Translations under genes and position numbers: made by a program
Notes under the pieces: generated by a model
Database searches by the model: none
What the model was told of the DNA's origin: nothing
What the model saw: the letters and a program-made list of their open reading frames with translations, nothing else
Part shown: piece by piece, positions 1-64,000 of the stretch
How positions within the stretch are numbered: position 1 is the stretch's first letter
Layout: every line of letters starts with the position of its first letter
Source: Candidatus Methanomethylophilaceae archaeon
GTDB taxonomy: Archaea > Thermoplasmatota > Thermoplasmata > Methanomassiliicoccales > Methanomethylophilaceae
Direction of reading: 5' to 3'
Assembly: GCA_944320485.1 (NCBI GenBank)
Contig: CALUHQ010000050.1
Coordinates: forward strand, 24,013 to 88,012
Length of the DNA stretch: 64,000 bases

Positions 1-125
1 GGGCGGGCGCGGACACTACCTCTTGGGGTCGCTTCCACCGGAACCACCGGATACTCACATCATGGTCCGCCCCCCATACCAGGGCCTGTACATCTGCTCC
101 CCTCGGGTCCCCATCCAACACAACC

Positions 126-662
126 ATGAATCCATTGGTCGACGAATACAGGACGGGGGCTCTCGCCAGAACACTGCTGCTTCTCCACGGTCCAGCCCGC
201 AGGCGGACCCTGTGCTCCATGATGTACCTCGCCGACGCCGACCACTACGAGCTGTACGAGCTTGAGATCTCCTGGACCCCCTGCATAATGACCGAGGACG
301 GCCCCGAACCCCTCGGATTCGAGGACGTCATCGCGATCAGACAACTCGGGATCAGGAGAGACGGGGACATCCTGTCGGCAGACAGCGGGTCCTACAGCCC
401 AGCGGTCCTGATCGGGAGGGATGGGGACACCATGTGGGCTGACCGTAGGTTCCTCAACCCGGAGGCCTTCGGCGACAGCGAGATGCGGGTCATCTTCAGG
501 GTCGCGGACCTCGCCAAGGAGCTGGGGGAGGACGGGTTCACGGACTTCGTCATGGGCGACACGCCCATCAGGATCGCCGAGACGGGCAAGCGGATCGACC
601 TCGACACCGTGTTCTACCGCGACGATGACAGGTCCGTGAGAGAATACGACGAAGACCGATGA
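126..662 (+). CDS. hypothetical protein, weakly Panacea/SocA-like
   Basis: A 178-aa protein with strong GC third-position bias, so probably a real gene. Residues about 10-60 (a hydrophobic helix, then 'MMYLADADHYELYELEISW') resemble the start of the Panacea/SocA antitoxin-like fold, where a 'LLYLADxEHY' helix is typical; this is a weak visual match. The rest is acidic and mixed alpha/beta. No ribosome site precedes the ATG, and the frame stays open to the window edge, so the true start may lie upstream of base 1. Function unknown. Confidence 0.6.
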   Translation: MNPLVDEYRTGALARTLLLLHGPARRRTLCSMMYLADADHYELYELEISWTPCIMTEDGPEPLGFEDVIAIRQLGIRRDGDILSADSGSYSPAVLIGRDGDTMWADRRFLNPEAFGDSEMRVIFRVADLAKELGEDGFTDFVMGDTPIRIAETGKRIDLDTVFYRDDDRSVREYDEDR

Positions 663-743
663 CAGACTGGTTCCCATAATGTATGCCGGCGTCCGGAACC
701 GATCCGAACGCCGGAGTGGGTTTGACAATATCTGAACCGGGAC

Positions 744-1091
744 TCAATCGATGATCCTGAAACCGTCCTCGGGCGCGTCCTCCCTAGGCTTCACGGCGCC
801 CAACTGTTTGCCGAGCCAGACATAGATGTTCTTCGCGGCGGCCTCCGAGAGGGCGAACCTCCCCACGATGTCCCTCTGGTACGTCAGGCCGTCCTCGGTG
901 CAGGCGACACGGTCGCCGAGCCTGTTCGCATCGTCGAGCATGTACACCTCCTCAGTGAGGGGCTTGGGGCACTCCTGGTAGATGTTCAGGATGAAATCCC
1001 CCGTGCTTCCGCGCCCGCCGTAGAGGCCGTCGGCGTGGATCACGGGCATGTTCTCGGGCTGTCTGTATTCGAAGCGGATCTTCCTACCCAT
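744..1091 (-). CDS. DUF3467-like small protein
   Basis: A 115-aa protein. The N-terminal 'YRQPENMPVIHADGLYGG' and the following glycine, GDFILN and acidic segment, then a C-terminal 'GRFALSEAAAKNIYVWLGKQL', match the layout of DUF3467-type proteins of archaea and bacteria (a 'DGxYGG…GDxxLxFY' strand pair, then a helix that starts with a residue string like LSxxxAKxI). Biochemical role unknown. It faces away from the 1219-1434 gene and shares the divergent promoter module at 1134-1167. Confidence 0.7.
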   Translation of the reverse strand: MGRKIRFEYRQPENMPVIHADGLYGGRGSTGDFILNIYQECPKPLTEEVYMLDDANRLGDRVACTEDGLTYQRDIVGRFALSEAAAKNIYVWLGKQLGAVKPREDAPEDGFRIID

Positions 1092-1133
1092 GTCTGGGTG
1101 AACATTCCAGGGGGACTAGGAACGCGGTCGTGC

Positions 1134-1167
1134 GTAGTAATACTGCAAACCGACGCCGTTTATAAAC
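1134..1167. promoter_or_regulatory. promoter module copy A (divergent)
   Basis: The sequence GTAGTAATACTGCAAACCGA followed by CGCCGTTTATAAAC. It contains a near-palindromic TATA box (GTTTATAAAC) next to a box (AATACTGCAAACCGA) that recurs at four other gene-cluster heads in the window. It lies between the divergent genes 744-1091 and 1219-1434. Distances suit transcription in both directions. Confidence 0.5.
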
Positions 1168-1218
1168 AATTAAAGGGAGTAGCAAATGTCTGGCAGCCTG
1201 CCGGACAGAGGCGAAACC

Positions 1219-1434
1219 ATGATGGACAAGATTACTCTCGAGAAAGCGAAGACGATCGCGAACAAGAAGGGCCTGAAACCTGGCAGGGTCAAGGGGCTGA
1301 CCACGCTGCAGTTCACCAAAGGCACCTCGTCCAAGGTCGAGGTCATCACATGGGACGAGTTCGAGAAGGGACTCGCCGCGAAGAAACTGGCCGTCTACGA
1401 GGCGAACGGCTGGATGAAGCTCATGAGGGCCTGA
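1219..1434 (+). CDS. small basic protein of unknown function
   Basis: A 71-aa lysine-rich protein (start ATG ATG GAC) with a pattern of helix, then 'KGLTTLQFTKGTSSKVEVITW', then helix. ATG at 1219 follows a weak GAGGCG; an in-frame ATG at 1186 lies only about 24 nt from the TATA centre and would be leaderless. No family recognised. A GTCCGAGGGGAC hairpin follows the gene. Confidence 0.6.
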   Translation: MMDKITLEKAKTIANKKGLKPGRVKGLTTLQFTKGTSSKVEVITWDEFEKGLAAKKLAVYEANGWMKLMRA

Positions 1435-1842
1435 ACCGACTTACCCGTCCGAGGGGACGGGGATCCCCTACTAAACATCGTCCAAAGGCGAAGGATCGAT
1501 CCGCGGTCGACACGTCTGGTCACGGACTAATCCTCGATTTGAAGACCCTTGAATACCATCCCATCGATGGCATTCCAAGGAGTGAGATTCCGGGTTCGTC
1601 CCGGTCATGACGGTATGATGTAAACTGATACATCACCGTCATCGGTGACTTCTGTCACAACAAGGTACCCGCCTTCGGATTCGACAGCACAGTACATTTC
1701 TCACCTCCTCGCCACTGGGGGATTCTGGACTCTGAAACCTTCGGCCCCCCGTGGTGCTTCCTTGGTTTTTCACTCCAAAATCATCATTTTACAAACCACA
1801 GGATTCGTGAATCAGATATACTGCGAAACACATGAACCATCA
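1435..1842. other. intergenic stretch with short hairpins
   Basis: No convincing gene. It holds a CCGTCC-GAGG-GGACGG hairpin (about 1447-1462, a likely terminator for the upstream gene), a CACCG-TCAT-CGGTG hairpin near 1633-1646, and a TATA-like GATATA near 1815 that would place a transcript start close to the ATG at 1843. The frame of the next gene is open back to 1645, but its composition there is unlike the gene. Confidence 0.4.
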
Positions 1843-2925
1843 ATGGAACACGAGGGCCCGTTCTACAAATCGGAAAGACTCGACATACGTTACTCTGGGG
1901 AAAGATTCAGCAACATGTCGATGCCGTTGAACATGCTGGGTGATCTGACCATCATCAACGACATGATTCTGGAACTCGCATCGGAGATTTACAAAAAGGA
2001 GCATGGGGCTCGCAGGGTACCCAAACATTTCAAGGAGAACCATGAGCTCACTCTCAGTTCCATAACCAAAGGTTCGACGGTTCTAGGGATCACAATGAGC
2101 GAGCGTCTGGCCCAGCAGAGGTTCGAACCAACCGACGAGATGGCCAGTGTCGAGAGTGCGATCTCCGAGATTGTGAACTATATCGGAACAGGAAGCTCGG
2201 ACTACGAATCCATCATAATACCCCGTCTGAAATCGTTGGGTTCGATGCTCAAGGACGAGGAAGATATGACGTTCAGATACATGGGGAAAACCGCATCATA
2301 CAATCAGAACGTCAGAAAGAACCTCTTGGGTGAGAAGAGCGGCTATCAGACGTACGATACTTTGTACGGAAAGGTGACCGAGGTAGATACCGAGAAAAGA
2401 AGCTTCAAGGTCTCGACTGTTCCCGAAAATGGCAAGAGAATCGACTTCAATCTCAAGAACATCCAAGACACGAGTCAGAAAGCCGAATTCGGAAATCTGT
2501 TGCAGAAAAACGTCATGATAACAGGTTCTTTCATGGTCAAAGGCAACAGCATGGAGAACGAATCAGTCGATTCAATTCTCATCCTTGACGATCTGGATGT
2601 GGACTACAGACTCCGTGAGCTTCTTGATCTCAAACCCGGTTGGGGCGAAAGAGGCGATGAACCGCCGTTGAACCACGACGGGGTCGAATCGCTGATCTCC
2701 AAGTATGACGAGTTCGGATCCGATCTCAGACTTCCACGTATATATCCCACCCCAAACGGAAACCTTCAATTCGAGTGGGACTCAGAGGGTCTGATGGAGA
2801 TGGAACTTGACCTGTCCACTCTGAAAGGCACCATTTTCATCGAGGATGACGAGTTCACCGTCAACTTGGATTCCGGAGAAGGCTGGATCGAACTCATCGG
2901 GAAGGTCGGGACCGATGTTGAATGA
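1843..2925 (+). CDS. hypothetical protein, first of a coupled pair
   Basis: A 360-aa acidic protein. Residues 1-45 form a mixed segment with a repeated 'NMSMPLNMLGDL' helix. The middle (about 150-260) looks like beta strands with 'YGKVTEVDTEKRSFKV', reminiscent of a small barrel. The C-terminal 80 residues have 'YPTPNGNLQFEWDSEGLMEM' and strands, a layout seen in uncharacterised paired genes of bacteria. The start is chosen because composition changes there and a TATA-like element sits 28 nt upstream. Its last 11 bases overlap the next gene, so the two are translationally coupled. Function unknown; a toxin-antitoxin-like pair is possible but unproven. Confidence 0.75.
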   Translation: MEHEGPFYKSERLDIRYSGERFSNMSMPLNMLGDLTIINDMILELASEIYKKEHGARRVPKHFKENHELTLSSITKGSTVLGITMSERLAQQRFEPTDEMASVESAISEIVNYIGTGSSDYESIIIPRLKSLGSMLKDEEDMTFRYMGKTASYNQNVRKNLLGEKSGYQTYDTLYGKVTEVDTEKRSFKVSTVPENGKRIDFNLKNIQDTSQKAEFGNLLQKNVMITGSFMVKGNSMENESVDSILILDDLDVDYRLRELLDLKPGWGERGDEPPLNHDGVESLISKYDEFGSDLRLPRIYPTPNGNLQFEWDSEGLMEMELDLSTLKGTIFIEDDEFTVNLDSGEGWIELIGKVGTDVE

Positions 2926-3283
2926 TGACAGCATCCTCCTGCTGAGGGTCGTCAACCCCGCCTGGGTTCAAGCCGATGAGGTTACCTCCCAGGTCTTCGT
3001 TCCGTACGATGGGAATCCGATCTCGGTTTTCGACGGCAGCATGATCTCTCCGGAAGAGGCATTCGAAAGATTCTCCGAGAATCATGATGCTTATGGCGTC
3101 ATCGGAATCTCCGTAGGTGAGGCCAAATCATTAGGTGTGGAAGTCATCGAGGATCGCACCCCTTACCCCGAACACATCTCGCTGAAATTCCCAGAACTGA
3201 GCAGGAATGCCCAGAAGAAGCTGTCCCGCAAGCTCAGGGACGTCGCCATGTCGCGTGGATGGCTTCACAAAGGATTGATCTGA
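2915..3283 (+). CDS. hypothetical protein, second of a coupled pair
   Basis: A 122-aa protein starting inside the end of the preceding gene. It begins with 'LLLRVVNPAWVQADEVTSQV', then an acidic middle and a basic C-terminal helix (KKLSRKLRDVAMSRGW). The N-terminal 'R…NP.W……….S..F.P' pattern resembles small proteins that sit beside the same kind of partner elsewhere, and may need the partner for folding. No signal peptide or membrane segment. It converges on the leftward operon ending at 3453. Confidence 0.7.
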   Translation: MLNDDSILLLRVVNPAWVQADEVTSQVFVPYDGNPISVFDGSMISPEEAFERFSENHDAYGVIGISVGEAKSLGVEVIEDRTPYPEHISLKFPELSRNAQKKLSRKLRDVAMSRGWLHKGLI

Positions 3284-3409
3284 GAAACCGATTAGACATT
3301 CGACATCACGCAGTCGCAGGAACAACCAAGCCATCAGCAGAATGTAGCGTTCGTGAGGTATGTTTCGTCCATCCGCTAAAGAGATGTTAGCCCAGACATA
3401 CGGATAATC

Positions 3410-3426
3410 GCCGGGCGGGACCCGGC
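3410..3426. terminator. GC-rich hairpin between convergent genes
   Basis: GCCGGG-CGGGA-CCCGGC, a 6-bp stem between the rightward gene ending at 3283 and the leftward operon ending at 3453. Position suggests a bidirectional terminator; there is no clear T-run. Confidence 0.4.
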
Positions 3427-3452
3427 TAAATAGTTTCCATCGGTTCGGCGCG

Positions 3453-3809
3453 TCAGAGGCGGATGCCTTCCTTCCCGTCGAACTCGATGTAGATCCTGTC
3501 GAGGAACCCGTCGGCGGTGAGGCCGTCGGGGATCTCCACGGTCACGGTCTGGCTCCACTCGCCCTTCGGGGCGGTCCACTCGGACACGCCCATCAGGGCC
3601 GTGGAAAGCTGCTCGTTGTCGCACCACATCGTGACGGTAGCGGCATCGTCGAGGTTGGCCGTGACTGTGAAGGTCACCGTCCCAAGGACCTCTACGGCAT
3701 CGTCGGCCTCGATGGTGTACTCGACCCTGGACTCGTGGTCCAGATAGATCACGCCCACCACGACCACGGCGATGACCGCTATGACCACAATCGCAATCTT
3801 CCCGTTCAA
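3453..3809 (-). CDS. membrane-anchored extracytoplasmic protein
   Basis: A 118-aa protein with an uncleaved N-terminal helix (residues 4-23, 'IAIVVIAVIAVVVVGVIYL') followed by a beta-rich domain of about 90 residues with 'VLGTVTFTVTANLDDAATV', an Ig-like pattern. Probably anchored in the membrane with the domain outside. Last gene of the operon 8379-3453, 10 bp after its neighbour. No known family. Confidence 0.75.
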   Translation of the reverse strand: MNGKIAIVVIAVIAVVVVGVIYLDHESRVEYTIEADDAVEVLGTVTFTVTANLDDAATVTMWCDNEQLSTALMGVSEWTAPKGEWSQTVTVEIPDGLTADGFLDRIYIEFDGKEGIRL

Positions 3810-3819
3810 TTAATGCACC

Positions 3820-4122
3820 TCACAACGAAGACCCCAGCTCGTTCAGGATGTATCCGCTCAGAATCAGGAAAGGTATGGCCAACACGATCAGCATTATCAC
3901 GCAGACGCGAGTGAGATCAGCGCGACCGATTACCAGACTGACGATACCGCCTAGAACAAGCAATACTAGGGTAATTTCCGGATAGAACAGAAATCCCGCG
4001 ATGGAAGCGCACACGATAGCCCCTATGAGTCTTCCCGTGAAGAGGAATACCAAGGTTAGAATCGCGGGTATCGCAACCAACACCAGCATCGCAGATCCAA
4101 GTATGGCTAGCATCTCTAGCAA
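3820..4122 (-). CDS. small integral membrane protein (about 4 TM)
   Basis: A 100-aa, almost wholly hydrophobic protein with helices at about 5-27, 30-45, 48-65 and 76-95. No charged catalytic motif is visible. It sits between two other small membrane proteins of the operon behind the beta-helix surface protein, and may help assemble or anchor it (inference). Confidence 0.7.
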   Translation of the reverse strand: MLEMLAILGSAMLVLVAIPAILTLVFLFTGRLIGAIVCASIAGFLFYPEITLVLLVLGGIVSLVIGRADLTRVCVIMLIVLAIPFLILSGYILNELGSSL

Positions 4123-4125
4123 TTC

Positions 4126-4443
4126 TTACCACCCCAGACAGATGGTCCCCGCCGCCAGCGCCAGACAGACCAGCACATGGAACAGCGCCCTCTTCCAGGC
4201 GTAGATGTAGCCCACGAAGAGGGACGCCGCCAGGATGACGGCGGGTCCGATGTCGACGAACCTGTCCCACCCTCTGAGGATCGTGTCCTCAACGAGGGGG
4301 GACAGCGCGGTGTCGCAGAACACCGCGACCGCGATCGCCCCTACGAGGGATGCCGCCATGAGAAGCGGTATGTGGTTCCAAGCGCAGATGTAGCTCATCG
4401 CGAAGAGGGCTATCAGCGCGATGGAAGCGACCGCGACATCCAT
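4126..4443 (-). CDS. small integral membrane protein (about 4 TM)
   Basis: A 105-aa protein with two similar halves: a helix followed by 'SYICAWNHIPLLMAA' and a helix followed by 'GYIYAWKRALFHVLV'. The repeated Y-I-x-A-W motif suggests an internal duplication of a two-helix hairpin. Three bases separate it from the next gene. Function unknown. Confidence 0.72.
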   Translation of the reverse strand: MDVAVASIALIALFAMSYICAWNHIPLLMAASLVGAIAVAVFCDTALSPLVEDTILRGWDRFVDIGPAVILAASLFVGYIYAWKRALFHVLVCLALAAGTICLGW

Positions 4444-4452
4444 CGTTCCACC

Positions 4453-7400
4453 TCAGAGGAACCTCGTGACGAGGATGACGATCATGACGATCATGACGAT
4501 AGCGATCAGGACGTATCTCCAATCGATGTCCCACCCGTCGTCGGGCTCATCCACCTGAGCTTCCACGACTGTGATCGTGAAGTCGGTGGTCACAGGTTCT
4601 GTATTGCTGTCAAGACCGATGGTCAGGGTAATCTCGTAGATTCCGGTCTCCATGGGGGCCCCCTTCAGAATATGTCCATCAAAAGTCAACCAGCCCTCGG
4701 CTCCATGGATTCCGGTGATCACGGCGTCGACAGGGTGGATTCCCAGCGGAATGGAATACGTCTCTCCGACGATCCACGTCATGTTGGGAACGAGCTCGAT
4801 GGACAGCGGTTCATCCTCCTTCTCCTGGGGTTCGTCTCCGGTTATTTCACCGGTAACGGCACCGTTGTTGATGGTGTAAACCACTCCGTCATTGTCAATC
4901 GGAGCAGAGACCGTGCCGTACACGTTCATCTTCCCCTTTACGATCATTCCCGTGGTTCCGCTGATCTCGGAATCCTTTCCAACAGTGAACGTCGAACCTT
5001 CGGAGACCGTCAGTTCGGATCCACCGAGGTCGAGATCCCCGACAGTCCTTCCGTTCCCATCGATGACCATGGCTCCGCTAACGACAGAACCAGACATCAC
5101 GACAGAACCCAGACTGAGTGTGAATGCATCCTCACCCGGAACGACATCCGTGAGGACGATGGAATCCATCATGTTGCTTCCGAAATAGACCTTCCCTTCG
5201 ACGGAACCATCACTGTGGATCTCGAGAGAACCGTTGACGGTCATCGTTTCGGTCTCAGGGATCAGAAGGGCGCCATTGAAGGTGACTGCCATACGACCGT
5301 TGACGACGAGGTCTCCTGCAACAGTGAACACGTTGTCGGCGGAAGCGGCATCCCAGAGGACGATGTCCGTGATGTCGGAGATGTCTATGCCACCCTCGGA
5401 ACCGATGGTGACATCCTCCATAGCGTTGAACAGGACCTTGTTAGTCCTAGAACAGTCGATGAAGGTGAACCCGTCGATCTCCAGGTCTGTGTTTCCATCG
5501 ACGTCCGCGCTGAGCGGGCACGCATCGTTGCCGTTGAAATCGAAGGTCACATCGCTGATGATGATGGATCCAGTCTCGGGCATCTGGTTGACGTAGATAC
5601 CGCGGTCGGCGACCGCGTCGGCGCCGTCGATGAGAATAGTGACACCGTATACGGACGCGGAACCCGCGAGTCCGGTCTCGAAGTTGATCGCACCGCCGTT
5701 GGATGCGACGTCGGAGATGTCCAGCGTCACGCCACTCACGCTTCCAGAGCCGATTATACTGATCAGGTTCACGGTGCCTTCCGCGGAGACGATGGTTCCG
5801 CTTCCCGTGATCGAACCGCCGGTGACATTGATGGCCAAGGTCGTGAGCGTCCCGTCCCCGACGGTGTCGGTGACGTTCAGTTCACCGGCGACCGTGATGG
5901 TGCCGAGAACCATGTCGTATCCGTTCAGGTCGATGGTCAGACCGGAGTCCGCGGGGATCGTCAGGGTCACGTCGGCTGTGTCGGGGATGTTGGCCGTCAG
6001 GGTGAGGGTGTCGCCGTCTGCGGTGGCGAAGTCCCCTGCGATGTTGATCAGTACGAGGGCGTCCTCGACGGATGCGAAGGGGATGCCCGCGATGACCAGG
6101 GCGGGGGCATCGGTGTCTGCGACAACGATGTGGTATCCCACGTATTCGTAGCACGCCATACCCTCAGCGAGGAACGATGACACGTCGGACGAGAATATTC
6201 CGCCCTCGACGACGACCTTCTGGCCGTCTACGGCGGGGCCGTCCCCGAGGTTGATGATCATGCCCCCTCCGACGGAATCGGACACTGTGAAGTTCTTGTT
6301 GTAGGAGTCGATGAGCTCGCTGTCCAGGTCCCCGAGGGCCGTGTGGCCAGCCAGATCGAGGGACACGTTGTCCTTGTTGACCAGGATGTATGCGTCGAGA
6401 CTTACGTCATCCACGAGAACGACCTCGGCGCTGGCCGCGCTCCTGAGCGCGTCGTACAGGGAGGTCCAGTAGACGTTGCCGGTCCTCGCGACGGCGGCGG
6501 ACACGTCATCCGTTATAGCATACACCCCGTCATCCACCAGGCAGAGCACATCGTCGGCGAGATAGGGCGCAGGGGTCCTGGCGAACGACCCGCCGTTAAC
6601 GACGATGGATGCCACCTCGGGATTCAGGGTCACCGTGCGGTTGTCCCCGGAGGTGTCTGTGCCCCCGACGTAGGTGTTGATGGCGGAGCCAGAGTTGAAC
6701 TCGCCTCCTTCGATGATGATGCTCGGTGCGTTCTCCGCGGGGGACGCCACGGGAGCGTAGTTCCAGGCGTAGACCTGGGCGGCGAACGTTCCGTCGATGA
6801 TGGTAATCTGGGATGCGGGAGAATCGGGTTCGGTCAGTCCCACGACGATTCCGGAGAACATCCCATCGCGGATGGTCATGGTTCCCCAGTTCTGTACGGA
6901 GTATGCGGACTGCTTGCTGTTGACGAAGCTTCCGTCGTGGATCTCCACGGTCCCTGTCTCCTCGTTCTTCAGCACGATGTCGAGCCCTGCGTCGAAGGTC
7001 CCCCCGTTGACGGTCAGGGTACCGAAGTTGTCGATCATCGAGGACATCTGGGAAGGCGCGGACTTGCTGACCGTTGCACCAGCGGAGACGGTCATGGACC
7101 CGTTGTTCTGGATCACGTAGTAGGAGTTCCCGATGGCCTCGGCGGAGCGTGTGACGGTCCCGCCGTTCAGGTTCAGGGTACCGTCGTTGACGATGGCGGC
7201 CCTGCCGTTAGAGGTGTTGTCGATGATCCCTCCCCCGACTGAATCGGTGACGGTCAGAGAGGAACCCTCGGAGACGTGGATGGTGTCGAAGTCCCCTCCG
7301 TTGGCGATGGTGTTGCCGGCGAGGTCGATGGACATGTTGCCATCGACATTGATGGTCGAACCCACGGTCCAGTCGTTAGAGAGTGTGAAATCACCCGCTG

Positions 7401-8379
7401 TAACAGAGTAGACCCCGGTCCCCTCGGAGACGGTGCCCTCCATGACAAGCGCATCAACCGCGTCGGCGGACAGGGTGAAGACCAACAGGCCCTCGTTTCC
7501 GTCGACAGTCCCATTACGGTAAGCGACGGTGGCCCCGTTGGCCCCGGTGGAAACGGTGAGGTCGTAAGCCTGGGTGTAAGTCCTGGCTGTGCCGTCAGAG
7601 TTGGGACTGGATCCGATGACGATGTCAGCCATGGGGCTCTTTCCACCCTCTCCTGCGGTGATGTCGAACGTGCATCCGGAGATGGAGACGGAATCGATGG
7701 TTGCCGCTGTCGAGGTGAGGATGTCCGTGGAGGTGTCATCGGTTTCATCCGTTCCCCCGCGCTGGGTGATCTTGATGGGGGAGTTGCCGCCGGAGACGCC
7801 TGCGAACGCTGTGTCCTCGATGACAATCACAGCGTTCTGGATTCCGCAGAGGTTGATGTCGAAGGCATAGTCCCCAGAGTACCATGTCTGCTCGCTGGTA
7901 GCGTTGTCATTGAACGAACACCCTGTGACGTTCAGGCTCTGGATGTTGGTAAGGTATACGCCCTTGGATGTGTAGCCCGATATGGAGACGCCCTCCATGG
8001 TGAGATTCACTGGACGGACGTCGTCGTTCTGGTTCTGTCCGGTGACGGCCCTGGCCGTGGTGCCCTGGCCGTCCATGACGAGGTCTTTCAGAACCACTGT
8101 GTATGCTCCCTCGGAAGTCCCCTGGGCGTCGAGATTGATTGCCCCTCTTATCGTATGTCCCTGACCATCGATGATCAGGTCCTCCGTTATCGTAGGAGTC
8201 GTCGTCAGTACGTAGTCCGCGTCGAGGGTGATAATTCCACCCTCGGCGAGGGCCAGAAAATCCTCCGCCGCGATGTCCTGGTATGTCGCACCCTCCGCGT
8301 CGATGCCGGGTACGGCCACGACGAGCAGGGTTGCAACCAATGCCAGCGACAGCACGGTCGTTTTTCCGATAATGTTCAT
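4453..8379 (-). CDS. giant beta-helix surface protein, tail-anchored
   Basis: A 1308-aa protein. Signal peptide at about 1-30 ('VLSLALVATLLVVAVPGIDA'). Residues about 35-1170 are a right-handed beta-helix of the pectate-lyase/adhesin kind, with 'DLIIDGQGHTIRGAINLD' and many short strands ending in N-G-G or D-G ('LNLNGGTVTRS', 'LTVNGGTFDAG'). About 1200-1280 resembles a cadherin-like putative Ig domain (He_PIG) with 'GWLTFDGHILKGAPMETG'. A TM helix and short basic tail close the protein (about 1286-1308). It is probably displayed on the cell surface as an adhesin or glycan-binding fibre; no catalytic residues could be assigned. The ATG at 8379 is chosen because it starts the signal peptide; the frame is open further upstream. 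It heads an operon of three small membrane proteins. The leader between promoter and start holds two hairpins. Confidence 0.88.
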   Translation of the reverse strand: MNIIGKTTVLSLALVATLLVVAVPGIDAEGATYQDIAAEDFLALAEGGIITLDADYVLTTTPTITEDLIIDGQGHTIRGAINLDAQGTSEGAYTVVLKDLVMDGQGTTARAVTGQNQNDDVRPVNLTMEGVSISGYTSKGVYLTNIQSLNVTGCSFNDNATSEQTWYSGDYAFDINLCGIQNAVIVIEDTAFAGVSGGNSPIKITQRGGTDETDDTSTDILTSTAATIDSVSISGCTFDITAGEGGKSPMADIVIGSSPNSDGTARTYTQAYDLTVSTGANGATVAYRNGTVDGNEGLLVFTLSADAVDALVMEGTVSEGTGVYSVTAGDFTLSNDWTVGSTINVDGNMSIDLAGNTIANGGDFDTIHVSEGSSLTVTDSVGGGIIDNTSNGRAAIVNDGTLNLNGGTVTRSAEAIGNSYYVIQNNGSMTVSAGATVSKSAPSQMSSMIDNFGTLTVNGGTFDAGLDIVLKNEETGTVEIHDGSFVNSKQSAYSVQNWGTMTIRDGMFSGIVVGLTEPDSPASQITIIDGTFAAQVYAWNYAPVASPAENAPSIIIEGGEFNSGSAINTYVGGTDTSGDNRTVTLNPEVASIVVNGGSFARTPAPYLADDVLCLVDDGVYAITDDVSAAVARTGNVYWTSLYDALRSAASAEVVLVDDVSLDAYILVNKDNVSLDLAGHTALGDLDSELIDSYNKNFTVSDSVGGGMIINLGDGPAVDGQKVVVEGGIFSSDVSSFLAEGMACYEYVGYHIVVADTDAPALVIAGIPFASVEDALVLINIAGDFATADGDTLTLTANIPDTADVTLTIPADSGLTIDLNGYDMVLGTITVAGELNVTDTVGDGTLTTLAINVTGGSITGSGTIVSAEGTVNLISIIGSGSVSGVTLDISDVASNGGAINFETGLAGSASVYGVTILIDGADAVADRGIYVNQMPETGSIIISDVTFDFNGNDACPLSADVDGNTDLEIDGFTFIDCSRTNKVLFNAMEDVTIGSEGGIDISDITDIVLWDAASADNVFTVAGDLVVNGRMAVTFNGALLIPETETMTVNGSLEIHSDGSVEGKVYFGSNMMDSIVLTDVVPGEDAFTLSLGSVVMSGSVVSGAMVIDGNGRTVGDLDLGGSELTVSEGSTFTVGKDSEISGTTGMIVKGKMNVYGTVSAPIDNDGVVYTINNGAVTGEITGDEPQEKEDEPLSIELVPNMTWIVGETYSIPLGIHPVDAVITGIHGAEGWLTFDGHILKGAPMETGIYEITLTIGLDSNTEPVTTDFTITVVEAQVDEPDDGWDIDWRYVLIAIVMIVMIVILVTRFL

Positions 8380-8500
8380 GTTTTCAACTCCGAACGCGGC
8401 CGGGGATCGGTTCGGAGAACGTCCCCGACCGCCAGTCCACTGTCCGTGGACGGTTCGCATTCGGGTAGATGGGTTTTGAACGGGGACCTGGGAAGCGATT

Positions 8501-8534
8501 GAGTAATGATGCAAACCGATAACGCTTATAAAGG
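8501..8534. promoter_or_regulatory. promoter module copy B (divergent)
   Basis: GAGTAATGATGCAAACCGAT followed by AACGCTTATAAAGG. Shared box plus near-palindromic TATA, between the leftward surface operon (start 8379) and the rightward gene at 8560. Leftward transcripts would have a leader of about 125 nt containing a GTCCAC-TGTCC-GTGGAC hairpin. Confidence 0.5.
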
Positions 8535-8559
8535 CGGTCACAAAAGGTTATCTTAGCCC

Positions 8560-9222
8560 GTGGGCTCCACCCTGCTGAACATGGATGTCGGCATGGCGTG
8601 TGCTATTATCTCGGCGATCATAGTGGTCGTCGTCCCGATCGGTCGGTTCGCTGGTATACAAGGGCTAGGCAAACTGATCTTCCTCGACAGTCCGGTCGGC
8701 GCCCTGTCATTCGCGTTCTCGGCCTATCAGACGTTGGACAGCCTTCCGCTGGCCATGATATTCTCACTGGCGGCGGCAATAACCGTCGCCAGATACGTGT
8801 GGGAATGGCACAGCCTCCTCGCCCCGATAACCGTGGTCATGGTCTGGGTGGCTGTGATTCTCGGTGTCAATCTTCTGGATGTCGGAGAGTTCGTCGCATC
8901 CATCGAGTTCTACCCCGCTGTGAGGACACTGCTGATCACCGGAACCGTCCTCTCGATGATATTGGCCGCACTGTACGGCATCGGAGTCCTCTACGAGGGC
9001 GTGATCTCCCATCATCTGGAGCGCGGAAGACGCCGATCGAGGATGCCCGGCATCAAGCGTGTCGATTCCCACCAGCACATCATGTGCATGAACATGGAGA
9101 ACGTGAAAAGGAAAATTCCCGAGTCAGAGGCAGGGGCAACGCATCCGACAAGCCATGTCAGCATAATCAGCACGGTACCGTACTCCTCGCACCATACCTC
9201 CATCCATCCTTTGGTCAGATGA
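8560..9222 (+). CDS. multi-spanning membrane protein
   Basis: Up to 220 aa with hydrophobic helices at about 10-28, 38-55, 60-80, 87-104 and 120-145, then a basic segment 'HHLERGRRRSR'. After about residue 160 the sequence turns His/Ser/Thr-rich and runs antisense to the opposite gene 9012-9467, so the real C-terminus may be a frameshifted or eroded end. GTG at 8560 lies about 32 nt from the TATA centre; ATG at 8581 is an alternative. No family recognised. Confidence 0.5.
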   Translation: MGSTLLNMDVGMACAIISAIIVVVVPIGRFAGIQGLGKLIFLDSPVGALSFAFSAYQTLDSLPLAMIFSLAAAITVARYVWEWHSLLAPITVVMVWVAVILGVNLLDVGEFVASIEFYPAVRTLLITGTVLSMILAALYGIGVLYEGVISHHLERGRRRSRMPGIKRVDSHQHIMCMNMENVKRKIPESEAGATHPTSHVSIISTVPYSSHHTSIHPLVR

Positions 9223-9467
9223 GGAATACGCCACGCATCGACACGGACATCCGTTGTGAGTTCAACAGTTCCCCGTACTCCGAGATGTGCCATGCCGCGA
9301 AGGATCCACAACTGGAACGCGATGGCCGGGACGCATATCGCCATCATGACCGGATCGGTTGTGGAAGAAAGGAACCCGATGACGTACAGCGAGATGCCGA
9401 CCAACGTGTACCAGAACATTCTGGGAACATACCTCAGCGTAATGTCGCTGTGCGAAGAGAAAACCAT
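9012..9467 (-). CDS. membrane protein of unknown function
   Basis: A 151-aa protein with helices at about 15-33, 37-60, 93-110 and 115-135 and an Arg-rich tail. Its 3' end overlaps the opposite gene 8560-9222 by 210 bp. The overlapped part reads as good membrane sequence in this strand and poor sequence in the other, so this strand is favoured. ATG 9467 is chosen by composition; the frame is open to 9542. Promoter module copy C lies about 60 bp upstream. Confidence 0.5.
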   Translation of the reverse strand: MVFSSHSDITLRYVPRMFWYTLVGISLYVIGFLSSTTDPVMMAICVPAIAFQLWILRGMAHLGVRGTVELTTDVRVDAWRIPHLTKGWMEVWCEEYGTVLIMLTWLVGCVAPASDSGIFLFTFSMFMHMMCWWESTRLMPGILDRRLPRSR

Positions 9468-9520
9468 CTCAGACCCCGAGAGACATCGGACTGCGGGATT
9501 TAGCGAGGGATGCGACGTAC

Positions 9521-9550
9521 CATCACTCGAAACCGAAACCACTTATAACT
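9521..9550. promoter_or_regulatory. promoter module copy C (divergent)
   Basis: CATCACTCGAAACCGAAACC followed by ACTTATAACT. Same box-plus-TATA layout as copies A, B, D and E, between divergent genes 9012-9467 and 9593-9967. Confidence 0.45.
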
Positions 9551-9592
9551 CGGACATAAGCATTAATCGATGGAGGGCGATGGAGCTTGAGC

Positions 9593-9967
9593 ATGAAGGC
9601 CATAAACTACGCCCACTTCCAAATCAGCATCCCCAGCAGGCTGGTGGCGGACGCGGAACGCATCGTCTTGGACAGGAAACTCCACCTCGACGTGGCCGAT
9701 CTGATCTGCGACGGTTCAAGGAGGCTTCTAGATCTTCTTGAAGGGAAGGCGCCGAGCGAGAAGTGGTTCATGGTTCAGAAGTACCTGCCCAGATTCCACG
9801 AGAAGGTTCTGAGGATCACTGTACGGATGCCTCCCGGTTTGCTTGATGCCGTGGATGCCGTGGAGGGAATCGATAGAGACGCTGTGATCATCGCCGCGCT
9901 GGCCCTGGCTCTGAGAGTTTATGACACCGACGCAGGAAGATTCTCGACACATCAAATAATATACTGA
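9593..9967 (+). CDS. tandem ribbon-helix-helix protein
   Basis: A 124-aa protein with two RHH-like units. Unit one is residues about 8-48 (strand 'FQISIPSRLVADAERIV' and a helix ending 'GSRRLLDLL'). Unit two is about 72-112 (strand 'LRITVRMPPGLLDAVDAVEG' and a hydrophobic helix). RHH proteins bind DNA as dimers, and two units in one chain suggest an intramolecular dimer. GGAG 8 nt before ATG sets the start. Paralogous to the next gene, 17 bp downstream; probably transcription regulators. Confidence 0.75.
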   Translation: MKAINYAHFQISIPSRLVADAERIVLDRKLHLDVADLICDGSRRLLDLLEGKAPSEKWFMVQKYLPRFHEKVLRITVRMPPGLLDAVDAVEGIDRDAVIIAALALALRVYDTDAGRFSTHQIIY

Positions 9968-9984
9968 GCCAGCATCCAGCCAAT

Positions 9985-10389
9985 ATGACCCTGCTCAAAA
10001 CAATAATGGCGGTCGTACCCAAGACGGTCGCCGAGGATCTGGAATACTATGCGGACGAGTCGGGACTCTACACCGACGCCGGCGAGATGGCCACGGAATC
10101 GGTCCGCCTCATGCTCATAGATGTCACAGCGGGATTCACTGACGAACTGGACAACATCTATGTTGAGTACATGGCGGTCCGCGAGAACGGACTCGATTCT
10201 GCACGCATCACAATCAGAATGACCGAGAGCATGGCCGCCGATCTGGAGAGACTGATCCCGACTACAGGCTATGACCTCGACAAGTTCGCGGGCATGGCCC
10301 TGATGAGGAGGATCAACGAGGTTGCCATGTACTTCGATGACAGAAGCGAGAGATTCGGAACTGACAAAGAGCGAAACAATAAGTCCTGA
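9985..10389 (+). CDS. tandem ribbon-helix-helix protein, paralog
   Basis: A 134-aa protein with the same two-unit plan as its neighbour. Unit one is 'TIMAVVPKTVAEDLEYYA' plus a helix (residues 6-45). Unit two is 'ARITIRMTESMAADLERL' plus the helix 'FAGMALMRRINEVAMYF' (about 72-115). A basic tail follows. Expressed with the upstream paralog from promoter copy C; the pair could form a hetero-oligomer or bind two operators. Confidence 0.75.
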   Translation: MTLLKTIMAVVPKTVAEDLEYYADESGLYTDAGEMATESVRLMLIDVTAGFTDELDNIYVEYMAVRENGLDSARITIRMTESMAADLERLIPTTGYDLDKFAGMALMRRINEVAMYFDDRSERFGTDKERNNKS

Positions 10390-10502
10390 CGAAACCAATA
10401 TCGCCGTGGCGGCGGGACTTGCAGAACATCCCATCCCTTCTCATCCCGCCGTCACCAATCCGAACTCATCAGATGCTCGAATGTCATGTGCAAAACACAA
10501 AA

Positions 10503-10790
10503 TCAATTCCCATCATCGATGAGATCACAACAAATTCTCAGATGTTTCGCTGTTTCAATCCCTTTGGGTGTCAGCCTGTACCATCTTCCCCGGGATCTCT
10601 CGACCTCGAAGGGTTCTATAATCCCTGCGTCCATCAGCAAGGTCACCTTGTCACGGATGATGTAATAGCTGTTGCTCAGGACAAGGAAGTCGCTCTCCCT
10701 GCGGTCCGACTCGGCCAGCATGACGATCATGCCTACGATGTGCCTCTCGGACAGCAGCTCGACGCCATTCATGGATGTGTGATATTCCAT
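10503..10790 (-). CDS. winged-helix regulator
   Basis: A 95-aa protein with the winged-HTH pattern: helix 'ERHIVGMIVMLAESD', recognition region 'YYIIRDKVTLLMDAGII', then a wing 'VERSRGRWYRLTPKGIETA'. The end of the wing, 'RLTPKGIE', is typical of PadR/MarR-like archaeal regulators. ATG 10790 (or 10772) is chosen because a TATA-like CATAAAAAC lies about 20 nt upstream; the frame stays open to 10859. Confidence 0.7.
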   Translation of the reverse strand: MEYHTSMNGVELLSERHIVGMIVMLAESDRRESDFLVLSNSYYIIRDKVTLLMDAGIIEPFEVERSRGRWYRLTPKGIETAKHLRICCDLIDDGN

Positions 10791-10880
10791 GTGGAAAAAT
10801 CCGTTTTTATGTGATGTGCCATGTGCATTTTGCCACATCTGATAAATAGCGCCTGGCACGATGCTCTTTTGAGGGAAAGC

Positions 10881-11621
10881 ATGGTGTTCTGCAACAAGTG
10901 TGGGAAAGATAACCCCGCCGAATCCGAGTTCTGCATCTTCTGCGGAGCCAAGATGGATCAGCCCGTTTCAATCGTAAGGATTTGCCAGAAGTGCGGATCC
11001 GAAAATCCAGATGAGGCGACATACTGCCTGAAATGCGGAAGCTCGTTGACCGTATATGGACCCGGAGAGGATGAGGTCATGTCAAAGCTGAGTCCTCTGG
11101 AACAGGCGACGACCAGGAACCTTACTAAGGAGAAGTGTCAGAGGTACCGTGCACCGGCGATTATTCTGAGCCTGATTTCGGGATTCACTATACTGATAAT
11201 GCTGTTTGCGGTTAATGTCGAACTTGTATACGGGCCAGGTGCAATGATAGAATTGAGTACAAATGAAACGCTGTACCATATTGTTTCAGAAATGGGTGCT
11301 CAATCTGTATTGTCGGAAAATATTTTGAGTATCCTCTTCTGGATGGCCGCATTGTTGGCTGTTGTTGGGTTGTTCATACCATTAGTATCATTTTTCTCTG
11401 GTTTTATTGGTTTTTTCATGATGATGCTGATGACGAGCATTACCGTGGATGTGTCTATTCTAGATGTTAACGCGGAAGTACCCTTTGGATTCCCCATAGC
11501 AGTCATGTTTATCGCAATGATCATCTCTGGGATTGCAGCAGGTTGTTCCAACTACTATGGTGTTCAATTTAGAACAGTAAAGGGGAAGGCGTGCATTCAA
11601 GAATACTGCCCGTTCTGCTGA
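10881..11621 (+). CDS. double zinc-ribbon membrane protein
   Basis: A 246-aa protein. Two zinc ribbons at the N-terminus (residues 4-21, CNKC…CIFC, and 33-53, CQKC…CLKC), a cytoplasmic linker with a basic helix, then four hydrophobic segments at about 93-113, 153-173, 175-200 and 205-230. It ends CPFC, a further Cys pair. Zinc-ribbon plus membrane architecture is common in archaeal proteins of unknown role. The DNA after about 11140 is more A+T-rich than its neighbours. A hairpin at 11636 probably ends transcription. Confidence 0.75.
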   Translation: MVFCNKCGKDNPAESEFCIFCGAKMDQPVSIVRICQKCGSENPDEATYCLKCGSSLTVYGPGEDEVMSKLSPLEQATTRNLTKEKCQRYRAPAIILSLISGFTILIMLFAVNVELVYGPGAMIELSTNETLYHIVSEMGAQSVLSENILSILFWMAALLAVVGLFIPLVSFFSGFIGFFMMMLMTSITVDVSILDVNAEVPFGFPIAVMFIAMIISGIAAGCSNYYGVQFRTVKGKACIQEYCPFC

Positions 11622-11635
11622 TTCGAATGTAAATT

Positions 11636-11651
11636 GGGGGTTAAATCCCCC
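11636..11651. terminator. bidirectional hairpin terminator
   Basis: GGGGG-TTAAAT-CCCCC between convergent genes 10881-11621 and 11661-13601, followed by a second small palindrome CATAAA-CTG-TTTATG. Each arm is flanked by A/T-rich bases. Confidence 0.55.
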
Positions 11652-11660
11652 ATAAACTGT

Positions 11661-13601
11661 TTATGGAAGGTTTATGAACCATCCAAGGTACTTGTCAAGG
11701 AGATCTGCAATCGCATTTGCAAACACAAATCCGATTAGTATCAGAACTCCTCCGATGATGATTATCAGCCAGTTTCCTCTCGAAGCACCATAGAGGAGAA
11801 TTCCTGCACCTAACAGTATGAGAATCAGACGGATGATCTCTCCGAGGTCATTCTCCACTATGGGTTCCGGCGGATCGGGAATATCTGGAACATCGGGATC
11901 GATGAACTCTATTCCAGTTGCGTCCAGATGTAGCTTCGAGACAGGTTCACCACTATAGTACATCGATGATATGCTGAGACGTGCTCCGTCATCCAGGAAA
12001 ATGAGATCCGCCGTATCTGGATTGCTGACGTCGAACGTGTTCAATGGCTTTCCTTCATCGGACCATATCATCACGAATCCCGTCTGATTCACGGTGTTGT
12101 CTCCGACTTCCAGATCATAGTCCTGCGAGAATAGAGGTGTGAATATCACATCCTTGTATTCTACAGTCGTAGCTTTCTGGTTGCCGTCGACGTCCGTGAA
12201 GGTGTAGTCTGTGATGACGATGTCACCCCTACAGAACAGAGACATCGAGTCCATGGTCATTGTGTAGCTGTCCTTCTTGATCTCCTCGCCGTGTGTGTCC
12301 CAATACTCGTAGAGCTGTTGCATCGCGAGCGTGGTTATCATCATCTTCTGTTCGGAGGTCAAACGGACATTCTCATAGGTATCCGGAACAACAAGTGTCG
12401 TCAGGTAAGCGGATGCCTCTCCCGCAAGGTCATACATCTCCCAGACAGCGATGGCACTGCTGTTCACATCGATCAATGTGGAGTATGTAGTGTTCAGGAG
12501 CATCTGGTATCTGGCAAGGACATCCGTTATGTCTACAGTCTGACTGTTCTCATCCTCTTTGACGATAATCTTCAGATTGACCTTGTCGTATGCCGTATCC
12601 CCATCAATAGTGACATCACATGAGGGCTTGTACTTGTTGTTGACCGTGCTTGAGTCTGGATCGTACTGCTGTTGGTAGTTGTACGCAGTGATGACGCGAG
12701 TCGTATCGTTCACCATCACAACCATTCCTGCGGACACATCGGCTCCACGAACATCGTAAACCTGTGTGATGTTTCCACAATATGTCACACCGGATTCAAG
12801 TTCATAGACTCCAGGAATGAAATCTGGTCCGAGATCGGTCCATTCACCGCCTTTGACATATGCGTTGTTTCCGCCAATCCCTGCGGGAGTGAGGACTGCG
12901 TCATCGGAAGCATAGATCTCGCCACCTGCGATATAGACGAGATTCTTGCTGGAATCCGCATCGCGGACAACACCGCCGACACGGATGTTGAATGGTTCTC
13001 CGGCAGAAGCGGAGATAGTCATCGAGCTATCGAAGGTCAATGCGAGTTTCAGCTTCCCATCGCCATAAGTCTCGACATACTGGTTCCACTCTGTTGTACG
13101 GTTCCCAATGTCTTCCCAATGTGCATTGACCTGGGATGCGGCATTGTATAACAGAGTGCCGATATTCACATAGATCTCAGACCTTTCCAACACTTCAGAT
13201 GTGTCATATTCCTTGTTCACATCCCAGAGTCCCGCACAGGTAATCTCTGCCTGCCTTATCCAGTGCTCCTCGGTAAGAGGCCACATGTTGGAATACTGTG
13301 AGAGGGAGTTCACATAATATTGAACGCCTGCTGACAAAGAGGAAGCTAGTATTCTGGCTTCATCTGCCCTACTTTGAATTTCGGTACTGTCATCGGGATG
13401 AAGGATGCCGTGAAGTGCGTATCCTGCGGCACCACCAGCTATAAAAGCCAGAACTGTCGAGATGATGGCAATTGTCATCGGATCTACGAAAGCATCAGTC
13501 TCCTCCACGACATCCTCATCGTTCACCATCACGACGGTCCCCGCCATCATGACGATCATCACTGAGGCGACGGCCATCAGTTTCTTTCTGGTCGGGTTCA
13601 T
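11661..13601 (-). CDS. large membrane-anchored surface protein
   Basis: A 646-aa protein. N-terminal hydrophobic helix (9-26), a second helix (about 42-66), a long extracytoplasmic region of mixed helix and strand with many Asn-X-Ser/Thr sites, an acidic proline linker ('DPDVPDIPDPPEPIVEND') and two closely spaced C-terminal helices (about 585-635). It lacks InlB repeats, unlike its operon partners. Its first codons overlap the end of the preceding gene by 4 bp (ATGA), so it is the last gene of the 23386-11661 operon. Function unknown. Confidence 0.82.
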   Translation of the reverse strand: MNPTRKKLMAVASVMIVMMAGTVVMVNDEDVVEETDAFVDPMTIAIISTVLAFIAGGAAGYALHGILHPDDSTEIQSRADEARILASSLSAGVQYYVNSLSQYSNMWPLTEEHWIRQAEITCAGLWDVNKEYDTSEVLERSEIYVNIGTLLYNAASQVNAHWEDIGNRTTEWNQYVETYGDGKLKLALTFDSSMTISASAGEPFNIRVGGVVRDADSSKNLVYIAGGEIYASDDAVLTPAGIGGNNAYVKGGEWTDLGPDFIPGVYELESGVTYCGNITQVYDVRGADVSAGMVVMVNDTTRVITAYNYQQQYDPDSSTVNNKYKPSCDVTIDGDTAYDKVNLKIIVKEDENSQTVDITDVLARYQMLLNTTYSTLIDVNSSAIAVWEMYDLAGEASAYLTTLVVPDTYENVRLTSEQKMMITTLAMQQLYEYWDTHGEEIKKDSYTMTMDSMSLFCRGDIVITDYTFTDVDGNQKATTVEYKDVIFTPLFSQDYDLEVGDNTVNQTGFVMIWSDEGKPLNTFDVSNPDTADLIFLDDGARLSISSMYYSGEPVSKLHLDATGIEFIDPDVPDIPDPPEPIVENDLGEIIRLILILLGAGILLYGASRGNWLIIIIGGVLILIGFVFANAIADLLDKYLGWFINLP

Positions 13602-15865
13602 AGGAAGTTCCTCGCCAGCATTATCAGAGCAATCACAACGATGATGATGACCACAGCATAGAGCAGCCAGTCGCTACCTCCGCCATCGTCTTCTCCGTTA
13701 CCGCCACCGCCCCCTCCTCTGTCCAGGTCGAAGGTCGTTTCGGCGTGTTCGCTCTCGTTCCCCTCGGAATCGTACACCCAGAGCTTGACCTCATAGTGTC
13801 CGTCCTTCCAATCGTCGGTAGTCGTGATCGAGACCTCATCGAAGTCGGTCCCGTTTATCGTCCATTTGACAGACCTGTATCCCGTGGAATCCTTGGCACT
13901 CAAAGCGAAATTCCCGTCCTCCAACGGGGTCTTGGTTATGACTGCCTTCAGCTCCTCGTCGGAGGTATCTCCCTCTGGAGTCTGGTCGACCACGACGTGA
14001 ATCTGCATCGACGTCTCGTGGCCTCCGGCCTCGGCTGTTATGGTGTAGTAAGCTGTCTTGGTGTAGGTATGCGTCAGGGTCTTTGCGGTAGTGTCCTCCG
14101 GATCGCTACCGTCGCCCCAGGTGATAGTGTTCACACCTGTTCCTACGGCTTCGTCACTGAGGGTCAGCTTTATGGTCCCGTTCCCGTAGTCCTCAGTCTC
14201 GAAGAATGGCACCCAGTGGGCAACCAGTACCATGTCCTTCGTGATCTGCTTTCCTCCCACTCCGAATACCCATGGCTGGGCGTCATCGCCCTGCGGATAC
14301 CATCCAGCGAACATGTATCCAGATTTGGTGGGTTCCGTAACCGCGGTGATCGTACTTCCCGAAGGAGCCATCACGGTGGACGGGGTCGGGACACCGCCGT
14401 CGGCATTGAAGGAAATCTCGAACTCCCTGCTCTCCTCCTCGGACGAGCCGACCTCCCAGACGGCATAGAACATCTTGTCGGACGAGACCTTGACGGACAC
14501 GTCGACGTTGTGATTGACCGTCGCATCCTCCCCGGATGTATCGGACCATCCGACGAGCTTGTGTCCGTCCCTGGTAAAGCCATGTCCAGGCATCGCAACG
14601 GACATCCCGGATTCAACCACGGCTTTGAGCTGTATGTCGTCGCCTCCGTTAGCGTTGAATGTGACCGTTACCGCATCAGCAGCATCCTCGTCGATCCAGT
14701 ATGCGTAAGCATAGATCGTCTGCTGTGATTCAGGTATCTTGTACCCATATCCAGGTGCGAATATCGTGTTCGGACTGCCAGACAGATACCATCCACCCAG
14801 AACGTTACCCGGAGATTCGTATCCGGCCTGAACAGAACTTGGCATGTAATATATGCTGTCAGTTTGAACCGCTTCGGCGGTGATGCTGAACGAATCAAGT
14901 CCCTCAGCACCCCCTGCGACAAACACAATGGCCTTCGTCTGTGCGAGCCAATGTGCCTGGAAATCCTGTGTGGGTACCCCAGCGTGTGCCGTGTAGAGGG
15001 ATTCGAGTGCGTATACGCTCGAATTGCCTCCGCCGTCCACTCCTGTCCACCCGTCGAGATTGTATCCAGACATCGATGCGACTGTTGGTCCCCTCAGTAT
15101 CGTAGCAGTTCCCGCAGGTATGGTCTCAGCGGGAATCGACGATCCAGTACCTCCATTGAGATCATAGATAATGGTCGTAGGCCGATCCATATCGGACATT
15201 ACGGAGATGACGAACCATGCGGATTTGCTCCCAACGAATTGAGAGATGGAGACCTCCACATAGTACACTCCCGACTCTCTGGGTGCGATACCTTCCGCCA
15301 GGAAGATCTTACCATCCTCGACATCGCCCCATGACCTCAAGGTGACGAAATCCTGGGTTTTCACCGGAAATACGTCAGCCATGTACTTGTCCTCCCAACC
15401 ATCCTCGTCGTAGAGGGATACCTTGAAAGTCTCGCCGTAATCAAGCGATTCCAGTCCCTCGTCGGTAAGATGGGTTCCATTCCCACTCTGCCAAACGGCC
15501 TTGAGCGTGGTATTGCCTTCGGGGGTGAAATCCTCACCAGGCTTCCACGTCTTCTCTGGATTAGAGGCGTCCTGCCATCCTACAAGGTATCCATCGCTCT
15601 TGGTGTACGATGCCGCAGGAAGCTGTACAGTGTTCCCTTTCTTGATCTTGTACGTGTCCGAAGCCCAGCTCGGCGACGTTCCGCCATTGGGATCCAGCGT
15701 GAGCTCCCAATAGGATGTGCCTGCCGTGGAGTAGCCGTCATCCCCGTAGATTCCCGTCCCCTCCGATTCGGTTTCGGCAGAGGACGGGAATGCGAAGGCC
15801 AGACATGACGCAGTGACTATGAACACCGCCACCAACGCCATGATCCGGCCAGCATTCTCTCTCAT
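13598..15865 (-). CDS. InlB-repeat surface protein with PKD-like region
   Basis: A 755-aa protein. Signal peptide about 1-31. Five InlB/Listeria-Bacteroides-type repeats, each with N-G-G early and a G-W late ('GYLVGWQD', 'GYNLDGWTG', 'GHKLVGWSDTSG', 'GYMFAGWYPQG' among them), between about 50 and 525. Residues about 530-715 hold two Ig/PKD-like domains ('NTITWGDGSDPEDT'). A Gly/Asp-rich linker, a TM helix and a short basic tail follow. InlB B-repeats are stalk modules in adhesins of Listeria, Bacteroidetes and gut methanogens. Overlaps the next gene by 4 bp. Confidence 0.85.
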   Translation of the reverse strand: MRENAGRIMALVAVFIVTASCLAFAFPSSAETESEGTGIYGDDGYSTAGTSYWELTLDPNGGTSPSWASDTYKIKKGNTVQLPAASYTKSDGYLVGWQDASNPEKTWKPGEDFTPEGNTTLKAVWQSGNGTHLTDEGLESLDYGETFKVSLYDEDGWEDKYMADVFPVKTQDFVTLRSWGDVEDGKIFLAEGIAPRESGVYYVEVSISQFVGSKSAWFVISVMSDMDRPTTIIYDLNGGTGSSIPAETIPAGTATILRGPTVASMSGYNLDGWTGVDGGGNSSVYALESLYTAHAGVPTQDFQAHWLAQTKAIVFVAGGAEGLDSFSITAEAVQTDSIYYMPSSVQAGYESPGNVLGGWYLSGSPNTIFAPGYGYKIPESQQTIYAYAYWIDEDAADAVTVTFNANGGDDIQLKAVVESGMSVAMPGHGFTRDGHKLVGWSDTSGEDATVNHNVDVSVKVSSDKMFYAVWEVGSSEEESREFEISFNADGGVPTPSTVMAPSGSTITAVTEPTKSGYMFAGWYPQGDDAQPWVFGVGGKQITKDMVLVAHWVPFFETEDYGNGTIKLTLSDEAVGTGVNTITWGDGSDPEDTTAKTLTHTYTKTAYYTITAEAGGHETSMQIHVVVDQTPEGDTSDEELKAVITKTPLEDGNFALSAKDSTGYRSVKWTINGTDFDEVSITTTDDWKDGHYEVKLWVYDSEGNESEHAETTFDLDRGGGGGGNGEDDGGGSDWLLYAVVIIIVVIALIMLARNFL

Positions 15866-15869
15866 GTTC

Positions 15870-18800
15870 TTACCTCCTTACCAAGATGACGATGAATAGA
15901 ATCAGACAGATGGCAACCAGTATCCAGATGACGGCATCGTTGCCGCCACCCGTATCGTCATCATCGTCGCCACCGTCCTGACCGCCGCCCGAACCGTCCG
16001 TCCAGGCAGCCATCAGTGTTATGTCCGATGTTATGGGCGTGTTCTCGAAGTCGAACTCCTTGCCATCAAGCATCCATCCGTCGAATGTGTACCCTTCGCG
16101 GACGGGATCCTCGGGCCTCTCGGCATGACCTCCCGAAGCTATGCTCTGGGATGTCACCGGGGTCCCGCCGTTCGAGTTGAAAACCACATCGAAGGTATCG
16201 GTGGATTCACCGACCGCTCTCCATATAGCGAACAGGTCAAGATCCTCAGAGACGGGGATCAACTGACCAGGAGAACAATAGACGTTGTCCGATCCAGGAT
16301 CGTTCGCCCAACCGATGAAGTTGTATCCATCACGTTTGGGTTCTGTATCCGGAATCTGGATCTCGACGCTGTCCTCCCCCTCCAGGATCTGTCCCATCAT
16401 ATTGTCGGGCATCTCCGTGACACTTGTGTCGGAGACGTTCGGGAAGAACGTTACGGAGACCATACTTCCTCCTACGGACCATATCGCATAGAGCGTGAAG
16501 TCGTTGGCACTGCTGACTGCCTGACTGGAATCATATCCTCCGTTCAGGGCTTTCTCGTCGGTGTCCCATCCGTTAAAGATGTAGACCGTACCGTCAGCAC
16601 CGACACGGGTGGGTTCCTCCGACGGAAGGGTGAAGTGGGACCATCCCTCGGAGTCGGTGGGCTCCACCTTCGGATCGGGGACGCCTTCGATGACGTCCCC
16701 CTCCCCGCCGTTGCCGTCGAACGTCAGGGTGTGGGAATCCTTGCCGTCCCCCCACACCGCCATCAGGATGATCTCAGAGGTCTGTCCCGAGGTTCCATAG
16801 AACACGACAATGTCGCCTGGAGAATAGACGACATCATCCTCGCTGATGATGCCCGATCCGTTGACCGACCATCCCACGAACGTCCTACCCGCCAGGGTGG
16901 GGATGTAGTCCTCGTCGCTGGGAATCGTGAACGTCCAGTATGTGGCCGCGGTCAACTCCTCCAACGGGGAGGGCTCGCCGTTGGGCCATGTACCACCGTT
17001 GGCATCGAACTTCAAAACATAGGTGCATCTGTTGTCCCCCCACACGGCGTAGATGGTTTTGGAATCCGAGACATCAATCTTGGAACCAGCCTCATACTCC
17101 ACATCATCGACGGTTCCCTCCCCGGGGGTGATCTTCTCTGAAGACCATCCCAGGAACAGATAGCCGAGGTAGACGGGCTGTTCGCTTCTCACGGTGAATT
17201 CATACGAATTGCCGTCCGAACCCCTGGAATCCGTGTATGTAGATTCGTAGGTGTCTGGCCACAGACCCTCGTTGGCATCGTAAGTGAGGCTGAACGTGTT
17301 GATGTTCTCTTCCCATATCGCATGGAGTGTAGTGACATCCTCGTAGACGGTTAACTCGGTCAATTGGTTTGATTGGTATCCGTACTGTGGGACGTTAGAA
17401 CCTTCTACCGCCCATCCGAGGAACGTGTAGCCTGTCTGAACAGGCTTCATTGTAGTTATGGTGAACGTGTACGATGACGCTGTTCCGGTATTCACCGTCT
17501 CGTTCGGTGCGTCACCAATCCACGATCCACCGTTGGGATCGTAGATGATGGTGCGCGTATGGGTGGAAGTCTCTCCCAGGACGGTCAGAGTCTTGCTCTC
17601 GGAATAGCCGGAGCCGTCAACCGATGAAGCGATAAGCGTCACCGTACCGGGACTGAGCCCTATGATGACCGCATATCCCCCGGTGGATGTTGTGTCTTGG
17701 GATGAGATCCTGGCCGATCCCGTCCCATCCATCAAAGAGAATCTGACGCCTCTGTCGTCGGCGGTCGACGGGTAGGATGTCGCCTCTATAGTGATGCTTT
17801 GGCCGACAGAGACCACCGACGACCCTGTGATGTTGATGTCCGTAACGGGGAAGATGTTCTGAACCCATTGGGCGTACAGCGTCACACCATCGCTTTCAGG
17901 GATCCAAGTCTCATCATCGAGAATATCGCTCCCAGATTTGGTTGTAGACCATCCGGCGAAAGTGTATCCGGCACGTTCCATCCCATCCTGCGGCAGGTAG
18001 ACCGCATCACCCGCCTCCACTTCAACAGAGAGCGAAGGGGTTCCGCCATTGGCATCAAAGTTGACAGTGTAGCTCTCAGCGCTATTGTCAACCCAGTATC
18101 CTCCAAGGTAGAACTGTCCCGTCACCCTGTATCCCATCCCGGGTGCCAGGACGACATCCTCATTGCCACGGATCACCCATCCTCCGAAGTGGTATCCTTC
18201 GGGAATCTCAACATCCTCACCCGGGGTCTCCTTGAGCGTCAGTACATCGCCGTATGACGCGGACACACCCTCGACGCCCGGTGCGTTCAGCGGGTTGTAA
18301 ACGATGGCATAGGAACTTGCAAGCCACTGAGCAGTGGCTGTAATGTTCTGCCTATCGATGTTCATGGTGTATTCCCCGTTGGCGGGGAATGTGGCCTCTT
18401 GCCCATCGATGGAGATGCGCCATCCCAAAAGGGTGTGTCCATTGTAGGATACGTCATCGCCATCGTAGAGGGTGATTGTCGTTCCCACCGGTCCGCTCTT
18501 GGACGGGAGGCTTGAACCCGATGCAGCGGATCCGCCGTTGAGATCGAACGACACGGTGCATTCCGTGTCCATAGCTGACGGTAAAACAATCACAAACCAG
18601 AGTGTTGTTGGATTCGTGAACCATTTCATCGTCCATTCTACAAGGTATACCCCGGGTTGAGTTATGTTACCGTAAATCAAACAACTGTTATTAACGGATT
18701 CATTCCAACCCATCCAATCAGGCATATTTACTATCGTAACCTGTCCAGTTAGCCCCTCTTCGCTGTTCGCTATATCCCATAGGTTGAATTCCAGATACTC

Positions 18801-19199
18801 TCCAGAGTCGGGATAATAGTCTGTCACATGCCTTCCACTGAGTTGACCCCATTCTGCATAGAATGAAGCATCACTGGTAACAGTGAATTTGTATCCTGGG
18901 TCATAGGATGTTCCACTAGTTGACCCAAGATGCCAAGCCTTCAGGTAGTACCCATCACGTGTGAACATAGTGACGGGAAGTTCGATCGACTGATCCTCAT
19001 GAACCGTGTATGTCCTTGAGGAATCGCCGTCGGCGGTTCCTGAATTACCATAGAATGTTATCGTATGAGTCTCAGTCGTGTCGTATGTAGCATCAGACTG
19101 GTCGCCACCGATGTTGACGACCGCCATCGAACCCAGGATGAGGACGATGGCGAATATCGTCATCAATATATTGCAACTGTGTCCGCATCTTTCCATCAT
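15870..19199 (-). CDS. giant InlB-repeat surface protein
   Basis: A 1109-aa protein. Signal or anchor helix about 8-28. Ten InlB-type repeats along the chain (G-W cores such as 'YTFAGWSTTKSG', 'YTFLGWAVEG', 'YNFIGWANDPG'). A bacterial-Ig-like (Big_2) domain at about 460-545 contains 'NITGSSVVSVGQSITIEATS'. The C-terminus has a Gly/Asp-rich linker, a TM helix ('VIWILVAICLILFIVILV') and an RR tail. It overlaps the gene before it by 4 bp and is 4 bp from the next one. It probably forms a long stalk-like adhesin; ligand unknown. Confidence 0.86.
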   Translation of the reverse strand: MMERCGHSCNILMTIFAIVLILGSMAVVNIGGDQSDATYDTTETHTITFYGNSGTADGDSSRTYTVHEDQSIELPVTMFTRDGYYLKAWHLGSTSGTSYDPGYKFTVTSDASFYAEWGQLSGRHVTDYYPDSGEYLEFNLWDIANSEEGLTGQVTIVNMPDWMGWNESVNNSCLIYGNITQPGVYLVEWTMKWFTNPTTLWFVIVLPSAMDTECTVSFDLNGGSAASGSSLPSKSGPVGTTITLYDGDDVSYNGHTLLGWRISIDGQEATFPANGEYTMNIDRQNITATAQWLASSYAIVYNPLNAPGVEGVSASYGDVLTLKETPGEDVEIPEGYHFGGWVIRGNEDVVLAPGMGYRVTGQFYLGGYWVDNSAESYTVNFDANGGTPSLSVEVEAGDAVYLPQDGMERAGYTFAGWSTTKSGSDILDDETWIPESDGVTLYAQWVQNIFPVTDINITGSSVVSVGQSITIEATSYPSTADDRGVRFSLMDGTGSARISSQDTTSTGGYAVIIGLSPGTVTLIASSVDGSGYSESKTLTVLGETSTHTRTIIYDPNGGSWIGDAPNETVNTGTASSYTFTITTMKPVQTGYTFLGWAVEGSNVPQYGYQSNQLTELTVYEDVTTLHAIWEENINTFSLTYDANEGLWPDTYESTYTDSRGSDGNSYEFTVRSEQPVYLGYLFLGWSSEKITPGEGTVDDVEYEAGSKIDVSDSKTIYAVWGDNRCTYVLKFDANGGTWPNGEPSPLEELTAATYWTFTIPSDEDYIPTLAGRTFVGWSVNGSGIISEDDVVYSPGDIVVFYGTSGQTSEIILMAVWGDGKDSHTLTFDGNGGEGDVIEGVPDPKVEPTDSEGWSHFTLPSEEPTRVGADGTVYIFNGWDTDEKALNGGYDSSQAVSSANDFTLYAIWSVGGSMVSVTFFPNVSDTSVTEMPDNMMGQILEGEDSVEIQIPDTEPKRDGYNFIGWANDPGSDNVYCSPGQLIPVSEDLDLFAIWRAVGESTDTFDVVFNSNGGTPVTSQSIASGGHAERPEDPVREGYTFDGWMLDGKEFDFENTPITSDITLMAAWTDGSGGGQDGGDDDDDTGGGNDAVIWILVAICLILFIVILVRR

Positions 19200-22100
19200 A
19201 TCTGACCTCCCAGAACAAAGTAAGATACGACTGCCAGGATCGCTACGATGGCTGCAGGAACTAGTACGACAAAGGTACTGCTCGCGACAGCGACGATGAA
19301 GAGAATCACAGCCAATACAGCCAGAACGATCCAGATGTACGACGTCCAGTCCTCCCCCTCATGCGAGGGATCGTCGGGACTCTGTCCGCCTGTGGAGATC
19401 CAGACGGCCTTGAGGGTCATGTCGCTGTTCACAGGGTTGGTGAAATCGTACTTGCTGCCGTCATCCGAGTACCATCCGCCGAAAGTGAATCCGTCCCTGA
19501 CGGGGGTCTCGGGCTCCGATACGGTACCTCCAGCGATGATCCACTGATCCTCGACATCGGTTCCTCCAGACGTGACGAACTCCACATGGTGCTCCCACAC
19601 ATCGGTCTCCATGACACGGATGGTGAACGTCGCCATGGTCGGACGGTAGTCGTCGCCATCAGTGACGGTGATGGTTAGCTCATAGGTGCCAGGTTCGAAC
19701 GGGGTGCCACGGATTGTGTGCCCGTTCACGTTCAGCCAATCCGCGGCGGAACCGCGGATGGTCACCGAGAACACGTCGATGTTCGTGGTGACCTCGTAGG
19801 TATACTGCGTCCCGACATCGGTGCGGTCCGCAGGCTCGGATGTCAACTGGATGATAGTGTTGTCGATGAGGTGCCATACCGCGAACAGAGTCGCATCCCT
19901 GACTCCGGAGACGAAGATCTCGCCGGGCTGATACTCAACATCCCCTCCATAGGATGTAGACCAGCCAAGGAACTCGAATCCCTCCATCGTCGGGATCTCG
20001 GATGTTATCTGGAAGCTGTGGATCGTCCCATCGCCTATCTCGATGATGGTCTGAGGAGCGCCCGATGCGCCCTCGCCCACGTCGAACGACAAGGTGAACA
20101 CCGTGTCCTCGGACTGCCAGACAGCATAGAGGACGGTATCGGAGTCTATCACGGATATTACGTCACCCGGCTGGTACACAGCCTCAGAGGGGTCGTCCGC
20201 CGTCGCCCATCCCATGAACACGAAGCCATCCCTTACAGGCGGTTCGGAGGGTATCCCGAACTCGTAGCATCCGTCAGCGGAAGAACCGCTGACAGCATCG
20301 ATCTCGGAACCGCCTTTGGTGTCGAAGGTCAGCGTGTACTCCACGAACCTGTCCTCCTCCATCCAGACAGCGTACAGTGTGGTGTTGATCGCGTGGGATA
20401 CGAACTCGTCTCCCCCGACGTACTCGACGGGGCCCCCGTCGTATGTCGCCCATCCTGTGAAGACATACCCCTCTCTGACCATGCCGTCGGACGACGGTAT
20501 GATGAATTTGGCCTGTCCGTCCTGGGAAGGTCTGGTCATCTCCGACGGTGCGCCCGTCCCATCGCCAACGTCGAAATACAGATGGAAGTCGACGGATGCG
20601 GAATAGGGAAGCCACACGGCGTAGAGTGTGGTGCTGATCGATGTGGCGGTGTACCTCTGCCCAGGCTGGATCTCGGCGGAACCGCCCTCCGACACCGCCC
20701 ATCCGAGGAAGAGGAAGCCGTCCAGCTCCGGAACTGTATCGGGTATCGTGAACTCGTAGGAGTCCAGAGAGTATCCTGTCAGGGGCGACATCCCGCTGCC
20801 GTCTCCGGTGTCGAAGGACAGGGTGAACAGGGAGAACTCCTGCCACACGGCGTAGAGCGTGCTGTGCTGTACGGTAGCGACGAAGCTGTCGCCTGGATGG
20901 TATGTGACCGCACCCCCGTCGGAGGTGGACCACCCCAAGAACCCGAAGCCCTCCCTCTCTGGAATAGTGGACGGTATGGTGAACTCGTAAGTGTCCTTGA
21001 CGGTCGTTCCCGTCTGATCCTGCGAGATCCATGTCCCGCCTCCGAGTTCGAAGGACAGTGTGAACGGCATAGGGAGCCTCTGCCATACGGCGTAAAGATC
21101 CGTCACGGGTTTGAGCAACGTGATCTGTGAACCCGGCTGGTATGCGACGGTTGAGGAACCGTCCTCGACTGCCCATCCGAGGAAGAGGTGATACTCGTCC
21201 CACTCGGGCTGGACGGACGACACGGTGGCCGTATACGAGGATGAGACGGTCACGAAGGTGTCCACGTCCGGTCCGTCGATCCCCCCGTTCAGATCGTATC
21301 TGATTTCGAAGACGTTGCCCTCGATCTCCTGCCAGACAGCATAGAGAGTGGTCGTACCGGTCTGTTTGAACGTATAGGGCTCTCCGGGCATCACATTGGG
21401 AGTCTTGGACTCCGAACTGACATCGGACCATCCAAGGAAAATGTGGAACTCGTCCCATGTCGGTATGTCGCTGGAGATAGGAACGGAATATGTGTCGTTG
21501 ACGGTCTCATAGGTGTCACCCGTAGGGGCGCCATGTCCGCCGTTGGCATCGTAGGCCAAGGTGTAGTAGTGAATCTCCTGCCAGACGGCGAATATCTCGG
21601 TAGTGTCGACGTGGACGACGGTGAACTTATCGCCTGCGACCATTATGCCGTCGTCACTCGGTTGGGTATTCTGATTCGTGGACCAACCTACGAACCTGTA
21701 CCCCTCACGGGTCGGTTCGGTTGACGAGATCGTGAACTCGTAGGTCGTCTGCGCCCCGGTGTTCGTGCCTGTGGCATCGCCGGGTCCGCCCTGACCCTCG
21801 TTAGGATTGTAATGAAGGGTGTAGTTGTTGATGGTGATCGTCCAGACATCGTAGAGATTGATCTCCTTAGTTCCCGCGTCAACGGAAATCCTCTCTCCGG
21901 GCTCGTACATGGCGGATGTCGCACCAGACGTCTCAGACCATCCCAGGAAGGTATACCCGGAGCGATACGGGATCTCCTCGGAGACGTAGAACCAATCCGA
22001 ACCTCCCTCGATGATCACTATGGAATCCTCGGTCGGACCCCCCGTTCCCAGCGTGACGTGGTAGTAAACGTTGGTCTCCAATCCCCAAATCGCATAGTAC

Positions 22101-23386
22101 GTGTACCCATCCCTGAGACTGGCATAGGCGCCCCCGTTGTACAGCGACCCGTTGCCGTCCTCGTCGGTGCACCATCCCATGAAGGCATATCCCGACCTCG
22201 AAGGTTCGCTGTTGGGGAGGTATCCGTAGCCGCTGGAACTGCCGGACACCTTGTAGATGTCGGACGGGCCACCGGAACCGCCTTTAGCATCGAAGGAGAT
22301 GTGGTTCACATAGAACGTCCTCTCGTCGTACTCGCCAGAGCCGTCGGTCGCACTCACACGGACGGTGAACGCCCCCGATCCGTTGCCTGTGGCGACGAAC
22401 CTGCGCTCCGAATCGTTGGTGTACTCGTGGCTCTCCTCCATCGTCACGAGGTTGGAACCTTCGACGACGGACCATGAGAGCTCGGGGTTGTAGGCGTTGG
22501 TAGGGAACGCATCGGCGGTGATTATGAGGTCGTCACCGCTGGAGAACCCCTGATAGATGGCAATGGATGTCACGAGCCTCGCGGTGACCGTCACCTCGAA
22601 GGTGGCGGAGGTGTTGCCGTCGGAGGACTCGCAGATGACGACGATCCTCCCAGGGTCGCTTCCCTGGATGACGCACGTGCCTCCTGTCGATGTGTCCGTG
22701 GTCCTGGTGATCTTCCCGTACTGCGAACCCGACTGGATGTCCCACTCCACATGACGGTCGTCAGCCGTCGTGGGAGATGTGGTGGCGGTTAGGGTGATCG
22801 TCCCGCCGGTCGTCACGCTGTCGGAGGATGACGAGGATCTTATGCTGATGCTCTGGACGAGACCCGCGTCGGGATCGACGGCACGGATCACGAAGGACCT
22901 GTTCTCGTCAACCTCGTAGCTGCCACCAGACTGGACGTAATGGTAGCTGACCGTAATGGTACCCGCCTTGCTCACAGTCCCAGAGACTGAGGTGTCCCCA
23001 GACGTGCTGACGGACAGCCCGTACCCAGAAGTTACGGATCTGAAGTTGTATGTGTAGTTGCTCGATCCGTGGGACCAACTGTCAATGCATCCAGTGATGC
23101 TGACCGATGCTCCCACACTGACGTAGACATCGCTCAGCACCGGCACGTTCGTACCGCTGATGTCGATGTCTATCGCATCGTAGGGGTCGGAACTACTGCC
23201 GCTGGGGTTCTCTCCCGTCCATGTGCCCGAGGCGTCCGACTCATCGGTCAGCGCGAAGCCGACCGACAGGGCGGATACGACGAACAGGAGGACAGCGACC
23301 ATCGCAAAGAGCACCTTTCTGTGCTCATCCACGACAGATACCCCCTTTCCCCATCCCGACGATGCGGAATGCGTATTCATTCTCAA
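19196..23386 (-). CDS. giant InlB-repeat surface protein, operon head
   Basis: A 1396-aa protein, the largest in the window. Hydrophobic signal segment at about 29-48 ('FAMVAVLLFVVSALSVGFAL') after a basic stretch. Big_2-like Ig domains at about 150-380, eleven InlB repeats at about 385-1250 ('GYTFLGWSETSG', 'GFGFLGWSTSDG' and others), a cadherin-like Ig domain ('WLNVNGHTIRGTPFEPGTYE') at about 1220-1290, a last repeat, and two C-terminal TM helices. ATG 23386 or 23380 could be the start. First gene of the surface operon that runs to 11661; promoter copy D lies about 110 bp upstream. Confidence 0.87.
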   Translation of the reverse strand: MRMNTHSASSGWGKGVSVVDEHRKVLFAMVAVLLFVVSALSVGFALTDESDASGTWTGENPSGSSSDPYDAIDIDISGTNVPVLSDVYVSVGASVSITGCIDSWSHGSSNYTYNFRSVTSGYGLSVSTSGDTSVSGTVSKAGTITVSYHYVQSGGSYEVDENRSFVIRAVDPDAGLVQSISIRSSSSSDSVTTGGTITLTATTSPTTADDRHVEWDIQSGSQYGKITRTTDTSTGGTCVIQGSDPGRIVVICESSDGNTSATFEVTVTARLVTSIAIYQGFSSGDDLIITADAFPTNAYNPELSWSVVEGSNLVTMEESHEYTNDSERRFVATGNGSGAFTVRVSATDGSGEYDERTFYVNHISFDAKGGSGGPSDIYKVSGSSSGYGYLPNSEPSRSGYAFMGWCTDEDGNGSLYNGGAYASLRDGYTYYAIWGLETNVYYHVTLGTGGPTEDSIVIIEGGSDWFYVSEEIPYRSGYTFLGWSETSGATSAMYEPGERISVDAGTKEINLYDVWTITINNYTLHYNPNEGQGGPGDATGTNTGAQTTYEFTISSTEPTREGYRFVGWSTNQNTQPSDDGIMVAGDKFTVVHVDTTEIFAVWQEIHYYTLAYDANGGHGAPTGDTYETVNDTYSVPISSDIPTWDEFHIFLGWSDVSSESKTPNVMPGEPYTFKQTGTTTLYAVWQEIEGNVFEIRYDLNGGIDGPDVDTFVTVSSSYTATVSSVQPEWDEYHLFLGWAVEDGSSTVAYQPGSQITLLKPVTDLYAVWQRLPMPFTLSFELGGGTWISQDQTGTTVKDTYEFTIPSTIPEREGFGFLGWSTSDGGAVTYHPGDSFVATVQHSTLYAVWQEFSLFTLSFDTGDGSGMSPLTGYSLDSYEFTIPDTVPELDGFLFLGWAVSEGGSAEIQPGQRYTATSISTTLYAVWLPYSASVDFHLYFDVGDGTGAPSEMTRPSQDGQAKFIIPSSDGMVREGYVFTGWATYDGGPVEYVGGDEFVSHAINTTLYAVWMEEDRFVEYTLTFDTKGGSEIDAVSGSSADGCYEFGIPSEPPVRDGFVFMGWATADDPSEAVYQPGDVISVIDSDTVLYAVWQSEDTVFTLSFDVGEGASGAPQTIIEIGDGTIHSFQITSEIPTMEGFEFLGWSTSYGGDVEYQPGEIFVSGVRDATLFAVWHLIDNTIIQLTSEPADRTDVGTQYTYEVTTNIDVFSVTIRGSAADWLNVNGHTIRGTPFEPGTYELTITVTDGDDYRPTMATFTIRVMETDVWEHHVEFVTSGGTDVEDQWIIAGGTVSEPETPVRDGFTFGGWYSDDGSKYDFTNPVNSDMTLKAVWISTGGQSPDDPSHEGEDWTSYIWIVLAVLAVILFIVAVASSTFVVLVPAAIVAILAVVSYFVLGGQI

Positions 23387-23417
23387 TCTGGTGCATAATT
23401 ACTCTCCTGCGCAGAAG

Positions 23418-23440
23418 CCGTCCAGACGCCGTCTGGACGG
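23418..23440. promoter_or_regulatory. 11-bp inverted repeat in the leader of the surface operon
   Basis: CCGTCCAGACG-C-CGTCTGGACGG, a perfect 11-bp arm palindrome 32 bp before the start of the 1396-aa gene and downstream of promoter copy D. It could be an operator or a strong leader hairpin that controls readthrough. Confidence 0.5.
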
Positions 23441-23493
23441 TATGCGGACGATCGAGTGAGTGAAGGATTATGAACAGAGGAATGCCGATGGAT

Positions 23494-23527
23494 GGAGTGA
23501 TGCTACAAATCGAAAACACTTTTAAAG
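23494..23527 (-). promoter_or_regulatory. promoter module copy D
   Basis: On the plus strand GGAGTGATGCTACAAATCGA then AAACACTTTTAAAG. It sits in the 311-bp gap between the operon head at 23386 and the end of the next operon at 23698. No plausible rightward gene lies after it, so leftward transcription (TATA = CTTTTAAAG read leftward as CTTTAAAAG) is indicated, with a leader of about 115 nt. Confidence 0.5.
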
Positions 23528-23647
23528 CGTTCAAAGCGGAACAGAACCCAGCAGAATGAGAGAACCGATCCGCATACATCCCCGGAACAATTTCGTGACC
23601 GAACCTACGTGATTCGGAGAGATCTGACGAAAATCAAGAGAACAAAG

Positions 23648-23663
23648 GTGCGGAGGACCGCAC
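23648..23663 (-). terminator. terminator of the DGR operon
   Basis: On the minus strand GTGCGG-TCCT-CCGCAC followed by CTTTGTTCTCTTGATTTTC, a 6-bp GC stem and a T-rich run, 35 bp after the stop of the last gene (23698) of the operon. Confidence 0.6.
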
Positions 23664-23697
23664 TCTGACGGCCCTCCAAGACGTTTAGATCGAGGTT

Positions 23698-24765
23698 TCA
23701 GAATGGGGCCCTGCCGTATACCATCGGGGCCCCCGTAACCGTACCCGAACCAATCGGGACCGTCGCGGAACCGTTGTATCCAGATCCGTCATAGATGACG
23801 TGTGTCCAGTTGCCGTCCCCGATATGATATGCGGAGCTCAGATGCCCCACATCGCTGTGCATGTTGTCGATAGCTGTCTCCACATAGGCGAAGCGTGTAC
23901 CGTCGACATCGAAGACGGCGCTTCCGTCTGCTGACTCACCGTCAGCCAATGAGACTGCGGCCGACATGTGTCCCATGGTCGAGGACTCGAAGGCGACGAA
24001 ACCCACGTCGAGACCCAGGCGGAGACCGAGGTTGACGAACAGCGTGGCGGTGTCCTCGCAGTCGCCGTATCCCGTGTAAAGGGTCTCCTCAGCCGACGCC
24101 CAGAACTCGGTCGTGCCATACTGCTCAGAATCCGACATGTACTGGATGATGTCTTGGACGAAGTACGCCAACACAGTAGCCCTCTGGATGTTCGTGAGAC
24201 CGTCCATGATGGGTTCCAGGTACTCAACGGCCTGATCGACGGCGGAGGAGTCGTCCAGCATGAACACCGGCATAGGATCGGCATAGGTGGCATGGCGGAG
24301 CCTGCCTTCATCCGTCACGGACGACCAGTAGTCCCCACTCCACATGTTGACCGAGAACACCATGTTCCTAGTCAGGCCCGAGACCGAACCGTCCGAGGCG
24401 AACATCGGCATGCTCCAACCGTACTCGACGGACTTGGTGAAGCCCTCGCTGAACACCGCCTCGATAGATTCCACGGAATCGGTCGGGAAGGTCTCGATCA
24501 TCCTGTCCGAGACCATCGTCCCGTCATCGAACCACCCGTAGAAGGACATCCCGTCCTCTGGGACGGCCCTGACGGTGAGCTCGGAGCCGTAGTCCGCGAC
24601 GACCTCTACGTGTCCGAGGGAGATGTCGCTGGACTCCGGCGGGGTGACGTCGGTACCGGAAACGTCGATGCCCGATCCCCCCTCCTCATCGAGATGGGAT
24701 GCCACGGCGTAGACGCCGACGGCAACTAGGATGGTCGCGACGATGATCGCCAGCACTCTGTTCAC
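23698..24765 (-). CDS. transglutaminase-like surface protein, copy 2
   Basis: A 355-aa protein. N-terminal anchor or signal helix (4-23). A divergent InlB-type unit (about 50-105, 'GMSFYGWFDDG'). Then a transglutaminase-like cysteine-protease fold with the nucleophile in 'TGYGDCEDTATLFVNLG' (about 230-246) and the His in 'MGHMSAAV' (about 262). Such domains cleave or cross-link proteins, sometimes making isopeptide bonds; substrate unknown. Paralog of 30153-31736. Last gene of the DGR operon, 11 bp after the PKD protein gene. Confidence 0.8.
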   Translation of the reverse strand: MNRVLAIIVATILVAVGVYAVASHLDEEGGSGIDVSGTDVTPPESSDISLGHVEVVADYGSELTVRAVPEDGMSFYGWFDDGTMVSDRMIETFPTDSVESIEAVFSEGFTKSVEYGWSMPMFASDGSVSGLTRNMVFSVNMWSGDYWSSVTDEGRLRHATYADPMPVFMLDDSSAVDQAVEYLEPIMDGLTNIQRATVLAYFVQDIIQYMSDSEQYGTTEFWASAEETLYTGYGDCEDTATLFVNLGLRLGLDVGFVAFESSTMGHMSAAVSLADGESADGSAVFDVDGTRFAYVETAIDNMHSDVGHLSSAYHIGDGNWTHVIYDGSGYNGSATVPIGSGTVTGAPMVYGRAPF

Positions 24766-24776
24766 GTCCCATCACC

Positions 24777-26288
24777 TCAGAGCATGATGTACGTCACAAC
24801 CGCCGCCATGGCGCAGATAACCGCCAAGGCAACGAGAACATAGCTCACGGGTCTGACAGCGAACACTACCGCGAAAATCACTGCGAGAGCTCCGAAGAGG
24901 ATCGGCAACCACCAGAGGTCGTTCCCATCATCGTCGCTAGGCTCATCTGGCTGTTCTGGGGCGGGCGGATCTGTCTCATAGGAAGAACCTGTGGATGCGT
25001 CGTACATGATGTAGACCACGTTCTCCCCACTGGTGTTGTAGGCGCTGACCGTTATCAGGTAATCGGCCATGGCATCGTAGGTGTGTTCGGAACTGTAAGT
25101 GTTGGTGGAGGTGTCTCTCGTGGGAACATCGCTGATCTCGGATCCGTCACCCCAATCGAACCTGATGCCCTGGGCGTCCCCTATCAGGGCCGACACGTTG
25201 ATGCTCAGGTTGTTCTCCGGGTCGGGCGTGACCGTGACGTCCTCCATGCTGGGGATCGACAGGTAGCTCATACCCGCCCACACACGGAGGGTGACAATCT
25301 TCGAGTCCGACACCTCTGTACCGTCGGCGGATGTGCCTGTGGCCGTGACGGAGAAGCTGTACTCCTTGTAATAGGGCCTGACGGGACGCTCGCCGAAATC
25401 GACTGCATCAGGGTCGAAGGTGACTGTGCCGTCGCCCTTGGAGGCGACGAGGCCGCTGACCGCGGGCACGACCTGGCCGATCTGGACACCTGTCACGGAG
25501 ACGAAATCCGCATCGTCGTAGTTGGTCGTCACGGTGTACGTGTTCCTGTCGACATCCTCGCATCCGACATAGGTCTCGATGACGTCGGGGGACGTTATCA
25601 CGAGGTCCTGGCCGAACCCCACCGTGACGTGGACGGTGGCCGTCTCGTCTGCGAGGGAACTGCCCTCTGCGGTGGCGGAGTTGGTGGCGGTGATGTCGAA
25701 GCTCAGGCTGAACCCCTCGATGTCCTCGGGGATGTCCTGGGTGATCACGACGCGGTTGGTCTCCTGATCCCATCCGATGTAGTCGTTCTCGGGGATGTCG
25801 CAGACGACAGTGGTCTCGGTGCCTGCTGTGGCCTGGGAGATCGTCGGTGCGTACACCACCGTCCCTGCGGTCTGCCCGCCGATGACGCCTCTGCTGACGC
25901 TGCTCTCGTAGTATCCGTCTATCGTGACATGTCCGTATATCTTGAACTCGATGTTCTGTGACGCGGACTGAGTCAGATCAGAATCCACGGTGGACGTCCA
26001 TACAGCAGTGACGACGGCATGGAGGTCTCCGGAAGTGTCGATGCTGCTGAAAGATGCTCTCATGGTGCCTGTCTCCGCATCCCATACGACACCCTCGGAC
26101 CCTGAGACGGTGATCTCCGAATCCAGATTTGTCGTCGGCACGTAGATGCACGTCTGACCCGTCCTCATCTCTAGTGTGTAGATCTCGGAGTCATCAGCAT
26201 CGACGCCCTGGCCGAGGACCACGAGTCCTGAGAACATGACAACCCCAATGACCAACGCGACCAAGGCCTTGTTCATACTCTCGTTCAT
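24777..26288 (-). CDS. PKD-domain membrane surface protein, copy 2
   Basis: A 503-aa protein. Signal peptide about 8-30, three or four Ig-like beta domains, a PKD-like domain with 'GIRFDWGDGSEISDVP' (about 355-435), an acidic Pro-rich linker, and two or three C-terminal TM helices. The same plan and C-terminal helix pattern occur in 31822-33498, so the two are paralogs. GGGAGGAATAAG precedes the ATG. It lies between the DGR target gene and the transglutaminase gene, and may be a structural partner of both. Confidence 0.8.
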   Translation of the reverse strand: MNESMNKALVALVIGVVMFSGLVVLGQGVDADDSEIYTLEMRTGQTCIYVPTTNLDSEITVSGSEGVVWDAETGTMRASFSSIDTSGDLHAVVTAVWTSTVDSDLTQSASQNIEFKIYGHVTIDGYYESSVSRGVIGGQTAGTVVYAPTISQATAGTETTVVCDIPENDYIGWDQETNRVVITQDIPEDIEGFSLSFDITATNSATAEGSSLADETATVHVTVGFGQDLVITSPDVIETYVGCEDVDRNTYTVTTNYDDADFVSVTGVQIGQVVPAVSGLVASKGDGTVTFDPDAVDFGERPVRPYYKEYSFSVTATGTSADGTEVSDSKIVTLRVWAGMSYLSIPSMEDVTVTPDPENNLSINVSALIGDAQGIRFDWGDGSEISDVPTRDTSTNTYSSEHTYDAMADYLITVSAYNTSGENVVYIMYDASTGSSYETDPPAPEQPDEPSDDDGNDLWWLPILFGALAVIFAVVFAVRPVSYVLVALAVICAMAAVVTYIML

Positions 26289-26309
26289 CTTATTCCTCCC
26301 GTCCTGGAA

Positions 26310-26328
26310 GGGGTCCCTGTGGGACCCC
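26310..26328 (-). terminator. intercistronic hairpin after the DGR target gene
   Basis: GGGGTCCC-TGT-GGGACCCC, a perfect 8-bp stem in the 50-bp gap between the variable protein gene and the next gene. It could be a partial terminator or RNA-stability element that adjusts downstream expression. Confidence 0.45.
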
Positions 26329-26338
26329 GTTTAGGACG

Positions 26339-28666
26339 TCAGAGAACGCGCCTGAGCACGACCCCCGCAACGATTACAATCGCGATCGCCACAACAGCGT
26401 AGACCAGTATTCCGGGTCCGTCGTCCTCGTTTCCAGAGTCGTCGGTTCCGTCTGTGGTGTCAACGGTGTATGTGGAGACGGCATAGTCGCCGTCAGCATT
26501 GGTTACAGTCAAGGTGACGGTGTAGACCCCGGGTTCGGTGTACTCGTTGTAGGCGAGGACATCATCGGAGGTGTTCCCGTCGCCGAAGTCCCAATGGACC
26601 TGGTACCTTCCGTCACTGTCGGTTGCATCGAAGTAGTACAGCGAGCTGGTTCCAAGAACAGCGGTGATCTGGGCGTTGGCCGTGGGCACCGAGGTGAACA
26701 CCAGAGGGGGAACCCCCTTGGCGTACAGTGTCGTGTCCTCGTCAAGCGCCTGGGATGCGTCGTACTCGTTCACGAATCCCGAGTCATAGAACCACCCCTC
26801 GAAGACTCCCTCCACCATCAGCGGGGTGAACACGATACCCGAAGATCCTCCGGGGACCGTCAGTGTCGCGTAGTTCTGGCCTTCCACGATGTAGGTGATG
26901 GTGATCATGGGCATCTGCCATGCGGAGTATGCCGTGACGTTGCCGCTCGGCGTGTACTGTGCCCCGACTGCATAAAAGACGCCGTCGATGTACCATCCGG
27001 TATGGGTGTATCCGTTCACCGTACCCATACTGGGCAGAGTGTATGGGGTACCGTCAGGCTGTGCCCCAGAGGATGTCGCCAACTGATCCGAGGACTGACC
27101 GTAGTCGGTCAGCGCGCTGTGGTCGAATGTAATGGTGGAGTTATGTCTCCATACAGACGACACGGTCATGTTCTCCGTCGGCGTTACGGTATAGTTCACG
27201 GCCTGCTGTGATCCGTTCACCATCCATCCGATGTGGGTGAACTCCCCGACCGTTCCCAGGTTGGGGAGCTGGTAGCTCTCATCGGTCGGAACGAGAACGC
27301 TCGTGGCAAGGCCACTCGCGCTACCACCTGCGCCAGTAAGGGCACTGTGGTCAAAGGTTACAGTGTTGCCCGACGCCGGATCGGCGTCGAAAACAAAGGC
27401 CAGGCGCCCCCCAATGCTCGCGGTCGAGGTCGACAACGAACCGTAGGCGTACACACAGGACAACCCGTCGTCCAAGTCGTCGTACGAGCTACCGCCGACA
27501 AAGAGAACGCGGTTACTACTTGAACTGGTCCATATATAGTCATATAGTCCAGACGATGTCGATCCTCCGCTAGCTGTCGGCATACCCCAGAGTTCAGGGT
27601 GTGACGTACACGGTGATGATCCGTAACCAGAGCTGGGAAGAGATTGAGCGATGTAGGTCACATAGGTTCCCGAGGTGGCATCTGTAGGAGATGCGGACTG
27701 GTCGATGTAGTATCCGCTTCTTCCGTTGATGACGATTCCGTCCACAAAGTCGTATACGGATCCCCAGGCGTTCTCGATGAACACCTTGACGGAGTCTGTT
27801 CCGTAAGTGGAGTTGGAGCTCGTTCCCTTGGTTCCAGCATAGGGTCCGGACTGGTCGAGCTCTCCGGTGGTGGTGTAGTAGGGGGTTCCGTCGTAGTAGC
27901 AGTCACCAAGTCCGGCGACTCCCTGTGAATCCCAGGATCCCATCACCGCTAGGGCGCAATATTTGTAGAGCTCCCACTGGTAAAAGTTCCACACCATTGC
28001 GTAGCCGTTCTGTCCCTCGCCATCGGTGTTGACAGTCTGATTGTTGGCGTAGTCACGGAAGGTAGCCCTGGTGGCACTGACCAACGGGTTTGAATCCGTG
28101 GTCGACATCAAAATCGTGGATCCGCCGACTGAAGCGGTGGATGCCTCATAGACTCCGATTCCGATGTATTCATAGACATGTCCGTTGATTGTGTGTGCGT
28201 ATGCCTCTCCGCCCGAATCGGGGTCGTTAGAGAGGACTAGACTGGTCCCGCTGGTCTTCCAGTAGACAGTCGGTAAGCACCACATTACGTTGTAGTCCTC
28301 TCCGGCGATGCTGGTTCCATCGACCAGTTTCGTTAGGTCATCCGGATCCAGATGGCCTATCATCCTGTTGTTCTGTGCAGGATCGAATGCCGCATAAAAG
28401 CTGTTGAACGGCCCGTAACCGTCCTCGTTGAATCCCCAGGAACCAGAGTTAGACCCGTTCAGGCTAGTCCACGTTCCCGTGGTCGAACTGACGCCAATAG
28501 GTGATGTCCCCGATACGGTTCCTGTCGTCGAGATTGTGTAGGTGTAGATGTCGCCAGGTGCCGCGTCGGAGTCGTCATCAATCGCGACAGGGGTGAACAA
28601 CACAACGAGAGACAGAAGAACCGCGAAGGCTGCCATCATCCTACGACGGCTTTCTTTACTGTTCAT
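26339..28666 (-). CDS. DGR target: hypervariable C-type-lectin-like surface protein
   Basis: A 775-aa protein. Signal peptide about 1-34 ('MMAAFAVLLSLVVLFTPVAI' core). Residues about 90-430 form a C-type-lectin-like ligand-binding domain of the kind used by DGRs. Its end (385-425) is the variable repeat: 'RVLFVGGSSYDDLDDGLSC' leading to 'STASIGGRLAFVF', the usual '…GG…GGRL' framework with variable residues between. Three InlB-like repeats (about 430-660), a PKD domain ('YQVHWDFGDGNTSDDV', about 670-745), a TM helix and an RRVL tail follow. The variable domain is thus held outside the cell on a stalk. The ATG lies in the reverse-transcriptase stop (ATGA overlap), with a GAGGT site inside that gene. 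Typical DGR targets end with the variable repeat; here it is in the middle of the protein. Confidence 0.92.
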   Translation of the reverse strand: MNSKESRRRMMAAFAVLLSLVVLFTPVAIDDDSDAAPGDIYTYTISTTGTVSGTSPIGVSSTTGTWTSLNGSNSGSWGFNEDGYGPFNSFYAAFDPAQNNRMIGHLDPDDLTKLVDGTSIAGEDYNVMWCLPTVYWKTSGTSLVLSNDPDSGGEAYAHTINGHVYEYIGIGVYEASTASVGGSTILMSTTDSNPLVSATRATFRDYANNQTVNTDGEGQNGYAMVWNFYQWELYKYCALAVMGSWDSQGVAGLGDCYYDGTPYYTTTGELDQSGPYAGTKGTSSNSTYGTDSVKVFIENAWGSVYDFVDGIVINGRSGYYIDQSASPTDATSGTYVTYIAQSLPSSGYGSSPCTSHPELWGMPTASGGSTSSGLYDYIWTSSSSNRVLFVGGSSYDDLDDGLSCVYAYGSLSTSTASIGGRLAFVFDADPASGNTVTFDHSALTGAGGSASGLATSVLVPTDESYQLPNLGTVGEFTHIGWMVNGSQQAVNYTVTPTENMTVSSVWRHNSTITFDHSALTDYGQSSDQLATSSGAQPDGTPYTLPSMGTVNGYTHTGWYIDGVFYAVGAQYTPSGNVTAYSAWQMPMITITYIVEGQNYATLTVPGGSSGIVFTPLMVEGVFEGWFYDSGFVNEYDASQALDEDTTLYAKGVPPLVFTSVPTANAQITAVLGTSSLYYFDATDSDGRYQVHWDFGDGNTSDDVLAYNEYTEPGVYTVTLTVTNADGDYAVSTYTVDTTDGTDDSGNEDDGPGILVYAVVAIAIVIVAGVVLRRVL
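27371..27389 (-). promoter_or_regulatory. hairpin just beyond the variable repeat
   Basis: CGACGCCG-GAT-CGGCGTCG on the plus strand: a perfect 8-bp stem with a 3-nt loop, 2 nt beyond the 3' end (coding sense) of the VR. In the Bordetella phage DGR a hairpin/cruciform with an 8-bp stem a few nt after VR boosts retrohoming. Same position, so probably the same role. Confidence 0.7.
27392..27512 (-). repeat. DGR variable repeat (VR)
   Basis: 121 bp inside the target gene, matching the TR at 103 positions. The 18 mismatches are all T on the plus strand of the TR (A in coding sense) and become C, G or A. They alter 15 codons, 10 of them Asn in the TR and also Tyr, Thr and Ile, with one silent change. 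The 3' end (coding sense) is the invariant G-rich stretch GGGGGGCGCCTG, a likely initiation-of-mutagenic-homing site. Confidence 0.95.
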
Positions 28667-29748
28667 GCATATACCTCGTAATTATCGAACATGAACGCAC
28701 GGAGTGAACGACATCCGACGATCCAACGGTCGTGATCCTCTATTGCCCACACCACGGGTCTGATGACCTTACAATACAGGTTGTAGGAATCGCACCACTT
28801 GAGAACGCCATAATATGATGCGACCACTCCGCGATCATGCTTGTCGGGGGACTGCCCCGACTCCAGCTTCTTCATGATACTGGCCATCTCGCGCTTGATC
28901 CTGTACTTCGTCTTCTTCCTGACGAGAACATGGGTCTTGTAGATCCTGTATCCGAGAAAATCCACACCCTCAGTTCTAAGGTCTACGATCTGCCAGTTCG
29001 GTTTGACGGAATAATCGAGCATTTCGAGCTGAGCGCTAAGCTCGATGAAGATCTTGTTCAGCCACTGCTTTGAATTGCCGAAAATGAAGTAATTGTCGGC
29101 ATAACGGATGTAGCAGTGACAGTGAAGGACCTCCTTCATGTAATGATCGAGACGGTTGAGCATCAGGTTCAGGAACAGAGGCGATAGTCTGTTCCCGATG
29201 GCAATCCCGTCTCTGGGGTAGTCGTCAATGACCCTGTCGGAGTAGTTAAGAGTCCACTCATCCGCTATGTAGTCCCTTAGCGTGTCCTTCAGGATCTCTG
29301 TATTCGTAGATTCGTAGCATTTCTTAATGTCGGCGCTCAGACAGTAGATGATCTTCTCATGCTGGACATATTCCCAGGCCTGTGCCAGAGCTGAATGCGT
29401 ACCGTGATTTACACGAGATGCATAACTCTGGTCGATCATCTTAGGATCCAGCTTACGTTCCAGGACCTGAGCGACACATTGATTGGCGATTCTGTATGGA
29501 TAGAGATCCTGATCCGCGATCTCGCGGACCTTTCCATGTTCGAGTCTGATGAAGAACGTATACTCGGAAGCTCTGAGGCTTTCAGTCTCGAAGAGCCACA
29601 GAAGTTCGTCCATATTCTTCTCATAATCGATCTCGAACCTGGAGACCTCTGCCTTGTCCCTCCTTGCCTGACAGGCCTTCTTGGCACCCAGTGCAAGGTT
29701 CTCGGGACTCAGAATCTCTTTCTTGACGTTCTTGATCTTCTTAGGCAT
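28663..29748 (-). CDS. DGR-type reverse transcriptase
   Basis: A 361-aa RT copying the TR RNA into mutagenised cDNA. Visible RT blocks: 'IIYCLSADIKKCYESTNTEI' (first Asp), 'GIAIGNRLSPLFLNLMLNRL' (the G-N-x-x-S block of DGR RTs), 'YIRYADNYFIF' (catalytic box), and 'NWQIVDLRTEGVDFLGYRIY' plus 'LVRKKTKYRIKRE', a C-terminal signature close to that of DGR RTs. No maturase X or endonuclease domain, so not a group II intron. The catalytic box is YADN in place of the usual Y-x-D-D. ATG 29748 is chosen: the frame is open to 30153 but that part is the TR and RNA region. The stop overlaps the target gene start. Confidence 0.92.
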   Translation of the reverse strand: MPKKIKNVKKEILSPENLALGAKKACQARRDKAEVSRFEIDYEKNMDELLWLFETESLRASEYTFFIRLEHGKVREIADQDLYPYRIANQCVAQVLERKLDPKMIDQSYASRVNHGTHSALAQAWEYVQHEKIIYCLSADIKKCYESTNTEILKDTLRDYIADEWTLNYSDRVIDDYPRDGIAIGNRLSPLFLNLMLNRLDHYMKEVLHCHCYIRYADNYFIFGNSKQWLNKIFIELSAQLEMLDYSVKPNWQIVDLRTEGVDFLGYRIYKTHVLVRKKTKYRIKREMASIMKKLESGQSPDKHDRGVVASYYGVLKWCDSYNLYCKVIRPVVWAIEDHDRWIVGCRSLRAFMFDNYEVYA

Positions 29749-30152
29749 ACCATAGCCTTTGTTCTCTATCCGGACGTTCCACGATGGTACTAGCCCAGAT
29801 TGGGTCTTTTCTTGTATTTCGTCTCCAAGAGACGGGGCCCGAATCACAGGGATTGATGATGTATGAATCATCGCACTGGCGATGATACTGAGAACAATTG
29901 TCAGGCGCCCCCCAATGTTCGTGTTCGAGTTCGACAACGAATTGTTGGCGTTCACATAGGACAATCCGTCGTTCAAGTCGTTGTTCGAGTTACCGCCGAC
30001 ATAGAGAACGCGGAAAGCCCACGAGAGGGGACAGGTGTGAATGGGCCCATCCGTGGCCCCATCCATAGGGCCGTGGACAGTGAAGGGGCGATGCGTACCG
30101 CTGACGCTATCTTGTGCGTGCTGCTGGATAAGGTACGCATCGCAAAGGGTCA
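29749..30152 (-). ncRNA. DGR template RNA region
   Basis: A 404-bp gap between the transglutaminase gene and the RT. In coding sense: a 12-bp inverted repeat with a 31-nt loop (30143-30132 with 30100-30089), then the TR, then a 144-nt spacer before the RT with small hairpins (CGTCTC-CAA-GAGACG and GATGAT-ATCATC arms). The Bordetella phage DGR RNA also needs a spacer of about 140 nt between TR and RT for cDNA priming, so this size match supports a functional RNA. Ends and processing are inferred. Confidence 0.75.
29893..30013 (-). repeat. DGR template repeat (TR)
   Basis: 121 bp, the invariant donor of the VR. Thirty adenines in coding sense, 18 of which differ in the VR. If translated in the VR frame it reads with AAC/AAT (Asn) codons at most variable positions, the codon that gives the widest choice under adenine mutagenesis. 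It lies upstream of the RT, 144 bp from its start. Confidence 0.95.
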
Positions 30153-30163
30153 TCAGATGACCC
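30147..30163. terminator. palindrome at the end of the transglutaminase gene
   Basis: GGGTCATC-A-GATGACCC, perfect 8-bp arms spanning the stop codon of 30153-31736. It may be a terminator or RNA-processing hairpin that marks the 5' side of the DGR RNA. Confidence 0.4.
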
Positions 30164-31736
30164 TCCCGACTATGATTATGCCAAGGATAATGGCCAACGC
30201 TCCTCCAACAATGTAGAGGACAGTGTGATCCTCTGATTCGCCGTTGGAATCTTCAGTGAAGGGAACATCCTCCGTCTCAACGGTCAAGGAGTCCCCTCCG
30301 TAGATCAGGTAGTGGTCGGAGCTCCCGTTCTCGACGGAAGCCTCCTCTACGATCAAGGTGACTGTCTGAACCGCGGTCTGTGTCGGTCCGACTGTCGATG
30401 TGGCAGTGAGAATCACCGTGTACGTCCCAGCCTTCGTAGCTGTTCCGCTGAGGGTCTGCATGGAATCGTCCCAAGTCAGGAAACCGCCGTTCTCGACCAG
30501 ACCGTCGCCAGTGACGACGTACGTAGCGGGTAGCGTGGTCTCCGGGGTGTAGGCGAAGCCGTCGCCCACCCTCATGGGGACCGCGGGGGGATCGGAGTAG
30601 GAATCGCCGTAGACGATCCCGCCTGTCGATCTCTCGCCGTTCCCGATGCTGAGGGTGGACTCCGCGGTGAAGGTACCGTCGGAGTACACGATGTGCGTCC
30701 ATGTCCCATCGGTGATCAAATAGGAGTCACCGAGGATCCCGAACATCGGATGGTAGTTCTCGATGAGAGAGGGGTCCACGGCGGTCTCACCGTAGGCGTA
30801 TGTCACACCGTCCACGACGAAGGTCGCGACGTTCTCACCGGTCACGGCCTCGTCCTCCTCGAGGGCGACGGCGATGGACATGTGCCCGGTGCCGTCGGTC
30901 CCGTAGCGGTCCGAATCGAACGTGACGAACCCGCAGTCCACACCCATCGCGGATGCGATGGATACGAACAGGGTCGCGCCGTCCTCGCAGTCGCCATAGC
31001 CGAGGAACAACGATTCCATCGGCGTCGCCCAGAACTCCTCCTCGTCGTACAGGTTCCAGTCCGTCTCGTAATCTATCGCGTCCTGGACGAATGCAAGGAT
31101 GACCATCGACTTCTGAAGGTTGGTAAGACCCTCGGTGTAGGGCCGGAGCTGCTCCACGATGTCGGCGATGACGCCGTCATCGGTCAGCAGGGCCACGGGC
31201 GACGGGACCCTGACCTCCGAACCCCTCTGGATGTCAGATTCTAAAGAGTCGTACCAGTCGAAGGACGAGATCGAGACGTTCAGCCTCTCGGGTTCGTTCC
31301 CGAACGTGACGGAACCGTCTCCATTGAAGATTGGCATGTACCACTGGATCTCGATAGAGCGTGTCCCTCCCGAGTCGAAGTGCGCGGTGTAGTCCCTGTC
31401 CTCGTCGGCGGCGAACGTCATCGACGGGTTGTCGGTCACGAAGTTCCCTTCGCTGTCCGTCCAATAAAGGAACTGGAATCCCTCCCTGGCAACGGCACGG
31501 TAGGTAATCGTCGGGTTGTCGGGATCCGTGATGTCGTAGGACTCGGTCACGGGGATCAGGGAGCCCATGTCGATGTTGTCGACGAACGGACCGACCGAGA
31601 TGGACCCGCCGTTGCCGGTGGTCCCATCGGGATCAGAACCGGTGTTCCCGTCCTCCGAGTCGAACATCCCGTAGGCGAGAACGGCGATGACTGCCACCGC
31701 TATGACCGCAACCAACACGGTCTGAGGCTTGATCAT
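30153..31736 (-). CDS. transglutaminase-like surface protein, copy 1
   Basis: A 527-aa protein. N-terminal anchor helix (6-24), a divergent InlB-type unit (about 75-125, 'GFQFLYWTDSEG'), then a transglutaminase-like domain with the nucleophile Cys in 'LGYGDCEDGATLFVSIA' (about 245-262) and His in 'GTGHMSIAV'. A cadherin-like Ig domain (about 375-465) and a C-terminal TM helix follow. GGAGGTGAT 5 nt before ATG 31736 sets the start; the open frame upstream is not coding. Paralog of 23698-24765 but longer. Candidate processing or cross-linking enzyme for the surface proteins made by the same operon. Confidence 0.82.
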   Translation of the reverse strand: MIKPQTVLVAVIAVAVIAVLAYGMFDSEDGNTGSDPDGTTGNGGSISVGPFVDNIDMGSLIPVTESYDITDPDNPTITYRAVAREGFQFLYWTDSEGNFVTDNPSMTFAADEDRDYTAHFDSGGTRSIEIQWYMPIFNGDGSVTFGNEPERLNVSISSFDWYDSLESDIQRGSEVRVPSPVALLTDDGVIADIVEQLRPYTEGLTNLQKSMVILAFVQDAIDYETDWNLYDEEEFWATPMESLFLGYGDCEDGATLFVSIASAMGVDCGFVTFDSDRYGTDGTGHMSIAVALEEDEAVTGENVATFVVDGVTYAYGETAVDPSLIENYHPMFGILGDSYLITDGTWTHIVYSDGTFTAESTLSIGNGERSTGGIVYGDSYSDPPAVPMRVGDGFAYTPETTLPATYVVTGDGLVENGGFLTWDDSMQTLSGTATKAGTYTVILTATSTVGPTQTAVQTVTLIVEEASVENGSSDHYLIYGGDSLTVETEDVPFTEDSNGESEDHTVLYIVGGALAIILGIIIVGRVI

Positions 31737-31778
31737 ATCATCACCTCCGAGTGATTGACATCGACCGACCGGGAAGGG

Positions 31779-31798
31779 AGGGTCGGGAACCCGACCCT
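31779..31798 (-). terminator. intercistronic hairpin
   Basis: AGGGTCGGG-AA-CCCGACCCT, a perfect 9-bp stem in the 85-bp gap between 31822-33498 and 30153-31736. Probably a partial terminator or RNA-stability element. Confidence 0.5.
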
Positions 31799-31821
31799 GT
31801 TTCATCCGGTCGGATCGAAGA

Positions 31822-33498
31822 TCACTCCCCGTTTCCGAAAAGGTCTCCGATCGCGTCGCCGATGCCAGCGAAGTCGACATACACGAACAGCAGGACGGCG
31901 AGGATCGCGCAGACGATGAGTCCAACGATCCAGACGGGGTTCTGAGGCATGATGTAGATGAATCCGATGACACAGAACACCGCGAGGGCTGCGAAGACGA
32001 TGAAGAGCCATCCGTGCTCGTCGAAGAAGGACTGCTCTCCGTCGGCAGGCTGCTCGGGCTCGTCGGTTCCGGCTCCGGCCTGCTCCTCTCCGACGCTGTA
32101 CATGACCTTGGAGGTTGTAGTTCCCTGGTCGTTGGTGGCGTAGACGGTGGCGAGGTAGGTTCCGGGTGCGGAGTAGGTGTGTGTACTGGAGTAGTTGGCG
32201 GAGGACGCAGAATTGGACATGGGGATTGTCCTGTAACCGTCTCCCCACTCGATCACGACAGAATCGGCTCCAGAGATGTATGTGGAGAGGAGAATCGTAC
32301 TGGAATTGGTTCCGACAGGGGTAGCATCGATGGATGCGATGCTGGGGGTCGTGGTGAACTGGAAGGACTTGTAGACATGGACATAGAAATCCATGGTAGC
32401 GGTGGAGGTCCCATCTCCCTCGCTTCCCTCGTTTTCAGTGATGGTTCCTGTCACAGAGACGGTGGCCTGGTAGGTCTTGCTGGTCTGATCCTCATCGACG
32501 AGGCTTCCCATCGTAGCACCTGTAACCCCTGAGATGATTATATGATCAGCATTGCCAGAGTCCTGGGAGAGGATTGTGTCTGCCGAAGGTGTGAAGGTTA
32601 CTACAGAATCCTGAGCGATTGTGTTATCATTGCTGTCATTGTCATAACTGACCTCAACATTGATTCCCTCGGCAAGCCAGGATGAAGAATCCCCCTCATA
32701 GGTGTAGAAATGAGTCTGAGTGTTCTCGATCGCGATCTCATCATAGACATAAATCGTTGCAACGACCTGGGCGGTATCCTGGGTCGCACTGTTGGTCAGA
32801 GTCATGGTGAGCGTGTAGGATCCAGCTTCAACATCGGCATCATCAAGTGTCTCGTTCGTGGAGACAGTGATGGTGTTGCTGGCCATTGTCACCTTGAAAG
32901 GAGTCCCGGAAACGCCAGTGGTTCCATCGGCCCCATTGACGAGAAGATTGATGTCTCCTGTACCAGTATAGTTGATTGTCAGAACCTGGGTATCAGCAGC
33001 CCATCCGTACAGTGCATGAGCAGTTATCGTAGGGCCTACAGACAATCCCTGTGTAATGACGAAATTGATCGTCTGTGTGGCGGTCTGAGTGATTGTGTTT
33101 CCATCATCGCTGGGATCGAGAGTCCAGGTAGCGGTCAGTGTACCAGTCCTTGTTGTTCCAGCACCAGTGGCGAATGTTCCTGAAAGCTGTCTCTCTTCTG
33201 AATCCCAAGCGATTCCATCCTGACCTGTCTCATCGGCTGCGTTTCCGGACCACACAATGTTGAGGGTACCTTCGGCATCATCGAGAGATGTGGTTATGTT
33301 ATCGTATACAAACTGCTGTCCGGTGGAGATGTCGAGGGTGAAGACCTGATCGACAGCGGTGCCGGACTGATTGAGACTGCTGTAGGAGGCAGCCTCGGAT
33401 TCCTCCGTCGCGAATACAGCGGCGAAGGAACACAGGACAAGGGCCAGCACTGTGAAGATGGCGAGAGTCCTGTTCACGGCCGTTTTTGTTGCATTCAT
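31822..33498 (-). CDS. PKD-domain membrane surface protein, copy 1, operon head
   Basis: A 558-aa protein. Signal peptide about 9-30 ('TLAIFTVLALVLCSFAAVFA'), Ig-like domains rich in Thr/Ser, a PKD-like domain with 'SVVIEWGDGYRTIPMSN' (about 375-450), an acidic linker and C-terminal TM helices (about 480-540). ATG 33498 follows GGTGAGGAG; part of this site pairs in a CACCT-AACG-AGGTG leader hairpin. First gene of the operon that contains the DGR; promoter copy E is about 85 bp upstream. Paralog of 24777-26288. Confidence 0.82.
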   Translation of the reverse strand: MNATKTAVNRTLAIFTVLALVLCSFAAVFATEESEAASYSSLNQSGTAVDQVFTLDISTGQQFVYDNITTSLDDAEGTLNIVWSGNAADETGQDGIAWDSEERQLSGTFATGAGTTRTGTLTATWTLDPSDDGNTITQTATQTINFVITQGLSVGPTITAHALYGWAADTQVLTINYTGTGDINLLVNGADGTTGVSGTPFKVTMASNTITVSTNETLDDADVEAGSYTLTMTLTNSATQDTAQVVATIYVYDEIAIENTQTHFYTYEGDSSSWLAEGINVEVSYDNDSNDNTIAQDSVVTFTPSADTILSQDSGNADHIIISGVTGATMGSLVDEDQTSKTYQATVSVTGTITENEGSEGDGTSTATMDFYVHVYKSFQFTTTPSIASIDATPVGTNSSTILLSTYISGADSVVIEWGDGYRTIPMSNSASSANYSSTHTYSAPGTYLATVYATNDQGTTTSKVMYSVGEEQAGAGTDEPEQPADGEQSFFDEHGWLFIVFAALAVFCVIGFIYIMPQNPVWIVGLIVCAILAVLLFVYVDFAGIGDAIGDLFGNGE

Positions 33499-33577
33499 AA
33501 ATTCCAACTCCTCACCTCGTTAGGTGGGCGAGTGGAATTTCGGATGAGTCGATTTAATCGGCAGAATACGGATTGAT

Positions 33578-33610
33578 GTAGTGATACTAAAAATCGAAAA
33601 CACTCAAATA
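33578..33610. promoter_or_regulatory. promoter module copy E (divergent)
   Basis: GTAGTGATACTAAAAATCGA then AAACACTCAAATA. Nearly identical to copy D over the first 28 bp. It drives the DGR operon leftward and could drive the small gene at 33633 rightward (28 nt from the TATA-like CTCAAATA). Confidence 0.5.
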
Positions 33611-33632
33611 CCGGGAGTGTGCAGATAATATC

Positions 33633-33902
33633 GTGAACATGATTGTTGCACTGGATCTGCTCTTCAACGACTACCTAAACAACCCGGATAACGAAGCGGA
33701 GATCAGAACCTTCCTTACCAAGTTTCTAGATTATCAGGATTGGTTCCTGTCGGGAATCGACATGTGCCCACTATGGGCTGTATTGCTTGCAATACCCCCT
33801 CTGCTGATGGGAATGCTGCTTTCCCGTCCGTTCGAGTACGACTTCGAGAGGGTCCAAAAGCCATTAGCGATCCCTCGCTGTACTTGTCCTGCAAGATTCT
33901 AA
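33633..33902 (+). CDS. small membrane protein
   Basis: An 89-aa protein (GTG start; ATG 33639 alternative). Amphipathic N-terminal part 'LDLLFNDYLNNPDNEAEIRT', one TM helix at about 47-67, and a Cys-containing tail. Probably leaderless from promoter copy E. Function unknown. It lies at the junction between the surface-protein region and the compact element. Confidence 0.5.
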   Translation: MNMIVALDLLFNDYLNNPDNEAEIRTFLTKFLDYQDWFLSGIDMCPLWAVLLAIPPLLMGMLLSRPFEYDFERVQKPLAIPRCTCPARF

Positions 33903-33932
33903 AGTGGTTCAAAAAAAAAGGAGGGGTGAAGG

Positions 33933-34403
33933 TCAACTTTTCTTTCTCCGTCTGTTCACCTTCACCCCGTTCCTCCTCAGCCCGCGCCTCAGTCTGCGAC
34001 CGAGTGATCCATCACTGCGCTGCCATGCGAACAGCTCCACCAGCTTGGTCCCGTTCCTCCTGTGTAGGTCACGCTTCCAGCGGATCGTATCCGCATAGGT
34101 CTCCCCCGCTGTCTTCCCGTCCTCCGCATCGAAGTATACGGGAACGTTCCCTTGGCGATCGGTTCCGTAGTATTCGACATACACATCCGTTCCGTCGATA
34201 TGGAAGTCCGGCCTATACTGCCTTCTGTGTTTCGGGGATCTGGTGTCCACGGGGTACGGTTCCTCGTAGGCATACTCTATCCCATGGGCATACATCCAGT
34301 CCGCCACATCCCTCTCGCCCTTCGACTTGTAAAGTCTGCCGTCCAGTCCCCTGAACAGATGTACTGGACGTCCGTTCGGATAATAATCTCCCTTCCATGG
34401 CAT
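33933..34403 (-). CDS. PD-(D/E)XK-like nuclease
   Basis: A 156-aa protein. 'YKSKGERDVADWMYAHGIEY' is the opening helix seen in restriction-like nuclease domains attached to helicases, followed by 'QYRPDFHI' (metal-binding Asp) and 'VYVEYYG' (Glu of the D…ExK core). A basic C-terminus (RRLRRGLRRNGVKVNRRRKK) could bind DNA. Probably an endonuclease or repair nuclease acting on DNA. It stands apart from the operons, with 324 bp upstream. Confidence 0.65.
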   Translation of the reverse strand: MPWKGDYYPNGRPVHLFRGLDGRLYKSKGERDVADWMYAHGIEYAYEEPYPVDTRSPKHRRQYRPDFHIDGTDVYVEYYGTDRQGNVPVYFDAEDGKTAGETYADTIRWKRDLHRRNGTKLVELFAWQRSDGSLGRRLRRGLRRNGVKVNRRRKKS

Positions 34404-34727
34404 GCGTCACGGAATGGATCGAGACATCGGCTTCCATCCAATCTCCATCGATACTCTGAATAGAAAACGGTTAAAACCGGGTAGGGTCCCGACACAAAGG
34501 GTTAGCCGGGACCCCGGGAGTGAACCATACACCAGATGTAGGAAACGGCGCACGGAACGTCACCTCCATGGCGCGAGAACTTGATAAAACCGATGCAAGG
34601 GCATCTGCAAGGCAAGGGGTTCCAAAAGGTGTTGGGACACGTCCGAGGGGACGGAATCGGTTTGAGAGGTGTGGCGGGGTTGTCAAATCGCGCACACCTC
34701 TATTATCCACCGAACGGGGCGGTGACC
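34404..34727. other. structured intergenic stretch
   Basis: No supported gene in 324 bp. Three hairpins: GGGTCCCG…CGGGACCC (8-bp arms, about 34484-34515), GTCC-GAGG-GGAC (about 34641-34652, also found near 1447), and GAGGTGTG…CACACCTC (34666-34673 with 34693-34700). These may end the leftward transcript from 36085 or be part of an RNA; a TATA-like TTGATAAAACC occurs near 34580. Confidence 0.4.
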
Positions 34728-34922
34728 TCAGATTGTTGGGTCCATGCCGTAATATTCCTCGGCAAGGGCGATGGCCTGCTTGGCTGTGCGGAAGAACCGC
34801 CTGATCCTCCCGTCCCCCTCGTCGATGTACCATCCGTAGCCGTTTCCGTAGTTGACCACGGCGACGGTGAATCCGGGGGCATCGGTCTCGTACCTTCCGG
34901 CGGTGTGCTTCCAGACGGCCAT
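34728..34922 (-). CDS. small hypothetical protein
   Basis: A 64-aa protein with a beta-rich first half ('FTVAVVNYGNGYGWYIDEGD') and a helix 'TAKQAIALAEEYYGMD'. The strand-helix layout looks like a small phage-type modulator. It abuts the preceding gene (stop then start). Last gene of the 36085-34728 group. Confidence 0.65.
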   Translation of the reverse strand: MAVWKHTAGRYETDAPGFTVAVVNYGNGYGWYIDEGDGRIRRFFRTAKQAIALAEEYYGMDPTI

Positions 34923-35219
34923 TCAGGCCACCCCCTCGGGGTACCCCTCGTCTCCGGGGAAGATCTCCTCGATGCCGACCTCCTCCATCAGCTCCTCGGT
35001 GTTGGATTCGATGGCCTCGCTGTACGCGCTGTCGTAGAGGTCGGGGTCGAGTTCCCTCAGAATCCTCGAGGCCGAGAAGGTCGACCCGCATATCGTGATG
35101 CTCCCGTCGATCCTGTCCACCTCGTTCTCGAAATCCTCCCTGGTGTAGTGCCTTGCGAGGACTTCGGGGAGGTCGAGCTCGTCCACGACGGTCCCGTCGG
35201 GGCAGCGGTAGTACAGCAT
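34923..35219 (-). CDS. small acidic protein, related to 63012-63344
   Basis: A 98-aa protein: 'YRCPDGTVVDELDLPEVLA', then 'ICGSTFSASRILRELDPDLY' and an acidic tail. The layout 'P.G.VV….….L……..FE……I…I.G…..…….LD…Y..A….I' recurs in 63012-63344 at the other end of the element, so the two are distant paralogs. Seen in phages as small proteins of unknown role. Confidence 0.65.
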   Translation of the reverse strand: MLYYRCPDGTVVDELDLPEVLARHYTREDFENEVDRIDGSITICGSTFSASRILRELDPDLYDSAYSEAIESNTEELMEEVGIEEIFPGDEGYPEGVA

Positions 35220-35414
35220 TCAGTCCGCCTCCCTCTCGACGAAGTCGTCACACCTGGGGTAGGGAAGCCCGCACCCCCTGTGGTCGGGATGGCAGCATGT
35301 GTTCCAGACGATCCCGTTGGCATCCCTGGACGACCTCACGTAGTGGCAGTCCAGACATGTCGCGTTCCTCTCTTCCTTTCCGTTCCTGACTATAGCTGTC
35401 GCTTTCTGATCCAT
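35220..35414 (-). CDS. small cysteine-rich (zinc-binding) protein
   Basis: A 64-aa protein with Cys/His at 'CLDCHYVRSS', 'NTCCHPDHRGCGL' and 'RCDDF', enough for one or two zinc sites. Preceded by AAAGGAGTG 8 nt before ATG, and by a 120-bp gap, so translation starts independently. Function unknown. Confidence 0.65.
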   Translation of the reverse strand: MDQKATAIVRNGKEERNATCLDCHYVRSSRDANGIVWNTCCHPDHRGCGLPYPRCDDFVEREAD

Positions 35415-35534
35415 TTCGGTTCACTCCTTTGAAGCAGTTTGCCACCCTGTCTCGCGTTCCTACTCGCGATCTACGGGCCGTGGAAGTCGTTTGACGGATC
35501 CGACGGCGGTTCCTACTCCGCCCCCGGGATCGTC

Positions 35535-35894
35535 TCAGATGCGCTCGCATTCGGGATACGCCTGCTCGATGAAGGCCACGGCATCCTCGATGCTCCCGAA
35601 GTCCCCCATGGGCTCGTCCCCCTCGGTGTAGAGGGCATAGACGCTTCCCCTGGGGCGGACCTCGTACTCGAAGACGTCCCCGTCGAATGTGACGCAACGG
35701 TATCTGGGCCAGCCACCCTCGGGCGGCTGGATAGTCGGCAGGCGTCTGACCCTCACGCGGACGTAGTCGCCCTCGGAGAGCCCCATCGCCCTCGCCTCCT
35801 TGGTCATCCTTATCGAGAGGGAGTTCCCCCAGCGAACGACCTTCGCCTCGAACTCCAACTCGTTCTTCGCCTTTCTGGACCTGTCCTCCATCAT
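35535..35894 (-). CDS. AbrB/SpoVT-type DNA-binding protein
   Basis: A 119-aa protein. Residues 15-48 ('EAKVVRWGNSLSIRMTKEAR' then a 'LSEGDYVRVRV' strand) match the swapped-hairpin AbrB/MazE fold, where G-N-S and the 'aMGLxxGD' turn are typical. The C-terminal 60 residues form a separate small domain. Such proteins often repress their own operon, here possibly at the palindrome 36117-36130. Start overlaps the upstream gene by 4 bp. Confidence 0.75.
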   Translation of the reverse strand: MMEDRSRKAKNELEFEAKVVRWGNSLSIRMTKEARAMGLSEGDYVRVRVRRLPTIQPPEGGWPRYRCVTFDGDVFEYEVRPRGSVYALYTEGDEPMGDFGSIEDAVAFIEQAYPECERI

Positions 35895-36085
35895 CTGACC
35901 CCTTCGTCGTCGCCCGTGGATGCGAGCCTCCTGTTGAATGGCCCGTCCACGGACGCCATTGCGACATCGAAGACCGTCCCGCGCGCCAGCGGCGTCGGGA
36001 TGGGCATCGACGACATGACCGGCAGGCTCATCACCGCGATGCGGCCTCCGATCTCTGCGGGTCCCATAGGATGTCCGTTATTCAT
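35891..36085 (-). CDS. small hypothetical protein, operon head
   Basis: A 64-aa Met/Pro-rich protein. Support comes from GGGGGAGAGAAG before the ATG, the upstream promoter with palindrome, and the ATGA overlap into the AbrB-type gene. No recognised domain. Confidence 0.5.
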   Translation of the reverse strand: MNNGHPMGPAEIGGRIAVMSLPVMSSMPIPTPLARGTVFDVAMASVDGPFNRRLASTGDDEGVR

Positions 36086-36116
36086 CTTCTCTCCCCCGTG
36101 TTGTGTGTATCACACA

Positions 36117-36130
36117 TATCACATGTGATA
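36117..36130. promoter_or_regulatory. palindromic operator before the AbrB operon
   Basis: TATCACATGTGATA, a perfect 14-bp palindrome, with an overlapping GTGTG-TAT-CACAC repeat just beside it. Leftward TATA (TTATACTTT, about 36145) lies upstream, so the palindrome covers the expected transcript start and suits repression. Confidence 0.6.
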
Positions 36131-36270
36131 CATTTCACGTAAAGTATAAGACGATTTTCTTTCAGAATGACAATAGAAAGGGATCGCGGAGCGCGCGTGC
36201 ATCGCGCCCCGCGGGTGGTACACATAGGTGATCCTCAATACTCGGGTTCTCTAGATAAACCCTGCGGAGG

Positions 36271-36477
36271 TCACAGGGCGACAGCCGCCCAAGGGCACAT
36301 GTCGCGGAGCGTGAACAGATCGCTGATGGATCCGCCGACGTCGGACGAACCGTCGCGGAACCTCACGCGGACGCCCTCGCCCTCGGTCATGATGGAGACC
36401 ACTTCTCCGACGGGGCGGGTGGTGTCTCCGATGGTCATGTCCGCCCCTCTGAACTCAATGGCGCGATTCTCAACCAT
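36271..36477 (-). CDS. small beta-rich hypothetical protein
   Basis: A 68-aa protein: strands 'RAIEFRGADMTIGD' and 'EGVRVRFRDGSSDVGG', then a short Cys-containing helix. TATA (ATTTATAAAC) is about 28 nt upstream of the ATG, so it is probably leaderless and has its own promoter. A GCGG…CCGC hairpin lies after the stop (about 36185-36212). Confidence 0.6.
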   Translation of the reverse strand: MVENRAIEFRGADMTIGDTTRPVGEVVSIMTEGEGVRVRFRDGSSDVGGSISDLFTLRDMCPWAAVAL

Positions 36478-36560
36478 GACTTTAAAAGGGATTTCGGTTG
36501 TTTATAAATATTATCATGAAAAGATGAGAGTTTCAGACATTTTGTCGAAATCCGACGGTC

Positions 36561-36716
36561 TCAGAAACGGCTGTCGGATCCGCCGCCGGATCCCCTCAGA
36601 TTCTCGCGGACGATGCCCTGCCCCGTGTGCCTGGACTCGATCGGCTGCCCGCATGTGGGGCAGAATGAGAACGGGAAGAGATCCGAGAGCTCGCAGTTGC
36701 AGTAGGGGCACATCAT
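36561..36716 (-). CDS. 51-aa zinc-ribbon protein
   Basis: A 51-aa protein starting MMCPYCNCELSDL, with a second knuckle 'FCPTCGQPI', then a Gly/Ser tail. Four Cys in two CxxC pairs fit one zinc ribbon. A TATA-like CTTTAAGG (about 36750) places a transcript start next to the ATG (leaderless). The opposite-strand frames here are poor. Confidence 0.6.
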   Translation of the reverse strand: MMCPYCNCELSDLFPFSFCPTCGQPIESRHTGQGIVRENLRGSGGGSDSRF

Positions 36717-36815
36717 GTTGAGGATTAATCACTCAGAGCGCCTTAAAGACTTCCCGCCTACCCGGAAAAGGATCTCCACAAACATGCAATAGCAGGGAGA
36801 ATGGAAGGGGAAGAA

Positions 36816-36892
36816 CCGACGGGGACGGAACGTCCCAGAAACAGGGACGCGGACCGCACATGGGGATGCTACGGGCCGTCCCCGTCGGGTAT
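36816..36892 (-). ncRNA. candidate structured small RNA
   Basis: A perfect 13-bp inverted repeat (36876-36888 with 36816-36828, arm CCGACGGGGACGG) encloses a second hairpin (CGTCCC-AGAAACA-GGGACG, 36831-36849). A strong archaeal promoter (GAAAG plus TATATAAG) lies 26 nt upstream, so the transcript would begin at the foot of the long stem. Pyrimidine-rich TTCTTCCCCTTCC follows the structure. No coding frame explains it. Confidence 0.55.
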
Positions 36893-36913
36893 GGTACTTA
36901 ATCGAGCGCCGTT

Positions 36914-36923
36914 CTTATATACT
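36914..36923 (-). promoter_or_regulatory. TATA box of the small-RNA candidate
   Basis: Leftward AGTATATAAG with a purine-rich GCAGAA just upstream (BRE position). The only feature at the expected start distance is the structured RNA 36816-36892. Confidence 0.55.
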
Positions 36924-36963
36924 TTCTGCACTCGAAACAACGGTATCAGATTGTTATCAGTCC

Positions 36964-37572
36964 TCACTGGACCCTCCTGTTGCGCTTCATCCCGACCTTG
37001 CTCCTGGGGGGCATCCCCGCCTTCGCGTTGTCGACGAGCCTGCTGTGCTCCTTCCTGCGCTGGAGGGAGGACGAGATGGAGTCCAGTATTCCCGGACGGG
37101 GATCGTCCACCCCGCCATCCTCAACGTCCGCATCTGCCTGATCGGACTCCCCTCCGTCGGATGCGAGGGTGTCGCCCGCGTCTTCGACGGTGGCCCTCGC
37201 CTCCTCGAGGGAGCGGATGGCGGGCTGCTTCACGGCATCGAGGACGATGTGCTCGCCGTAGTCGATGCTCATGACCAGCTTGGGATCCATGTCGTCGTCC
37301 GAGAGCAGGACGTCCATGATCCCGACCTTGTTGTGGTACCCCTCCATCCCCTTGGACGCCTGATCTATGCAGAGGACGAAGATGCACCTCGTCTTCTTGG
37401 GATCCTGCGCCTTTGCGAGGACGGAGTAGACCATCCTGCGCTTCGACACGGACAGGAACATCTGCGTCATCCAGACGCCGTCGTCCATCCTCACGAAGTC
37501 GGGCCATCCGGTGAAATCCCCCTCCTTGAAGGCGCTCACCAGAAGCTTGGAGGCTGTCAGGGAGACGGTCAT
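36964..37572 (-). CDS. hypothetical protein
   Basis: A 202-aa protein. N-terminal domain of about 120 residues with strands 'DGVWMTQMFLSVSKRRMVYS' and 'KKTRCIFVLCIDQ'; then an Asp/Glu-rich linker and a basic tail ('MPPRSKVGMKRNRRVQ'), a plan seen in single-stranded nucleic-acid-binding proteins in reverse charge order. Start overlaps the upstream gene (ATGA). Last gene of the long leftward gene series. Confidence 0.6.
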   Translation of the reverse strand: MTVSLTASKLLVSAFKEGDFTGWPDFVRMDDGVWMTQMFLSVSKRRMVYSVLAKAQDPKKTRCIFVLCIDQASKGMEGYHNKVGIMDVLLSDDDMDPKLVMSIDYGEHIVLDAVKQPAIRSLEEARATVEDAGDTLASDGGESDQADADVEDGGVDDPRPGILDSISSSLQRRKEHSRLVDNAKAGMPPRSKVGMKRNRRVQ

Positions 37573-37754
37573 CTCCTCGCCCCCAACAGCCTGAGCTCTA
37601 CCTCGATCAGGTCCAGCTCCTCCATCACCCTCTCGATGCCCGCGGCCTCCTCGCGGAGGTGTTCGACCATCCCGCGGGCGCAACCGAGCATCCCCTCACG
37701 CATTCCGATGATGTCCTCGATCGGCATGCGATCGGGCATCGCTATGTCATTCAT
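37569..37754 (-). CDS. short coiled-coil protein
   Basis: A 61-aa, almost entirely helical protein ('GMVEHLREEAAGIERVMEEL') with heptad spacing. Overlaps neighbours on both sides (8 bp and 4 bp). Perhaps a small subunit of its downstream partner. Confidence 0.6.
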   Translation of the reverse strand: MNDIAMPDRMPIEDIIGMREGMLGCARGMVEHLREEAAGIERVMEELDLIEVELRLLGARR

Positions 37755-38445
37755 CCTCTTTCACCTCCGTGGAATGGGTTTCGGAAACGGTTTGGACGGT
37801 CCTCCTTCCCGACCTCGCATCGTTGGAGGAGCGGTACAGGCGCCTGATGCGGTCCATCCTGGCCTCCCACCATCCGTCGAGGATTTCCAGGACGACCGAG
37901 GACGCCTCCTCGCGGTTGATGCGGCGGAGCCCTTCCTCCAGTCCGATGGTACGGTCGTAGTAGTAATGGGTCCTCAGAACGCCGTCCACGGGGTCGATGC
38001 GTCTCAGGGCGAACCTGCGCTCGTCCCCGCGGATCCTCCTGGAGCTCAGGACCACGATGCCCCCGCAGTACCAGGCGGCATCGACGAAGACGGGTTCCTC
38101 CTCGGTGACGACGGGCTGGGGGTCCAGCCCCATCTCGCCGAGGTTCTTGGACATCCACTCGGACTTGAGGTCGGCCACGAACGGCATCGCCACGTCCAGA
38201 TCCCTCGTGGAGAAGTAGGGCTTGACGCTGCGCATGTCGAACTTGGTGCGGTTGCCAGCGGATTCGGGCATGAAGCCCGTCCCGTCGACGTTGCCCATGC
38301 GCCACCTCTGGTCGGACCCCCTGTACTGGAAGAGGACCTGCCCATGGAGGCCCCATGTGCTGGTGGTGATGTAGAACGTCATGTCGGTCGCCTCCCCCTC
38401 GTAGGGCTTGATGGATTCGAGGATGGAATCGAGGGCGGAGCTCAT
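37747..38445 (-). CDS. hypothetical protein
   Basis: A 232-aa mixed alpha/beta protein with 'TFYITTSTWGLHGQVLFQYR' near the start, 'VDAAWYCGGIVVLSSRRI' in the middle and a basic C-terminal helix 'GWWEARMDRIRRLYRSSNDA'. The ATG overlaps the previous gene (ATGA). No family recognised. Confidence 0.62.
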   Translation of the reverse strand: MSSALDSILESIKPYEGEATDMTFYITTSTWGLHGQVLFQYRGSDQRWRMGNVDGTGFMPESAGNRTKFDMRSVKPYFSTRDLDVAMPFVADLKSEWMSKNLGEMGLDPQPVVTEEEPVFVDAAWYCGGIVVLSSRRIRGDERRFALRRIDPVDGVLRTHYYYDRTIGLEEGLRRINREEASSVVLEILDGWWEARMDRIRRLYRSSNDARSGRRTVQTVSETHSTEVKEDE

Positions 38446-38741
38446 TGGGAGTACACCTCCCCCGAGTTCCATGCCTGGATGGCCTCCATGACTGAGTCGA
38501 AAGTGTTTGTGGTCGTCCCGCAGTTCTGGCACCAGACGAATATGCCCCCCGTGGCGAGCAGGTCGACGAGGGCCATGTCCTGACCGCAGCAGGGACAGAC
38601 CCTGAGCCCATTGACCGTGGGGACGAAGAACCTGCATCTGGACCCGGCCTTGCCGAAGTCCTCCCAATCGATCTCCTCGCCCTCCATCTTCCTGCCGATG
38701 CACTCGGGGTCCCAGCAGTTGCGACAGTCCTCCGGGATCAT
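38442..38741 (-). CDS. zinc-binding Lar-like protein
   Basis: A 99-aa protein with Cys pairs 'CRNCWDPEC', 'CPCCGQDMALVD' and 'WCQNCGTTTNT', ending 'VMEAIQAWNSGE'. The end matches the 'A-I-x-A-W-N' signature of Lar-type restriction-alleviation proteins of phages, which protect invading DNA; that role here is inference. Similar to 46646-47062. Confidence 0.6.
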   Translation of the reverse strand: MIPEDCRNCWDPECIGRKMEGEEIDWEDFGKAGSRCRFFVPTVNGLRVCPCCGQDMALVDLLATGGIFVWCQNCGTTTNTFDSVMEAIQAWNSGEVYSQ

Positions 38742-39016
38742 GAAAACCTCTTGCCCACGGTCTCGTAGGCGTTGCAGATGCCGTCGTAGCTCAACTGCCT
38801 GAGCAGCCTCACCAGCAGGTCATCGGCCAGTATGTGCTTCTTGCCCTCTGGCGTGGGGTCGCACATAGCTATGCGTCTGAGAAGGACCTCGATCTCGTCG
38901 GGGAAGAGGTCGCGCGCCGGGGGATCGATGAGGTCCACGTCGGTGCAGTCCTCGGGAACACCCATCTCGGCCGCGAGGATGCCCCAGACCTTGGATTCCG
39001 TCTGCGGGTCCATCAC
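38738..39016 (-). CDS. small helical hypothetical protein
   Basis: A 92-aa acidic protein with helices 'TESKVWGILAAEMGVPEDCT' and 'LADDLLVRLLRQLSYDG'. ATGA overlaps on both sides. No family recognised. Confidence 0.6.
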   Translation of the reverse strand: MMDPQTESKVWGILAAEMGVPEDCTDVDLIDPPARDLFPDEIEVLLRRIAMCDPTPEGKKHILADDLLVRLLRQLSYDGICNAYETVGKRFS

Positions 39017-39588
39017 TCGTCACCCCCCGCGATTCCGGTCAGCCTGAGAGCGCACTCCATCGTGACGGCGGCGTCGCCAAGCGATGTGTGGGCGCGGTGC
39101 GCCTCGTCGAAGTCCACACAGCAGTATGCAGCGCAGTCGGCCAGCCTGTGCCTTCCGCCGTCTCCCACGGTGTTGTAGAACTGGTTGAAGACGTCGAACA
39201 GCACAGTCCTCGGGACATTGAAGCCGTTAGACTCCATCATGGGGAGATCGAAGCGGGTGTGGTTGTAACCCACGATTATCTCAGCCTCCGACAGGACCGA
39301 CTCGACCTCGTCCCTGATCTGGGGGACGGACGGGGCGTCCCTGACGTCCCTAGGCGAGATGCGGTTGATCCTGTACGCCTCGGGCCAAACAGTCTTCCTG
39401 TATGTGTGGATCAGGGAGTCGAACAGGGGGTTGCCGTCCAGATCGACGATGGACAGCGATATGATGCCATCCCTCTGGGGGTCCAGCCCCGTGGTCTCGG
39501 TGTCCAGACAGACGATCCTCTCGGGCGCCTCCTCGACGACCTGACGGAAGTATTCGTCGCGGATCATCCATTCGGGGTAGTAGGTCAT
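39013..39588 (-). CDS. DnaQ-type 3'-5' exonuclease
   Basis: A 191-aa DEDDh exonuclease. ExoI 'IVCLDTETTGLDPQ' (residues 26-39, Asp and Glu), ExoII 'IIVGYNHTRFDLPMM' (about 104-118, Asp), ExoIII 'HTSLGDAAVT' (about 172-181, His and Asp). All catalytic residues are present. It hydrolyses 3' ends of DNA (or RNA) and, within an element that has PCNA and a GINS-like protein, may act in proofreading or end trimming. GGGGAGG in the preceding gene serves as ribosome site. Confidence 0.85.
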   Translation of the reverse strand: MTYYPEWMIRDEYFRQVVEEAPERIVCLDTETTGLDPQRDGIISLSIVDLDGNPLFDSLIHTYRKTVWPEAYRINRISPRDVRDAPSVPQIRDEVESVLSEAEIIVGYNHTRFDLPMMESNGFNVPRTVLFDVFNQFYNTVGDGGRHRLADCAAYCCVDFDEAHRAHTSLGDAAVTMECALRLTGIAGGDE

Positions 39589-39908
39589 GCCACCGCCTCC
39601 CCAGACCTATCGGCGTAGAGGCTGTCGAAGTCGATGACCTCCGAATCCATGACGGCGTCCCTCGGGGTCAGCCTGTGTGCGTAGCGGTAGCCGCGCCAAG
39701 GCTTCCCCCTGTATGTCCCGACCACGTCCCTCCACGAGCGGAAGATCCCGTCGGTGTACAGTGCGGAGGCGATGTTCGATGCGCCCTTCCAGAGGTCCAA
39801 GTCGATCCTCGCGGCGGAGACCCCCGGATGCTCGCGGACGTACCACTCGACCCTCTCGCAGCGGGTCTCGACCATCGTCGGGACCCCCTCCACGGTGATA
39901 CGCCTCAC
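39585..39908 (-). CDS. winged-helix-like protein
   Basis: A 107-aa protein starting GTG (GTGA overlap). 'CERVEWYVREHPGVSAARID' then 'LWKGASNIASALYTDGIFRS' reads as the helix-turn-helix of a winged-helix domain, followed by a basic wing 'YRGKPWRGYRYAHRL'. Probably DNA-binding. Confidence 0.6.
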   Translation of the reverse strand: MRRITVEGVPTMVETRCERVEWYVREHPGVSAARIDLDLWKGASNIASALYTDGIFRSWRDVVGTYRGKPWRGYRYAHRLTPRDAVMDSEVIDFDSLYADRSGEAVA

Positions 39909-40042
39909 AGTACCAGCCCCGCGAAGAGGACGAGCATGACCACGATGGCGAACGCGAGGACGGCGATGGCCAGACTGTAGATCCTGTACTTGTGCTTGAG
40001 ATAGGGCAGGATGTCGTCGAACTCCTTCGGCTCGGAGATCAT
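39905..40042 (-). CDS. 45-aa single-TM protein
   Basis: A 45-aa protein, MISEPKEFDDILPYLKHKY then one TM helix 'IAVLAFAIVVMLVLFAGLVL'. Linked on both sides by ATGA/GTGA overlaps, which supports a real gene despite its size. Small TM proteins of this sort occur in archaeal viruses; function unknown. Confidence 0.6.
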   Translation of the reverse strand: MISEPKEFDDILPYLKHKYRIYSLAIAVLAFAIVVMLVLFAGLVL

Positions 40043-40431
40043 TCTCTCACATCCATGTCGAGCAGCAGGGAGGCCTCACGCATGACGTTGCGGACGCTGG
40101 CGTACATCTTGGCCTCCACGGGCGGAAGGTCGCGGTCCTCGGACTCGCCGGAGTGGTGCTCCCTGATGGCGAGGAAGACGACCTTCTGCATCCTGATGTG
40201 CTGGATGTCGTCACAGAGCCTGCGGACCTTGAGGGCGCGACGGCGGGAGCTCTCCGACTCCTCGGAGCCGGGGTCCTCCGACCTAAGCGCGTTGCACTCG
40301 TCGTCCAGCCTTGTGTACAGACGGGCCATCTGCCTGTAGAGGTCCTTGGGGACCTCCGACAGCCTCCTCTGATGGGTGAGCTCATCGCGGTAGAGGTCCA
40401 CTAGGTCCTGCGTGTCGGTGACCTCGATCAT
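40039..40431 (-). CDS. GINS-like replication protein
   Basis: A 130-aa helical protein. 'DLYRDELTHQRRLSEVPKDL' then 'YRQMARLYTRLDDEC', a variable linker, 'LCDDIQHIRMQKVVFLAIRE' and 'LPPVEAKMYASVRNVMREA' follow the A-domain of archaeal GINS51/GINS23, where an 'R-x-x-K-I-…-A' helix and a closing 'E…Y…' helix are typical. GINS joins MCM and Cdc45/RecJ in the replicative helicase. The small B domain is missing. Together with PCNA in the same gene series it suggests the element steers or supplies replisome parts. Call by visual pattern only. Confidence 0.5.
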   Translation of the reverse strand: MIEVTDTQDLVDLYRDELTHQRRLSEVPKDLYRQMARLYTRLDDECNALRSEDPGSEESESSRRRALKVRRLCDDIQHIRMQKVVFLAIREHHSGESEDRDLPPVEAKMYASVRNVMREASLLLDMDVRE

Positions 40432-40613
40432 TCGAAATCCTCCTCGTTGTACTCGGAGACCTCGTAGGCGTCGATGTCAAAACCGTCGGCATCGAGTCCC
40501 AGGGCGAAGTCCTCGAGCATTTCCTCTACCTCCGCCTTGGCATCCTCGGGAGATTCGGCCTCGATGAGGATGTTCAGGATGTCCATGGACGCCTTGACGA
40601 TGTACGAGGTCAT
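40428..40613 (-). CDS. small acidic protein
   Basis: A 61-aa protein: strand 'YIVKASMDILNILIEAESPE' then helix and an acidic tail ending NEEDFE. The strand-helix-acid plan resembles the 'phage protein with DxxxAxxxAE helix' that many viruses carry. ATGA overlaps. Function unknown. Confidence 0.55.
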   Translation of the reverse strand: MTSYIVKASMDILNILIEAESPEDAKAEVEEMLEDFALGLDADGFDIDAYEVSEYNEEDFE

Positions 40614-40849
40614 TCGGATCCCTCCGCCCTCGCCTTCGGGAACTGGATGAACGTGAGCGCGCCGACCCCGTCCATGACGTAGGTGTGCTGTCCGTTCTTG
40701 CATACGCCGTCCATGTGGGTCATGACCGCGCGGATGCACTCCTCGGTCCTGTCGACCCTGTCGTCGGGCATCAGCCCGTCCCTAGTCGGCACCCCGTCGA
40801 AGATCCTGTTCGTGATGGGGGAGACCATCAACTGTCTGGCCCCCGACAT
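40610..40849 (-). CDS. DUF7446-like phage-type protein
   Basis: A 79-aa protein. 'MVSPITNRIFDGVPTRDGLM' followed by 'DRTEECIRAVMTHMDG' matches a family of small phage proteins that begin 'VSPLTNxIxAGxxxxDGxxW' and continue 'VTxxAxxAVxxHM'. Role unknown in all members. Confidence 0.65.
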   Translation of the reverse strand: MSGARQLMVSPITNRIFDGVPTRDGLMPDDRVDRTEECIRAVMTHMDGVCKNGQHTYVMDGVGALTFIQFPKARAEGSE

Positions 40850-41430
40850 CAGTCCTCGCCCCCGTCATCCTCGTCCCCGTCCATGACGGCGTCCTCAAGG
40901 GCGCTGACGCGCTTGGCCAGCTCCGCGAGGATCTGTGCGTATCCCAGATGGGTCTCGGTCACGATCTTGAGGCATTGGGTGAGGAAGTCGATCCTGTCCG
41001 AAATGTACCCGAGGTCGGTCTCGTCCCCCGACTCGGGGGGTTCGGGCGGCACGGGGATGTCTATGGGACTGCCGGGGACTACGTCGTCGTCCTGATCCCC
41101 CTCATCGTCGTCCCCGTCGTCGCCGAAGCCGCCGATGTCGTACTCCATCCTCTCGTCGATGATGTCCTCGATCTCCTCGAAGTCGACCATGAAACCGATC
41201 AACCCCGTGGCGAAATCCCTCCTCGCATCGTTCAGGTCCCTGTTGATGCCCGTGACCGCCTTCGGATCGTCCGATACGGCCGTGTACATGTCCACGGCGC
41301 GCTCGGCGACCTTCTCGAGCCTCGAGGCGTACCTGCAAATCGCCTCCATGTCGTCCTCGACCCTCTCGTAGGCGCCGATCAGGTCGCGCATCATCCTCTC
41401 GTCAACTTTCTTCGTCTTGTCTCCGTCCAT
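40849..41430 (-). CDS. coiled-coil acidic protein
   Basis: A 193-aa protein: N-terminal coiled coil (about 10-95), an Asp-rich segment ('GDDGDDDEGDQDDDVVPGSP'), a Pro-rich linker, a second helix and an acidic tail. AAAGGAGG 9 nt before ATG 41430 is the strongest ribosome site nearby; an ATG at 41514 overlapping the previous stop (ATGA) would give 221 aa. The upstream 80 bp share CCAAACCCCTTCC with the leader of 52842-52985. Confidence 0.6.
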   Translation of the reverse strand: MDGDKTKKVDERMMRDLIGAYERVEDDMEAICRYASRLEKVAERAVDMYTAVSDDPKAVTGINRDLNDARRDFATGLIGFMVDFEEIEDIIDERMEYDIGGFGDDGDDDEGDQDDDVVPGSPIDIPVPPEPPESGDETDLGYISDRIDFLTQCLKIVTETHLGYAQILAELAKRVSALEDAVMDGDEDDGGED

Positions 41431-41510
41431 AGGGTGTCCTCCTTTGCTCATTACTTTGTACGTCCCGTGGTTAAACTCGACGGGACACCTGTCTTGGGAA
41501 GGGGTTTGGG

Positions 41511-41891
41511 TCATGCCCCGTCCCTCCCGACCCACGGAGGGTCCTTGGGGAAGCGGGGCTGGGATTGGTTGTTGCGAAGCTCGGCGACGGCCATCTCGAG
41601 GGATTCGAGCTGGGCCATGACACCGGAAAGAAGCATGTCGTCACGGCGGGCGTGGAGGTCGGAACCGAACCCGGAGCGGACGGGGGCCGTCCCTCCCGAG
41701 ATGGAGAAGTCCCCTCCGCAGCGGGGGCATCTGGACTCCCACGAGACGTTCCTCGCGTCGATGCGCCCGTCCCCGGGATCGCAGGCGGGGTGGAACCTGA
41801 CGGAATCCCTGGGGACGGACGTCCCGCAGTAGGGGCAGGCGACGCCCAGACGTCCGTCGAGGACGACCAGACGTGCCTGCGAAAGTGTCAT
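41511..41891 (-). CDS. zinc-ribbon and coiled-coil protein
   Basis: A 126-aa protein. 'ACPYCGTSVPRDSVRFHPAC' and 'RCPRCGGDFSIS' form a zinc ribbon (about 18-70); the C-terminal half is a coiled coil 'VMAQLESLEMAVAELRNN' and a basic end. ATGA overlap with the upstream gene. Confidence 0.6.
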   Translation of the reverse strand: MTLSQARLVVLDGRLGVACPYCGTSVPRDSVRFHPACDPGDGRIDARNVSWESRCPRCGGDFSISGGTAPVRSGFGSDLHARRDDMLLSGVMAQLESLEMAVAELRNNQSQPRFPKDPPWVGRDGA

Positions 41892-42232
41892 TGGGAATCC
41901 CTCCCGCGGAGTTCGAGATAGTCCTTCCAAGCGGCCTCGGCCAGTTCCCTGCGGATCCTCTGATGTATGTAACTGTCCTCGTACGAGCGGTCCAGATGCA
42001 CGGACAGGCGGTGGATCACCTCTGACCACGACTCGGGCCCATACTCGGAGGCCATGTCCATGAGGATGCCGAACTCAGTCTTGCTGAAATCGATCGGGCA
42101 GAGGATGTCCTCGGTGTAGGAGAAATCCCCGTCCTTGGGGAAGTCGGACAGCACGTAGGGATGGATGCAGACGTCCCCCTCCTCACCGTAGACGAGATGG
42201 GGGCAGGGGAAGCCCAGATCACATGGCTTCAT
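41888..42232 (-). CDS. hypothetical protein with N-terminal Cys motif
   Basis: A 114-aa protein. 'CDLGFPCPHLVYGEEGDVC' at the start could bind a metal (three Cys, one His). 'ILMDMASEYGPESWSEVIHR' and 'AAWKDYLELRG' are helices. Overlaps both neighbours by 4 bp. It precedes neither a known partner nor a motif of known function. Confidence 0.58.
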   Translation of the reverse strand: MKPCDLGFPCPHLVYGEEGDVCIHPYVLSDFPKDGDFSYTEDILCPIDFSKTEFGILMDMASEYGPESWSEVIHRLSVHLDRSYEDSYIHQRIRRELAEAAWKDYLELRGRDSQ

Positions 42233-43128
42233 CGCAGCACCCCCCTCTCGTGGCGGTACTCGGCGAAATCCGCGCTCCAGAACACGTGCGGACGTGTCCA
42301 TCTCTTGAGGTCAGTCATCCTCTGGGTGCGGGCAGCCTGCCTGTTGACCATGATGTACGGCGTTGTCCTCTCGGCGCGAAGGATCTCGCACCTCTCGAGG
42401 GCGGAGTCGAAATCGTCGTCGTTGTCCAGATAGACGTACCAGTTGGTCCTGCTGCGGAGGTTGACGCCTGCGTCCCTCAGCAGGCGGATCCCGCGAAGGA
42501 CCTCGTCCCTGTAGTCCAGACTGTCGAAGGCGAAGTGCCATGCGTCGATCGGCCTGAGCTCCGCGATGCGTCTTGCAATGTCGGCGTCGACCAGCCTGAT
42601 GTCCAGACCTTGGTTGAAGTCCACCTTGAGGCCGTTGTCCAGGAACCACTGCGTGATCTCGAGGAACCAGTCCTTGTCGAGGAGCACGTTGTTGTCCATG
42701 AGGACGACCTTGTCATGGGACGGGTCGTGGAACTCCGACGGGTGCTGGGTGATGCGGAAGCGACCTTCCTTGCGGGGGACGACACAGAACCTGCATGCCC
42801 TGTCGCATCCGCGCGTGGTGAACCCAAGGTCGAAGTCGCATTCGGGGTAGATGCTGTAATCGGGCATCATGAGGTCGACCTCCCTGGGAAGGGTCTTGTG
42901 GAGGTCGTAGGCCCCTCCACCGATGTCGATCTTGGCGTCGGGATAGCACATCCTCAGCCCGTAGACCTTGTGGCGGTTCCAACTGAACACCACGCTGGCC
43001 CAGACCTCCTCGGGGTCGGGGATGTCGAACCCCGCCTCGATGCCGAGGCCCTTCCTCCATGCGGAGATGTGCATGAGGGCAAGATTGGGGATGGTGGAGT
43101 CGACGTCCACCAGAAGCGCCCCGTTCAT
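42229..43128 (-). CDS. radical SAM enzyme, phage type
   Basis: A 299-aa protein. The cluster motif is 'TTRGCDRACRFCVVPRKEG' (Cys-x3-Cys-x2-Cys, about residue 110-118). The N-terminal part 'ALLVDVDSTIPNLALMHIS' resembles the front of B12-type radical SAM proteins without the His of a cobalamin site. 'VLMDNNVLLDK' and 'DFNQGLDIRLVDADIA' are typical later strands. It would use S-adenosylmethionine and a 4Fe-4S cluster; substrate unknown. It is close to a PAPS-reductase-like gene, a pairing often seen in phages, so a nucleic-acid or cofactor modification is plausible (inference). Confidence 0.8.
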   Translation of the reverse strand: MNGALLVDVDSTIPNLALMHISAWRKGLGIEAGFDIPDPEEVWASVVFSWNRHKVYGLRMCYPDAKIDIGGGAYDLHKTLPREVDLMMPDYSIYPECDFDLGFTTRGCDRACRFCVVPRKEGRFRITQHPSEFHDPSHDKVVLMDNNVLLDKDWFLEITQWFLDNGLKVDFNQGLDIRLVDADIARRIAELRPIDAWHFAFDSLDYRDEVLRGIRLLRDAGVNLRSRTNWYVYLDNDDDFDSALERCEILRAERTTPYIMVNRQAARTQRMTDLKRWTRPHVFWSADFAEYRHERGVLR

Positions 43129-43505
43129 GAGAACACCACCATGTCGGAGTCGGCGAAGATCCCGATGATCCTGTCCAGTGTTTTCATCCTCTCGGGGTCG
43201 GCATCCGCCGGGATCCTCTTACGGACGGCCTCGAGCGCATGGGCGACCTGTTCGGGGGAGTGGAACTCACCCTCGCAGTCGGGGCTGGACATGAACTGCC
43301 AGAGCCAGTAGCGGTCGGCGGTCATCTCGGACTCTGGACGGTCCGCCTTCTGGTAGTCCATGTCTCCCGCCTCCATCCACGAGCGGTAGGCTAGCTGGAA
43401 GTCAAGCGGGGTGTAGCCCGCCAGCCATGTCCTGAAACGGAGGAACCCCCCGTATCCGACGCGAAAGCGGTCGGATTCTCTGAGGGAGACGATGGCGAGT
43501 CCCAT
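43125..43505 (-). CDS. hypothetical protein between two enzymes
   Basis: A 126-aa, helix-rich protein: 'GYGGFLRFRTWLAGYTPLDF', 'RYWLWQFMSSPDCEGEFH' and a helix 'EQVAHALEAVRKRIPADAD'. Overlaps the radical SAM gene (ATGA) and the PAPS-type gene (TGATG), so all three are co-translated and may act together. No family recognised. Confidence 0.6.
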   Translation of the reverse strand: MGLAIVSLRESDRFRVGYGGFLRFRTWLAGYTPLDFQLAYRSWMEAGDMDYQKADRPESEMTADRYWLWQFMSSPDCEGEFHSPEQVAHALEAVRKRIPADADPERMKTLDRIIGIFADSDMVVFS

Positions 43506-44452
43506 CAGTCCACCTCCTCGTAGTCGGACATGAGGGTCTGGTCGCATCCGGTCGGGATCCCCATGTACTCGAGGACTTCCTTCATCCCGAGTCCTCCCTT
43601 CTCGATCGGCCTCATGCAATACTCATGGAGCCTCGGATGCGTGTTCTTGAGGCGGACGAACCTGAAACGGTCGACGGTGATGCCGAACATGCAGAACACG
43701 CAGCCCGTCCTGGGGTAGCCCTCATCGTATACCGAGGGGTACGTGAGACCGTACCTGTGGATGTACTCCCAGACATCGTCGTCCGTCCAGATCGAGAGGG
43801 GGCTCGAGGACGGGATCTTGGTCGTCTCGATGTTCTCGCCCTCTCTCTCCCAGATGTCCCTGCGGAGTGCGGACTCGTCGGCGTGCATGCCGAGGTACGG
43901 ACACCTGCCCGTCTCGCGGTAGTAGGCCCTGGCGGGCTTCTTCTTCATCATGTCGCAGCATTTGTCCGATACACGGAACGGTGCGTCCTTGAGGTAGGCG
44001 TACCTCTCGTAGCCGTACCTGCCCTCGAAGCTGATCCTGTTGAGACCGTTGGGAAGCCCCCTCTGGGCTTGGTCGATGACCTTCGCGACCTGCTTGGACA
44101 CCACGGGGTACCCGCACTCGAGGATCACCTGACGGAACGACTTGTCCGGCTTCAACCAAGTCACATCCTCCGTCGCCCTGACGTGGTCCCTCAGCTCGGG
44201 GAACTCGAGTCCGGTGTCTATGTACACCGCTGGGACGTCGGGGTAGATGCTCCTGACGAGGTGCAGCAGGACGGTCGAATCCTTCCCGCCAGAGAAGCTG
44301 ACGTACACCCGACCCTTCTGGGAGAGGTAGAACTCCTTGATCTTGACGGTCGAGTAGAGGATCTTGTCGTCCAGACTCAACGCCTGCAGCTTCGCCAGAT
44401 TCCCCCTGCGCTCGGTCGTGGACGCTTCGAAGCACGGTGAGACCAGACTCAT
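43505..44452 (-). CDS. PAPS-reductase-like (PP-loop) enzyme
   Basis: A 315-aa protein. The PP-loop is 'VYVSFSGGKDSTVLLHLV' (about 49-66), followed by 'PAVYIDTGLEFPELRDHV'. Cys motifs 'DKCCDMMKKKPARAYY' and 'RTGCVFCMFGITVDRF', and 'LGMHADESALRRD', match phage PAPS-reductase family proteins, which differ from assimilatory enzymes. The PP-loop activates a substrate with ATP; sulfur transfer to nucleic acid (as in DndC) is one option. ATG 44452 gives the ATGA overlap seen throughout; ATG 44467 is an alternative. Confidence 0.82.
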   Translation of the reverse strand: MSLVSPCFEASTTERRGNLAKLQALSLDDKILYSTVKIKEFYLSQKGRVYVSFSGGKDSTVLLHLVRSIYPDVPAVYIDTGLEFPELRDHVRATEDVTWLKPDKSFRQVILECGYPVVSKQVAKVIDQAQRGLPNGLNRISFEGRYGYERYAYLKDAPFRVSDKCCDMMKKKPARAYYRETGRCPYLGMHADESALRRDIWEREGENIETTKIPSSSPLSIWTDDDVWEYIHRYGLTYPSVYDEGYPRTGCVFCMFGITVDRFRFVRLKNTHPRLHEYCMRPIEKGGLGMKEVLEYMGIPTGCDQTLMSDYEEVD

Positions 44453-44880
44453 TCGATCACCCTCCATTCTGTCATGCAGCCTTCGAAGAGGAAGGGCTCG
44501 CCGGACTCCTGATCTATCACCTTCAACGGCTTGCGGGGGTCGATGATGAGGTAGTACGGCTTCCCGAACCTCATCACACGGGCCTCGACCCTCTTGTAGT
44601 GGGACAGCGCCTCGACCGCCTGGGCCAGTTTAAGCGGGAACTCCGGTTCGATGACCACCACAGGGTCCTCGGAGGATGCGATGTCGTCGACCACACGACC
44701 GAGTCCGCAGTTCTCCCATCTGACCTCCGGCCTAGGCGTGCCGACCTTGTAGGTCTCGAGGCACTGGAAATCCCTTGCCATGTAGCGGTAGGTCATCCTG
44801 CCGACCGTGACGTAGCGTCCTCCGTAGAGGGCATCGACGACCTGATGGATGAGGGCCTTCCTGTCCTGATCAGCAGACAT
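44449..44880 (-). CDS. hypothetical beta-rich protein
   Basis: A 143-aa protein. 'GGRYVTVGRMTYRYMARDFQ' suggests a small barrel; a later 'PVVVIEPEFPLKLAQAVEAL' strand-helix and 'KPYYLIIDPRKPLKVIDQ' follow. It lies just upstream of the PAPS-type gene (4-bp overlap). Its own start overlaps the previous gene by 11 bp. Confidence 0.58.
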   Translation of the reverse strand: MSADQDRKALIHQVVDALYGGRYVTVGRMTYRYMARDFQCLETYKVGTPRPEVRWENCGLGRVVDDIASSEDPVVVIEPEFPLKLAQAVEALSHYKRVEARVMRFGKPYYLIIDPRKPLKVIDQESGEPFLFEGCMTEWRVIE

Positions 44881-45118
44881 AGCCGACCCCCCAGACCTCG
44901 GACACGGGCTTGACATCCCACTCGTGGGCGGCGAAGTCGTCGCGGATTGCCTTCAACGTCTCTATGTCGAAATCCGCGTCGTTGAAGCTGATCCCGTCGG
45001 CATCCCATGTGAAGAACTCCTCGTCACACCAACGGGCGTGCTTGCAGACGACCTCGTAGATGAAATCCAGATCCCTGACGGTGAATCCCCTCGGGAAGCG
45101 GAAGCTGATGCTAGTCAT
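44870..45118 (-). CDS. small hypothetical protein, tandem copy 2
   Basis: An 82-aa protein: 'FRFPRGFTVRDLDFIYEVVC', 'WDADGISFNDADFDIETLKA', 'IRDDFAAHEWDVKPVSEVWG'. Clearly a paralog of the next gene upstream (45115-45420) along its whole length. No known domain. Tandem duplication of an orphan gene is consistent with dosage or antigenic-type divergence. Confidence 0.65.
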   Translation of the reverse strand: MTSISFRFPRGFTVRDLDFIYEVVCKHARWCDEEFFTWDADGISFNDADFDIETLKAIRDDFAAHEWDVKPVSEVWGVGYVC

Positions 45119-45420
45119 TCGCCCTCGCCTCCCAAGTCCACAGCGTTGTCGATGAAGTCCATCCAGCCCCGTTCGGAATCGCCATCGGACTCCCACACGA
45201 CCATCACGGGCCTCACGTCCCAGCCGTGGAGGATGAAATCGTCGCGGATAGCGTCCAGGGTCTTCTTGTCGAAGTTGAAGTCGTCGAAATCTATCCCCTC
45301 CGCATTCCAGAGGAAGAGTCTGGGTTCGTACCCCGATACGTGATTCCTGATCACGCCGTAGATGAACACCAAGTCCCTGACGGTGAACCCCCTCGGGAAG
45401 TGGAGGTGCATGTACGTCAT
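45115..45420 (-). CDS. small hypothetical protein, tandem copy 1
   Basis: A 101-aa protein sharing 'HFPRGFTVRDLVFIYGV', 'FDKKTLDAIRDDF' and 'GWDVRPVMVVWE' with its neighbour, plus 20 extra C-terminal residues ending GGEGE. ATGA overlaps on both sides. Confidence 0.65.
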   Translation of the reverse strand: MTYMHLHFPRGFTVRDLVFIYGVIRNHVSGYEPRLFLWNAEGIDFDDFNFDKKTLDAIRDDFILHGWDVRPVMVVWESDGDSERGWMDFIDNAVDLGGEGE

Positions 45421-45863
45421 TCTCCCTCACCTCCCGCGTCTTCGACCTCCCTGAGAAGGTCGTCGGCGACCTTCGAACCTATCCTGCGGACCTCCGATTC
45501 GAGACAGGAACGGTCGACCTCTTCCAGTTCCCCGGGATCGATCTCCTCCTCCTGTACCCAGAACCCCCCGCCAGAGTCGAGATACGGGAACACGACGGTC
45601 ACGCTTGGGCGCCCGATGCCAGACAGGTTGTCGAACTCGTCGAACTCCCTCCTGCCCGGTTCCGCGGCGATGATGCGCCCCACGCGATCCACGCCGTCGA
45701 AGCGGAAGCGGACGAACCTCCCGACGGTCCCGTCGATCGAGCACCCGTTCGCGTGGGCGTCGAACAGGGCACGGTCCATGAACGTCTGCCCGCAGACAGG
45801 ACAGTCGAACACCTCCGCCGTCCTGACGACAGGTTCCGGGATGTTCCCCAGAAGCGCGCTCAT
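45417..45863 (-). CDS. C2HC-finger protein, family member 1
   Basis: A 148-aa protein. N-terminal finger 'CPVCGQTFMDRALFDAHANG' plus Cys (C-x2-C-x12-H-x3-C, residues about 20-40), then a beta-rich domain ('GRFVRFRFDGVDRVGRIIAA') and an acidic helical tail. Same plan as 47656-48048, 48045-48194 and 48779-49138, so a family expansion. Confidence 0.65.
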   Translation of the reverse strand: MSALLGNIPEPVVRTAEVFDCPVCGQTFMDRALFDAHANGCSIDGTVGRFVRFRFDGVDRVGRIIAAEPGRREFDEFDNLSGIGRPSVTVVFPYLDSGGGFWVQEEEIDPGELEEVDRSCLESEVRRIGSKVADDLLREVEDAGGEGE

Positions 45864-46345
45864 TCCCACACACCCCCGACGGATGCCTTCACGCCCTTCG
45901 TAGTCGGGCTGAAAGTCCTGACCACGCGGATGGCGTTGGTCCCCCCGATGGATGCGGAGGACTCGCCGACCTCGATCATCCCGGCGGATTCGAGGGACCC
46001 GATGTCCGTCTCGGCCCAATTGGGGATGCCGCCCTGCGGTGCGAGGTAGGCGTTGACCATGTCCTCGTCGCACCCTGGGTTGGCGACCACGAAGTCCAGC
46101 AGAGTCCTCTCCGTGGCGAGAGCCGTGGGGTAGTATTGCATCCCTTTGACTGGCAGTCCTATCCTGCTGTATCCGATGACGCCCTTGGACGCCACGATCT
46201 CGCCGTCGGCGATCATGGCCTTGAGCGCGTCCCTCGTCCTGTTGGAGACGGCGGGCTCGCCCACCATCGCCCTGACCTCGTCCTCGGTGGCTCCAGGGTT
46301 CTGGACGATGCCGTAGCGGATCCTCGACCTCCTCTCGTCGGTCAC
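45860..46345 (-). CDS. double winged-helix protein
   Basis: A 161-aa protein with GTG start (GTGA overlap). Two HTH units: 'IRYGIVQNPGATEDEVRAMV' to 'LKAMIADGEIVAS' and 'LLDFVVANPGCDEDMVNAYL' to 'LESAGMIEVGES'. Each reads as a winged-helix fold. Likely DNA-binding regulator of the element. Confidence 0.62.
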   Translation of the reverse strand: MTDERRSRIRYGIVQNPGATEDEVRAMVGEPAVSNRTRDALKAMIADGEIVASKGVIGYSRIGLPVKGMQYYPTALATERTLLDFVVANPGCDEDMVNAYLAPQGGIPNWAETDIGSLESAGMIEVGESSASIGGTNAIRVVRTFSPTTKGVKASVGGVWE

Positions 46346-46590
46346 GGTATCAGCCTCCCGATCATCGGGATTCCCTTCGCCCTGTCCCTGACGGAGCGGG
46401 AATCCCCGTTCCCCGACCTGTCCCTCTTGGCGGAGCACTTGGGGCAGAGGATCAGGAAGTCCCTGGTGTCCCAGCCCCTCTCGTTCAACCTGCGGCGCAT
46501 CTCCGCGCCCGAGACGCCCATGGGGATGTCCGTCCTGGCACCGCAGTAATCGCAGGTGCGGACATTAGGTGCGACGTACTTCAAAGGCAT
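46342..46590 (-). CDS. small zinc-binding protein
   Basis: An 82-aa protein. 'RTCDYCGARTDIP' and 'LCPKCSAKRDRSG' make one treble-clef or ribbon zinc site separated by a basic helix. GGGAGGGCGAC precedes the ATG. The basic tail suggests nucleic-acid contact. Confidence 0.6.
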   Translation of the reverse strand: MPLKYVAPNVRTCDYCGARTDIPMGVSGAEMRRRLNERGWDTRDFLILCPKCSAKRDRSGNGDSRSVRDRAKGIPMIGRLIP

Positions 46591-46645
46591 GCTGTCGCCC
46601 TCCCGTCGAGCGTGTCCACTGATGCAATGATGATTTCCATGTTGT

Positions 46646-47062
46646 TCAAAGCCCCCTTTCAGGTGATTTCTGTGAGTTTTGAGTGGTTTTGAGTGAGTTT
46701 CCGTACCTCGTGTTCCAGCGGATCAGCGCATCGCGTCTGGTGACGCCGTTGACCGCATGACCGCATGCCCGACACTCCACGCGGAACGGTGCCGGGACGA
46801 CGGATGCCGCCACTGGACTGCAACCGACCCGATCGTCTCCGCATTCGGGACAGGGCAGAGGCCTGTCCAGATCCGCGAACGCCTCGCCCATCGTAGGGCG
46901 GAAGTGCATCTCGATCCATCCGCGGATGGCCTCCGAGTAACCGCAGACGGCGTCCGTCAGCCTGCCGTCCATGTCGAAGAGGCGGAAGCCCTTCCCCGGC
47001 TCTGTGAGGAAGACGTCGGTGGTGCCGTCGTTGCGACGGACGACGAGAAATTCCTCGGACAT
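46646..47062 (-). CDS. zinc-binding Lar-like protein
   Basis: A 138-aa protein. N-terminal half is acidic-beta ('FLVVRRNDGTTDVFLTEPG'); the C-terminal half has 'LPCPECGDDRVGC' and 'VECRACGHAVNGVTRRDALI' ending 'RWNTRYG', the Lar-type signature of two CxxC pairs and A-x-x-x-W-N. Candidate restriction-alleviation protein, as for 38442-38741. Confidence 0.6.
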   Translation of the reverse strand: MSEEFLVVRRNDGTTDVFLTEPGKGFRLFDMDGRLTDAVCGYSEAIRGWIEMHFRPTMGEAFADLDRPLPCPECGDDRVGCSPVAASVVPAPFRVECRACGHAVNGVTRRDALIRWNTRYGNSLKTTQNSQKSPERGL

Positions 47063-47064
47063 GG

Positions 47065-47427
47065 TCAGTCCTCCTCCACCTGGGAGACGGACAGCACGTC
47101 CGCGTACTCCTCCAGATCCTCGGCGGCCTTCTCGAGGGCGATGTTCGCCGCCTCCTTCTGGCTTTTAGCCTCTATGCGGTAGACGTGGACGGCCATGACC
47201 ACGACGTCGAACTCCCTCTCCTCGTCCTCCTTCGCACTCTGGTAGTCCTCATAGTAACTGCATGGGCGGGGGAGGTTCGGCATGACATCGACCCTCTTGA
47301 CCCAGCAGAACGGGACCTCGACGTGCTCGATGACCCCGTTCACCATGACCGTCTCGTCGCGGACGGAGAGGTGGACGCACTCGCGGCAGAGACATCCGTC
47401 CAGCGTCCTGTGTCTGGCGTAGACCAT
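47065..47427 (-). CDS. hypothetical Cys-containing protein
   Basis: A 120-aa protein with 'GCLCRECVHLSVRDETV' and 'FCWVKRVDVMPNLPRPCSYY' (possible zinc site) and a C-terminal strand-helix 'VYRIEAKSQKEAANIALEKA' like other small phage-type domains. Two bases separate it from the next gene. Confidence 0.58.
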   Translation of the reverse strand: MVYARHRTLDGCLCRECVHLSVRDETVMVNGVIEHVEVPFCWVKRVDVMPNLPRPCSYYEDYQSAKEDEEREFDVVVMAVHVYRIEAKSQKEAANIALEKAAEDLEEYADVLSVSQVEED

Positions 47428-47428
47428 G

Positions 47429-47659
47429 TCAGTCCGCCTCCGATTCCTTGATGTAGCGGTAGAACACGAAGCGGCCCTCGTTCCTGCGCTCGACTATGCC
47501 GAACTTGGACAGGCTCGCGAGCTTCTGGCGGATCTCCACCTTCGTGTTGTATTCGCAGACGCGCCCTGGCCCTCTGGGGATCCTGTCGGCGAGGTCGTTG
47601 ACGGTGAACTCCTCGGGGTAGCAGGACCTCGCGGCCTGCACGACGGTGTCCATCCTCAT
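47429..47659 (-). CDS. winged-helix protein
   Basis: A 76-aa protein: 'EEFTVNDLADRIPRG', recognition part 'EIRQKLASLSKFGIVERRNE' and a wing 'GRFVFYRYIKES'. Compact winged-helix DNA-binding domain. ATGA overlap with the upstream finger-protein gene. Confidence 0.62.
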   Translation of the reverse strand: MRMDTVVQAARSCYPEEFTVNDLADRIPRGPGRVCEYNTKVEIRQKLASLSKFGIVERRNEGRFVFYRYIKESEAD

Positions 47660-48048
47660 GCCTTCGCCCCCTTCGACTTGACGGACCCCGAGGCCTCCTG
47701 CCTGCCGTAGGGCGGAAGCCCCAGAACTGACAGGACTGAACCCTCGAGGTCGGAGAACGAGCCGTGGATGCCGATGAGCGCGTTGGCCTCGGACACGGGC
47801 TCAAGATCCTCCGGGGGGATCCACTCGGTCAGCGGGCACATGCTGAGATGAGTGTCGGCGATCAACACCCTGACGACCCTCATGCCTTCGCGGTCGACAC
47901 GGAAGAAAGCCGTCATCCCGCCCACCTTGGAACGGTACAGGCCGTCCTCGGGGAAGTCTCCGCACTGCGCCTCGTGCCTGAGACAGTCCATGCGGGACCC
48001 GAACACCGCCCCGCACCTCTCGCAGGTGAAGGAAATGGATGCCCTCAT
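47656..48048 (-). CDS. C2HC-finger protein, family member 2
   Basis: A 130-aa protein. Finger 'CERCGAVFGSRMDCLRHEAQ' plus Cys (residues 9-29), then a beta domain 'KVGGMTAFFRVDREGMRVVR' and a helical region. The finger is almost the same as in the 49-aa gene that precedes it in transcription order. Confidence 0.65.
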   Translation of the reverse strand: MRASISFTCERCGAVFGSRMDCLRHEAQCGDFPEDGLYRSKVGGMTAFFRVDREGMRVVRVLIADTHLSMCPLTEWIPPEDLEPVSEANALIGIHGSFSDLEGSVLSVLGLPPYGRQEASGSVKSKGAKA

Positions 48049-48194
48049 TGGTCCACCCCCCTGACGTCCGCGGGGACGATCTCCATGGACTCCACGTTAT
48101 TGTCTTTGCACTTCAACTCGTGCATGGAACATTCGATGGGGGATACGAAGAACGCCCCGCACCTCTCACAGATGTAAAAGACGGAAGACATCAT
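48045..48194 (-). CDS. C2HC-finger miniprotein, family member 3
   Basis: A 49-aa protein consisting of the finger 'CERCGAFFVSPIECSMHELK' plus Cys and a tail 'NVESMEIVPADVRGVDQ'. The tail is shared with the end of the upstream gene through a 37-bp direct repeat. The gene looks like a truncated or recombined family member but retains ATGA overlaps on both sides. Confidence 0.55.
   Translation of the reverse strand: MMSSVFYICERCGAFFVSPIECSMHELKCKDNNVESMEIVPADVRGVDQ
48062..48098. repeat. 37-bp direct repeat, copy 1
   Basis: Perfect copy of 48208-48244 (begins TGACGTCCGCGGGGACGATC). Both copies lie at the 3' ends of neighbouring genes and encode the same C-terminal residues VESMEIVPADV. Confidence 0.85.
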
Positions 48195-48550
48195 GGGTCT
48201 GCCTCCTTGACGTCCGCGGGGACGATCTCCATGGACTCCACGTTCAGGACGATAATCTGGACTTGGCGACCGCCATCCAGAGACAGGTTGCGGACAGGCG
48301 AGAAATCGCCCGTGACAGTCCCAGCCCTGCCGATCGTATGTTTCAGATCCACGGCGATGTCTATCATCGCCATCTGGGCCAGTTGCAGACAACTGCATGG
48401 AACCCTGTACTCGGTGCCGGACACCATGCGGACTACGAGGTACACGGGGCCGTCCCTCCCGACCATCATATCAGAGACGGGGGCGGCCTCCGACCTGCGA
48501 CGGGCGGTGAAACGCCTGACCTGCCCAGCCTCCACAGAAGCGTCGGTCAT
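48191..48550 (-). CDS. hypothetical beta-rich protein
   Basis: A 119-aa protein. 'MVGRDGPVYLVVRMVSGTEY' and 'AMIDIAVDLKHTIGRAGTV' suggest a small barrel. Its end 'NVESMEIVPADVKEADP' comes from the 37-bp repeat shared with the next gene. ATGA overlaps. Confidence 0.58.
   Translation of the reverse strand: MTDASVEAGQVRRFTARRRSEAAPVSDMMVGRDGPVYLVVRMVSGTEYRVPCSCLQLAQMAMIDIAVDLKHTIGRAGTVTGDFSPVRNLSLDGGRQVQIIVLNVESMEIVPADVKEADP
48208..48244. repeat. 37-bp direct repeat, copy 2
   Basis: Perfect copy of 48062-48098, 146 bp away. Suggests a recent duplication or gene conversion that copied the end of one small gene to the next. Confidence 0.85.
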
Positions 48551-48792
48551 GCCCAGACCTCCCTCTTGACGGCCTCGACTTGTTTCGAGGGGACGGGGTC
48601 GAAGTCCCTCGTCCTCCCCTCGAACCAGCGGACCACGGTGAAGTTCTCCACGAAGTCGGACCTGTTCTCGGCGAGATGGACAGCCTCGCGTACAGCGGAC
48701 TCGACGGACTCGCACGGGATGGTGAAGATACCATAGGCGGGGGTGCCGTAGCCGCGGATCAGGCGGCAGGGGCGGAAATCAGCTTTTGGCAT
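48547..48792 (-). CDS. small hypothetical protein
   Basis: An 81-aa protein: 'AYGIFTIPCESVESAVREAV', 'FVENFTVVRWFEGRTRDFDP' and a helical end. Overlaps upstream gene by 14 bp and downstream by 4 bp. No family recognised. Confidence 0.55.
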   Translation of the reverse strand: MPKADFRPCRLIRGYGTPAYGIFTIPCESVESAVREAVHLAENRSDFVENFTVVRWFEGRTRDFDPVPSKQVEAVKREVWA

Positions 48793-49138
48793 CCGTAACC
48801 CTCCCCGCCTTCGCGACCGCCTCCCTTATGTTGGCTTCGATCGCGTCCTCCATCTCCTTCCTCCCCTCCTCGGCGGAGACCGCCGTGAGGACGGAGGGGG
48901 TGAACCATCCGATGTTCCCCTTGAGGGGGTCCATGACACCGACATTGGCGTCATGGACGCGGGTCATGCAGGCGATACCGATGACCTTGCCGCCCTTCGA
49001 GACCCACTTCCCGATGAGTCCGTCGCGGAGGAATGCCTCGCGGCGGCAACCCTCCTCGTGGGTGCGGGCCGACTCGGAGTCGATGAACTGCATGTTGCAG
49101 ACCTCGCAGTAGTATCTGGGGATTCTCACGATCCTCAT
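48779..49138 (-). CDS. C2HC-finger protein, family member 4
   Basis: A 119-aa protein. Finger 'CEVCNMQFIDSESARTHEEG' plus Cys (residues 10-31), a beta domain 'GKWVSKGGKVIGIACMTRVH', and a helical end. Same C-x2-C-x12-H-x3-C spacing as three neighbours. Confidence 0.65.
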   Translation of the reverse strand: MRIVRIPRYYCEVCNMQFIDSESARTHEEGCRREAFLRDGLIGKWVSKGGKVIGIACMTRVHDANVGVMDPLKGNIGWFTPSVLTAVSAEEGRKEMEDAIEANIREAVAKAGRVTDAKS

Positions 49139-49323
49139 TCGGACACCCCCGTGACCTCGTCGGCAAGGATCTCCCTGAGCCCCTTCGCATCCGACATAAG
49201 AGCCCTGTAGAGGCGGGACACCTTGGCGGGCGCACCGTCGAAGTGTTTCTCGTAGGCGTCGACGATGTTCACCAGCCCGTCGGCCCAATTGTACATGCTC
49301 CTCGAGTCGAAACCTTCGGACAT
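49135..49323 (-). CDS. small helical protein
   Basis: A 62-aa protein, all helical ('MYNWADGLVNIVDAYEKHFD', 'VSRLYRALMSDAKGLREILA'). ATGA overlap with the finger gene. Function unknown. Confidence 0.55.
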   Translation of the reverse strand: MSEGFDSRSMYNWADGLVNIVDAYEKHFDGAPAKVSRLYRALMSDAKGLREILADEVTGVSE

Positions 49324-49325
49324 GC

Positions 49326-49760
49326 TCAGACCTCCATGCGGATCACGTGGACGGGGAACGTCCCCTGAACGGGGGCGTCCTCGGGGACCAGTTCGTAGCT
49401 CTGGGTGGTGACGTTGTACCTCGCGCGACCTTCGGAGTAGTTGGCCATGGGGTCCGCCGTGGGGAAGAACCTGAGATACATCTCGACGGCCTTCTCCAAC
49501 TTCATCGACCCGTCGATGACGAACATGCGTCCCTCGTCGGTGGGGATGATGAGGTAGTCGAATGCCCTCTTATGCCTCTTGATGTCCTTGGAGATGTTCC
49601 GCTTCTCGACGGGCTCCTCCTTCGGGACCTCTGCCTTGGCCTGCCTGCCCTTGGAGGCGACGGACTTCGCGCCCTTGACCGCCGAGTCGGTGATCGCACC
49701 GGCGACCTTCCCCGCCAGACGGTTCTCGACCTTGCGGGCCACCTTCTTGGCGAAGTTCAC
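49326..49760 (-). CDS. basic-helix hypothetical protein
   Basis: A 144-aa protein. The first 60 residues are Lys/Arg/Ala-rich helix ('KKVARKVENRLAGKVAGAIT'), likely to bind nucleic acid; residues 65-144 form an alpha/beta domain ('FDYLIIPTDEGRMFVIDGSM'). Two bases from the next gene. No family recognised. Confidence 0.58.
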   Translation of the reverse strand: MNFAKKVARKVENRLAGKVAGAITDSAVKGAKSVASKGRQAKAEVPKEEPVEKRNISKDIKRHKRAFDYLIIPTDEGRMFVIDGSMKLEKAVEMYLRFFPTADPMANYSEGRARYNVTTQSYELVPEDAPVQGTFPVHVIRMEV

Positions 49761-50080
49761 TGGCTCACCCCCTCTCCGATCAGATCCACCTTGACGAAGA
49801 AGTGGACCCAGACGTCGTCGCCCTCCTGGATGTCGGGGTAGTAGGCGCGGATGGCGTCCTTGTACTCCTCCTCGGTGCGGAACCCCTCAGTCTGGTAGTA
49901 CAGGTTCGCCGCAGACCACAAGGGCTTGCGGACTATGCGCGTGATGACATATCTCTGCCCGTTGATGGTGAAGGTGTCCGCCACGTTGCATTTCCTCTTG
50001 GTGCGGGTGGTCGCGCGCTTGTCCCCCAGCTCCATAAGGGGGACCCACTTGGGGTCCATCGAGAACTCGACCTCGGTCAT
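49757..50080 (-). CDS. ASCH-domain protein
   Basis: A 107-aa protein. 'FSMDPKWVPLMELGDKRATT' (the opening helix with G-x-K-x-x-T-x-R), 'VADTFTINGQRYVITRIVRK' (barrel strands) and 'YYQTEGFRTEEEYKDAIRAY' (E-G-F helix) match ASCH domains, a PUA-like fold that binds RNA or modified nucleosides. Some ASCH proteins are amidohydrolases or RNases; here the role is unknown. Confidence 0.75.
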   Translation of the reverse strand: MTEVEFSMDPKWVPLMELGDKRATTRTKRKCNVADTFTINGQRYVITRIVRKPLWSAANLYYQTEGFRTEEEYKDAIRAYYPDIQEGDDVWVHFFVKVDLIGEGVSQ

Positions 50081-50532
50081 CCGTTCACCTCCCCGTCCCC
50101 GGGATCGGAATCGTCGTCATCGTCCTCGTCGAAGAGGCACATGAGGGATTCGTCCTCCTCGTCATCGTCCCCGTGGACGTCCTCCGGGTAGTCCGACAGG
50201 ATCTCCCCCGTGCTCCTCACGGTCTTGATGACGCGGACCCCGATGTAGTCGTCCAGGGGCGTCTGGTCCCTGCTGGTGGGCGTGACAGCCCTGAGCAGGT
50301 CCTCGTAGGTGATGTCCCTGATCGGGTCGATGACGTGCTCGAACGCCCCCCTCACGCTGAGGCCGGGGTCGGCCGCCATCGCCTGGTTGATGTCGTAGAT
50401 CAGATGGAAGACCGCGGCGTTGGCGATCTTCGATTTGGAGATTCCGGGCATCATGATGGAAGCGCTGTCCAACGCCTGCCTGCCCTTGGATCCGAACCTG
50501 AATGTCCTGAAACTAGTTGCCTGAGATGTCAA
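50077..50532 (-). CDS. hypothetical protein with acidic tail
   Basis: A 151-aa protein with TTG start (TTGA overlap with the previous stop). A basic start, 'MMPGISKSKIANAAVFHLIY' helical DNA-binding-like region, 'YEDLLRAVTPTSRDQTPLDD', and an Asp-rich C-terminus. The TTG is chosen because the frame is open but out of character upstream. Confidence 0.5.
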   Translation of the reverse strand: MTSQATSFRTFRFGSKGRQALDSASIMMPGISKSKIANAAVFHLIYDINQAMAADPGLSVRGAFEHVIDPIRDITYEDLLRAVTPTSRDQTPLDDYIGVRVIKTVRSTGEILSDYPEDVHGDDDEEDESLMCLFDEDDDDDSDPGDGEVNG

Positions 50533-50720
50533 ATCGTTAGCCTCCTTGGAGCACTGCGGATGATGCGGACCCTGTACCCGCACTCGCAACCAGCGGTGAT
50601 GTACACCTCGTGCTTGCGGTGCGTGAAACGGGCCATGTGGAGTTTGCCCCCGCAGTCGGGGCATTTCGGGAGGGGTCTGGCCCCTCTCCTCTGGTCTATG
50701 GTCGCGATGGGTGCGTTCAA
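50529..50720 (-). CDS. zinc-ribbon small protein
   Basis: A 63-aa protein with TTG start (TTGA overlap). 'LPKCPDCGGKLHMARFTHRK' and 'YITAGCECGYRVRIIRSA' form a zinc ribbon. Basic (Arg-rich), probably nucleic-acid binding. Confidence 0.58.
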   Translation of the reverse strand: MNAPIATIDQRRGARPLPKCPDCGGKLHMARFTHRKHEVYITAGCECGYRVRIIRSAPRRLTI

Positions 50721-51112
50721 TGGAACACCTCCACCACGTCTGCGGAACGCTCGCCCAATCTGGCGCAGAAATTCCTCCCGCAGTCCCAGCACCTGTAGTC
50801 GAAGACCACTCTGTCCCTGCGGTTCGCGAGGACATGCTCGGACATGCAGAACGGGCAGGTGGCCACGCGGAGGGTGTTCGCTGTCCTCCCCGTGGACGTC
50901 CTCGCCCTGCCCGTGATCCAGACAACGCCGTTCTCCTTGAGCTCCTTCACCCTAGGTGTGACGGTCTGGATCCTCAGACGGAGTCCCTGCGAGATGTCCT
51001 CGTTCGTGCAGTCGGGATTGGCCGCGATGAAAGAACGGACCTTGAGGGCGAGAGGGGTCGAGAGCGTCCTGATGTCGTAGTATGCCTCGATGCTGGTCTC
51101 AGAGAGGGTCAT
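50717..51112 (-). CDS. winged-helix plus zinc-ribbon protein
   Basis: A 131-aa protein. 'LKVRSFIAANPDCTNEDISQ' then 'TVTPRVKELKENGVVWITGR' is a winged helix (about 22-75); the C-terminal 'ATCPFCMSEHVLANRRDRVV' and 'YRCWDCGRNFCARLG' is a zinc ribbon. The combination recalls archaeal transcription regulators of the TFE or TFIIB type in layout only. Confidence 0.65.
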   Translation of the reverse strand: MTLSETSIEAYYDIRTLSTPLALKVRSFIAANPDCTNEDISQGLRLRIQTVTPRVKELKENGVVWITGRARTSTGRTANTLRVATCPFCMSEHVLANRRDRVVFDYRCWDCGRNFCARLGERSADVVEVFH

Positions 51113-51581
51113 GCCTCTTCGCCTCCTCCCTCCTCTTGATGAGGTTCAGCTCGTTCACGGCCAGACTCACGGCGTAGACGCTCACGTCCCAGAAACGGTC
51201 GCTGGTGGACAGGACCTCCCCCTGAGAGTTCTCGAGGGTGTACAGCCAAGCGAGCTCCCCCTTCCCGCTCTTGCGGACGGTGCGGTAGAGCTTGAGGTCG
51301 CAGATCCCGATCAGGAACGTTTTCTCGTATCCCGTTGGGGGCTTGGCCTCCATGGCCTTCTCCTGCAGCTCCACGGCCAGCGTCAGGGCCTGTTCGTAGG
51401 CCCCCACGATGTTCTTCCTCTCCCCGTCGGGGACGCTGCGGACGACGTACTGCTCCCTGTCCTTGCCCTTGACCTGCGTGGGAACGATCCTGAGAGTGAT
51501 CTCGTAGTTGCCGAGGTTGCGGATGGGCTTCTCCTTCAACCTCTCCCTCTTCTGGGTCGGGGTCTCCCCGGGATCGCTCAT
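51099..51581 (-). CDS. hypothetical protein
   Basis: A 160-aa basic protein. 'NLGNYEITLRIVPTQVKGKD' and 'KTFLIGICDLKLYRTVRKSG' are strands; 'QALTLAVELQEKAMEAK' and the end 'AVNELNLIKRREEAKRHDP' are helices. ATGA overlap upstream, 14-bp overlap downstream. Confidence 0.55.
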   Translation of the reverse strand: MSDPGETPTQKRERLKEKPIRNLGNYEITLRIVPTQVKGKDREQYVVRSVPDGERKNIVGAYEQALTLAVELQEKAMEAKPPTGYEKTFLIGICDLKLYRTVRKSGKGELAWLYTLENSQGEVLSTSDRFWDVSVYAVSLAVNELNLIKRREEAKRHDPL

Positions 51582-52099
51582 GGTGTCCCCCCGCACATCT
51601 GGGACAGCCTCGCGCCGTCCCTAATGAGGAAGTCCACCGACTGCACCGCCTGGATCAGGGCCGCCCTGTCCTCCTCGGAGTCCAGCTTGGCGGCCATGGA
51701 GAGGATCACCCTCCTGGGACCCTCGTGATACTCCACGGCGTCCACCTTCGGGATGACGACACGGTCCCTCGCGGCGTACGAGCGGATGTAGAACTCGCCC
51801 ATCCTGCCGTCGTCCTCGAGACGCTTGGTGGCGGTCGCCCTCGGGTACCCGAGCTCGATGCAGGCCGAGTTGAAGCTCATGCCCTTGTCGGCCAGTCCCA
51901 TGATGGCGGACACGTCCACCCTTCCGGCGGCCTTCGCCTGCGAGTCCCTGACGATGTTCTCGTACTCGCTAAGCCTTCCCGCCCTGTCGAAGCGGTTGCG
52001 GATGGCCCTCTCGGTGATGCCCAGGAAGGCTGCCACCTGCTTGGGCGTCCTGCCCTCCCTGAGCATCCCGACGATCTCATCCAAAGTCACGACGGGCAT
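51578..52099 (-). CDS. helix-turn-helix protein
   Basis: A 173-aa protein. Two HTH-like units: 'TLDEIVGMLREGRTPKQVAA' with 'FLGITERAIRNRFDRAG' (residues 4-42) and 'SAIMGLADKGMSFNSACIEL' with 'GYPRATATKRLEDDG' (about 65-100). The C-terminal helical part may mediate dimers. ATG 52099 follows GAGGAG; GTG 52108 overlapping the PCNA stop is an alternative. It may regulate or load on replication DNA next to PCNA. Confidence 0.62.
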   Translation of the reverse strand: MPVVTLDEIVGMLREGRTPKQVAAFLGITERAIRNRFDRAGRLSEYENIVRDSQAKAAGRVDVSAIMGLADKGMSFNSACIELGYPRATATKRLEDDGRMGEFYIRSYAARDRVVIPKVDAVEYHEGPRRVILSMAAKLDSEEDRAALIQAVQSVDFLIRDGARLSQMCGGTP

Positions 52100-52104
52100 C
52101 GCCC

Positions 52105-52845
52105 TCACTCCTCGGCTTCCCCTTCGATCAGCCTGGGGGCGAGGTAGTAGACCGTCGTGAACGGCTCGTTGGACGCTATCTTGAGAGGATAGTCGTTGTC
52201 CAGCGAGATCAGGACGTTGCCCTTGATCCCCTTTAGCGCGGAGACAACGTAGTCGAGCTGGAAGTTGGACCTCATGCTCCTCTCCGAGGTTATCTCGGGA
52301 TCGGTGTACTTCATCCCAGCAAGGGCGTCGTCGGAGACGGACAGGGACAGTCCCTCCGGCCCGCATGCGATGGTGATCATGTCCGTGACGTTCATCGAGG
52401 CCGAGAACAGCTTCTCCACGTCCGCTGTGTTGAGGGGGAAGATGAAGTCGATGTCCATGCTCCTGACCTCGACGCGGGTGTGGATGCCGCCTATGCGGAT
52501 GCGCGTGTGGATCTTCCCCGCGTCGAGCCTCATGTAGGCACCGTCGTCGGTGATGGTCACGACCTCCCCGTCGGGGAGGACGTTCACCGCCTCGATGAAC
52601 CTCTTGAAGGGTACCGAGGCGTTCTGGGGCTTCTCCCCCTTCTCGGCGTCGTAGGGGTCGCACTCGTAGGACTGCATGGTGTTGGACCACACGATGATCT
52701 CGAGCAGGGCGATGTTGGAGCTGTCCCTGATGCCGATCCTCCACCCGTCCGAGGTGTACTCGATGTTCAGGTCGTCCATCGGGATGATTCCCGCCCTCGA
52801 GATGAGGGATCTGAGCATGGACTTGTCCATGACAGCCCTCATCAT
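52105..52845 (-). CDS. pcn: PCNA sliding clamp
   Basis: A 246-aa PCNA-family clamp, the usual length. 'RSLISRAGIIPMDDLNIEYT' start, the two-domain repeat, 'DGAYMRLDAGKIHTRIRIGG' near the inter-domain loop, 'DMITIACGPEGLSLSVSDDA' in domain two, and the final 'FTTVYYLAPRLIEGEAEE' (the 'YYLAPR' end is a PCNA hallmark). A trimer encircles DNA and tethers polymerase, FEN1 and ligase. It lies in the leftward element operon, so it is probably an element-encoded clamp besides the host one. Start overlaps the previous gene (ATGA). Confidence 0.9.
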   Translation of the reverse strand: MMRAVMDKSMLRSLISRAGIIPMDDLNIEYTSDGWRIGIRDSSNIALLEIIVWSNTMQSYECDPYDAEKGEKPQNASVPFKRFIEAVNVLPDGEVVTITDDGAYMRLDAGKIHTRIRIGGIHTRVEVRSMDIDFIFPLNTADVEKLFSASMNVTDMITIACGPEGLSLSVSDDALAGMKYTDPEITSERSMRSNFQLDYVVSALKGIKGNVLISLDNDYPLKIASNEPFTTVYYLAPRLIEGEAEE

Positions 52846-52985
52846 TCAGACACCTCCCCGTCATCGGTGTCGATGTCGGAACGGACCTCCACGTATCCGT
52901 CGGGGGTCTTACCATCCAACAGGGACTCGATGATCCCGTCGTCCCTTCCGTTGTCTGCTTTCTGCTTCTGCTCGATGTTGCACAT
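52842..52985 (-). CDS. 47-aa acidic protein
   Basis: A 47-aa protein (MCNIEQKQKADNGRDDGIIE…) ending acidic. AAAAGGAGG before ATG 52985 is a strong ribosome site; ATG 53081 in the same frame, overlapping the previous stop, would give 79 aa. The leader shares CCAAACCCCTTCC with that of 40849-41430. Overlaps the PCNA start by 4 bp, so it may set PCNA translation. Confidence 0.5.
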   Translation of the reverse strand: MCNIEQKQKADNGRDDGIIESLLDGKTPDGYVEVRSDIDTDDGEVSE

Positions 52986-53077
52986 TTCACGTTCCTCCTT
53001 TTCGTTCTGGGTTTCTTCGGAAGGGGTTTGGATGGCGTCCGCTGGACGGATGCACTGGTAATCGTACAGGACGGGGG

Positions 53078-53272
53078 TCATGAGAACACGTCCAGGATGG
53101 GGCGGGCCAGGTCGATCGCGATGATCACCGCGAAGCACAGCCCCATGACGGTTGCGAAGCGGGAGACGGTGTCGAAGCCCTCCTCCACGTCGTCCTCCGT
53201 CTCCGTCAGCCGCCTCTCAAGGGACTCCACACGCATGTGGAGATAGGCGATGTCCGATGCCTGGTCGGTCAT
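53078..53272 (-). CDS. coiled-coil single-TM protein
   Basis: A 64-aa protein: coiled coil 'YLHMRVESLERRLTETEDDV' followed by a TM helix 'ATVMGLCFAVIIAIDLARPI'. Overlaps the wHTH gene upstream by 4 bp. Could be a holin-like or anchor protein; no more can be said. Confidence 0.6.
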   Translation of the reverse strand: MTDQASDIAYLHMRVESLERRLTETEDDVEEGFDTVSRFATVMGLCFAVIIAIDLARPILDVFS

Positions 53273-53709
53273 CTGACCACCTCCCACTGGTCGGCTCCCC
53301 CCGAGGTGCGGACCTTCCCGTCGCGACGGAGGTTGTACAGGATGGACGAGACCATCTGTAGGTCGGCGCCGATGCTCTCGGCTATCTCGGCCTTGGTCAT
53401 CGGGGCGTCCGAGCCGTTCATCAGGTTGATGATGCGGACACGGCACTCGGCCCTCTCTGTGCAGTGGGGGCTCATCCTCGGAAGCGATGCGACACCGGGG
53501 ACGGACCACTCGAAGTGCTTCTCGCACCTGATCTTGTAGACGGCGCCAGCATCGTCGAGGATCCTCAGAGCCCCTACAATCTCGCGGACCGTGTGGCCCG
53601 TCATGTCCGAGATCTGCTTGGAGGTCATCGGTGACCCCGACTCGGAGAGGATGGCATGGACCTCGGCAGCCAGTACCCTCTTCCTAGAGGTGAAGCTGGT
53701 CACGCGCAT
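53269..53709 (-). CDS. double winged-helix protein, copy 2
   Basis: A 146-aa protein with two winged helices: 'PMTSKQISDMTGHTVREIVG' to 'ILDDAGAVYKIR' and 'PMTKAEIAESIGADLQMVSS' to 'LRRDGKVRTSGG'. The same pattern is found in 53700-54206, so they are tandem paralogs. Probable DNA-binding regulators. Confidence 0.68.
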   Translation of the reverse strand: MRVTSFTSRKRVLAAEVHAILSESGSPMTSKQISDMTGHTVREIVGALRILDDAGAVYKIRCEKHFEWSVPGVASLPRMSPHCTERAECRVRIINLMNGSDAPMTKAEIAESIGADLQMVSSILYNLRRDGKVRTSGGADQWEVVR

Positions 53710-54206
53710 CCCCCCGTGTCCTCGGAATCGTCTTTCGAGGAGGTGCGGGACCACAGAGACGGACTCCCGCTCGTGACGCTGACCTTCCCGTCGCGCTTGA
53801 GCTGTAGGAGGATGCCCCTCACCAGACCGCTCTCGGCACCGACGATCTGGGCTATCTCCGCGGACCTAAGCGGCCTGTCGGAAGAGCTCAGGAGGTCGAT
53901 GACGCGGGAACGGCACTCGCGCCTCACGACATACGGCTGTGCGGCGGGGATGTTGAGGCTCCTGCCCGGCAGCTCCCACAGGATGGGGTCCGTCCTCGGG
54001 ACCTTGACCACCGATCCGATCCTGAACAGGGTCTGTAGGATGCCCCTGACCTCACCGGGACCGAATCCCGTGATGTCGGAGAGCTCCTTGGTGGACATGG
54101 GGGCCGTCGCACCGTCGAGCGTAGCGAGTACCGCGTCCGCGATGTGCTTCCTCGGCGTGGATCTGGCGTTGACCCCGCGGACTCCTGCGGTCGGGTTCAC
54201 ATCCAC
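53700..54206 (-). CDS. double winged-helix protein, copy 1
   Basis: A 168-aa protein: 'PMSTKELSDITGFGPGEVRG' to 'FRIGSVVKVPR' and 'PLRSAEIAQIVGAESGLVRG' to 'LKRDGKVSVTSG', then an acidic end. Paralog of its downstream neighbour with which it overlaps by 10 bp. Overlaps the methyltransferase C-terminal gene by 10 bp. Confidence 0.68.
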   Translation of the reverse strand: MDVNPTAGVRGVNARSTPRKHIADAVLATLDGATAPMSTKELSDITGFGPGEVRGILQTLFRIGSVVKVPRTDPILWELPGRSLNIPAAQPYVVRRECRSRVIDLLSSSDRPLRSAEIAQIVGAESGLVRGILLQLKRDGKVSVTSGSPSLWSRTSSKDDSEDTGGCA

Positions 54207-54613
54207 TCCCCCAGAGTGCGCTGGCTACCGTCCCACGTCCTCTTCACGTACATGCCGTCGAAGATGGCCATGAGGCAGTCGACCACGATCGAGTTGCCCG
54301 CCTGCTTGTAGAGCTGGTTGTCCGAGGTGCCGATGGCCTTGGCCGCGTCGAAGGCGTAGTCGGGCTGACCCATGAGGCGCCAGCACTCGCGGGGTGTCAG
54401 GTAGCGGATGCGGAGCTTCTGATGATCCATCATCGCGACCCCGTGGATGTCCTGGCAGGTGAGCGCGAACGATGTCCCGTCGGTCTTGAACCTCGGTCCG
54501 TTCTGACGCTTCACCGCCCTGCCCGGCGTGAGCATGGAGACCGCCTCTCCCTCGCCGATTTCGGGAAGGAGCTCAGTTCTGTCGTATGGAACTGCGACCG
54601 CAGGCTCAGTCAT
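54197..54613 (-). CDS. cytosine-C5 DNA methyltransferase, C-terminal half
   Basis: A 138-aa protein holding the motifs missing from 54963-56585: motif IX 'RYLTPRECWRLMGQPDYAF' (about 80-98) and motif X 'YKQAGNSIVVDCLMAIF' (about 108-124), with the end of the target-recognition region before them. It must pair with the N-terminal protein to be active, as in the split enzymes M.AquI and M.EcoHK31I (also divided before motif IX). A zinc-ribbon gene lies between the two halves. Confidence 0.8.
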   Translation of the reverse strand: MTEPAVAVPYDRTELLPEIGEGEAVSMLTPGRAVKRQNGPRFKTDGTSFALTCQDIHGVAMMDHQKLRIRYLTPRECWRLMGQPDYAFDAAKAIGTSDNQLYKQAGNSIVVDCLMAIFDGMYVKRTWDGSQRTLGEWM

Positions 54614-54962
54614 CGACCCCACCCCCGAGGGAATCGAGGATGAATTCCGCGACTCTCATGGCCTCCTCGCGATTGAGGAACAGATCCACCTGAGCATAGT
54701 CGGTCTGCTCGGACCTCATGGCGACGCACATGGCACCGTCCTCTTCGTCGGTGCGATAGAACTCTACATCCCCATAGTCGGAGTTGATGTAGCATCTGGT
54801 GTCGGGGACGTATCTCATCACCGACTTGCCCTGCGGAAGCGTGCCCTCGCAACGAGGACAGTAGTAGCGGACCTCTGATCCCTCCTCGGGTCTAGACTCG
54901 CTGATGGACGTGAGCCTGCACAGCTTGCCGCAGGAGGTGCATCTGTAGATGAAATCCTCCAT
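54606..54962 (-). CDS. zinc-binding protein between methyltransferase halves
   Basis: A 118-aa protein. 'YRCTSCGKLCRLT' and 'YYCPRCEGTLPQGKS' form a zinc site; the C-terminal half is alpha/beta ('YAQVDLFLNREEAMRVAEFI'). It follows the N-terminal methyltransferase half directly and overlaps the C-terminal half by 8 bp, so it may be part of the complex or a late insertion. Confidence 0.6.
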   Translation of the reverse strand: MEDFIYRCTSCGKLCRLTSISESRPEEGSEVRYYCPRCEGTLPQGKSVMRYVPDTRCYINSDYGDVEFYRTDEEDGAMCVAMRSEQTDYAQVDLFLNREEAMRVAEFILDSLGGGVDD

Positions 54963-56585
54963 TCAGGCACCCCCTCCGTTCTGGGAATCGACGATCAGGG
55001 AGCTCTTCCCGCCGAAGCGGTTCGCCATGACCGTCGGGGCGTACCCGTCCTTCCCGTGGACGCGGCCCGACTGATCCTTCATCCCCCTGATGTTCCCGAC
55101 GACGTCGATCCTGGGTTCGCTGACGTCAATCTTCGGCATCTGGTTTCCACCAGTGGCGAAGGTCGTGAGCGTGGGGGCCAGACCCTGCGGGTCGTAGACG
55201 CGGCCCGCCATGTCGTAGCTTCCCGGGATCTTCCCAGCGATCACGATGCGTCCGTCCTCGTCGGATGGATCACAGGCAGGGACTGTCGGTTCGGCATCTT
55301 GGTTCGGCACTTGGTTCGGCGAACCATCCGTCGGTTCGGAGTTCGGTTCGTGGTCAGTGCGGTAGTCCTCCATCGACCCCTGGGTGATGATGAAGTTGCC
55401 GCCGTGACGTGTCCGATCGCATGTGAGGGCCCTCGCCTCTGCATCTGCCGTCCTCGGTTTCCATCCGAGACCGTGTCCCAAGGAATCGTGGCGTCTCTTG
55501 TGCTCCTCGTAGAGGGCGATCTTCTCGTCCGAAAGGTAGAACCCCTCGTCCACGTCGTCCTCGAGGACGTCCCTCAGACGCCTGTCCGTGGGATGCCCCG
55601 TCGGGAAGCGGAACCTCAGCCCCTCGATGCAGGACACCATGAAGCAGCGGGACCTGTTCTGCGGGACGTCGAAGTCCGTGGCGTTGAGGATCTGGTACGA
55701 GGATGTGTATCCAAGACTGGTCAGGAAGTCGATCCACTTGTTGAACGCCCCGACGTTCTTCTGGTTGAGGATCGCGGGGACATTCTCCATGACAAGGCAC
55801 TCGGGGGCATGGCCGTTATTGACGGCGTCCTCGATGAGCCTGCCGACCTCCCAGAGGAGGGCGGACCTCGTTCCGGAACCCTTCTCCATCCCGCGCTGGG
55901 CGCCTGCCACGGAGAGGTCCTGGCAGTTATGCGTCTCTACCCCCCCCTGGATGTAGAAGCTCTCGGTGCGCTCGACTGTGATGTCGTAGACCTTCTCGTC
56001 GTAGTTGTTGGGGGCGCACTCGAGTACCTTCACGGATCCGTAGACGGGCTTGCCGTCCTCCGAATCGCAGGTGATGGTGCGGAGGATGTCGCCGCCCCTG
56101 ATTCTCCCCGCCTCGGACCAGACCCACAGTCCGTCCTTGTTGCGACGGCGGAACAGATGGTTGTCGGTGCAACGGATCGGATTGTGTCCCTCGACGCGGA
56201 GGGTGAGTGTGGGCTTCGTTCCCGTGCATCCGGCGGCGATGACGCGGTGGTAACCGCCGTCGTGGGAGTACACGCAGTCGCCGACCTCCACGTCGCGGAT
56301 GCAGACCCATCCCTTGGCCGTGAGCACCTTGACGTCCCCCGTCAGGCAGGGGAAGCTGTAGGTGACTAGGTCGCACTCTGGCAGGTGCTCGAGCTTGGTG
56401 ATGTCGCCGAGCTGGTTGACTGGACCGTGGATGGCTTCGTATGAGGCAATGGCATGTTTGTCGATCTCGGATGTGCCGACGACCTCGTAGGGGATGCCCA
56501 GCCTCTTGAGGGCCATCGCCTGGGCGCCGATGCCGCTGAAAAGCTCGACCACGCGGAGGGGGTCCTCTGGTGTGGGTACCTTCAC
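54963..56585 (-). CDS. cytosine-C5 DNA methyltransferase, N-terminal half with intein
   Basis: A 540-aa precursor (399 aa after splicing). Motif I 'VVELFSGIGAQAMALKRLGI' (13-32), motif IV 'YSFP-CQDLS' split by the intein at residue 80, motif VI 'LVMENVPAI', motif VIII 'VPQNRSRCF', then a target-recognition region with 'GRVYDPQGLAPTLTTFATGG' and 'GRVHGKDGYAPTVMANRFGG'. Motifs IX-X are on the separate gene 54197-54613. It transfers a methyl group from S-adenosylmethionine to C5 of cytosine in DNA. GTG 56585 gives the GTGA overlap seen elsewhere. Splicing must rebuild the catalytic Cys, so the enzyme is inactive until then. Likely protects element DNA from host restriction. Confidence 0.85.
   Translation of the reverse strand: MKVPTPEDPLRVVELFSGIGAQAMALKRLGIPYEVVGTSEIDKHAIASYEAIHGPVNQLGDITKLEHLPECDLVTYSFPCLTGDVKVLTAKGWVCIRDVEVGDCVYSHDGGYHRVIAAGCTGTKPTLTLRVEGHNPIRCTDNHLFRRRNKDGLWVWSEAGRIRGGDILRTITCDSEDGKPVYGSVKVLECAPNNYDEKVYDITVERTESFYIQGGVETHNCQDLSVAGAQRGMEKGSGTRSALLWEVGRLIEDAVNNGHAPECLVMENVPAILNQKNVGAFNKWIDFLTSLGYTSSYQILNATDFDVPQNRSRCFMVSCIEGLRFRFPTGHPTDRRLRDVLEDDVDEGFYLSDEKIALYEEHKRRHDSLGHGLGWKPRTADAEARALTCDRTRHGGNFIITQGSMEDYRTDHEPNSEPTDGSPNQVPNQDAEPTVPACDPSDEDGRIVIAGKIPGSYDMAGRVYDPQGLAPTLTTFATGGNQMPKIDVSEPRIDVVGNIRGMKDQSGRVHGKDGYAPTVMANRFGGKSSLIVDSQNGGGA
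55926..56348 (-). other. mini-intein (141 aa)
   Basis: Protein residues 80-220 of the precursor. Block A 'CLTGDVKVLTAKGW' (Cys1), block B 'PIRCTDNHLFRR' (T-x-x-H), block F 'KVYDITVERTESFYIQGG', block G 'VETHN' then Cys+1. All class-1 splicing residues are present. There is no room for a homing endonuclease. Insertion is exactly before the catalytic Cys of the PC motif, so the +1 nucleophile and the enzyme's nucleophile are the same residue. Confidence 0.9.
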
Positions 56586-56875
56586 GGTTCCACCCCCGTA
56601 TGTTCGATCAGGGACTCCAACGCTTCCTTCGGGAACCACGTTCCGATGGATATGGGGATGGGTTCCCTCTGGTCAGACAGGTCCCGAATAACCAAGGCGT
56701 GTCCGTAATCGGTGATTTCGATGGCGTACCTCCTGTTCTTGACGATGCTGAACAGCAGGTCCCTGACGGGGCCGTCGCTGACGTCGAACGTGAGAGTGAA
56801 CTCGGAACCGGTGGCGGAGTTCGACACCGTCGACCCGACGATCCTCGCCTCGCGGGAGATCGGGAGTGCGTTCAT
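56582..56875 (-). CDS. hypothetical beta-rich protein
   Basis: A 97-aa protein, 'GSEFTLTFDVSDGPVRDLLF' and 'KNRRYAIEITDYGHALVIRD' strands and a C-terminal helix. Overlaps the methyltransferase gene by 4 bp (GTGA). No family recognised. Confidence 0.58.
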   Translation of the reverse strand: MNALPISREARIVGSTVSNSATGSEFTLTFDVSDGPVRDLLFSIVKNRRYAIEITDYGHALVIRDLSDQREPIPISIGTWFPKEALESLIEHTGVEP

Positions 56876-57225
56876 TCCCTCACCCCCTCGAGAAACAGGC
56901 CGTGGTAGTCCTCATGGGAGCCACGCCTCGTCGGGAGCCCCCTCGGGTTCGCCGCCGGGATCCTCTGGAGCCTGCCCTCCTTCCTCATTCCCTCGCGGAT
57001 GTAGTGGAGGACGCACTCGGACTCGTCGCGGAATATGCCGTCCTCGAGGTCCCTGTCCACCACATCGCGGAGCCCCTTCGGAAGGGACTCGCGGGTCGGC
57101 GTCCCGGCATCGGACTCGACGAGATTGCGGATGTACTCGGACATCGACATGCCGTTCGACTCGGCGTTGCGCTCGACGGTCTCGCGGACGTCCTCGGGGA
57201 GACGGATGGTGATCTTGTCCATCAT
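56872..57225 (-). CDS. CopG-type RHH protein
   Basis: A 117-aa protein. 'KITIRLPEDVRETVERNAES' plus 'GMSMSEYIRNLVES' (residues 3-38) is a textbook ribbon-helix-helix. The C-terminal part has another helical region. Likely a repressor, for example of its own operon or of the recombinase gene upstream. Confidence 0.78.
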   Translation of the reverse strand: MMDKITIRLPEDVRETVERNAESNGMSMSEYIRNLVESDAGTPTRESLPKGLRDVVDRDLEDGIFRDESECVLHYIREGMRKEGRLQRIPAANPRGLPTRRGSHEDYHGLFLEGVRE

Positions 57226-57683
57226 TCCGCCTCCTCGGTGTCGTCCCTCTCGGGGGACTGCGCCTTGACGGGATCGTCGGGGCTATGCCTCACGTAGTCG
57301 TAGACGGCACGCATGAACAGAGTCTGGACGCTACGCCCCTCGGACTCCGCGCGTTCGCGGAGCTTCTGATTCAGCAGGGGTGCGAGAGAGTAGTTGCGCG
57401 ATTCCGAGTCCTCGTGTACAATCTCCGTGGGGATGTAGGGGCGCGGTTCGTACTCCGAAGTCGCTAGGAAATCCTCGACAACCTTGTCGTAGACCACGGA
57501 GGGCAGTCTGCGCTCCTCCACGATGATGTGCTCCAAGCGGAATTGCAGTCCCTTCGGCATCGAACAGCGCAGGTTGGGACGGATCTTCGGCTTCGAACGG
57601 GGCTTTTCCTCCGCAGGGGCGTCGGAACCGTTCGTAAAGGGTTCAAGGGTGTCCGTAAAGGGTTCCCTTTCCGAACGGGTCAT
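57222..57683 (-). CDS. hypothetical protein with RHH-like C-terminus
   Basis: A 153-aa protein. Basic, disordered N-terminus encoded by the iteron-like repeats ('REPFTDTLEPFTNG'), a middle beta-helical part, and a C-terminal 'YSLAPLLNQKLRERAESEGR' plus helix that reads as ribbon-helix-helix. Overlaps the recombinase gene (ATGA). Confidence 0.58.
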   Translation of the reverse strand: MTRSEREPFTDTLEPFTNGSDAPAEEKPRSKPKIRPNLRCSMPKGLQFRLEHIIVEERRLPSVVYDKVVEDFLATSEYEPRPYIPTEIVHEDSESRNYSLAPLLNQKLRERAESEGRSVQTLFMRAVYDYVRHSPDDPVKAQSPERDDTEEAE

Positions 57684-57775
57684 TCTACCACCCTTTCCGA
57701 ACGGATTTCGCCCTCAATTCCGACCCTTTCCGTACAACCCCCTTTCCTAACGCCTACCGCCTGTTCGTAAAGGGT
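57628..57775. repeat. iteron-like cluster
   Basis: Seven copies of a ~14-bp sequence close to (G)TTCGTAAAGGGT or its complement CCCTTTCCGAACGG: starts at 57628, 57651, 57665, 57691, 57724, 57740 and 57762. Copies 1, 2 and 7 point one way, 3-6 the other; 2 and 3 abut as a palindrome (AAAGGGTTCCCTTT). The cluster spans the 4-bp junction of two genes. It could be recombinase sites, a replication origin or operators. Confidence 0.65.
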
Positions 57776-58627
57776 CATGTAGGGCGTGTAGCGATCCTTC
57801 GTCCCCTTGTAGCGGTAGTAGTAGACGTAGTCGGAGTCCTTGATCGTGTAGTTCGGATCCTTCGCTTTGGCGACGGCAACCTTCTTGAGCCTTCTGCTAG
57901 GCACAGACTCCCTCGGGCGCATCTCGGCTATGAGAACCGTCACGCTGACCCCGATGTACTTCGCCGCCTGCCTGAGAGAGACCCCTTCGCGTGCGAGAGA
58001 CATGAGGTAGTCCTCCGTGACCGTGCGCGTGCCGATGACCCCGTTTTCAGGGTCGGGGGCTTGGTATCTTCCCTCGGGAGCGGTCGGGATGTCCTCGATG
58101 AACATGAAGGCCGCGGGGCGCCCGACGTTGCTTCCGTGGTCTCCCTGCGACTTCTTCCTCTGCATCCCTATCGAGGTCTTGCGGGACAGTTCCTCGTTGA
58201 ACTTCGCGTTCGTGAAGCTGTTGAATGACGTGAGAATCTTGCCGGCATCAGACTTAGGATCGATGTCGGTAGCGACGAAACGCACGAGGGCGTGCCTGTC
58301 GTTGATGAGCTTCTGGACGTACTTGAAGTCGCCATTGGGTTCGTCGGAACGGGTCAGCCTCGACTGGTCGTACACTACGACGTAGTTCACGTCACCGAGC
58401 GAGAGGCGTCCAAGCATCTCGAGGAACTTCGGACGGTTGATGGTGGAACCGGTGTGCTCCTCGGAATACTCGCCGACGATCCTGTAGCCGTACTTCTCGC
58501 AGTAGGCACGACACAGGGGCAACTGGTTCTCGACTGTCTGGTCGGAATCATCCGTGGACACACGGGCGTAGATGACCGCGGTCTGGACACCGCCTTGGTC
58601 GAGCTCCTGAGACTCGGGGGAGGTCAT
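57680..58627 (-). CDS. serine recombinase
   Basis: A 315-aa protein. The catalytic domain is residues about 15-160: 'AVIYARVSTDDSDQTVENQL' (Ser24 nucleophile), 'YVVVYDQSRLTRSDE' (Arg residues), and helix E 'NEELSRKTSIGMQRKKSQG'. A helix-turn-helix 'LAREGVSLRQAAKYIGVSVT' lies near residue 210-235, then a basic C-terminal region with 'YYRYKGTKDRYTP'. Too short for a large serine integrase but longer than resolvases of 185 aa. It may integrate or resolve the element. The iteron-like cluster at its 3' end is a candidate site. Confidence 0.85.
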   Translation of the reverse strand: MTSPESQELDQGGVQTAVIYARVSTDDSDQTVENQLPLCRAYCEKYGYRIVGEYSEEHTGSTINRPKFLEMLGRLSLGDVNYVVVYDQSRLTRSDEPNGDFKYVQKLINDRHALVRFVATDIDPKSDAGKILTSFNSFTNAKFNEELSRKTSIGMQRKKSQGDHGSNVGRPAAFMFIEDIPTAPEGRYQAPDPENGVIGTRTVTEDYLMSLAREGVSLRQAAKYIGVSVTVLIAEMRPRESVPSRRLKKVAVAKAKDPNYTIKDSDYVYYYRYKGTKDRYTPYMTLYEQAVGVRKGGCTERVGIEGEIRSERVVE

Positions 58628-59034
58628 GCCGTCGCCCCCTTGCTAAGGATGCGGTTGACCCTGACCATGTCGTTCCTCTGCGCGGCGATGATCAACTGGC
58701 GGAACTCGTCCATCAGGTCGTAGGCGCGCTTAACCCTCTTGAGGTCGGAGACCTCCTGCGGGGTGACCTCGGGGGACTTGATCCTCTTGCATACGTACTC
58801 GTAGCCCTGGCGGTTGAAGGTCTCGGGGTCGTTCCTCTCGGAGCGCATCCTCTCGTTGTAGGAGACCAGAAGCAGCATGCTCTTGTCCGAGATGCCGTCC
58901 AGATTGCGGACCCACCTCTGGTTGATGGCCTTCCAGTATGCTACGATGGCCTCGGGCGGGGCGTAGGGGCCGATGACCCTGAACAGAACCTCGAGGATCT
59001 GGTTGCCCTTGACGGGATCCGTGGGAACGGTCAT
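58624..59034 (-). CDS. helical hypothetical protein
   Basis: A 136-aa protein, all helical: 'NQILEVLFRVIGPYAPPEAI', 'MRSERNDPETFNRQGYEYVC', 'QEVSDLKRVKRAYDLMDEFR'. Overlaps the recombinase and the upstream recombinase-like gene (ATGA). Possibly a recombinase accessory factor. Confidence 0.58.
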   Translation of the reverse strand: MTVPTDPVKGNQILEVLFRVIGPYAPPEAIVAYWKAINQRWVRNLDGISDKSMLLLVSYNERMRSERNDPETFNRQGYEYVCKRIKSPEVTPQEVSDLKRVKRAYDLMDEFRQLIIAAQRNDMVRVNRILSKGATA

Positions 59035-59477
59035 TCCCTCACCCCCTTCGAGTCGTCCGTGCCAGTCGCGATGATGAAGACCTCGATCTGGGGACGGGCC
59101 TCGGACACGTCCATGTCGGATCCGTCGTCGTCCTCGGTCCACGGGGTGTCGCTGTCCGCGATGAACCAGATGTCTATACCGTAGGTGTACGAGACCTCCG
59201 CGAGAAGCTGCAGGGAGTCATCGTCAAGGATCTCCTTGGTCCAGAAGACCATCGCACCGACACCGGAGCGGACGGAGAACCCGACCATGGCATCGATGAC
59301 GTCGCGGGCCACGAGGTAGTCGTCGGAGGAACAGCGGTATGAACGGAGCAGGTCCATCCCCATGCCCTTGGCCCACATGCTCAGGGTGCTCTCCTGCATC
59401 CCAAGGCTAGGGAAGGTCTCGTAGGGGGAAGGCCTGCGGGCGAACAGCAAGGCCTTGGTCCTCGCACCGTCGGTCAT
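59031..59477 (-). CDS. recombinase-like protein lacking catalytic residues
   Basis: A 148-aa protein. The order of parts mirrors a serine recombinase N-domain: strand 'ALLFARRPSP' in place of 'YARVS', a helix 'STLSMWAKGMGMDLLRSYR', strand 'GAMVFWTKEILDDDSLQLLA' in place of 'LDRLSRD', then 'YGIDIWFIADSDT'. The key Arg residues are not conserved. Probably a degenerate fold relative of the recombinase next door. Visual inference only. Confidence 0.45.
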   Translation of the reverse strand: MTDGARTKALLFARRPSPYETFPSLGMQESTLSMWAKGMGMDLLRSYRCSSDDYLVARDVIDAMVGFSVRSGVGAMVFWTKEILDDDSLQLLAEVSYTYGIDIWFIADSDTPWTEDDDGSDMDVSEARPQIEVFIIATGTDDSKGVRE

Positions 59478-60913
59478 GCCAACCACCTCTTCGCCCTGAC
59501 GGGATAGTCTGAGACGACGGGGACGCCAACGGTCGTCCTGTCTGCGAGGGCGAACACGAGGTGTCCGACCTCTTTGTAGAGGAGACCGTCGCGGTCGAAG
59601 AGGACGCCGCCGTTGGAGTGAACATACGACGCCTCCCTGATCTTGGATTCGGACCCGTTGCAGTACGCTGTCACACCGTTGCGGTACGCGATGTTGGCGC
59701 GGTACGAGCGGATGATCCACCCGTCCCCCGACTTGGTCCAAAGGTCCTCGTCGGGAACGGCACCGTTCACAATGGTGCGGACAATGGACTTCGCCCCGCT
59801 GAGGGTGATGAGGGGTTCGGAGATCTCGATGGTCTCCACCTTCGCATCGGCCCTTCTGGGAGCATTGGCCTGAACTGGTTCGGGTTCAAGTTCGGGTTCA
59901 GGTTCAAGTTCGGGTTCATTTTCGGGTTCAAGTTCGGGTTCGGGTTCAGGTTCGGGTTCAACCTCGGATCCGACGGGTTCCACCTTCGCGGCGTCAACAG
60001 CACCGGTGTCCGCCACGGGGGAGGCAGAAACGACGCCCATGTCCTCGATGCCGAGATAGCAGTTCTCGTAGTCGTCCCTGAAACCCTCGTCCTTGAGGGC
60101 GTCGGAGAGCTCTGCCGTCGATATGCCGATGGCCTTGGCGACAGCCCAGAGGGGGATTCCCAATCTGGCGCACTCCATGACATCCTCCAAGGCGGCGGAC
60201 TTGGTGTAGGATGAGATGCGATGGGACAGGAAGGTGCGCTGATGATCCCAGCAGAACCTGATCCAGCGGTTGCCCATGTACTTGGATTCGATGTCGTTGT
60301 GGTCCTCGGAAGGGAAAACCCCGTTCCATGCCTGCCTCTCATCGAGGTATGTCACGAACCCGAGTCCGCTGGCCTCGATCCACTCGTCAAATGCGGGACG
60401 CATCTCGGGCGAGATACTGCCCTTGGTCAAGACGAGGACACGACCCCCGACGGAATCTTCGGGAAGCTGAGGGAACTTGCCAGCGGTACCCACGTAGACT
60501 GAGTTGTATGGGATGCCCCTCGCCTCACACCACATCCTCATGAGGGTGATGTGGTACACGGAGGTCTCTTTGACCACGAGGATCGTGGTGTGTACCTTCG
60601 AGTGGTCCTCCACGACCTCGGCACCAGAACCGATGCTGACGGGGGCGGCAAGCTCCTCCTCGGTGTACAGCGATGACAGAGCCCTCTCGCGGTCCCTGAC
60701 CACAAGCTTGCGCTCCAACTCCTTCGCGGATCTGATGTCCTCGGCGGAGACATTCATCATCTTCGCGATGTTCTTGAGCTTCGCGCTCTTGCTCTGGCAG
60801 ATCTCGAACTCGTCCCTGTCAATCAGGCATGTGCTGTCGTCGGCCAGTCCCTGTTCGAGGAGTTCGTTGTAGCGGTGCTTGAAGCACGCTCTCACAATGC
60901 CTGCGGAACTCAT
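59474..60913 (-). CDS. recombinase-like protein with Pro-Glu repeat linker
   Basis: A 479-aa protein. N-terminal helical part (1-110), an alpha/beta domain like a recombinase fold ('MWCEARGIPYNSVYVGTA' … 'GGRVLVLTKGSISPEM' … 'ASGLGFVTYLDE', about 130-205), an HTH 'CARLGIPLWAVAKAIGISTA' (about 250-275) similar to the one in the serine recombinase, a Pro-Glu repeat linker (about 318-345) and a C-terminal barrel-like domain ('GDGWIIRSYRANIAYRNGVT'). No recombinase nucleophile seen. Unknown function; a DNA-binding scaffold is likely. Confidence 0.6.
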   Translation of the reverse strand: MSSAGIVRACFKHRYNELLEQGLADDSTCLIDRDEFEICQSKSAKLKNIAKMMNVSAEDIRSAKELERKLVVRDRERALSSLYTEEELAAPVSIGSGAEVVEDHSKVHTTILVVKETSVYHITLMRMWCEARGIPYNSVYVGTAGKFPQLPEDSVGGRVLVLTKGSISPEMRPAFDEWIEASGLGFVTYLDERQAWNGVFPSEDHNDIESKYMGNRWIRFCWDHQRTFLSHRISSYTKSAALEDVMECARLGIPLWAVAKAIGISTAELSDALKDEGFRDDYENCYLGIEDMGVVSASPVADTGAVDAAKVEPVGSEVEPEPEPEPELEPENEPELEPEPELEPEPVQANAPRRADAKVETIEISEPLITLSGAKSIVRTIVNGAVPDEDLWTKSGDGWIIRSYRANIAYRNGVTAYCNGSESKIREASYVHSNGGVLFDRDGLLYKEVGHLVFALADRTTVGVPVVSDYPVRAKRWLA

Positions 60914-61227
60914 TCGACCGCCTCCCCGACGGGACATGTGAGGATGAAACGGCTGTCCGTGGCCAATATAAGCAGATTGACGTCATCCTCATCGACAAAC
61001 ATGGCTCTGTAGACGGCGTCCAAGCAATAGTCCCCGACCTCGACCTCGACGCGACCGTCCTCCTGATAGTAGACGACGCTGACGGGATCGTACAGGTTGG
61101 CGACCCAGATACCGGGCTCCTCCTCGACCCATGACGGATCCTCGGGAGGCGTACAGTCGCCACTCCTAATCTTCTCGCATTGCCTGACTACGGCCAAGGC
61201 GACGGCTCTCGGGACGCGCACGATCAT
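60910..61227 (-). CDS. hypothetical alpha/beta protein
   Basis: A 105-aa protein: 'ALAVVRQCEKIRSGDCTPPE', 'PGIWVANLYDPVSVVYYQED' and 'DDVNLLILATDSRFILTCPV'. ATGA overlaps both neighbours. No family recognised. Confidence 0.58.
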   Translation of the reverse strand: MIVRVPRAVALAVVRQCEKIRSGDCTPPEDPSWVEEEPGIWVANLYDPVSVVYYQEDGRVEVEVGDYCLDAVYRAMFVDEDDVNLLILATDSRFILTCPVGEAVE

Positions 61228-61586
61228 GCCACATCCCCCCTTCTGAACGTCGCCTCGAGACGGTTGGCGTTGAGCATGGCCTCGAGCGCGAGGTAGACGA
61301 TGTCGTGGGTGACGGACTTGTAGTCCTCGAGCTGGCGGTCACGCTTGCTCTGATCGTAGCGCGTGCATACGTCCAGACTCGAGCATACGGCGGGGACCAT
61401 CCTGCCCTTGTTCTCGATGAGCTTGGACAGGGTCTTCAATCTGTCCAGCGGGACGGAACCCGTCTGGACGTCGATCTCGTGGAGCCTCAGCTCCACATCA
61501 TTCATGATACTCTCAATTAGTTCTCTTATCAATTCAGAATCCCCCTGTTCGTTAGAATTAGGGGTTTTTCCGGCGGACTTTGTCAC
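61224..61586 (-). CDS. helical protein after the operon head
   Basis: A 120-aa helical protein (GTG start, GTGA overlap). 'SELIRELIESIMNDVELRLH', 'LDRLKTLSKLIENKGRMVPA' and a long helix with 'QLEDYKSVTHDIVYLALEAM'. Could be a partner of the upstream HTH protein. Confidence 0.58.
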   Translation of the reverse strand: MTKSAGKTPNSNEQGDSELIRELIESIMNDVELRLHEIDVQTGSVPLDRLKTLSKLIENKGRMVPAVCSSLDVCTRYDQSKRDRQLEDYKSVTHDIVYLALEAMLNANRLEATFRRGDVA

Positions 61587-62815
61587 TGGTATCCCTCCGG
61601 CGGCTTTCCCGAGGAGGGGTTCGATGATCCTCCGTCCATCGGGTATTGATCGAAAGTGGTCTGATTGGCTGCAAGAGCCGAATGGCGCTGAGAAACGGCG
61701 GTGATCTGCGCGAAGTCGCACTGGATCTCGTACATCCTGTGGACGATGTGGGCCAGAGTGTCGACGTCCTCGCGGAGCGAGGCAAGGTTCTCCTTGCTCG
61801 CGGGCCACTCGCCGAACATGGCATCCACACGCCTGCGCGTCTCGGGCAGGGCGATAAGGGCCTCGATGTAGTCGGACTGGTTGGTCTCCAACTCGGTGTA
61901 CCCCGGGGAGTTGTCCGCCCATAGCTGGTCGTTGCCCACGAACGCACCGCCCGTCAGTTCTGTCACAACATCGTTGATGTGACCGCGAAGGGCCTTGTGG
62001 ACGTTCTGGGGCTTGATGTCGTTGAGGAGGGCGTACATCCCGTACTCGTCGGTGGTGAACCTCCACCCAGCGAACTTCTGGAGCCAGTTGAGCATCGGGG
62101 TGCAGGCCTCCACGAACGCGCGGAGACACGCCTCGTGACTCTCCGCGACCGCGGGCGAGACCCTGACCTCGTGCTGGGGCACGACGTAGAAGCGGCGGAT
62201 GCCGTTCACAGTGCGCTGGTAGCGCAGGGTGTAACGACGGCCGTCGCCGAGGACGAATCCCCCCGTCCAGTTGGCGGACCCGTCGGGCTCGAATGCGTGG
62301 GTCATGAGGGACTGCCACACCTGCTTGGTCCTGCCCGTCTTGGGATCGGTGACCTCGATCGGCGTCCTCTCGATGTTGCCCTCCTTCTCGACACCAAACA
62401 TGTATCCGGGGCCAGAGTAGTGGATCTCCACGAAGATGTCGGGTTCAGTAGCGTTAACGTTCTGGGAGGCTTCGGGAGCCTCGGAACGGTCCGCCTGAGA
62501 ACCAGGGACTCTGGTTTTCTGAACCATCCTCAGATTACGCATGTTCTCGAAGATCGAGTCCGTAATCTGGGCCTCGAGGGCGGCGAAGTTGATCCCGCGG
62601 GCATAGAGCTTGTCGCGGGACGCCTTGCCCGATTCCATGATGAACTGACCGTCGATCAGCCTGCGGATGGCCTCGGAGACGGTGGATTTGGACATAGCGA
62701 GCAGGTCTCCGACCTGCTTCTGGGTCCTCCTGAACCCGTTCTCGTCGAGACCGAGGGCGGCGATGGCGACCATCACCTGCGTCTTGGTCAGACCCTTCTT
62801 GGAGGGGCGGGACAT
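61583..62815 (-). CDS. winged-helix protein, main operon head (initiator or regulator)
   Basis: A 410-aa protein. Residues 8-70 are a MarR/Lrp-type winged helix ('TQKQVGDLLAMSKSTVSEAI' recognition region then 'LIDGQFIMESGKASRDKLY'). The rest (about 125-400) is an alpha/beta region with 'GRRYTLRYQRTVNGIRRFYV' and a helical end ending in a Pro/Ser/Gly-rich tail. It is the first gene of the long leftward series and is preceded by GGTTCGG operator repeats. Candidates: replication initiator, partition protein or global regulator of the element. Confidence 0.62.
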   Translation of the reverse strand: MSRPSKKGLTKTQVMVAIAALGLDENGFRRTQKQVGDLLAMSKSTVSEAIRRLIDGQFIMESGKASRDKLYARGINFAALEAQITDSIFENMRNLRMVQKTRVPGSQADRSEAPEASQNVNATEPDIFVEIHYSGPGYMFGVEKEGNIERTPIEVTDPKTGRTKQVWQSLMTHAFEPDGSANWTGGFVLGDGRRYTLRYQRTVNGIRRFYVVPQHEVRVSPAVAESHEACLRAFVEACTPMLNWLQKFAGWRFTTDEYGMYALLNDIKPQNVHKALRGHINDVVTELTGGAFVGNDQLWADNSPGYTELETNQSDYIEALIALPETRRRVDAMFGEWPASKENLASLREDVDTLAHIVHRMYEIQCDFAQITAVSQRHSALAANQTTFDQYPMDGGSSNPSSGKPPEGYQ

Positions 62816-62845
62816 TCACACCACACAGCTTAGTTCGGTCTGGTT

Positions 62846-62860
62846 CGGTTCGCCGAACCG
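62846..62860. promoter_or_regulatory. GGTTCGG operator, promoter-distal
   Basis: CGGTTCG-C-CGAACCG, perfect 7-bp arms, next to further GGTTCGG and CCGAACCG half-sites (62841-62848, 62891-62898), in the leader of 61583-62815. Confidence 0.55.
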
Positions 62861-62913
62861 AGGGCCCTGTTTTCGCATGCAGCCAGACGTCCGAACCGAG
62901 CCGGAACGAGGGC

Positions 62914-62941
62914 TGGTTCGGAGTCCGAACCATATATAAAG
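62914..62941 (-). promoter_or_regulatory. main element promoter with operator
   Basis: TGGTTCGGA-G-TCCGAACCA (9-bp arms, 62914-62932) directly abuts the leftward TATA box CTTTATATAT (62941-62932). The palindrome sits between TATA and the expected start, ideal for repression. A second TATA-like box inside GTCC-ATATATAA-GGAC lies near 62963-62978. Confidence 0.65.
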
Positions 62942-63011
62942 CCCGAGTTCTCGCCGGCGGACGTCCATATATAAGGACGGACGGTCTCGGATGCTGCGAA
63001 AACGCATCCGT

Positions 63012-63344
63012 TCAGTCCTGTCCCCCCTCTGCGATGACCGACTCGGGGCAGTCGTCGGGTGAGTCGCCGTCATCGACGGGCTCGATCCCGAACTCCTCGA
63101 GTGATCCATAGTCGCGGTCGACGTAGATGCCGTCGACGATGTCGTCCTTGAGGGCGTTCCACATGATTTCGTCCCATGTGGAGCGCGCGACCTTCCCAGC
63201 GGGATAGCTGTGTCCGCAGACGTCTATCTCGGGGAAGGCGTCGTCCAGATAGCTGACGGCGTAGTCGTCGTCGACGATGCTGATGAGATGGTTGTACAGT
63301 CCGTCGTCATCCACGACGTTTCCGTTCGGCAGCTTCCAAGTCAT
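63012..63344 (-). CDS. small acidic protein, related to 34923-35219
   Basis: A 110-aa protein: 'PNGNVVDDDGLYNHLISIVD', 'DVCGHSYPAGKVARSTWDEI', then an acidic tail. Shares the layout of 34923-35219. ATGA overlap with the gene upstream. The GGTTCGG promoter region lies just after its stop. Confidence 0.62.
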   Translation of the reverse strand: MTWKLPNGNVVDDDGLYNHLISIVDDDYAVSYLDDAFPEIDVCGHSYPAGKVARSTWDEIMWNALKDDIVDGIYVDRDYGSLEEFGIEPVDDGDSPDDCPESVIAEGGQD

Positions 63345-63643
63345 GCCGACACACCCCTTGCACGGGCGACGATGGCGTACTCGTCACCATCCATGAAGAT
63401 CTCATGCGAGGGGAACATCCCCTGGGCGATCCCGACGAACGCCATGACCTGCGAGAGGGTGTATCCGCAGGTGCGGATGTCGAGAATCGTCGTCTGCCCG
63501 ACGGGGGCTACGTCCAGTCCCATCAGATCGGAACGGATGGATTCCAGATCCGTTGCGGAGAGGGGTTCCCTGATTGCAATCGGCTTTTCCTCTTGTGTGA
63601 ACGTTGGGGTGTTGAATCCCAATGTCGCTTCCTGTGTACTCAC
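63341..63643 (-). CDS. hypothetical protein, first gene of the element
   Basis: A 100-aa protein with a Thr/Glu-rich N-terminus, 'APVGQTTILDIRTCGYTLSQ' and 'SHEIFMDGDEYAIVARARGV'. A/T-rich upstream sequence (about 63678-63697, AAAAAATGAATAAAATTCAG) may be its promoter. Closest gene of the element to purQ. Confidence 0.58.
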   Translation of the reverse strand: MSTQEATLGFNTPTFTQEEKPIAIREPLSATDLESIRSDLMGLDVAPVGQTTILDIRTCGYTLSQVMAFVGIAQGMFPSHEIFMDGDEYAIVARARGVSA

Positions 63644-63754
63644 TTATTCCACGATTCCCCTCGGAACGCGGCAGTTTGAGTCAAAAAATGAATAAAATTC
63701 AGAATCTGTGGCGCTACGTCACATTCCGCTATTGGAAGAACAGCGGTAAGCCCG

Positions 63755-63774
63755 CTCCCCGGTTCCCCGGGGAG
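63755..63774 (-). terminator. purQ terminator hairpin
   Basis: CTCCCCGG-TTCC-CCGGGGAG, a perfect 8-bp stem 12 bp after the purQ stop. Probably ends the purQ transcript before the element. Confidence 0.6.
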
Positions 63775-63785
63775 GGGATTTTGAA

Positions 63786-64000
63786 TCAGTTTGTGAGGCT
63801 AGAGATCACCGAGCGGAAGATGACCTTCCCGTCACCCTCCTCGTCGGTGTAGCCCCTGGTCCAGTCGGGATGCGTGAACCTGGTAATCACACGCTCCGGA
63901 TGGGGCATCATGCCCAGGACATTTCCCGCAGGGTTGCATATGCCCGCGATGTCCGAGGGGGACCCGTTGGGGTTCCAGGGGTAGACGGCGTCCGACCCGT
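63786..64000 (-). CDS. purQ: phosphoribosylformylglycinamidine synthase subunit PurQ, C-terminal part
   Basis: The last 71 residues of a gene that runs off the window edge. '[20 protein letters not shown]' and '[20 protein letters not shown]' are diagnostic for the glutaminase domain of FGAM synthase; the His and Glu of 'PHPER' are catalytic-triad residues. It supplies ammonia from glutamine for step four of purine synthesis. A chromosomal gene that marks the right-hand border of the element. Confidence 0.9.

Follow-up and report, generated by a model that had tools for sequence, protein, structure and literature searches.

The window (the whole stretch of DNA analysed, 64,000 nucleotides from a Candidatus Methanomethylophilaceae archaeon) carries a diversity-generating retroelement (DGR) that very likely, with a probability of about 0.93, uses mutagenic reverse transcription directed at adenines to rewrite the binding face of a C-type lectin, which is predicted to be anchored in the membrane of the archaeal cell itself. 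A complete DGR within an archaeal surface-protein operon had already been proposed by the sequence-only reading, and this proposal is supported by the template and variable repeats (TR and VR), the affinity of the reverse transcriptase (RT), the predicted fold of the target and the alleles of relatives (Table 1). The locus is a DGR known in kind; its new features are a mid-protein VR, a coding hairpin, an RT clade with a YADN motif and a likely viral capture.

Table 1. Features of the DGR locus and its gene row, in window coordinates
Feature	Position	Strand	Details
Second transglutaminase-core protein, same gene row	23698..24765	minus	Pfam match; G077 row
PKD-like protein downstream of target	24777..26288	minus	Pfam PKD below its cut-off; 74% identical neighbour in G077
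Target gene	26339..28666	minus	775 aa; predicted signal segment, C-type lectin domain, Flg_new repeats, PKD, C-terminal hydrophobic segment
Lectin domain as modelled	27362..28561	minus	target residues 36-435
Coding hairpin 3' of VR	27371..27389	minus	8-bp perfect stem; encodes DADPAS linker
VR	27392..27512	minus	121 bp; target residues 385-425, mid-protein
DGR-type RT	28663..29748	minus	361 aa from own ATG; Pfam RVT_1, phrog_1423 E 5e-84
TR-RT spacer	29749..29892	minus	144 nt; likely structured part of DGR RNA
TR	29893..30013	minus	121 bp, 30 adenines; 18/18 TR/VR differences at TR adenines
12-bp stem 5' of TR	30088..30143	minus	arms 30132-30143 and 30088-30099
Transglutaminase-core protein, predicted surface protein	30153..31736	minus	Pfam Transglut_core (on ORF 30153-31973); stop overlaps long TR-RT frame (TGATG); 70% identical neighbour in G077
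PKD protein upstream	31822..33507	minus	Pfam match; G077 row

The two repeats, at an offset of 2501, are identical at 103 of 121 positions, and their 18 differences (A>G 10, A>T 5 and A>C 3, from TR to VR) all fall on TR adenines, an outcome with a chance of 7e-14 in a hypergeometric draw; this recount confirmed the figures first given for them. Lengthening the match to 124 bp brings in one extra, non-adenine change, C to T. At their 3' end, both repeats share a GC-rich tract, GGGGGGCGCC, which is the putative IMH and directly 3' of which the sequences diverge. A single VR was found across the 1.7-Mb assembly. In a census of the Methanomethylophilaceae, 14 of 19 RT loci have a TR/VR pair; TR adenines account for 267 of the 277 differences, the filter applied having demanded 75% of differences at such positions.

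The RT, encoded between the TR and the target gene, has the BPP-1 DGR RT (8ub7) as its best match among solved structures (240 bits, against 125 bits for the next best, a group II RT), and its motif 4, IGNRLSP, carries an Ile at the place of a Gln in those group II-like rows, three in number, whose motif could be read. Assignment as a group II intron maturase was rejected, the match to TIGR04416 (NCBIfam) reaching 104.5 bits, below the cut-off of 300. In the tree, the RT falls within the viral DGR RTs, alongside RTs that have their own TR/VR, so that its assignment to the DGR type, which the sequence-only reading had staked on such a phylogeny, holds. The usual RT active-site motif is YxDD, in place of which this RT and its clade carry YADN; a literature search for YADN and reverse transcriptase returned an E. 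coli genome paper as its sole match. Scanning the genome contigs with the RT alone gave 23 stretches that fit the pattern, none encoding a relative, and no PF05635 match (Avd) was found in the genome, nor by the same search in any of the control genomes.

The target's hydrophobic segments begin at residues 9 and 748; it also contains a PKD domain and two Flg_new stretches, and 350 residues follow the VR. Structure prediction gives a C-type lectin fold at the VR, as had been anticipated; the lectin part was poor in a first AlphaFold run of the full target with 32 sequences (mean pLDDT 53.5), which a deeper alignment remedied. Display on the cell surface is predicted; the archaeal host and the predicted cell-surface target hold, in line with the earlier view that the cell rather than a phage tail would be the displayer. 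TaqVP of Thermus aquaticus (5vf4) differs from this lectin, with 13-18% identity and a Foldseek TM of only 0.43. It is not known to carry a stalk and anchor like those of the window's target.

Pairs of relatives' targets that show no difference across the 731-733 residues beyond the VR differ at 12-16 residues inside it (1 in one pair), in a sample made of relatives' proteins, not reads, and lying outside the window's own population. For instance, P0075, which equals the target of genome G077, and its sister allele P0076 show 0/731 differences outside the VR and 12 inside, all 12 at TR-adenine codons. Within a group of six alleles, 1 of 729 positions varies outside the VR and 17 vary inside, 16 of these on TR-adenine codons and one elsewhere when scored with the TR of G077, not the alleles' own. 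The predicted VR diversity is thus seen in relatives' proteins, at adenine codons and almost nowhere else. Because targets otherwise identical differ nearly only there, the VR appears to be diversified in the relatives' populations, and it is therefore likely that the cell continually alters a recognition protein of its own.

The hairpin that follows the VR lies within the target reading frame, and an 8-bp stem is reached by a fraction of 0.004 of 500 letter shuffles. Its stem falls within the 7-10 bp published for DGR hairpins, whereas its loop is unlike the GRNA described in the accessible part of that work (PMC3240598). The stems of relatives differ in sequence and are still palindromic, except at L023 (genome G004), which has no hairpin. 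No stem over 5 bp occurs in eight lectin copies unlinked to an RT, a control for which 17 lectin loci were taken, 7 of them (eight copies) having a domain end that could be identified; the domain-end pattern missed L022, whose hairpin rests on a separate stem analysis. Among the loci read, virus-type DGRs have the hairpin between genes, and cell-type DGRs have it within the coding frame. By becoming a coding linker, this homing hairpin, intergenic in viruses, would allow the VR to sit mid-protein. A large survey, in its accessible part, places VRs typically at target C-termini and explains this by the need for intergenic non-coding cis elements (PMC8144416).

Both the TR-RT-target order and the mid-protein VR had been called unusual. 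This stands against viruses: the order is VR-TR-RT in 80/80 viral loci with a TR/VR pair and TR-RT-VR in 0/80, and more than 30 residues follow the VR in 3/80, these counts not being independent since the loci include close relatives of each other. It does not stand within the family, in which 8 of the 14 TR/VR loci share both traits, including all 8 with the TR-RT-target order.

The row PKD-TGase-TR-RT-target-PKD-TGase is conserved in G077, and among its genes scanned between 23.7 and 33.5 kb there is no virion gene besides the target's own tail-like lectin. Besides the coding hairpin, the YADN site and the viral tail-protein link, the sequence-only reading had left unmentioned an integrase-bearing element at ~39-59 kb, ~9-28 kb from the cassette, some of whose ORFs were scanned.

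The kinship of the locus with viruses concerns both the target and the RT. Target residues 98-426 match the tail protein phrog_5302 (E 2.6e-30), and the lectin has its homologue in the variable end of viral tail proteins. Deposited sequences of methanogen viruses (vir215, vir525) already include DGR RTs; the Methanomassiliicoccales virus DGRs (vir215 and IMG/VR relatives) share with the window a homologous RT (33.6%) and variable domain (36.5% identity with the vir215 tail protein over 375 aligned columns) but differ by a target-TR-RT order, a VR 4 residues from the stop, the lack of a membrane segment and a YMDD motif. In a tree with denser sampling of viruses than of cells, whose deepest joins contain long branches, the cell-type RTs form one group (94/73) inside several supported, mostly viral branches. 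Given the homology of the lectin with viral tail proteins and the place of the RT within the viral DGR RTs, the cassette was probably captured from a tailed virus by an archaeal cell. The opposite direction, in which tailed viruses took up a cellular lectin and its DGR, is favoured by the presence of the lectin domain in 20 of 102 family genomes, partly as virus-type targets but also within very long open frames that lie apart from any RT match; it is nevertheless unlikely in view of the nested position of the cell-type RTs and of the hairpin being intergenic in the virus-type loci read and coding in the cell-type ones. A cassette that is part of a provirus and serves to vary a tail protein of virions is far less probable still. 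The homology of the lectin would fit this, as would the integrase-like recombinase, DNA polymerase exonuclease, radical SAM and methyltransferase genes in the right part of the window and the virus-type DGRs of the same genus, one RT of which is identical to that of an IMG/VR contig. However, the terminal hydrophobic segments and the 350 residues after the VR are unlike the family's five complete virus-type targets and the viral loci, the four scanned neighbours match no virion PHROG (one weak match being of unknown function), the gene row is kept in G077, and two viral scans gave no close relative among the matches listed (in one scan, 80 of 588, so that near records may be missing from them), the best segments being 28-42% identical.

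Two further readings bear on whether the cassette still works and on what its template is. That the DGR is dead, an old TR/VR pair whose activity was lost, is the least credible of all: the RT frame is open with its conserved motifs, not one non-adenine change is seen in 121 bp, all 19 adenine-holding TR codons are out of reach of a stop codon, and the relatives' alleles differ almost solely in the VR, even if the allele sample stops short of the window's own population. Such loss may occur, since genome G075 keeps a homologue of the target but contains no match to the RT. It is also improbable that the TR belongs to the RT protein, the 496-aa ORF 28663-30153 that holds the TR in frame with the RT being translated from 30153 and the template being the RT's own coding leader. 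One open frame does join the TR and the RT in the window and in the related loci L021 and L022, and also in the 23 RT homologues (the window's included) that were chosen for length out of 57 and aligned; its start overlaps the upstream stop, and dN/dS between L021 and L022 is below 1 in the spacer (0.59) and the leader (0.60). However, 10 of 13 DGR loci read lack such a frame, whose conservation is weakly telling because random change leaves it open in 8.7% of trials. Between the window and L021 or L022, dN/dS is 1.07 and 1.04 in the spacer, 0.55-0.56 in the leader and 0.17-0.19 in the RT, and synonymous change is low in the spacer (0.26-0.29, against 0.68-0.69). Because of this dN/dS of ~1 and low synonymous change, RNA is preferred to protein, and codon change does not favour the fusion.

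The spacer contains a weak RT-17 match at 29757-29839, rejected as Rfam RT-17 RNA (RF03020) at 23.4 bits, below the gathering score of 40.4, which 3 of 13 related loci reach, all virus-type. The stem 5' of the TR has 12/12 pairs in the window, L021 and L022, with two pairs changed on both sides; it rests on these three DNA sequences because a protein-level test failed to discriminate (own arms 11.9/12 pairs, swapped arms 11.5).

By analogy with Bordetella, the TR RNA with its 144-nt spacer would bind the RT, cDNA would be made with errors opposite adenines, and this cDNA would replace the VR beside the GC-rich tract and the hairpin. BPP-1 (mtd, avd, TR, brt) resembles the window in its DGR RT, its TR placed ahead of the RT and separated from it, as in the window, by 144 nt, its C-type lectin target and, as far as the published account available goes, a GC-rich hairpin 3' of the VR; it differs in being a virus, not a cell, in its VR-Avd-TR-RT order, its VR at the end of mtd, its YMDD motif and the presence of Avd. 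The nanoarchaeal (DUSEL4) DGRs, in the accessible part of their description, likewise have an archaeal cell as host and a hairpin inside the target gene, but with GRA trinucleotide loops instead of the window's ATC/ATG (GAT or CAT on the other strand) (Paul 2015, PMC4372165). Membrane-bound cellular DGR targets, as covered by the available part of the survey, share a membrane anchor, adhesion-type domains and a C-type lectin VR, but their VR is typically C-terminal, not mid-protein with a coding hairpin (Roux 2021, PMC8144416). No cellular DGR of Methanomassiliicoccales appeared in a literature search of incomplete coverage (titles and abstract openings among the matches listed).

Homology and the tree suggest that the variable tail end of a captured tailed-virus cassette may have been fused to a stalk and anchor. 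On balance, a methanogen lineage may well have domesticated a tail-fibre diversifier, with a lectin on a stalk, a hairpin serving as coding linker, an RT with Asn for the second catalytic Asp (YADN) and ~10^16 self-renewing surface binders. The coding hairpin and mid-protein VR make the explanation given for C-terminal VRs testable and widen where diversification can be aimed, and the family adds a clade of DGR RTs whose catalytic motif is altered. Globally, methane-forming archaea gain a likely hypervariable recognition protein, natural alleles of which are already in databases. If the capture is true, a virus's host-recognition engine became the cell's own and, if the domestication is, a recognition system would have been built from the virus's own host-hunting tool.

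The locus that the sequence-only reading had claimed as a complete diversity-generating retroelement (DGR) in a surface-protein operon is real and was well interpreted, its tested features being those of a DGR. It comprises a template repeat (TR), a reverse transcriptase (RT), a variable repeat (VR) with adenine bias and a hairpin, and its relatives display allelic variation. The 121-bp TR/VR pair was reproduced, with 103 identical positions and all 18 differences at TR adenines (30 in total; hypergeometric probability of such confinement, 7e-14), as was the position of the RT between TR and target, the order TR-RT-target being read on the minus strand. Stretching the match to 124 bp adds one change, C to T. 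The TR adenines occupy codon positions 1 (14), 2 (14) and 3 (2), none of the 19 adenine-bearing codons can become a stop, and adenine change gives access to about 10^16.6 proteins. No other VR copy was found in the 1.7-Mb assembly, which is 88% complete and in which the contig carrying the DGR spans 88 kb.

Features of the DGR row and of the adjoining element
Feature	Coordinates	Strand	Remarks
Transglutaminase-core protein	30153-31736	minus	first in transcription order
TR	29893-30013	minus	3' of transglutaminase-core gene
Hairpin	29867-29886		perfect, 8 bp, directly 3' of TR (ATCATCGCCAGTGCGATGAT); shorter in related loci L021 and L022
Spacer			144 nt, between TR and RT
RT	28663-29748	minus
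Target	26339-28666	minus	775 aa; VR = residues 385-425
Transglutaminase-core protein	23698-24765
Row of short ORFs	39013-58627	minus	dense
DNA polymerase exonuclease	39013-39588		in row of short ORFs
Radical SAM protein	42229-43128		in row of short ORFs
PAPS-reductase-like protein	43505-44467		in row of short ORFs
DNA cytosine methyltransferase	54963-56639
Recombinase/integrase	57680-58627		in row of short ORFs

Among 32 aligned target homologues, eight pairs show no difference outside the VR. In seven of them, 12 to 16 of the 42 VR columns differ (e.g. P0061/P0062, P0065/P0067, P0072/P0074, P0075/P0076), and in the remaining one (P0067/P0068) a single column does. P0075 is identical in every residue to the target of genome G077, whose TR is known and has adenines in 20 of 46 codons; all 12 VR residues that distinguish it from P0076 correspond to such codons (p 3e-6). 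When six alleles were scored as a group on the same TR, 16 of the 17 variable VR positions fell at adenine codons, the exception being an Ala/Val position, and only one of 729 positions outside the VR varies. As this variation comes from relatives of the window's target (78% identity for the six alleles, 74-75% for the other two pairs), it suggests that the window's own copy is probably active.

In Methanomethylophilaceae, a family for which methane production is established, 14 of 102 genomes have an RT match at 1e-10. A TR/VR pair occurs in 14 of the 19 loci read, window included, with 267 of 277 differences at adenines (under a filter demanding 75%). Eight loci (the window and L021-L027), here called cell-type, display the order TR-RT-target. 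All eight targets have a hydrophobic segment at the N-terminus and continue for 73 to 1606 residues past the VR, three of them running off the stretch; four of the five complete ones, all but that of L027, also have a C-terminal hydrophobic segment. The other six family loci are ordered VR-TR-RT; their five complete targets end 5-6 residues past the VR without such a segment, the sixth (L031) being cut by a contig end. The VR-TR-RT order is also that of all 80 viral loci (out of 102) in which the script found a TR/VR pair, the VR lying at most 30 residues from the target end in 77 of them (median 4) and 33, 33 and 156 residues from it in the others. In a set of eight, the window's target matches the tail protein of the methanogen virus vir215 (36.5% over 375 columns, E 1e-47), and no match to the target of another such virus, vir525 (L196), appeared in the same comparison; the tail protein phrog_5302 is matched at E 2.6e-30. 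By these matches, the variable domains of the window's target and of the viral tail proteins are homologous.

A profile of RT relatives scores 240 bits against the RT of the Bordetella phage BPP-1 DGR (8ub7, chain identity verified on one stretch) vs 125 for the next match, a group II RT; a single-protein query gives 78.5 vs 45.5 bits. In a tree of 62 rows, the window's RT belongs to a clade of 17 rows (support 100/100). A larger group of 25 rows (94/73) encloses this clade and is nested within mostly viral DGR RTs; seven of its rows have a known gene order, these being all the TR-RT-target loci of the tree with none of virus type, and the other 18 are protein-only records. Seven group II-like rows lie far from the window's RT, yet adjoin BPP-1 and other long branches, and the deepest joins are unsure. 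All 17 rows of the clade have YADN as catalytic motif (read from the rows themselves, since an automatic first-loose-match pick differed for P0006, P0010 and P0018); the rest of the 25-row group has YMDD, YIDD or FMDD, and P0022, outside the tree, FADN. The usual motif is YxDD, the N of YADN replacing what is usually a catalytic Asp. A second Asn variant, YLDN, occurs outside this clade in a virus-type DGR RT of G077 (L019). At 1e-30, RT matches were found in six of 389 genomes drawn from the phylum, all in the window's genus, to which G076 and G077, with RT relatives, also belong.

According to PMC3240598, BPP-1 and other phages have a GC-rich hairpin of 7-10 bp, 4-34 bp past the VR, needed for efficient homing. 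Virus-type loci L028-L031 and L033 have hairpins of 5-6 bp (e.g. GGCCGTCCTCGGCC) 3' of the VR at the stop codon; the cell-type hairpin lies in the reading frame, directly past the last lectin strand. Its 8-bp stem is identical in the window, L021 and L022 and is reached by a fraction of 0.004 of 500 letter shuffles; L025 and L026/L027 have other 8-bp stems with a GAT core, L024 a 5-bp stem, and L023 none. As eight lectin copies without RT link, including the second one of the giant L025 protein, have stems of at most 5 bp, the palindrome accompanies the DGR rather than the fold, L023 excepted. This giant target (genome G070), from about 7.8 kb, contains repeated lectin domains in an open frame of 5182 aa; over the portion covered, the one TR match and the hairpin are both confined to the first lectin copy. 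The searched genome G075 has a target homologue without hairpin (L199) and no RT match, possibly a relic after DGR loss.

Between the window and L021, the spacer is 73% identical vs 64% for the RT, with synonymous change of 0.26 vs 0.68 and dN/dS of 1.07 vs 0.19 (0.59 vs 0.13 between L021 and L022). The TR region and its flanks fold better than shuffles (z -3.2), and three DNA sequences preserve a 12-bp stem 5' of the TR in which both sides of two pairs have changed. Against Rfam RT-17 the spacer gives a weak match of 23.4 bits, below the cut-off of 40.4, which three of 13 related loci pass, all virus-type, the best cell-type score being 38.9 bits (L007). By analogy with BPP-1, whose DGR RNA has an RT-binding part (PMC12875486), this RNA is read as such a part. 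Given this RNA-like evolution and folding, the frame joining TR to RT is probably a by-product and less likely encodes a fusion protein.

G077 shares the row PKD, transglutaminase, TR, RT, target, PKD, transglutaminase at 54-74% identity, and G004 shares PKD, transglutaminase, RT and target at 34-46%. To the left of the window's row, three larger proteins contain Flg_new repeats; the lectin domain, virus-type targets included, occurs in 20 of the 102 family genomes. The transglutaminase-core proteins flanking the target have weak matches to LapG, which releases adhesins in bacteria, and by analogy might process the lectin. Next to the surface-protein genes, the dense row of short ORFs probably forms a provirus or another kind of mobile element; none of the ORFs scanned was identified as a virion gene. 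The cytosine methyltransferase, which perhaps harbours an intein, shows a weak intein C-terminal signature above cut-off (residues 216-239).

In the proposed mechanism, the DGR would have been captured from a virus, its RT would make error-prone cDNA from the RNA template, and this cDNA would replace the VR of a target with predicted lectin fold, secretion and membrane anchor. The diversified target would have a binding function, the favoured roles, unranked, being recognition between cells or between cell and particle, or evasion of viruses using it as receptor. What is new is a mid-protein VR grafted on an archaeal surface protein, together with a coding homing hairpin, an altered order and a clade of YADN RTs.
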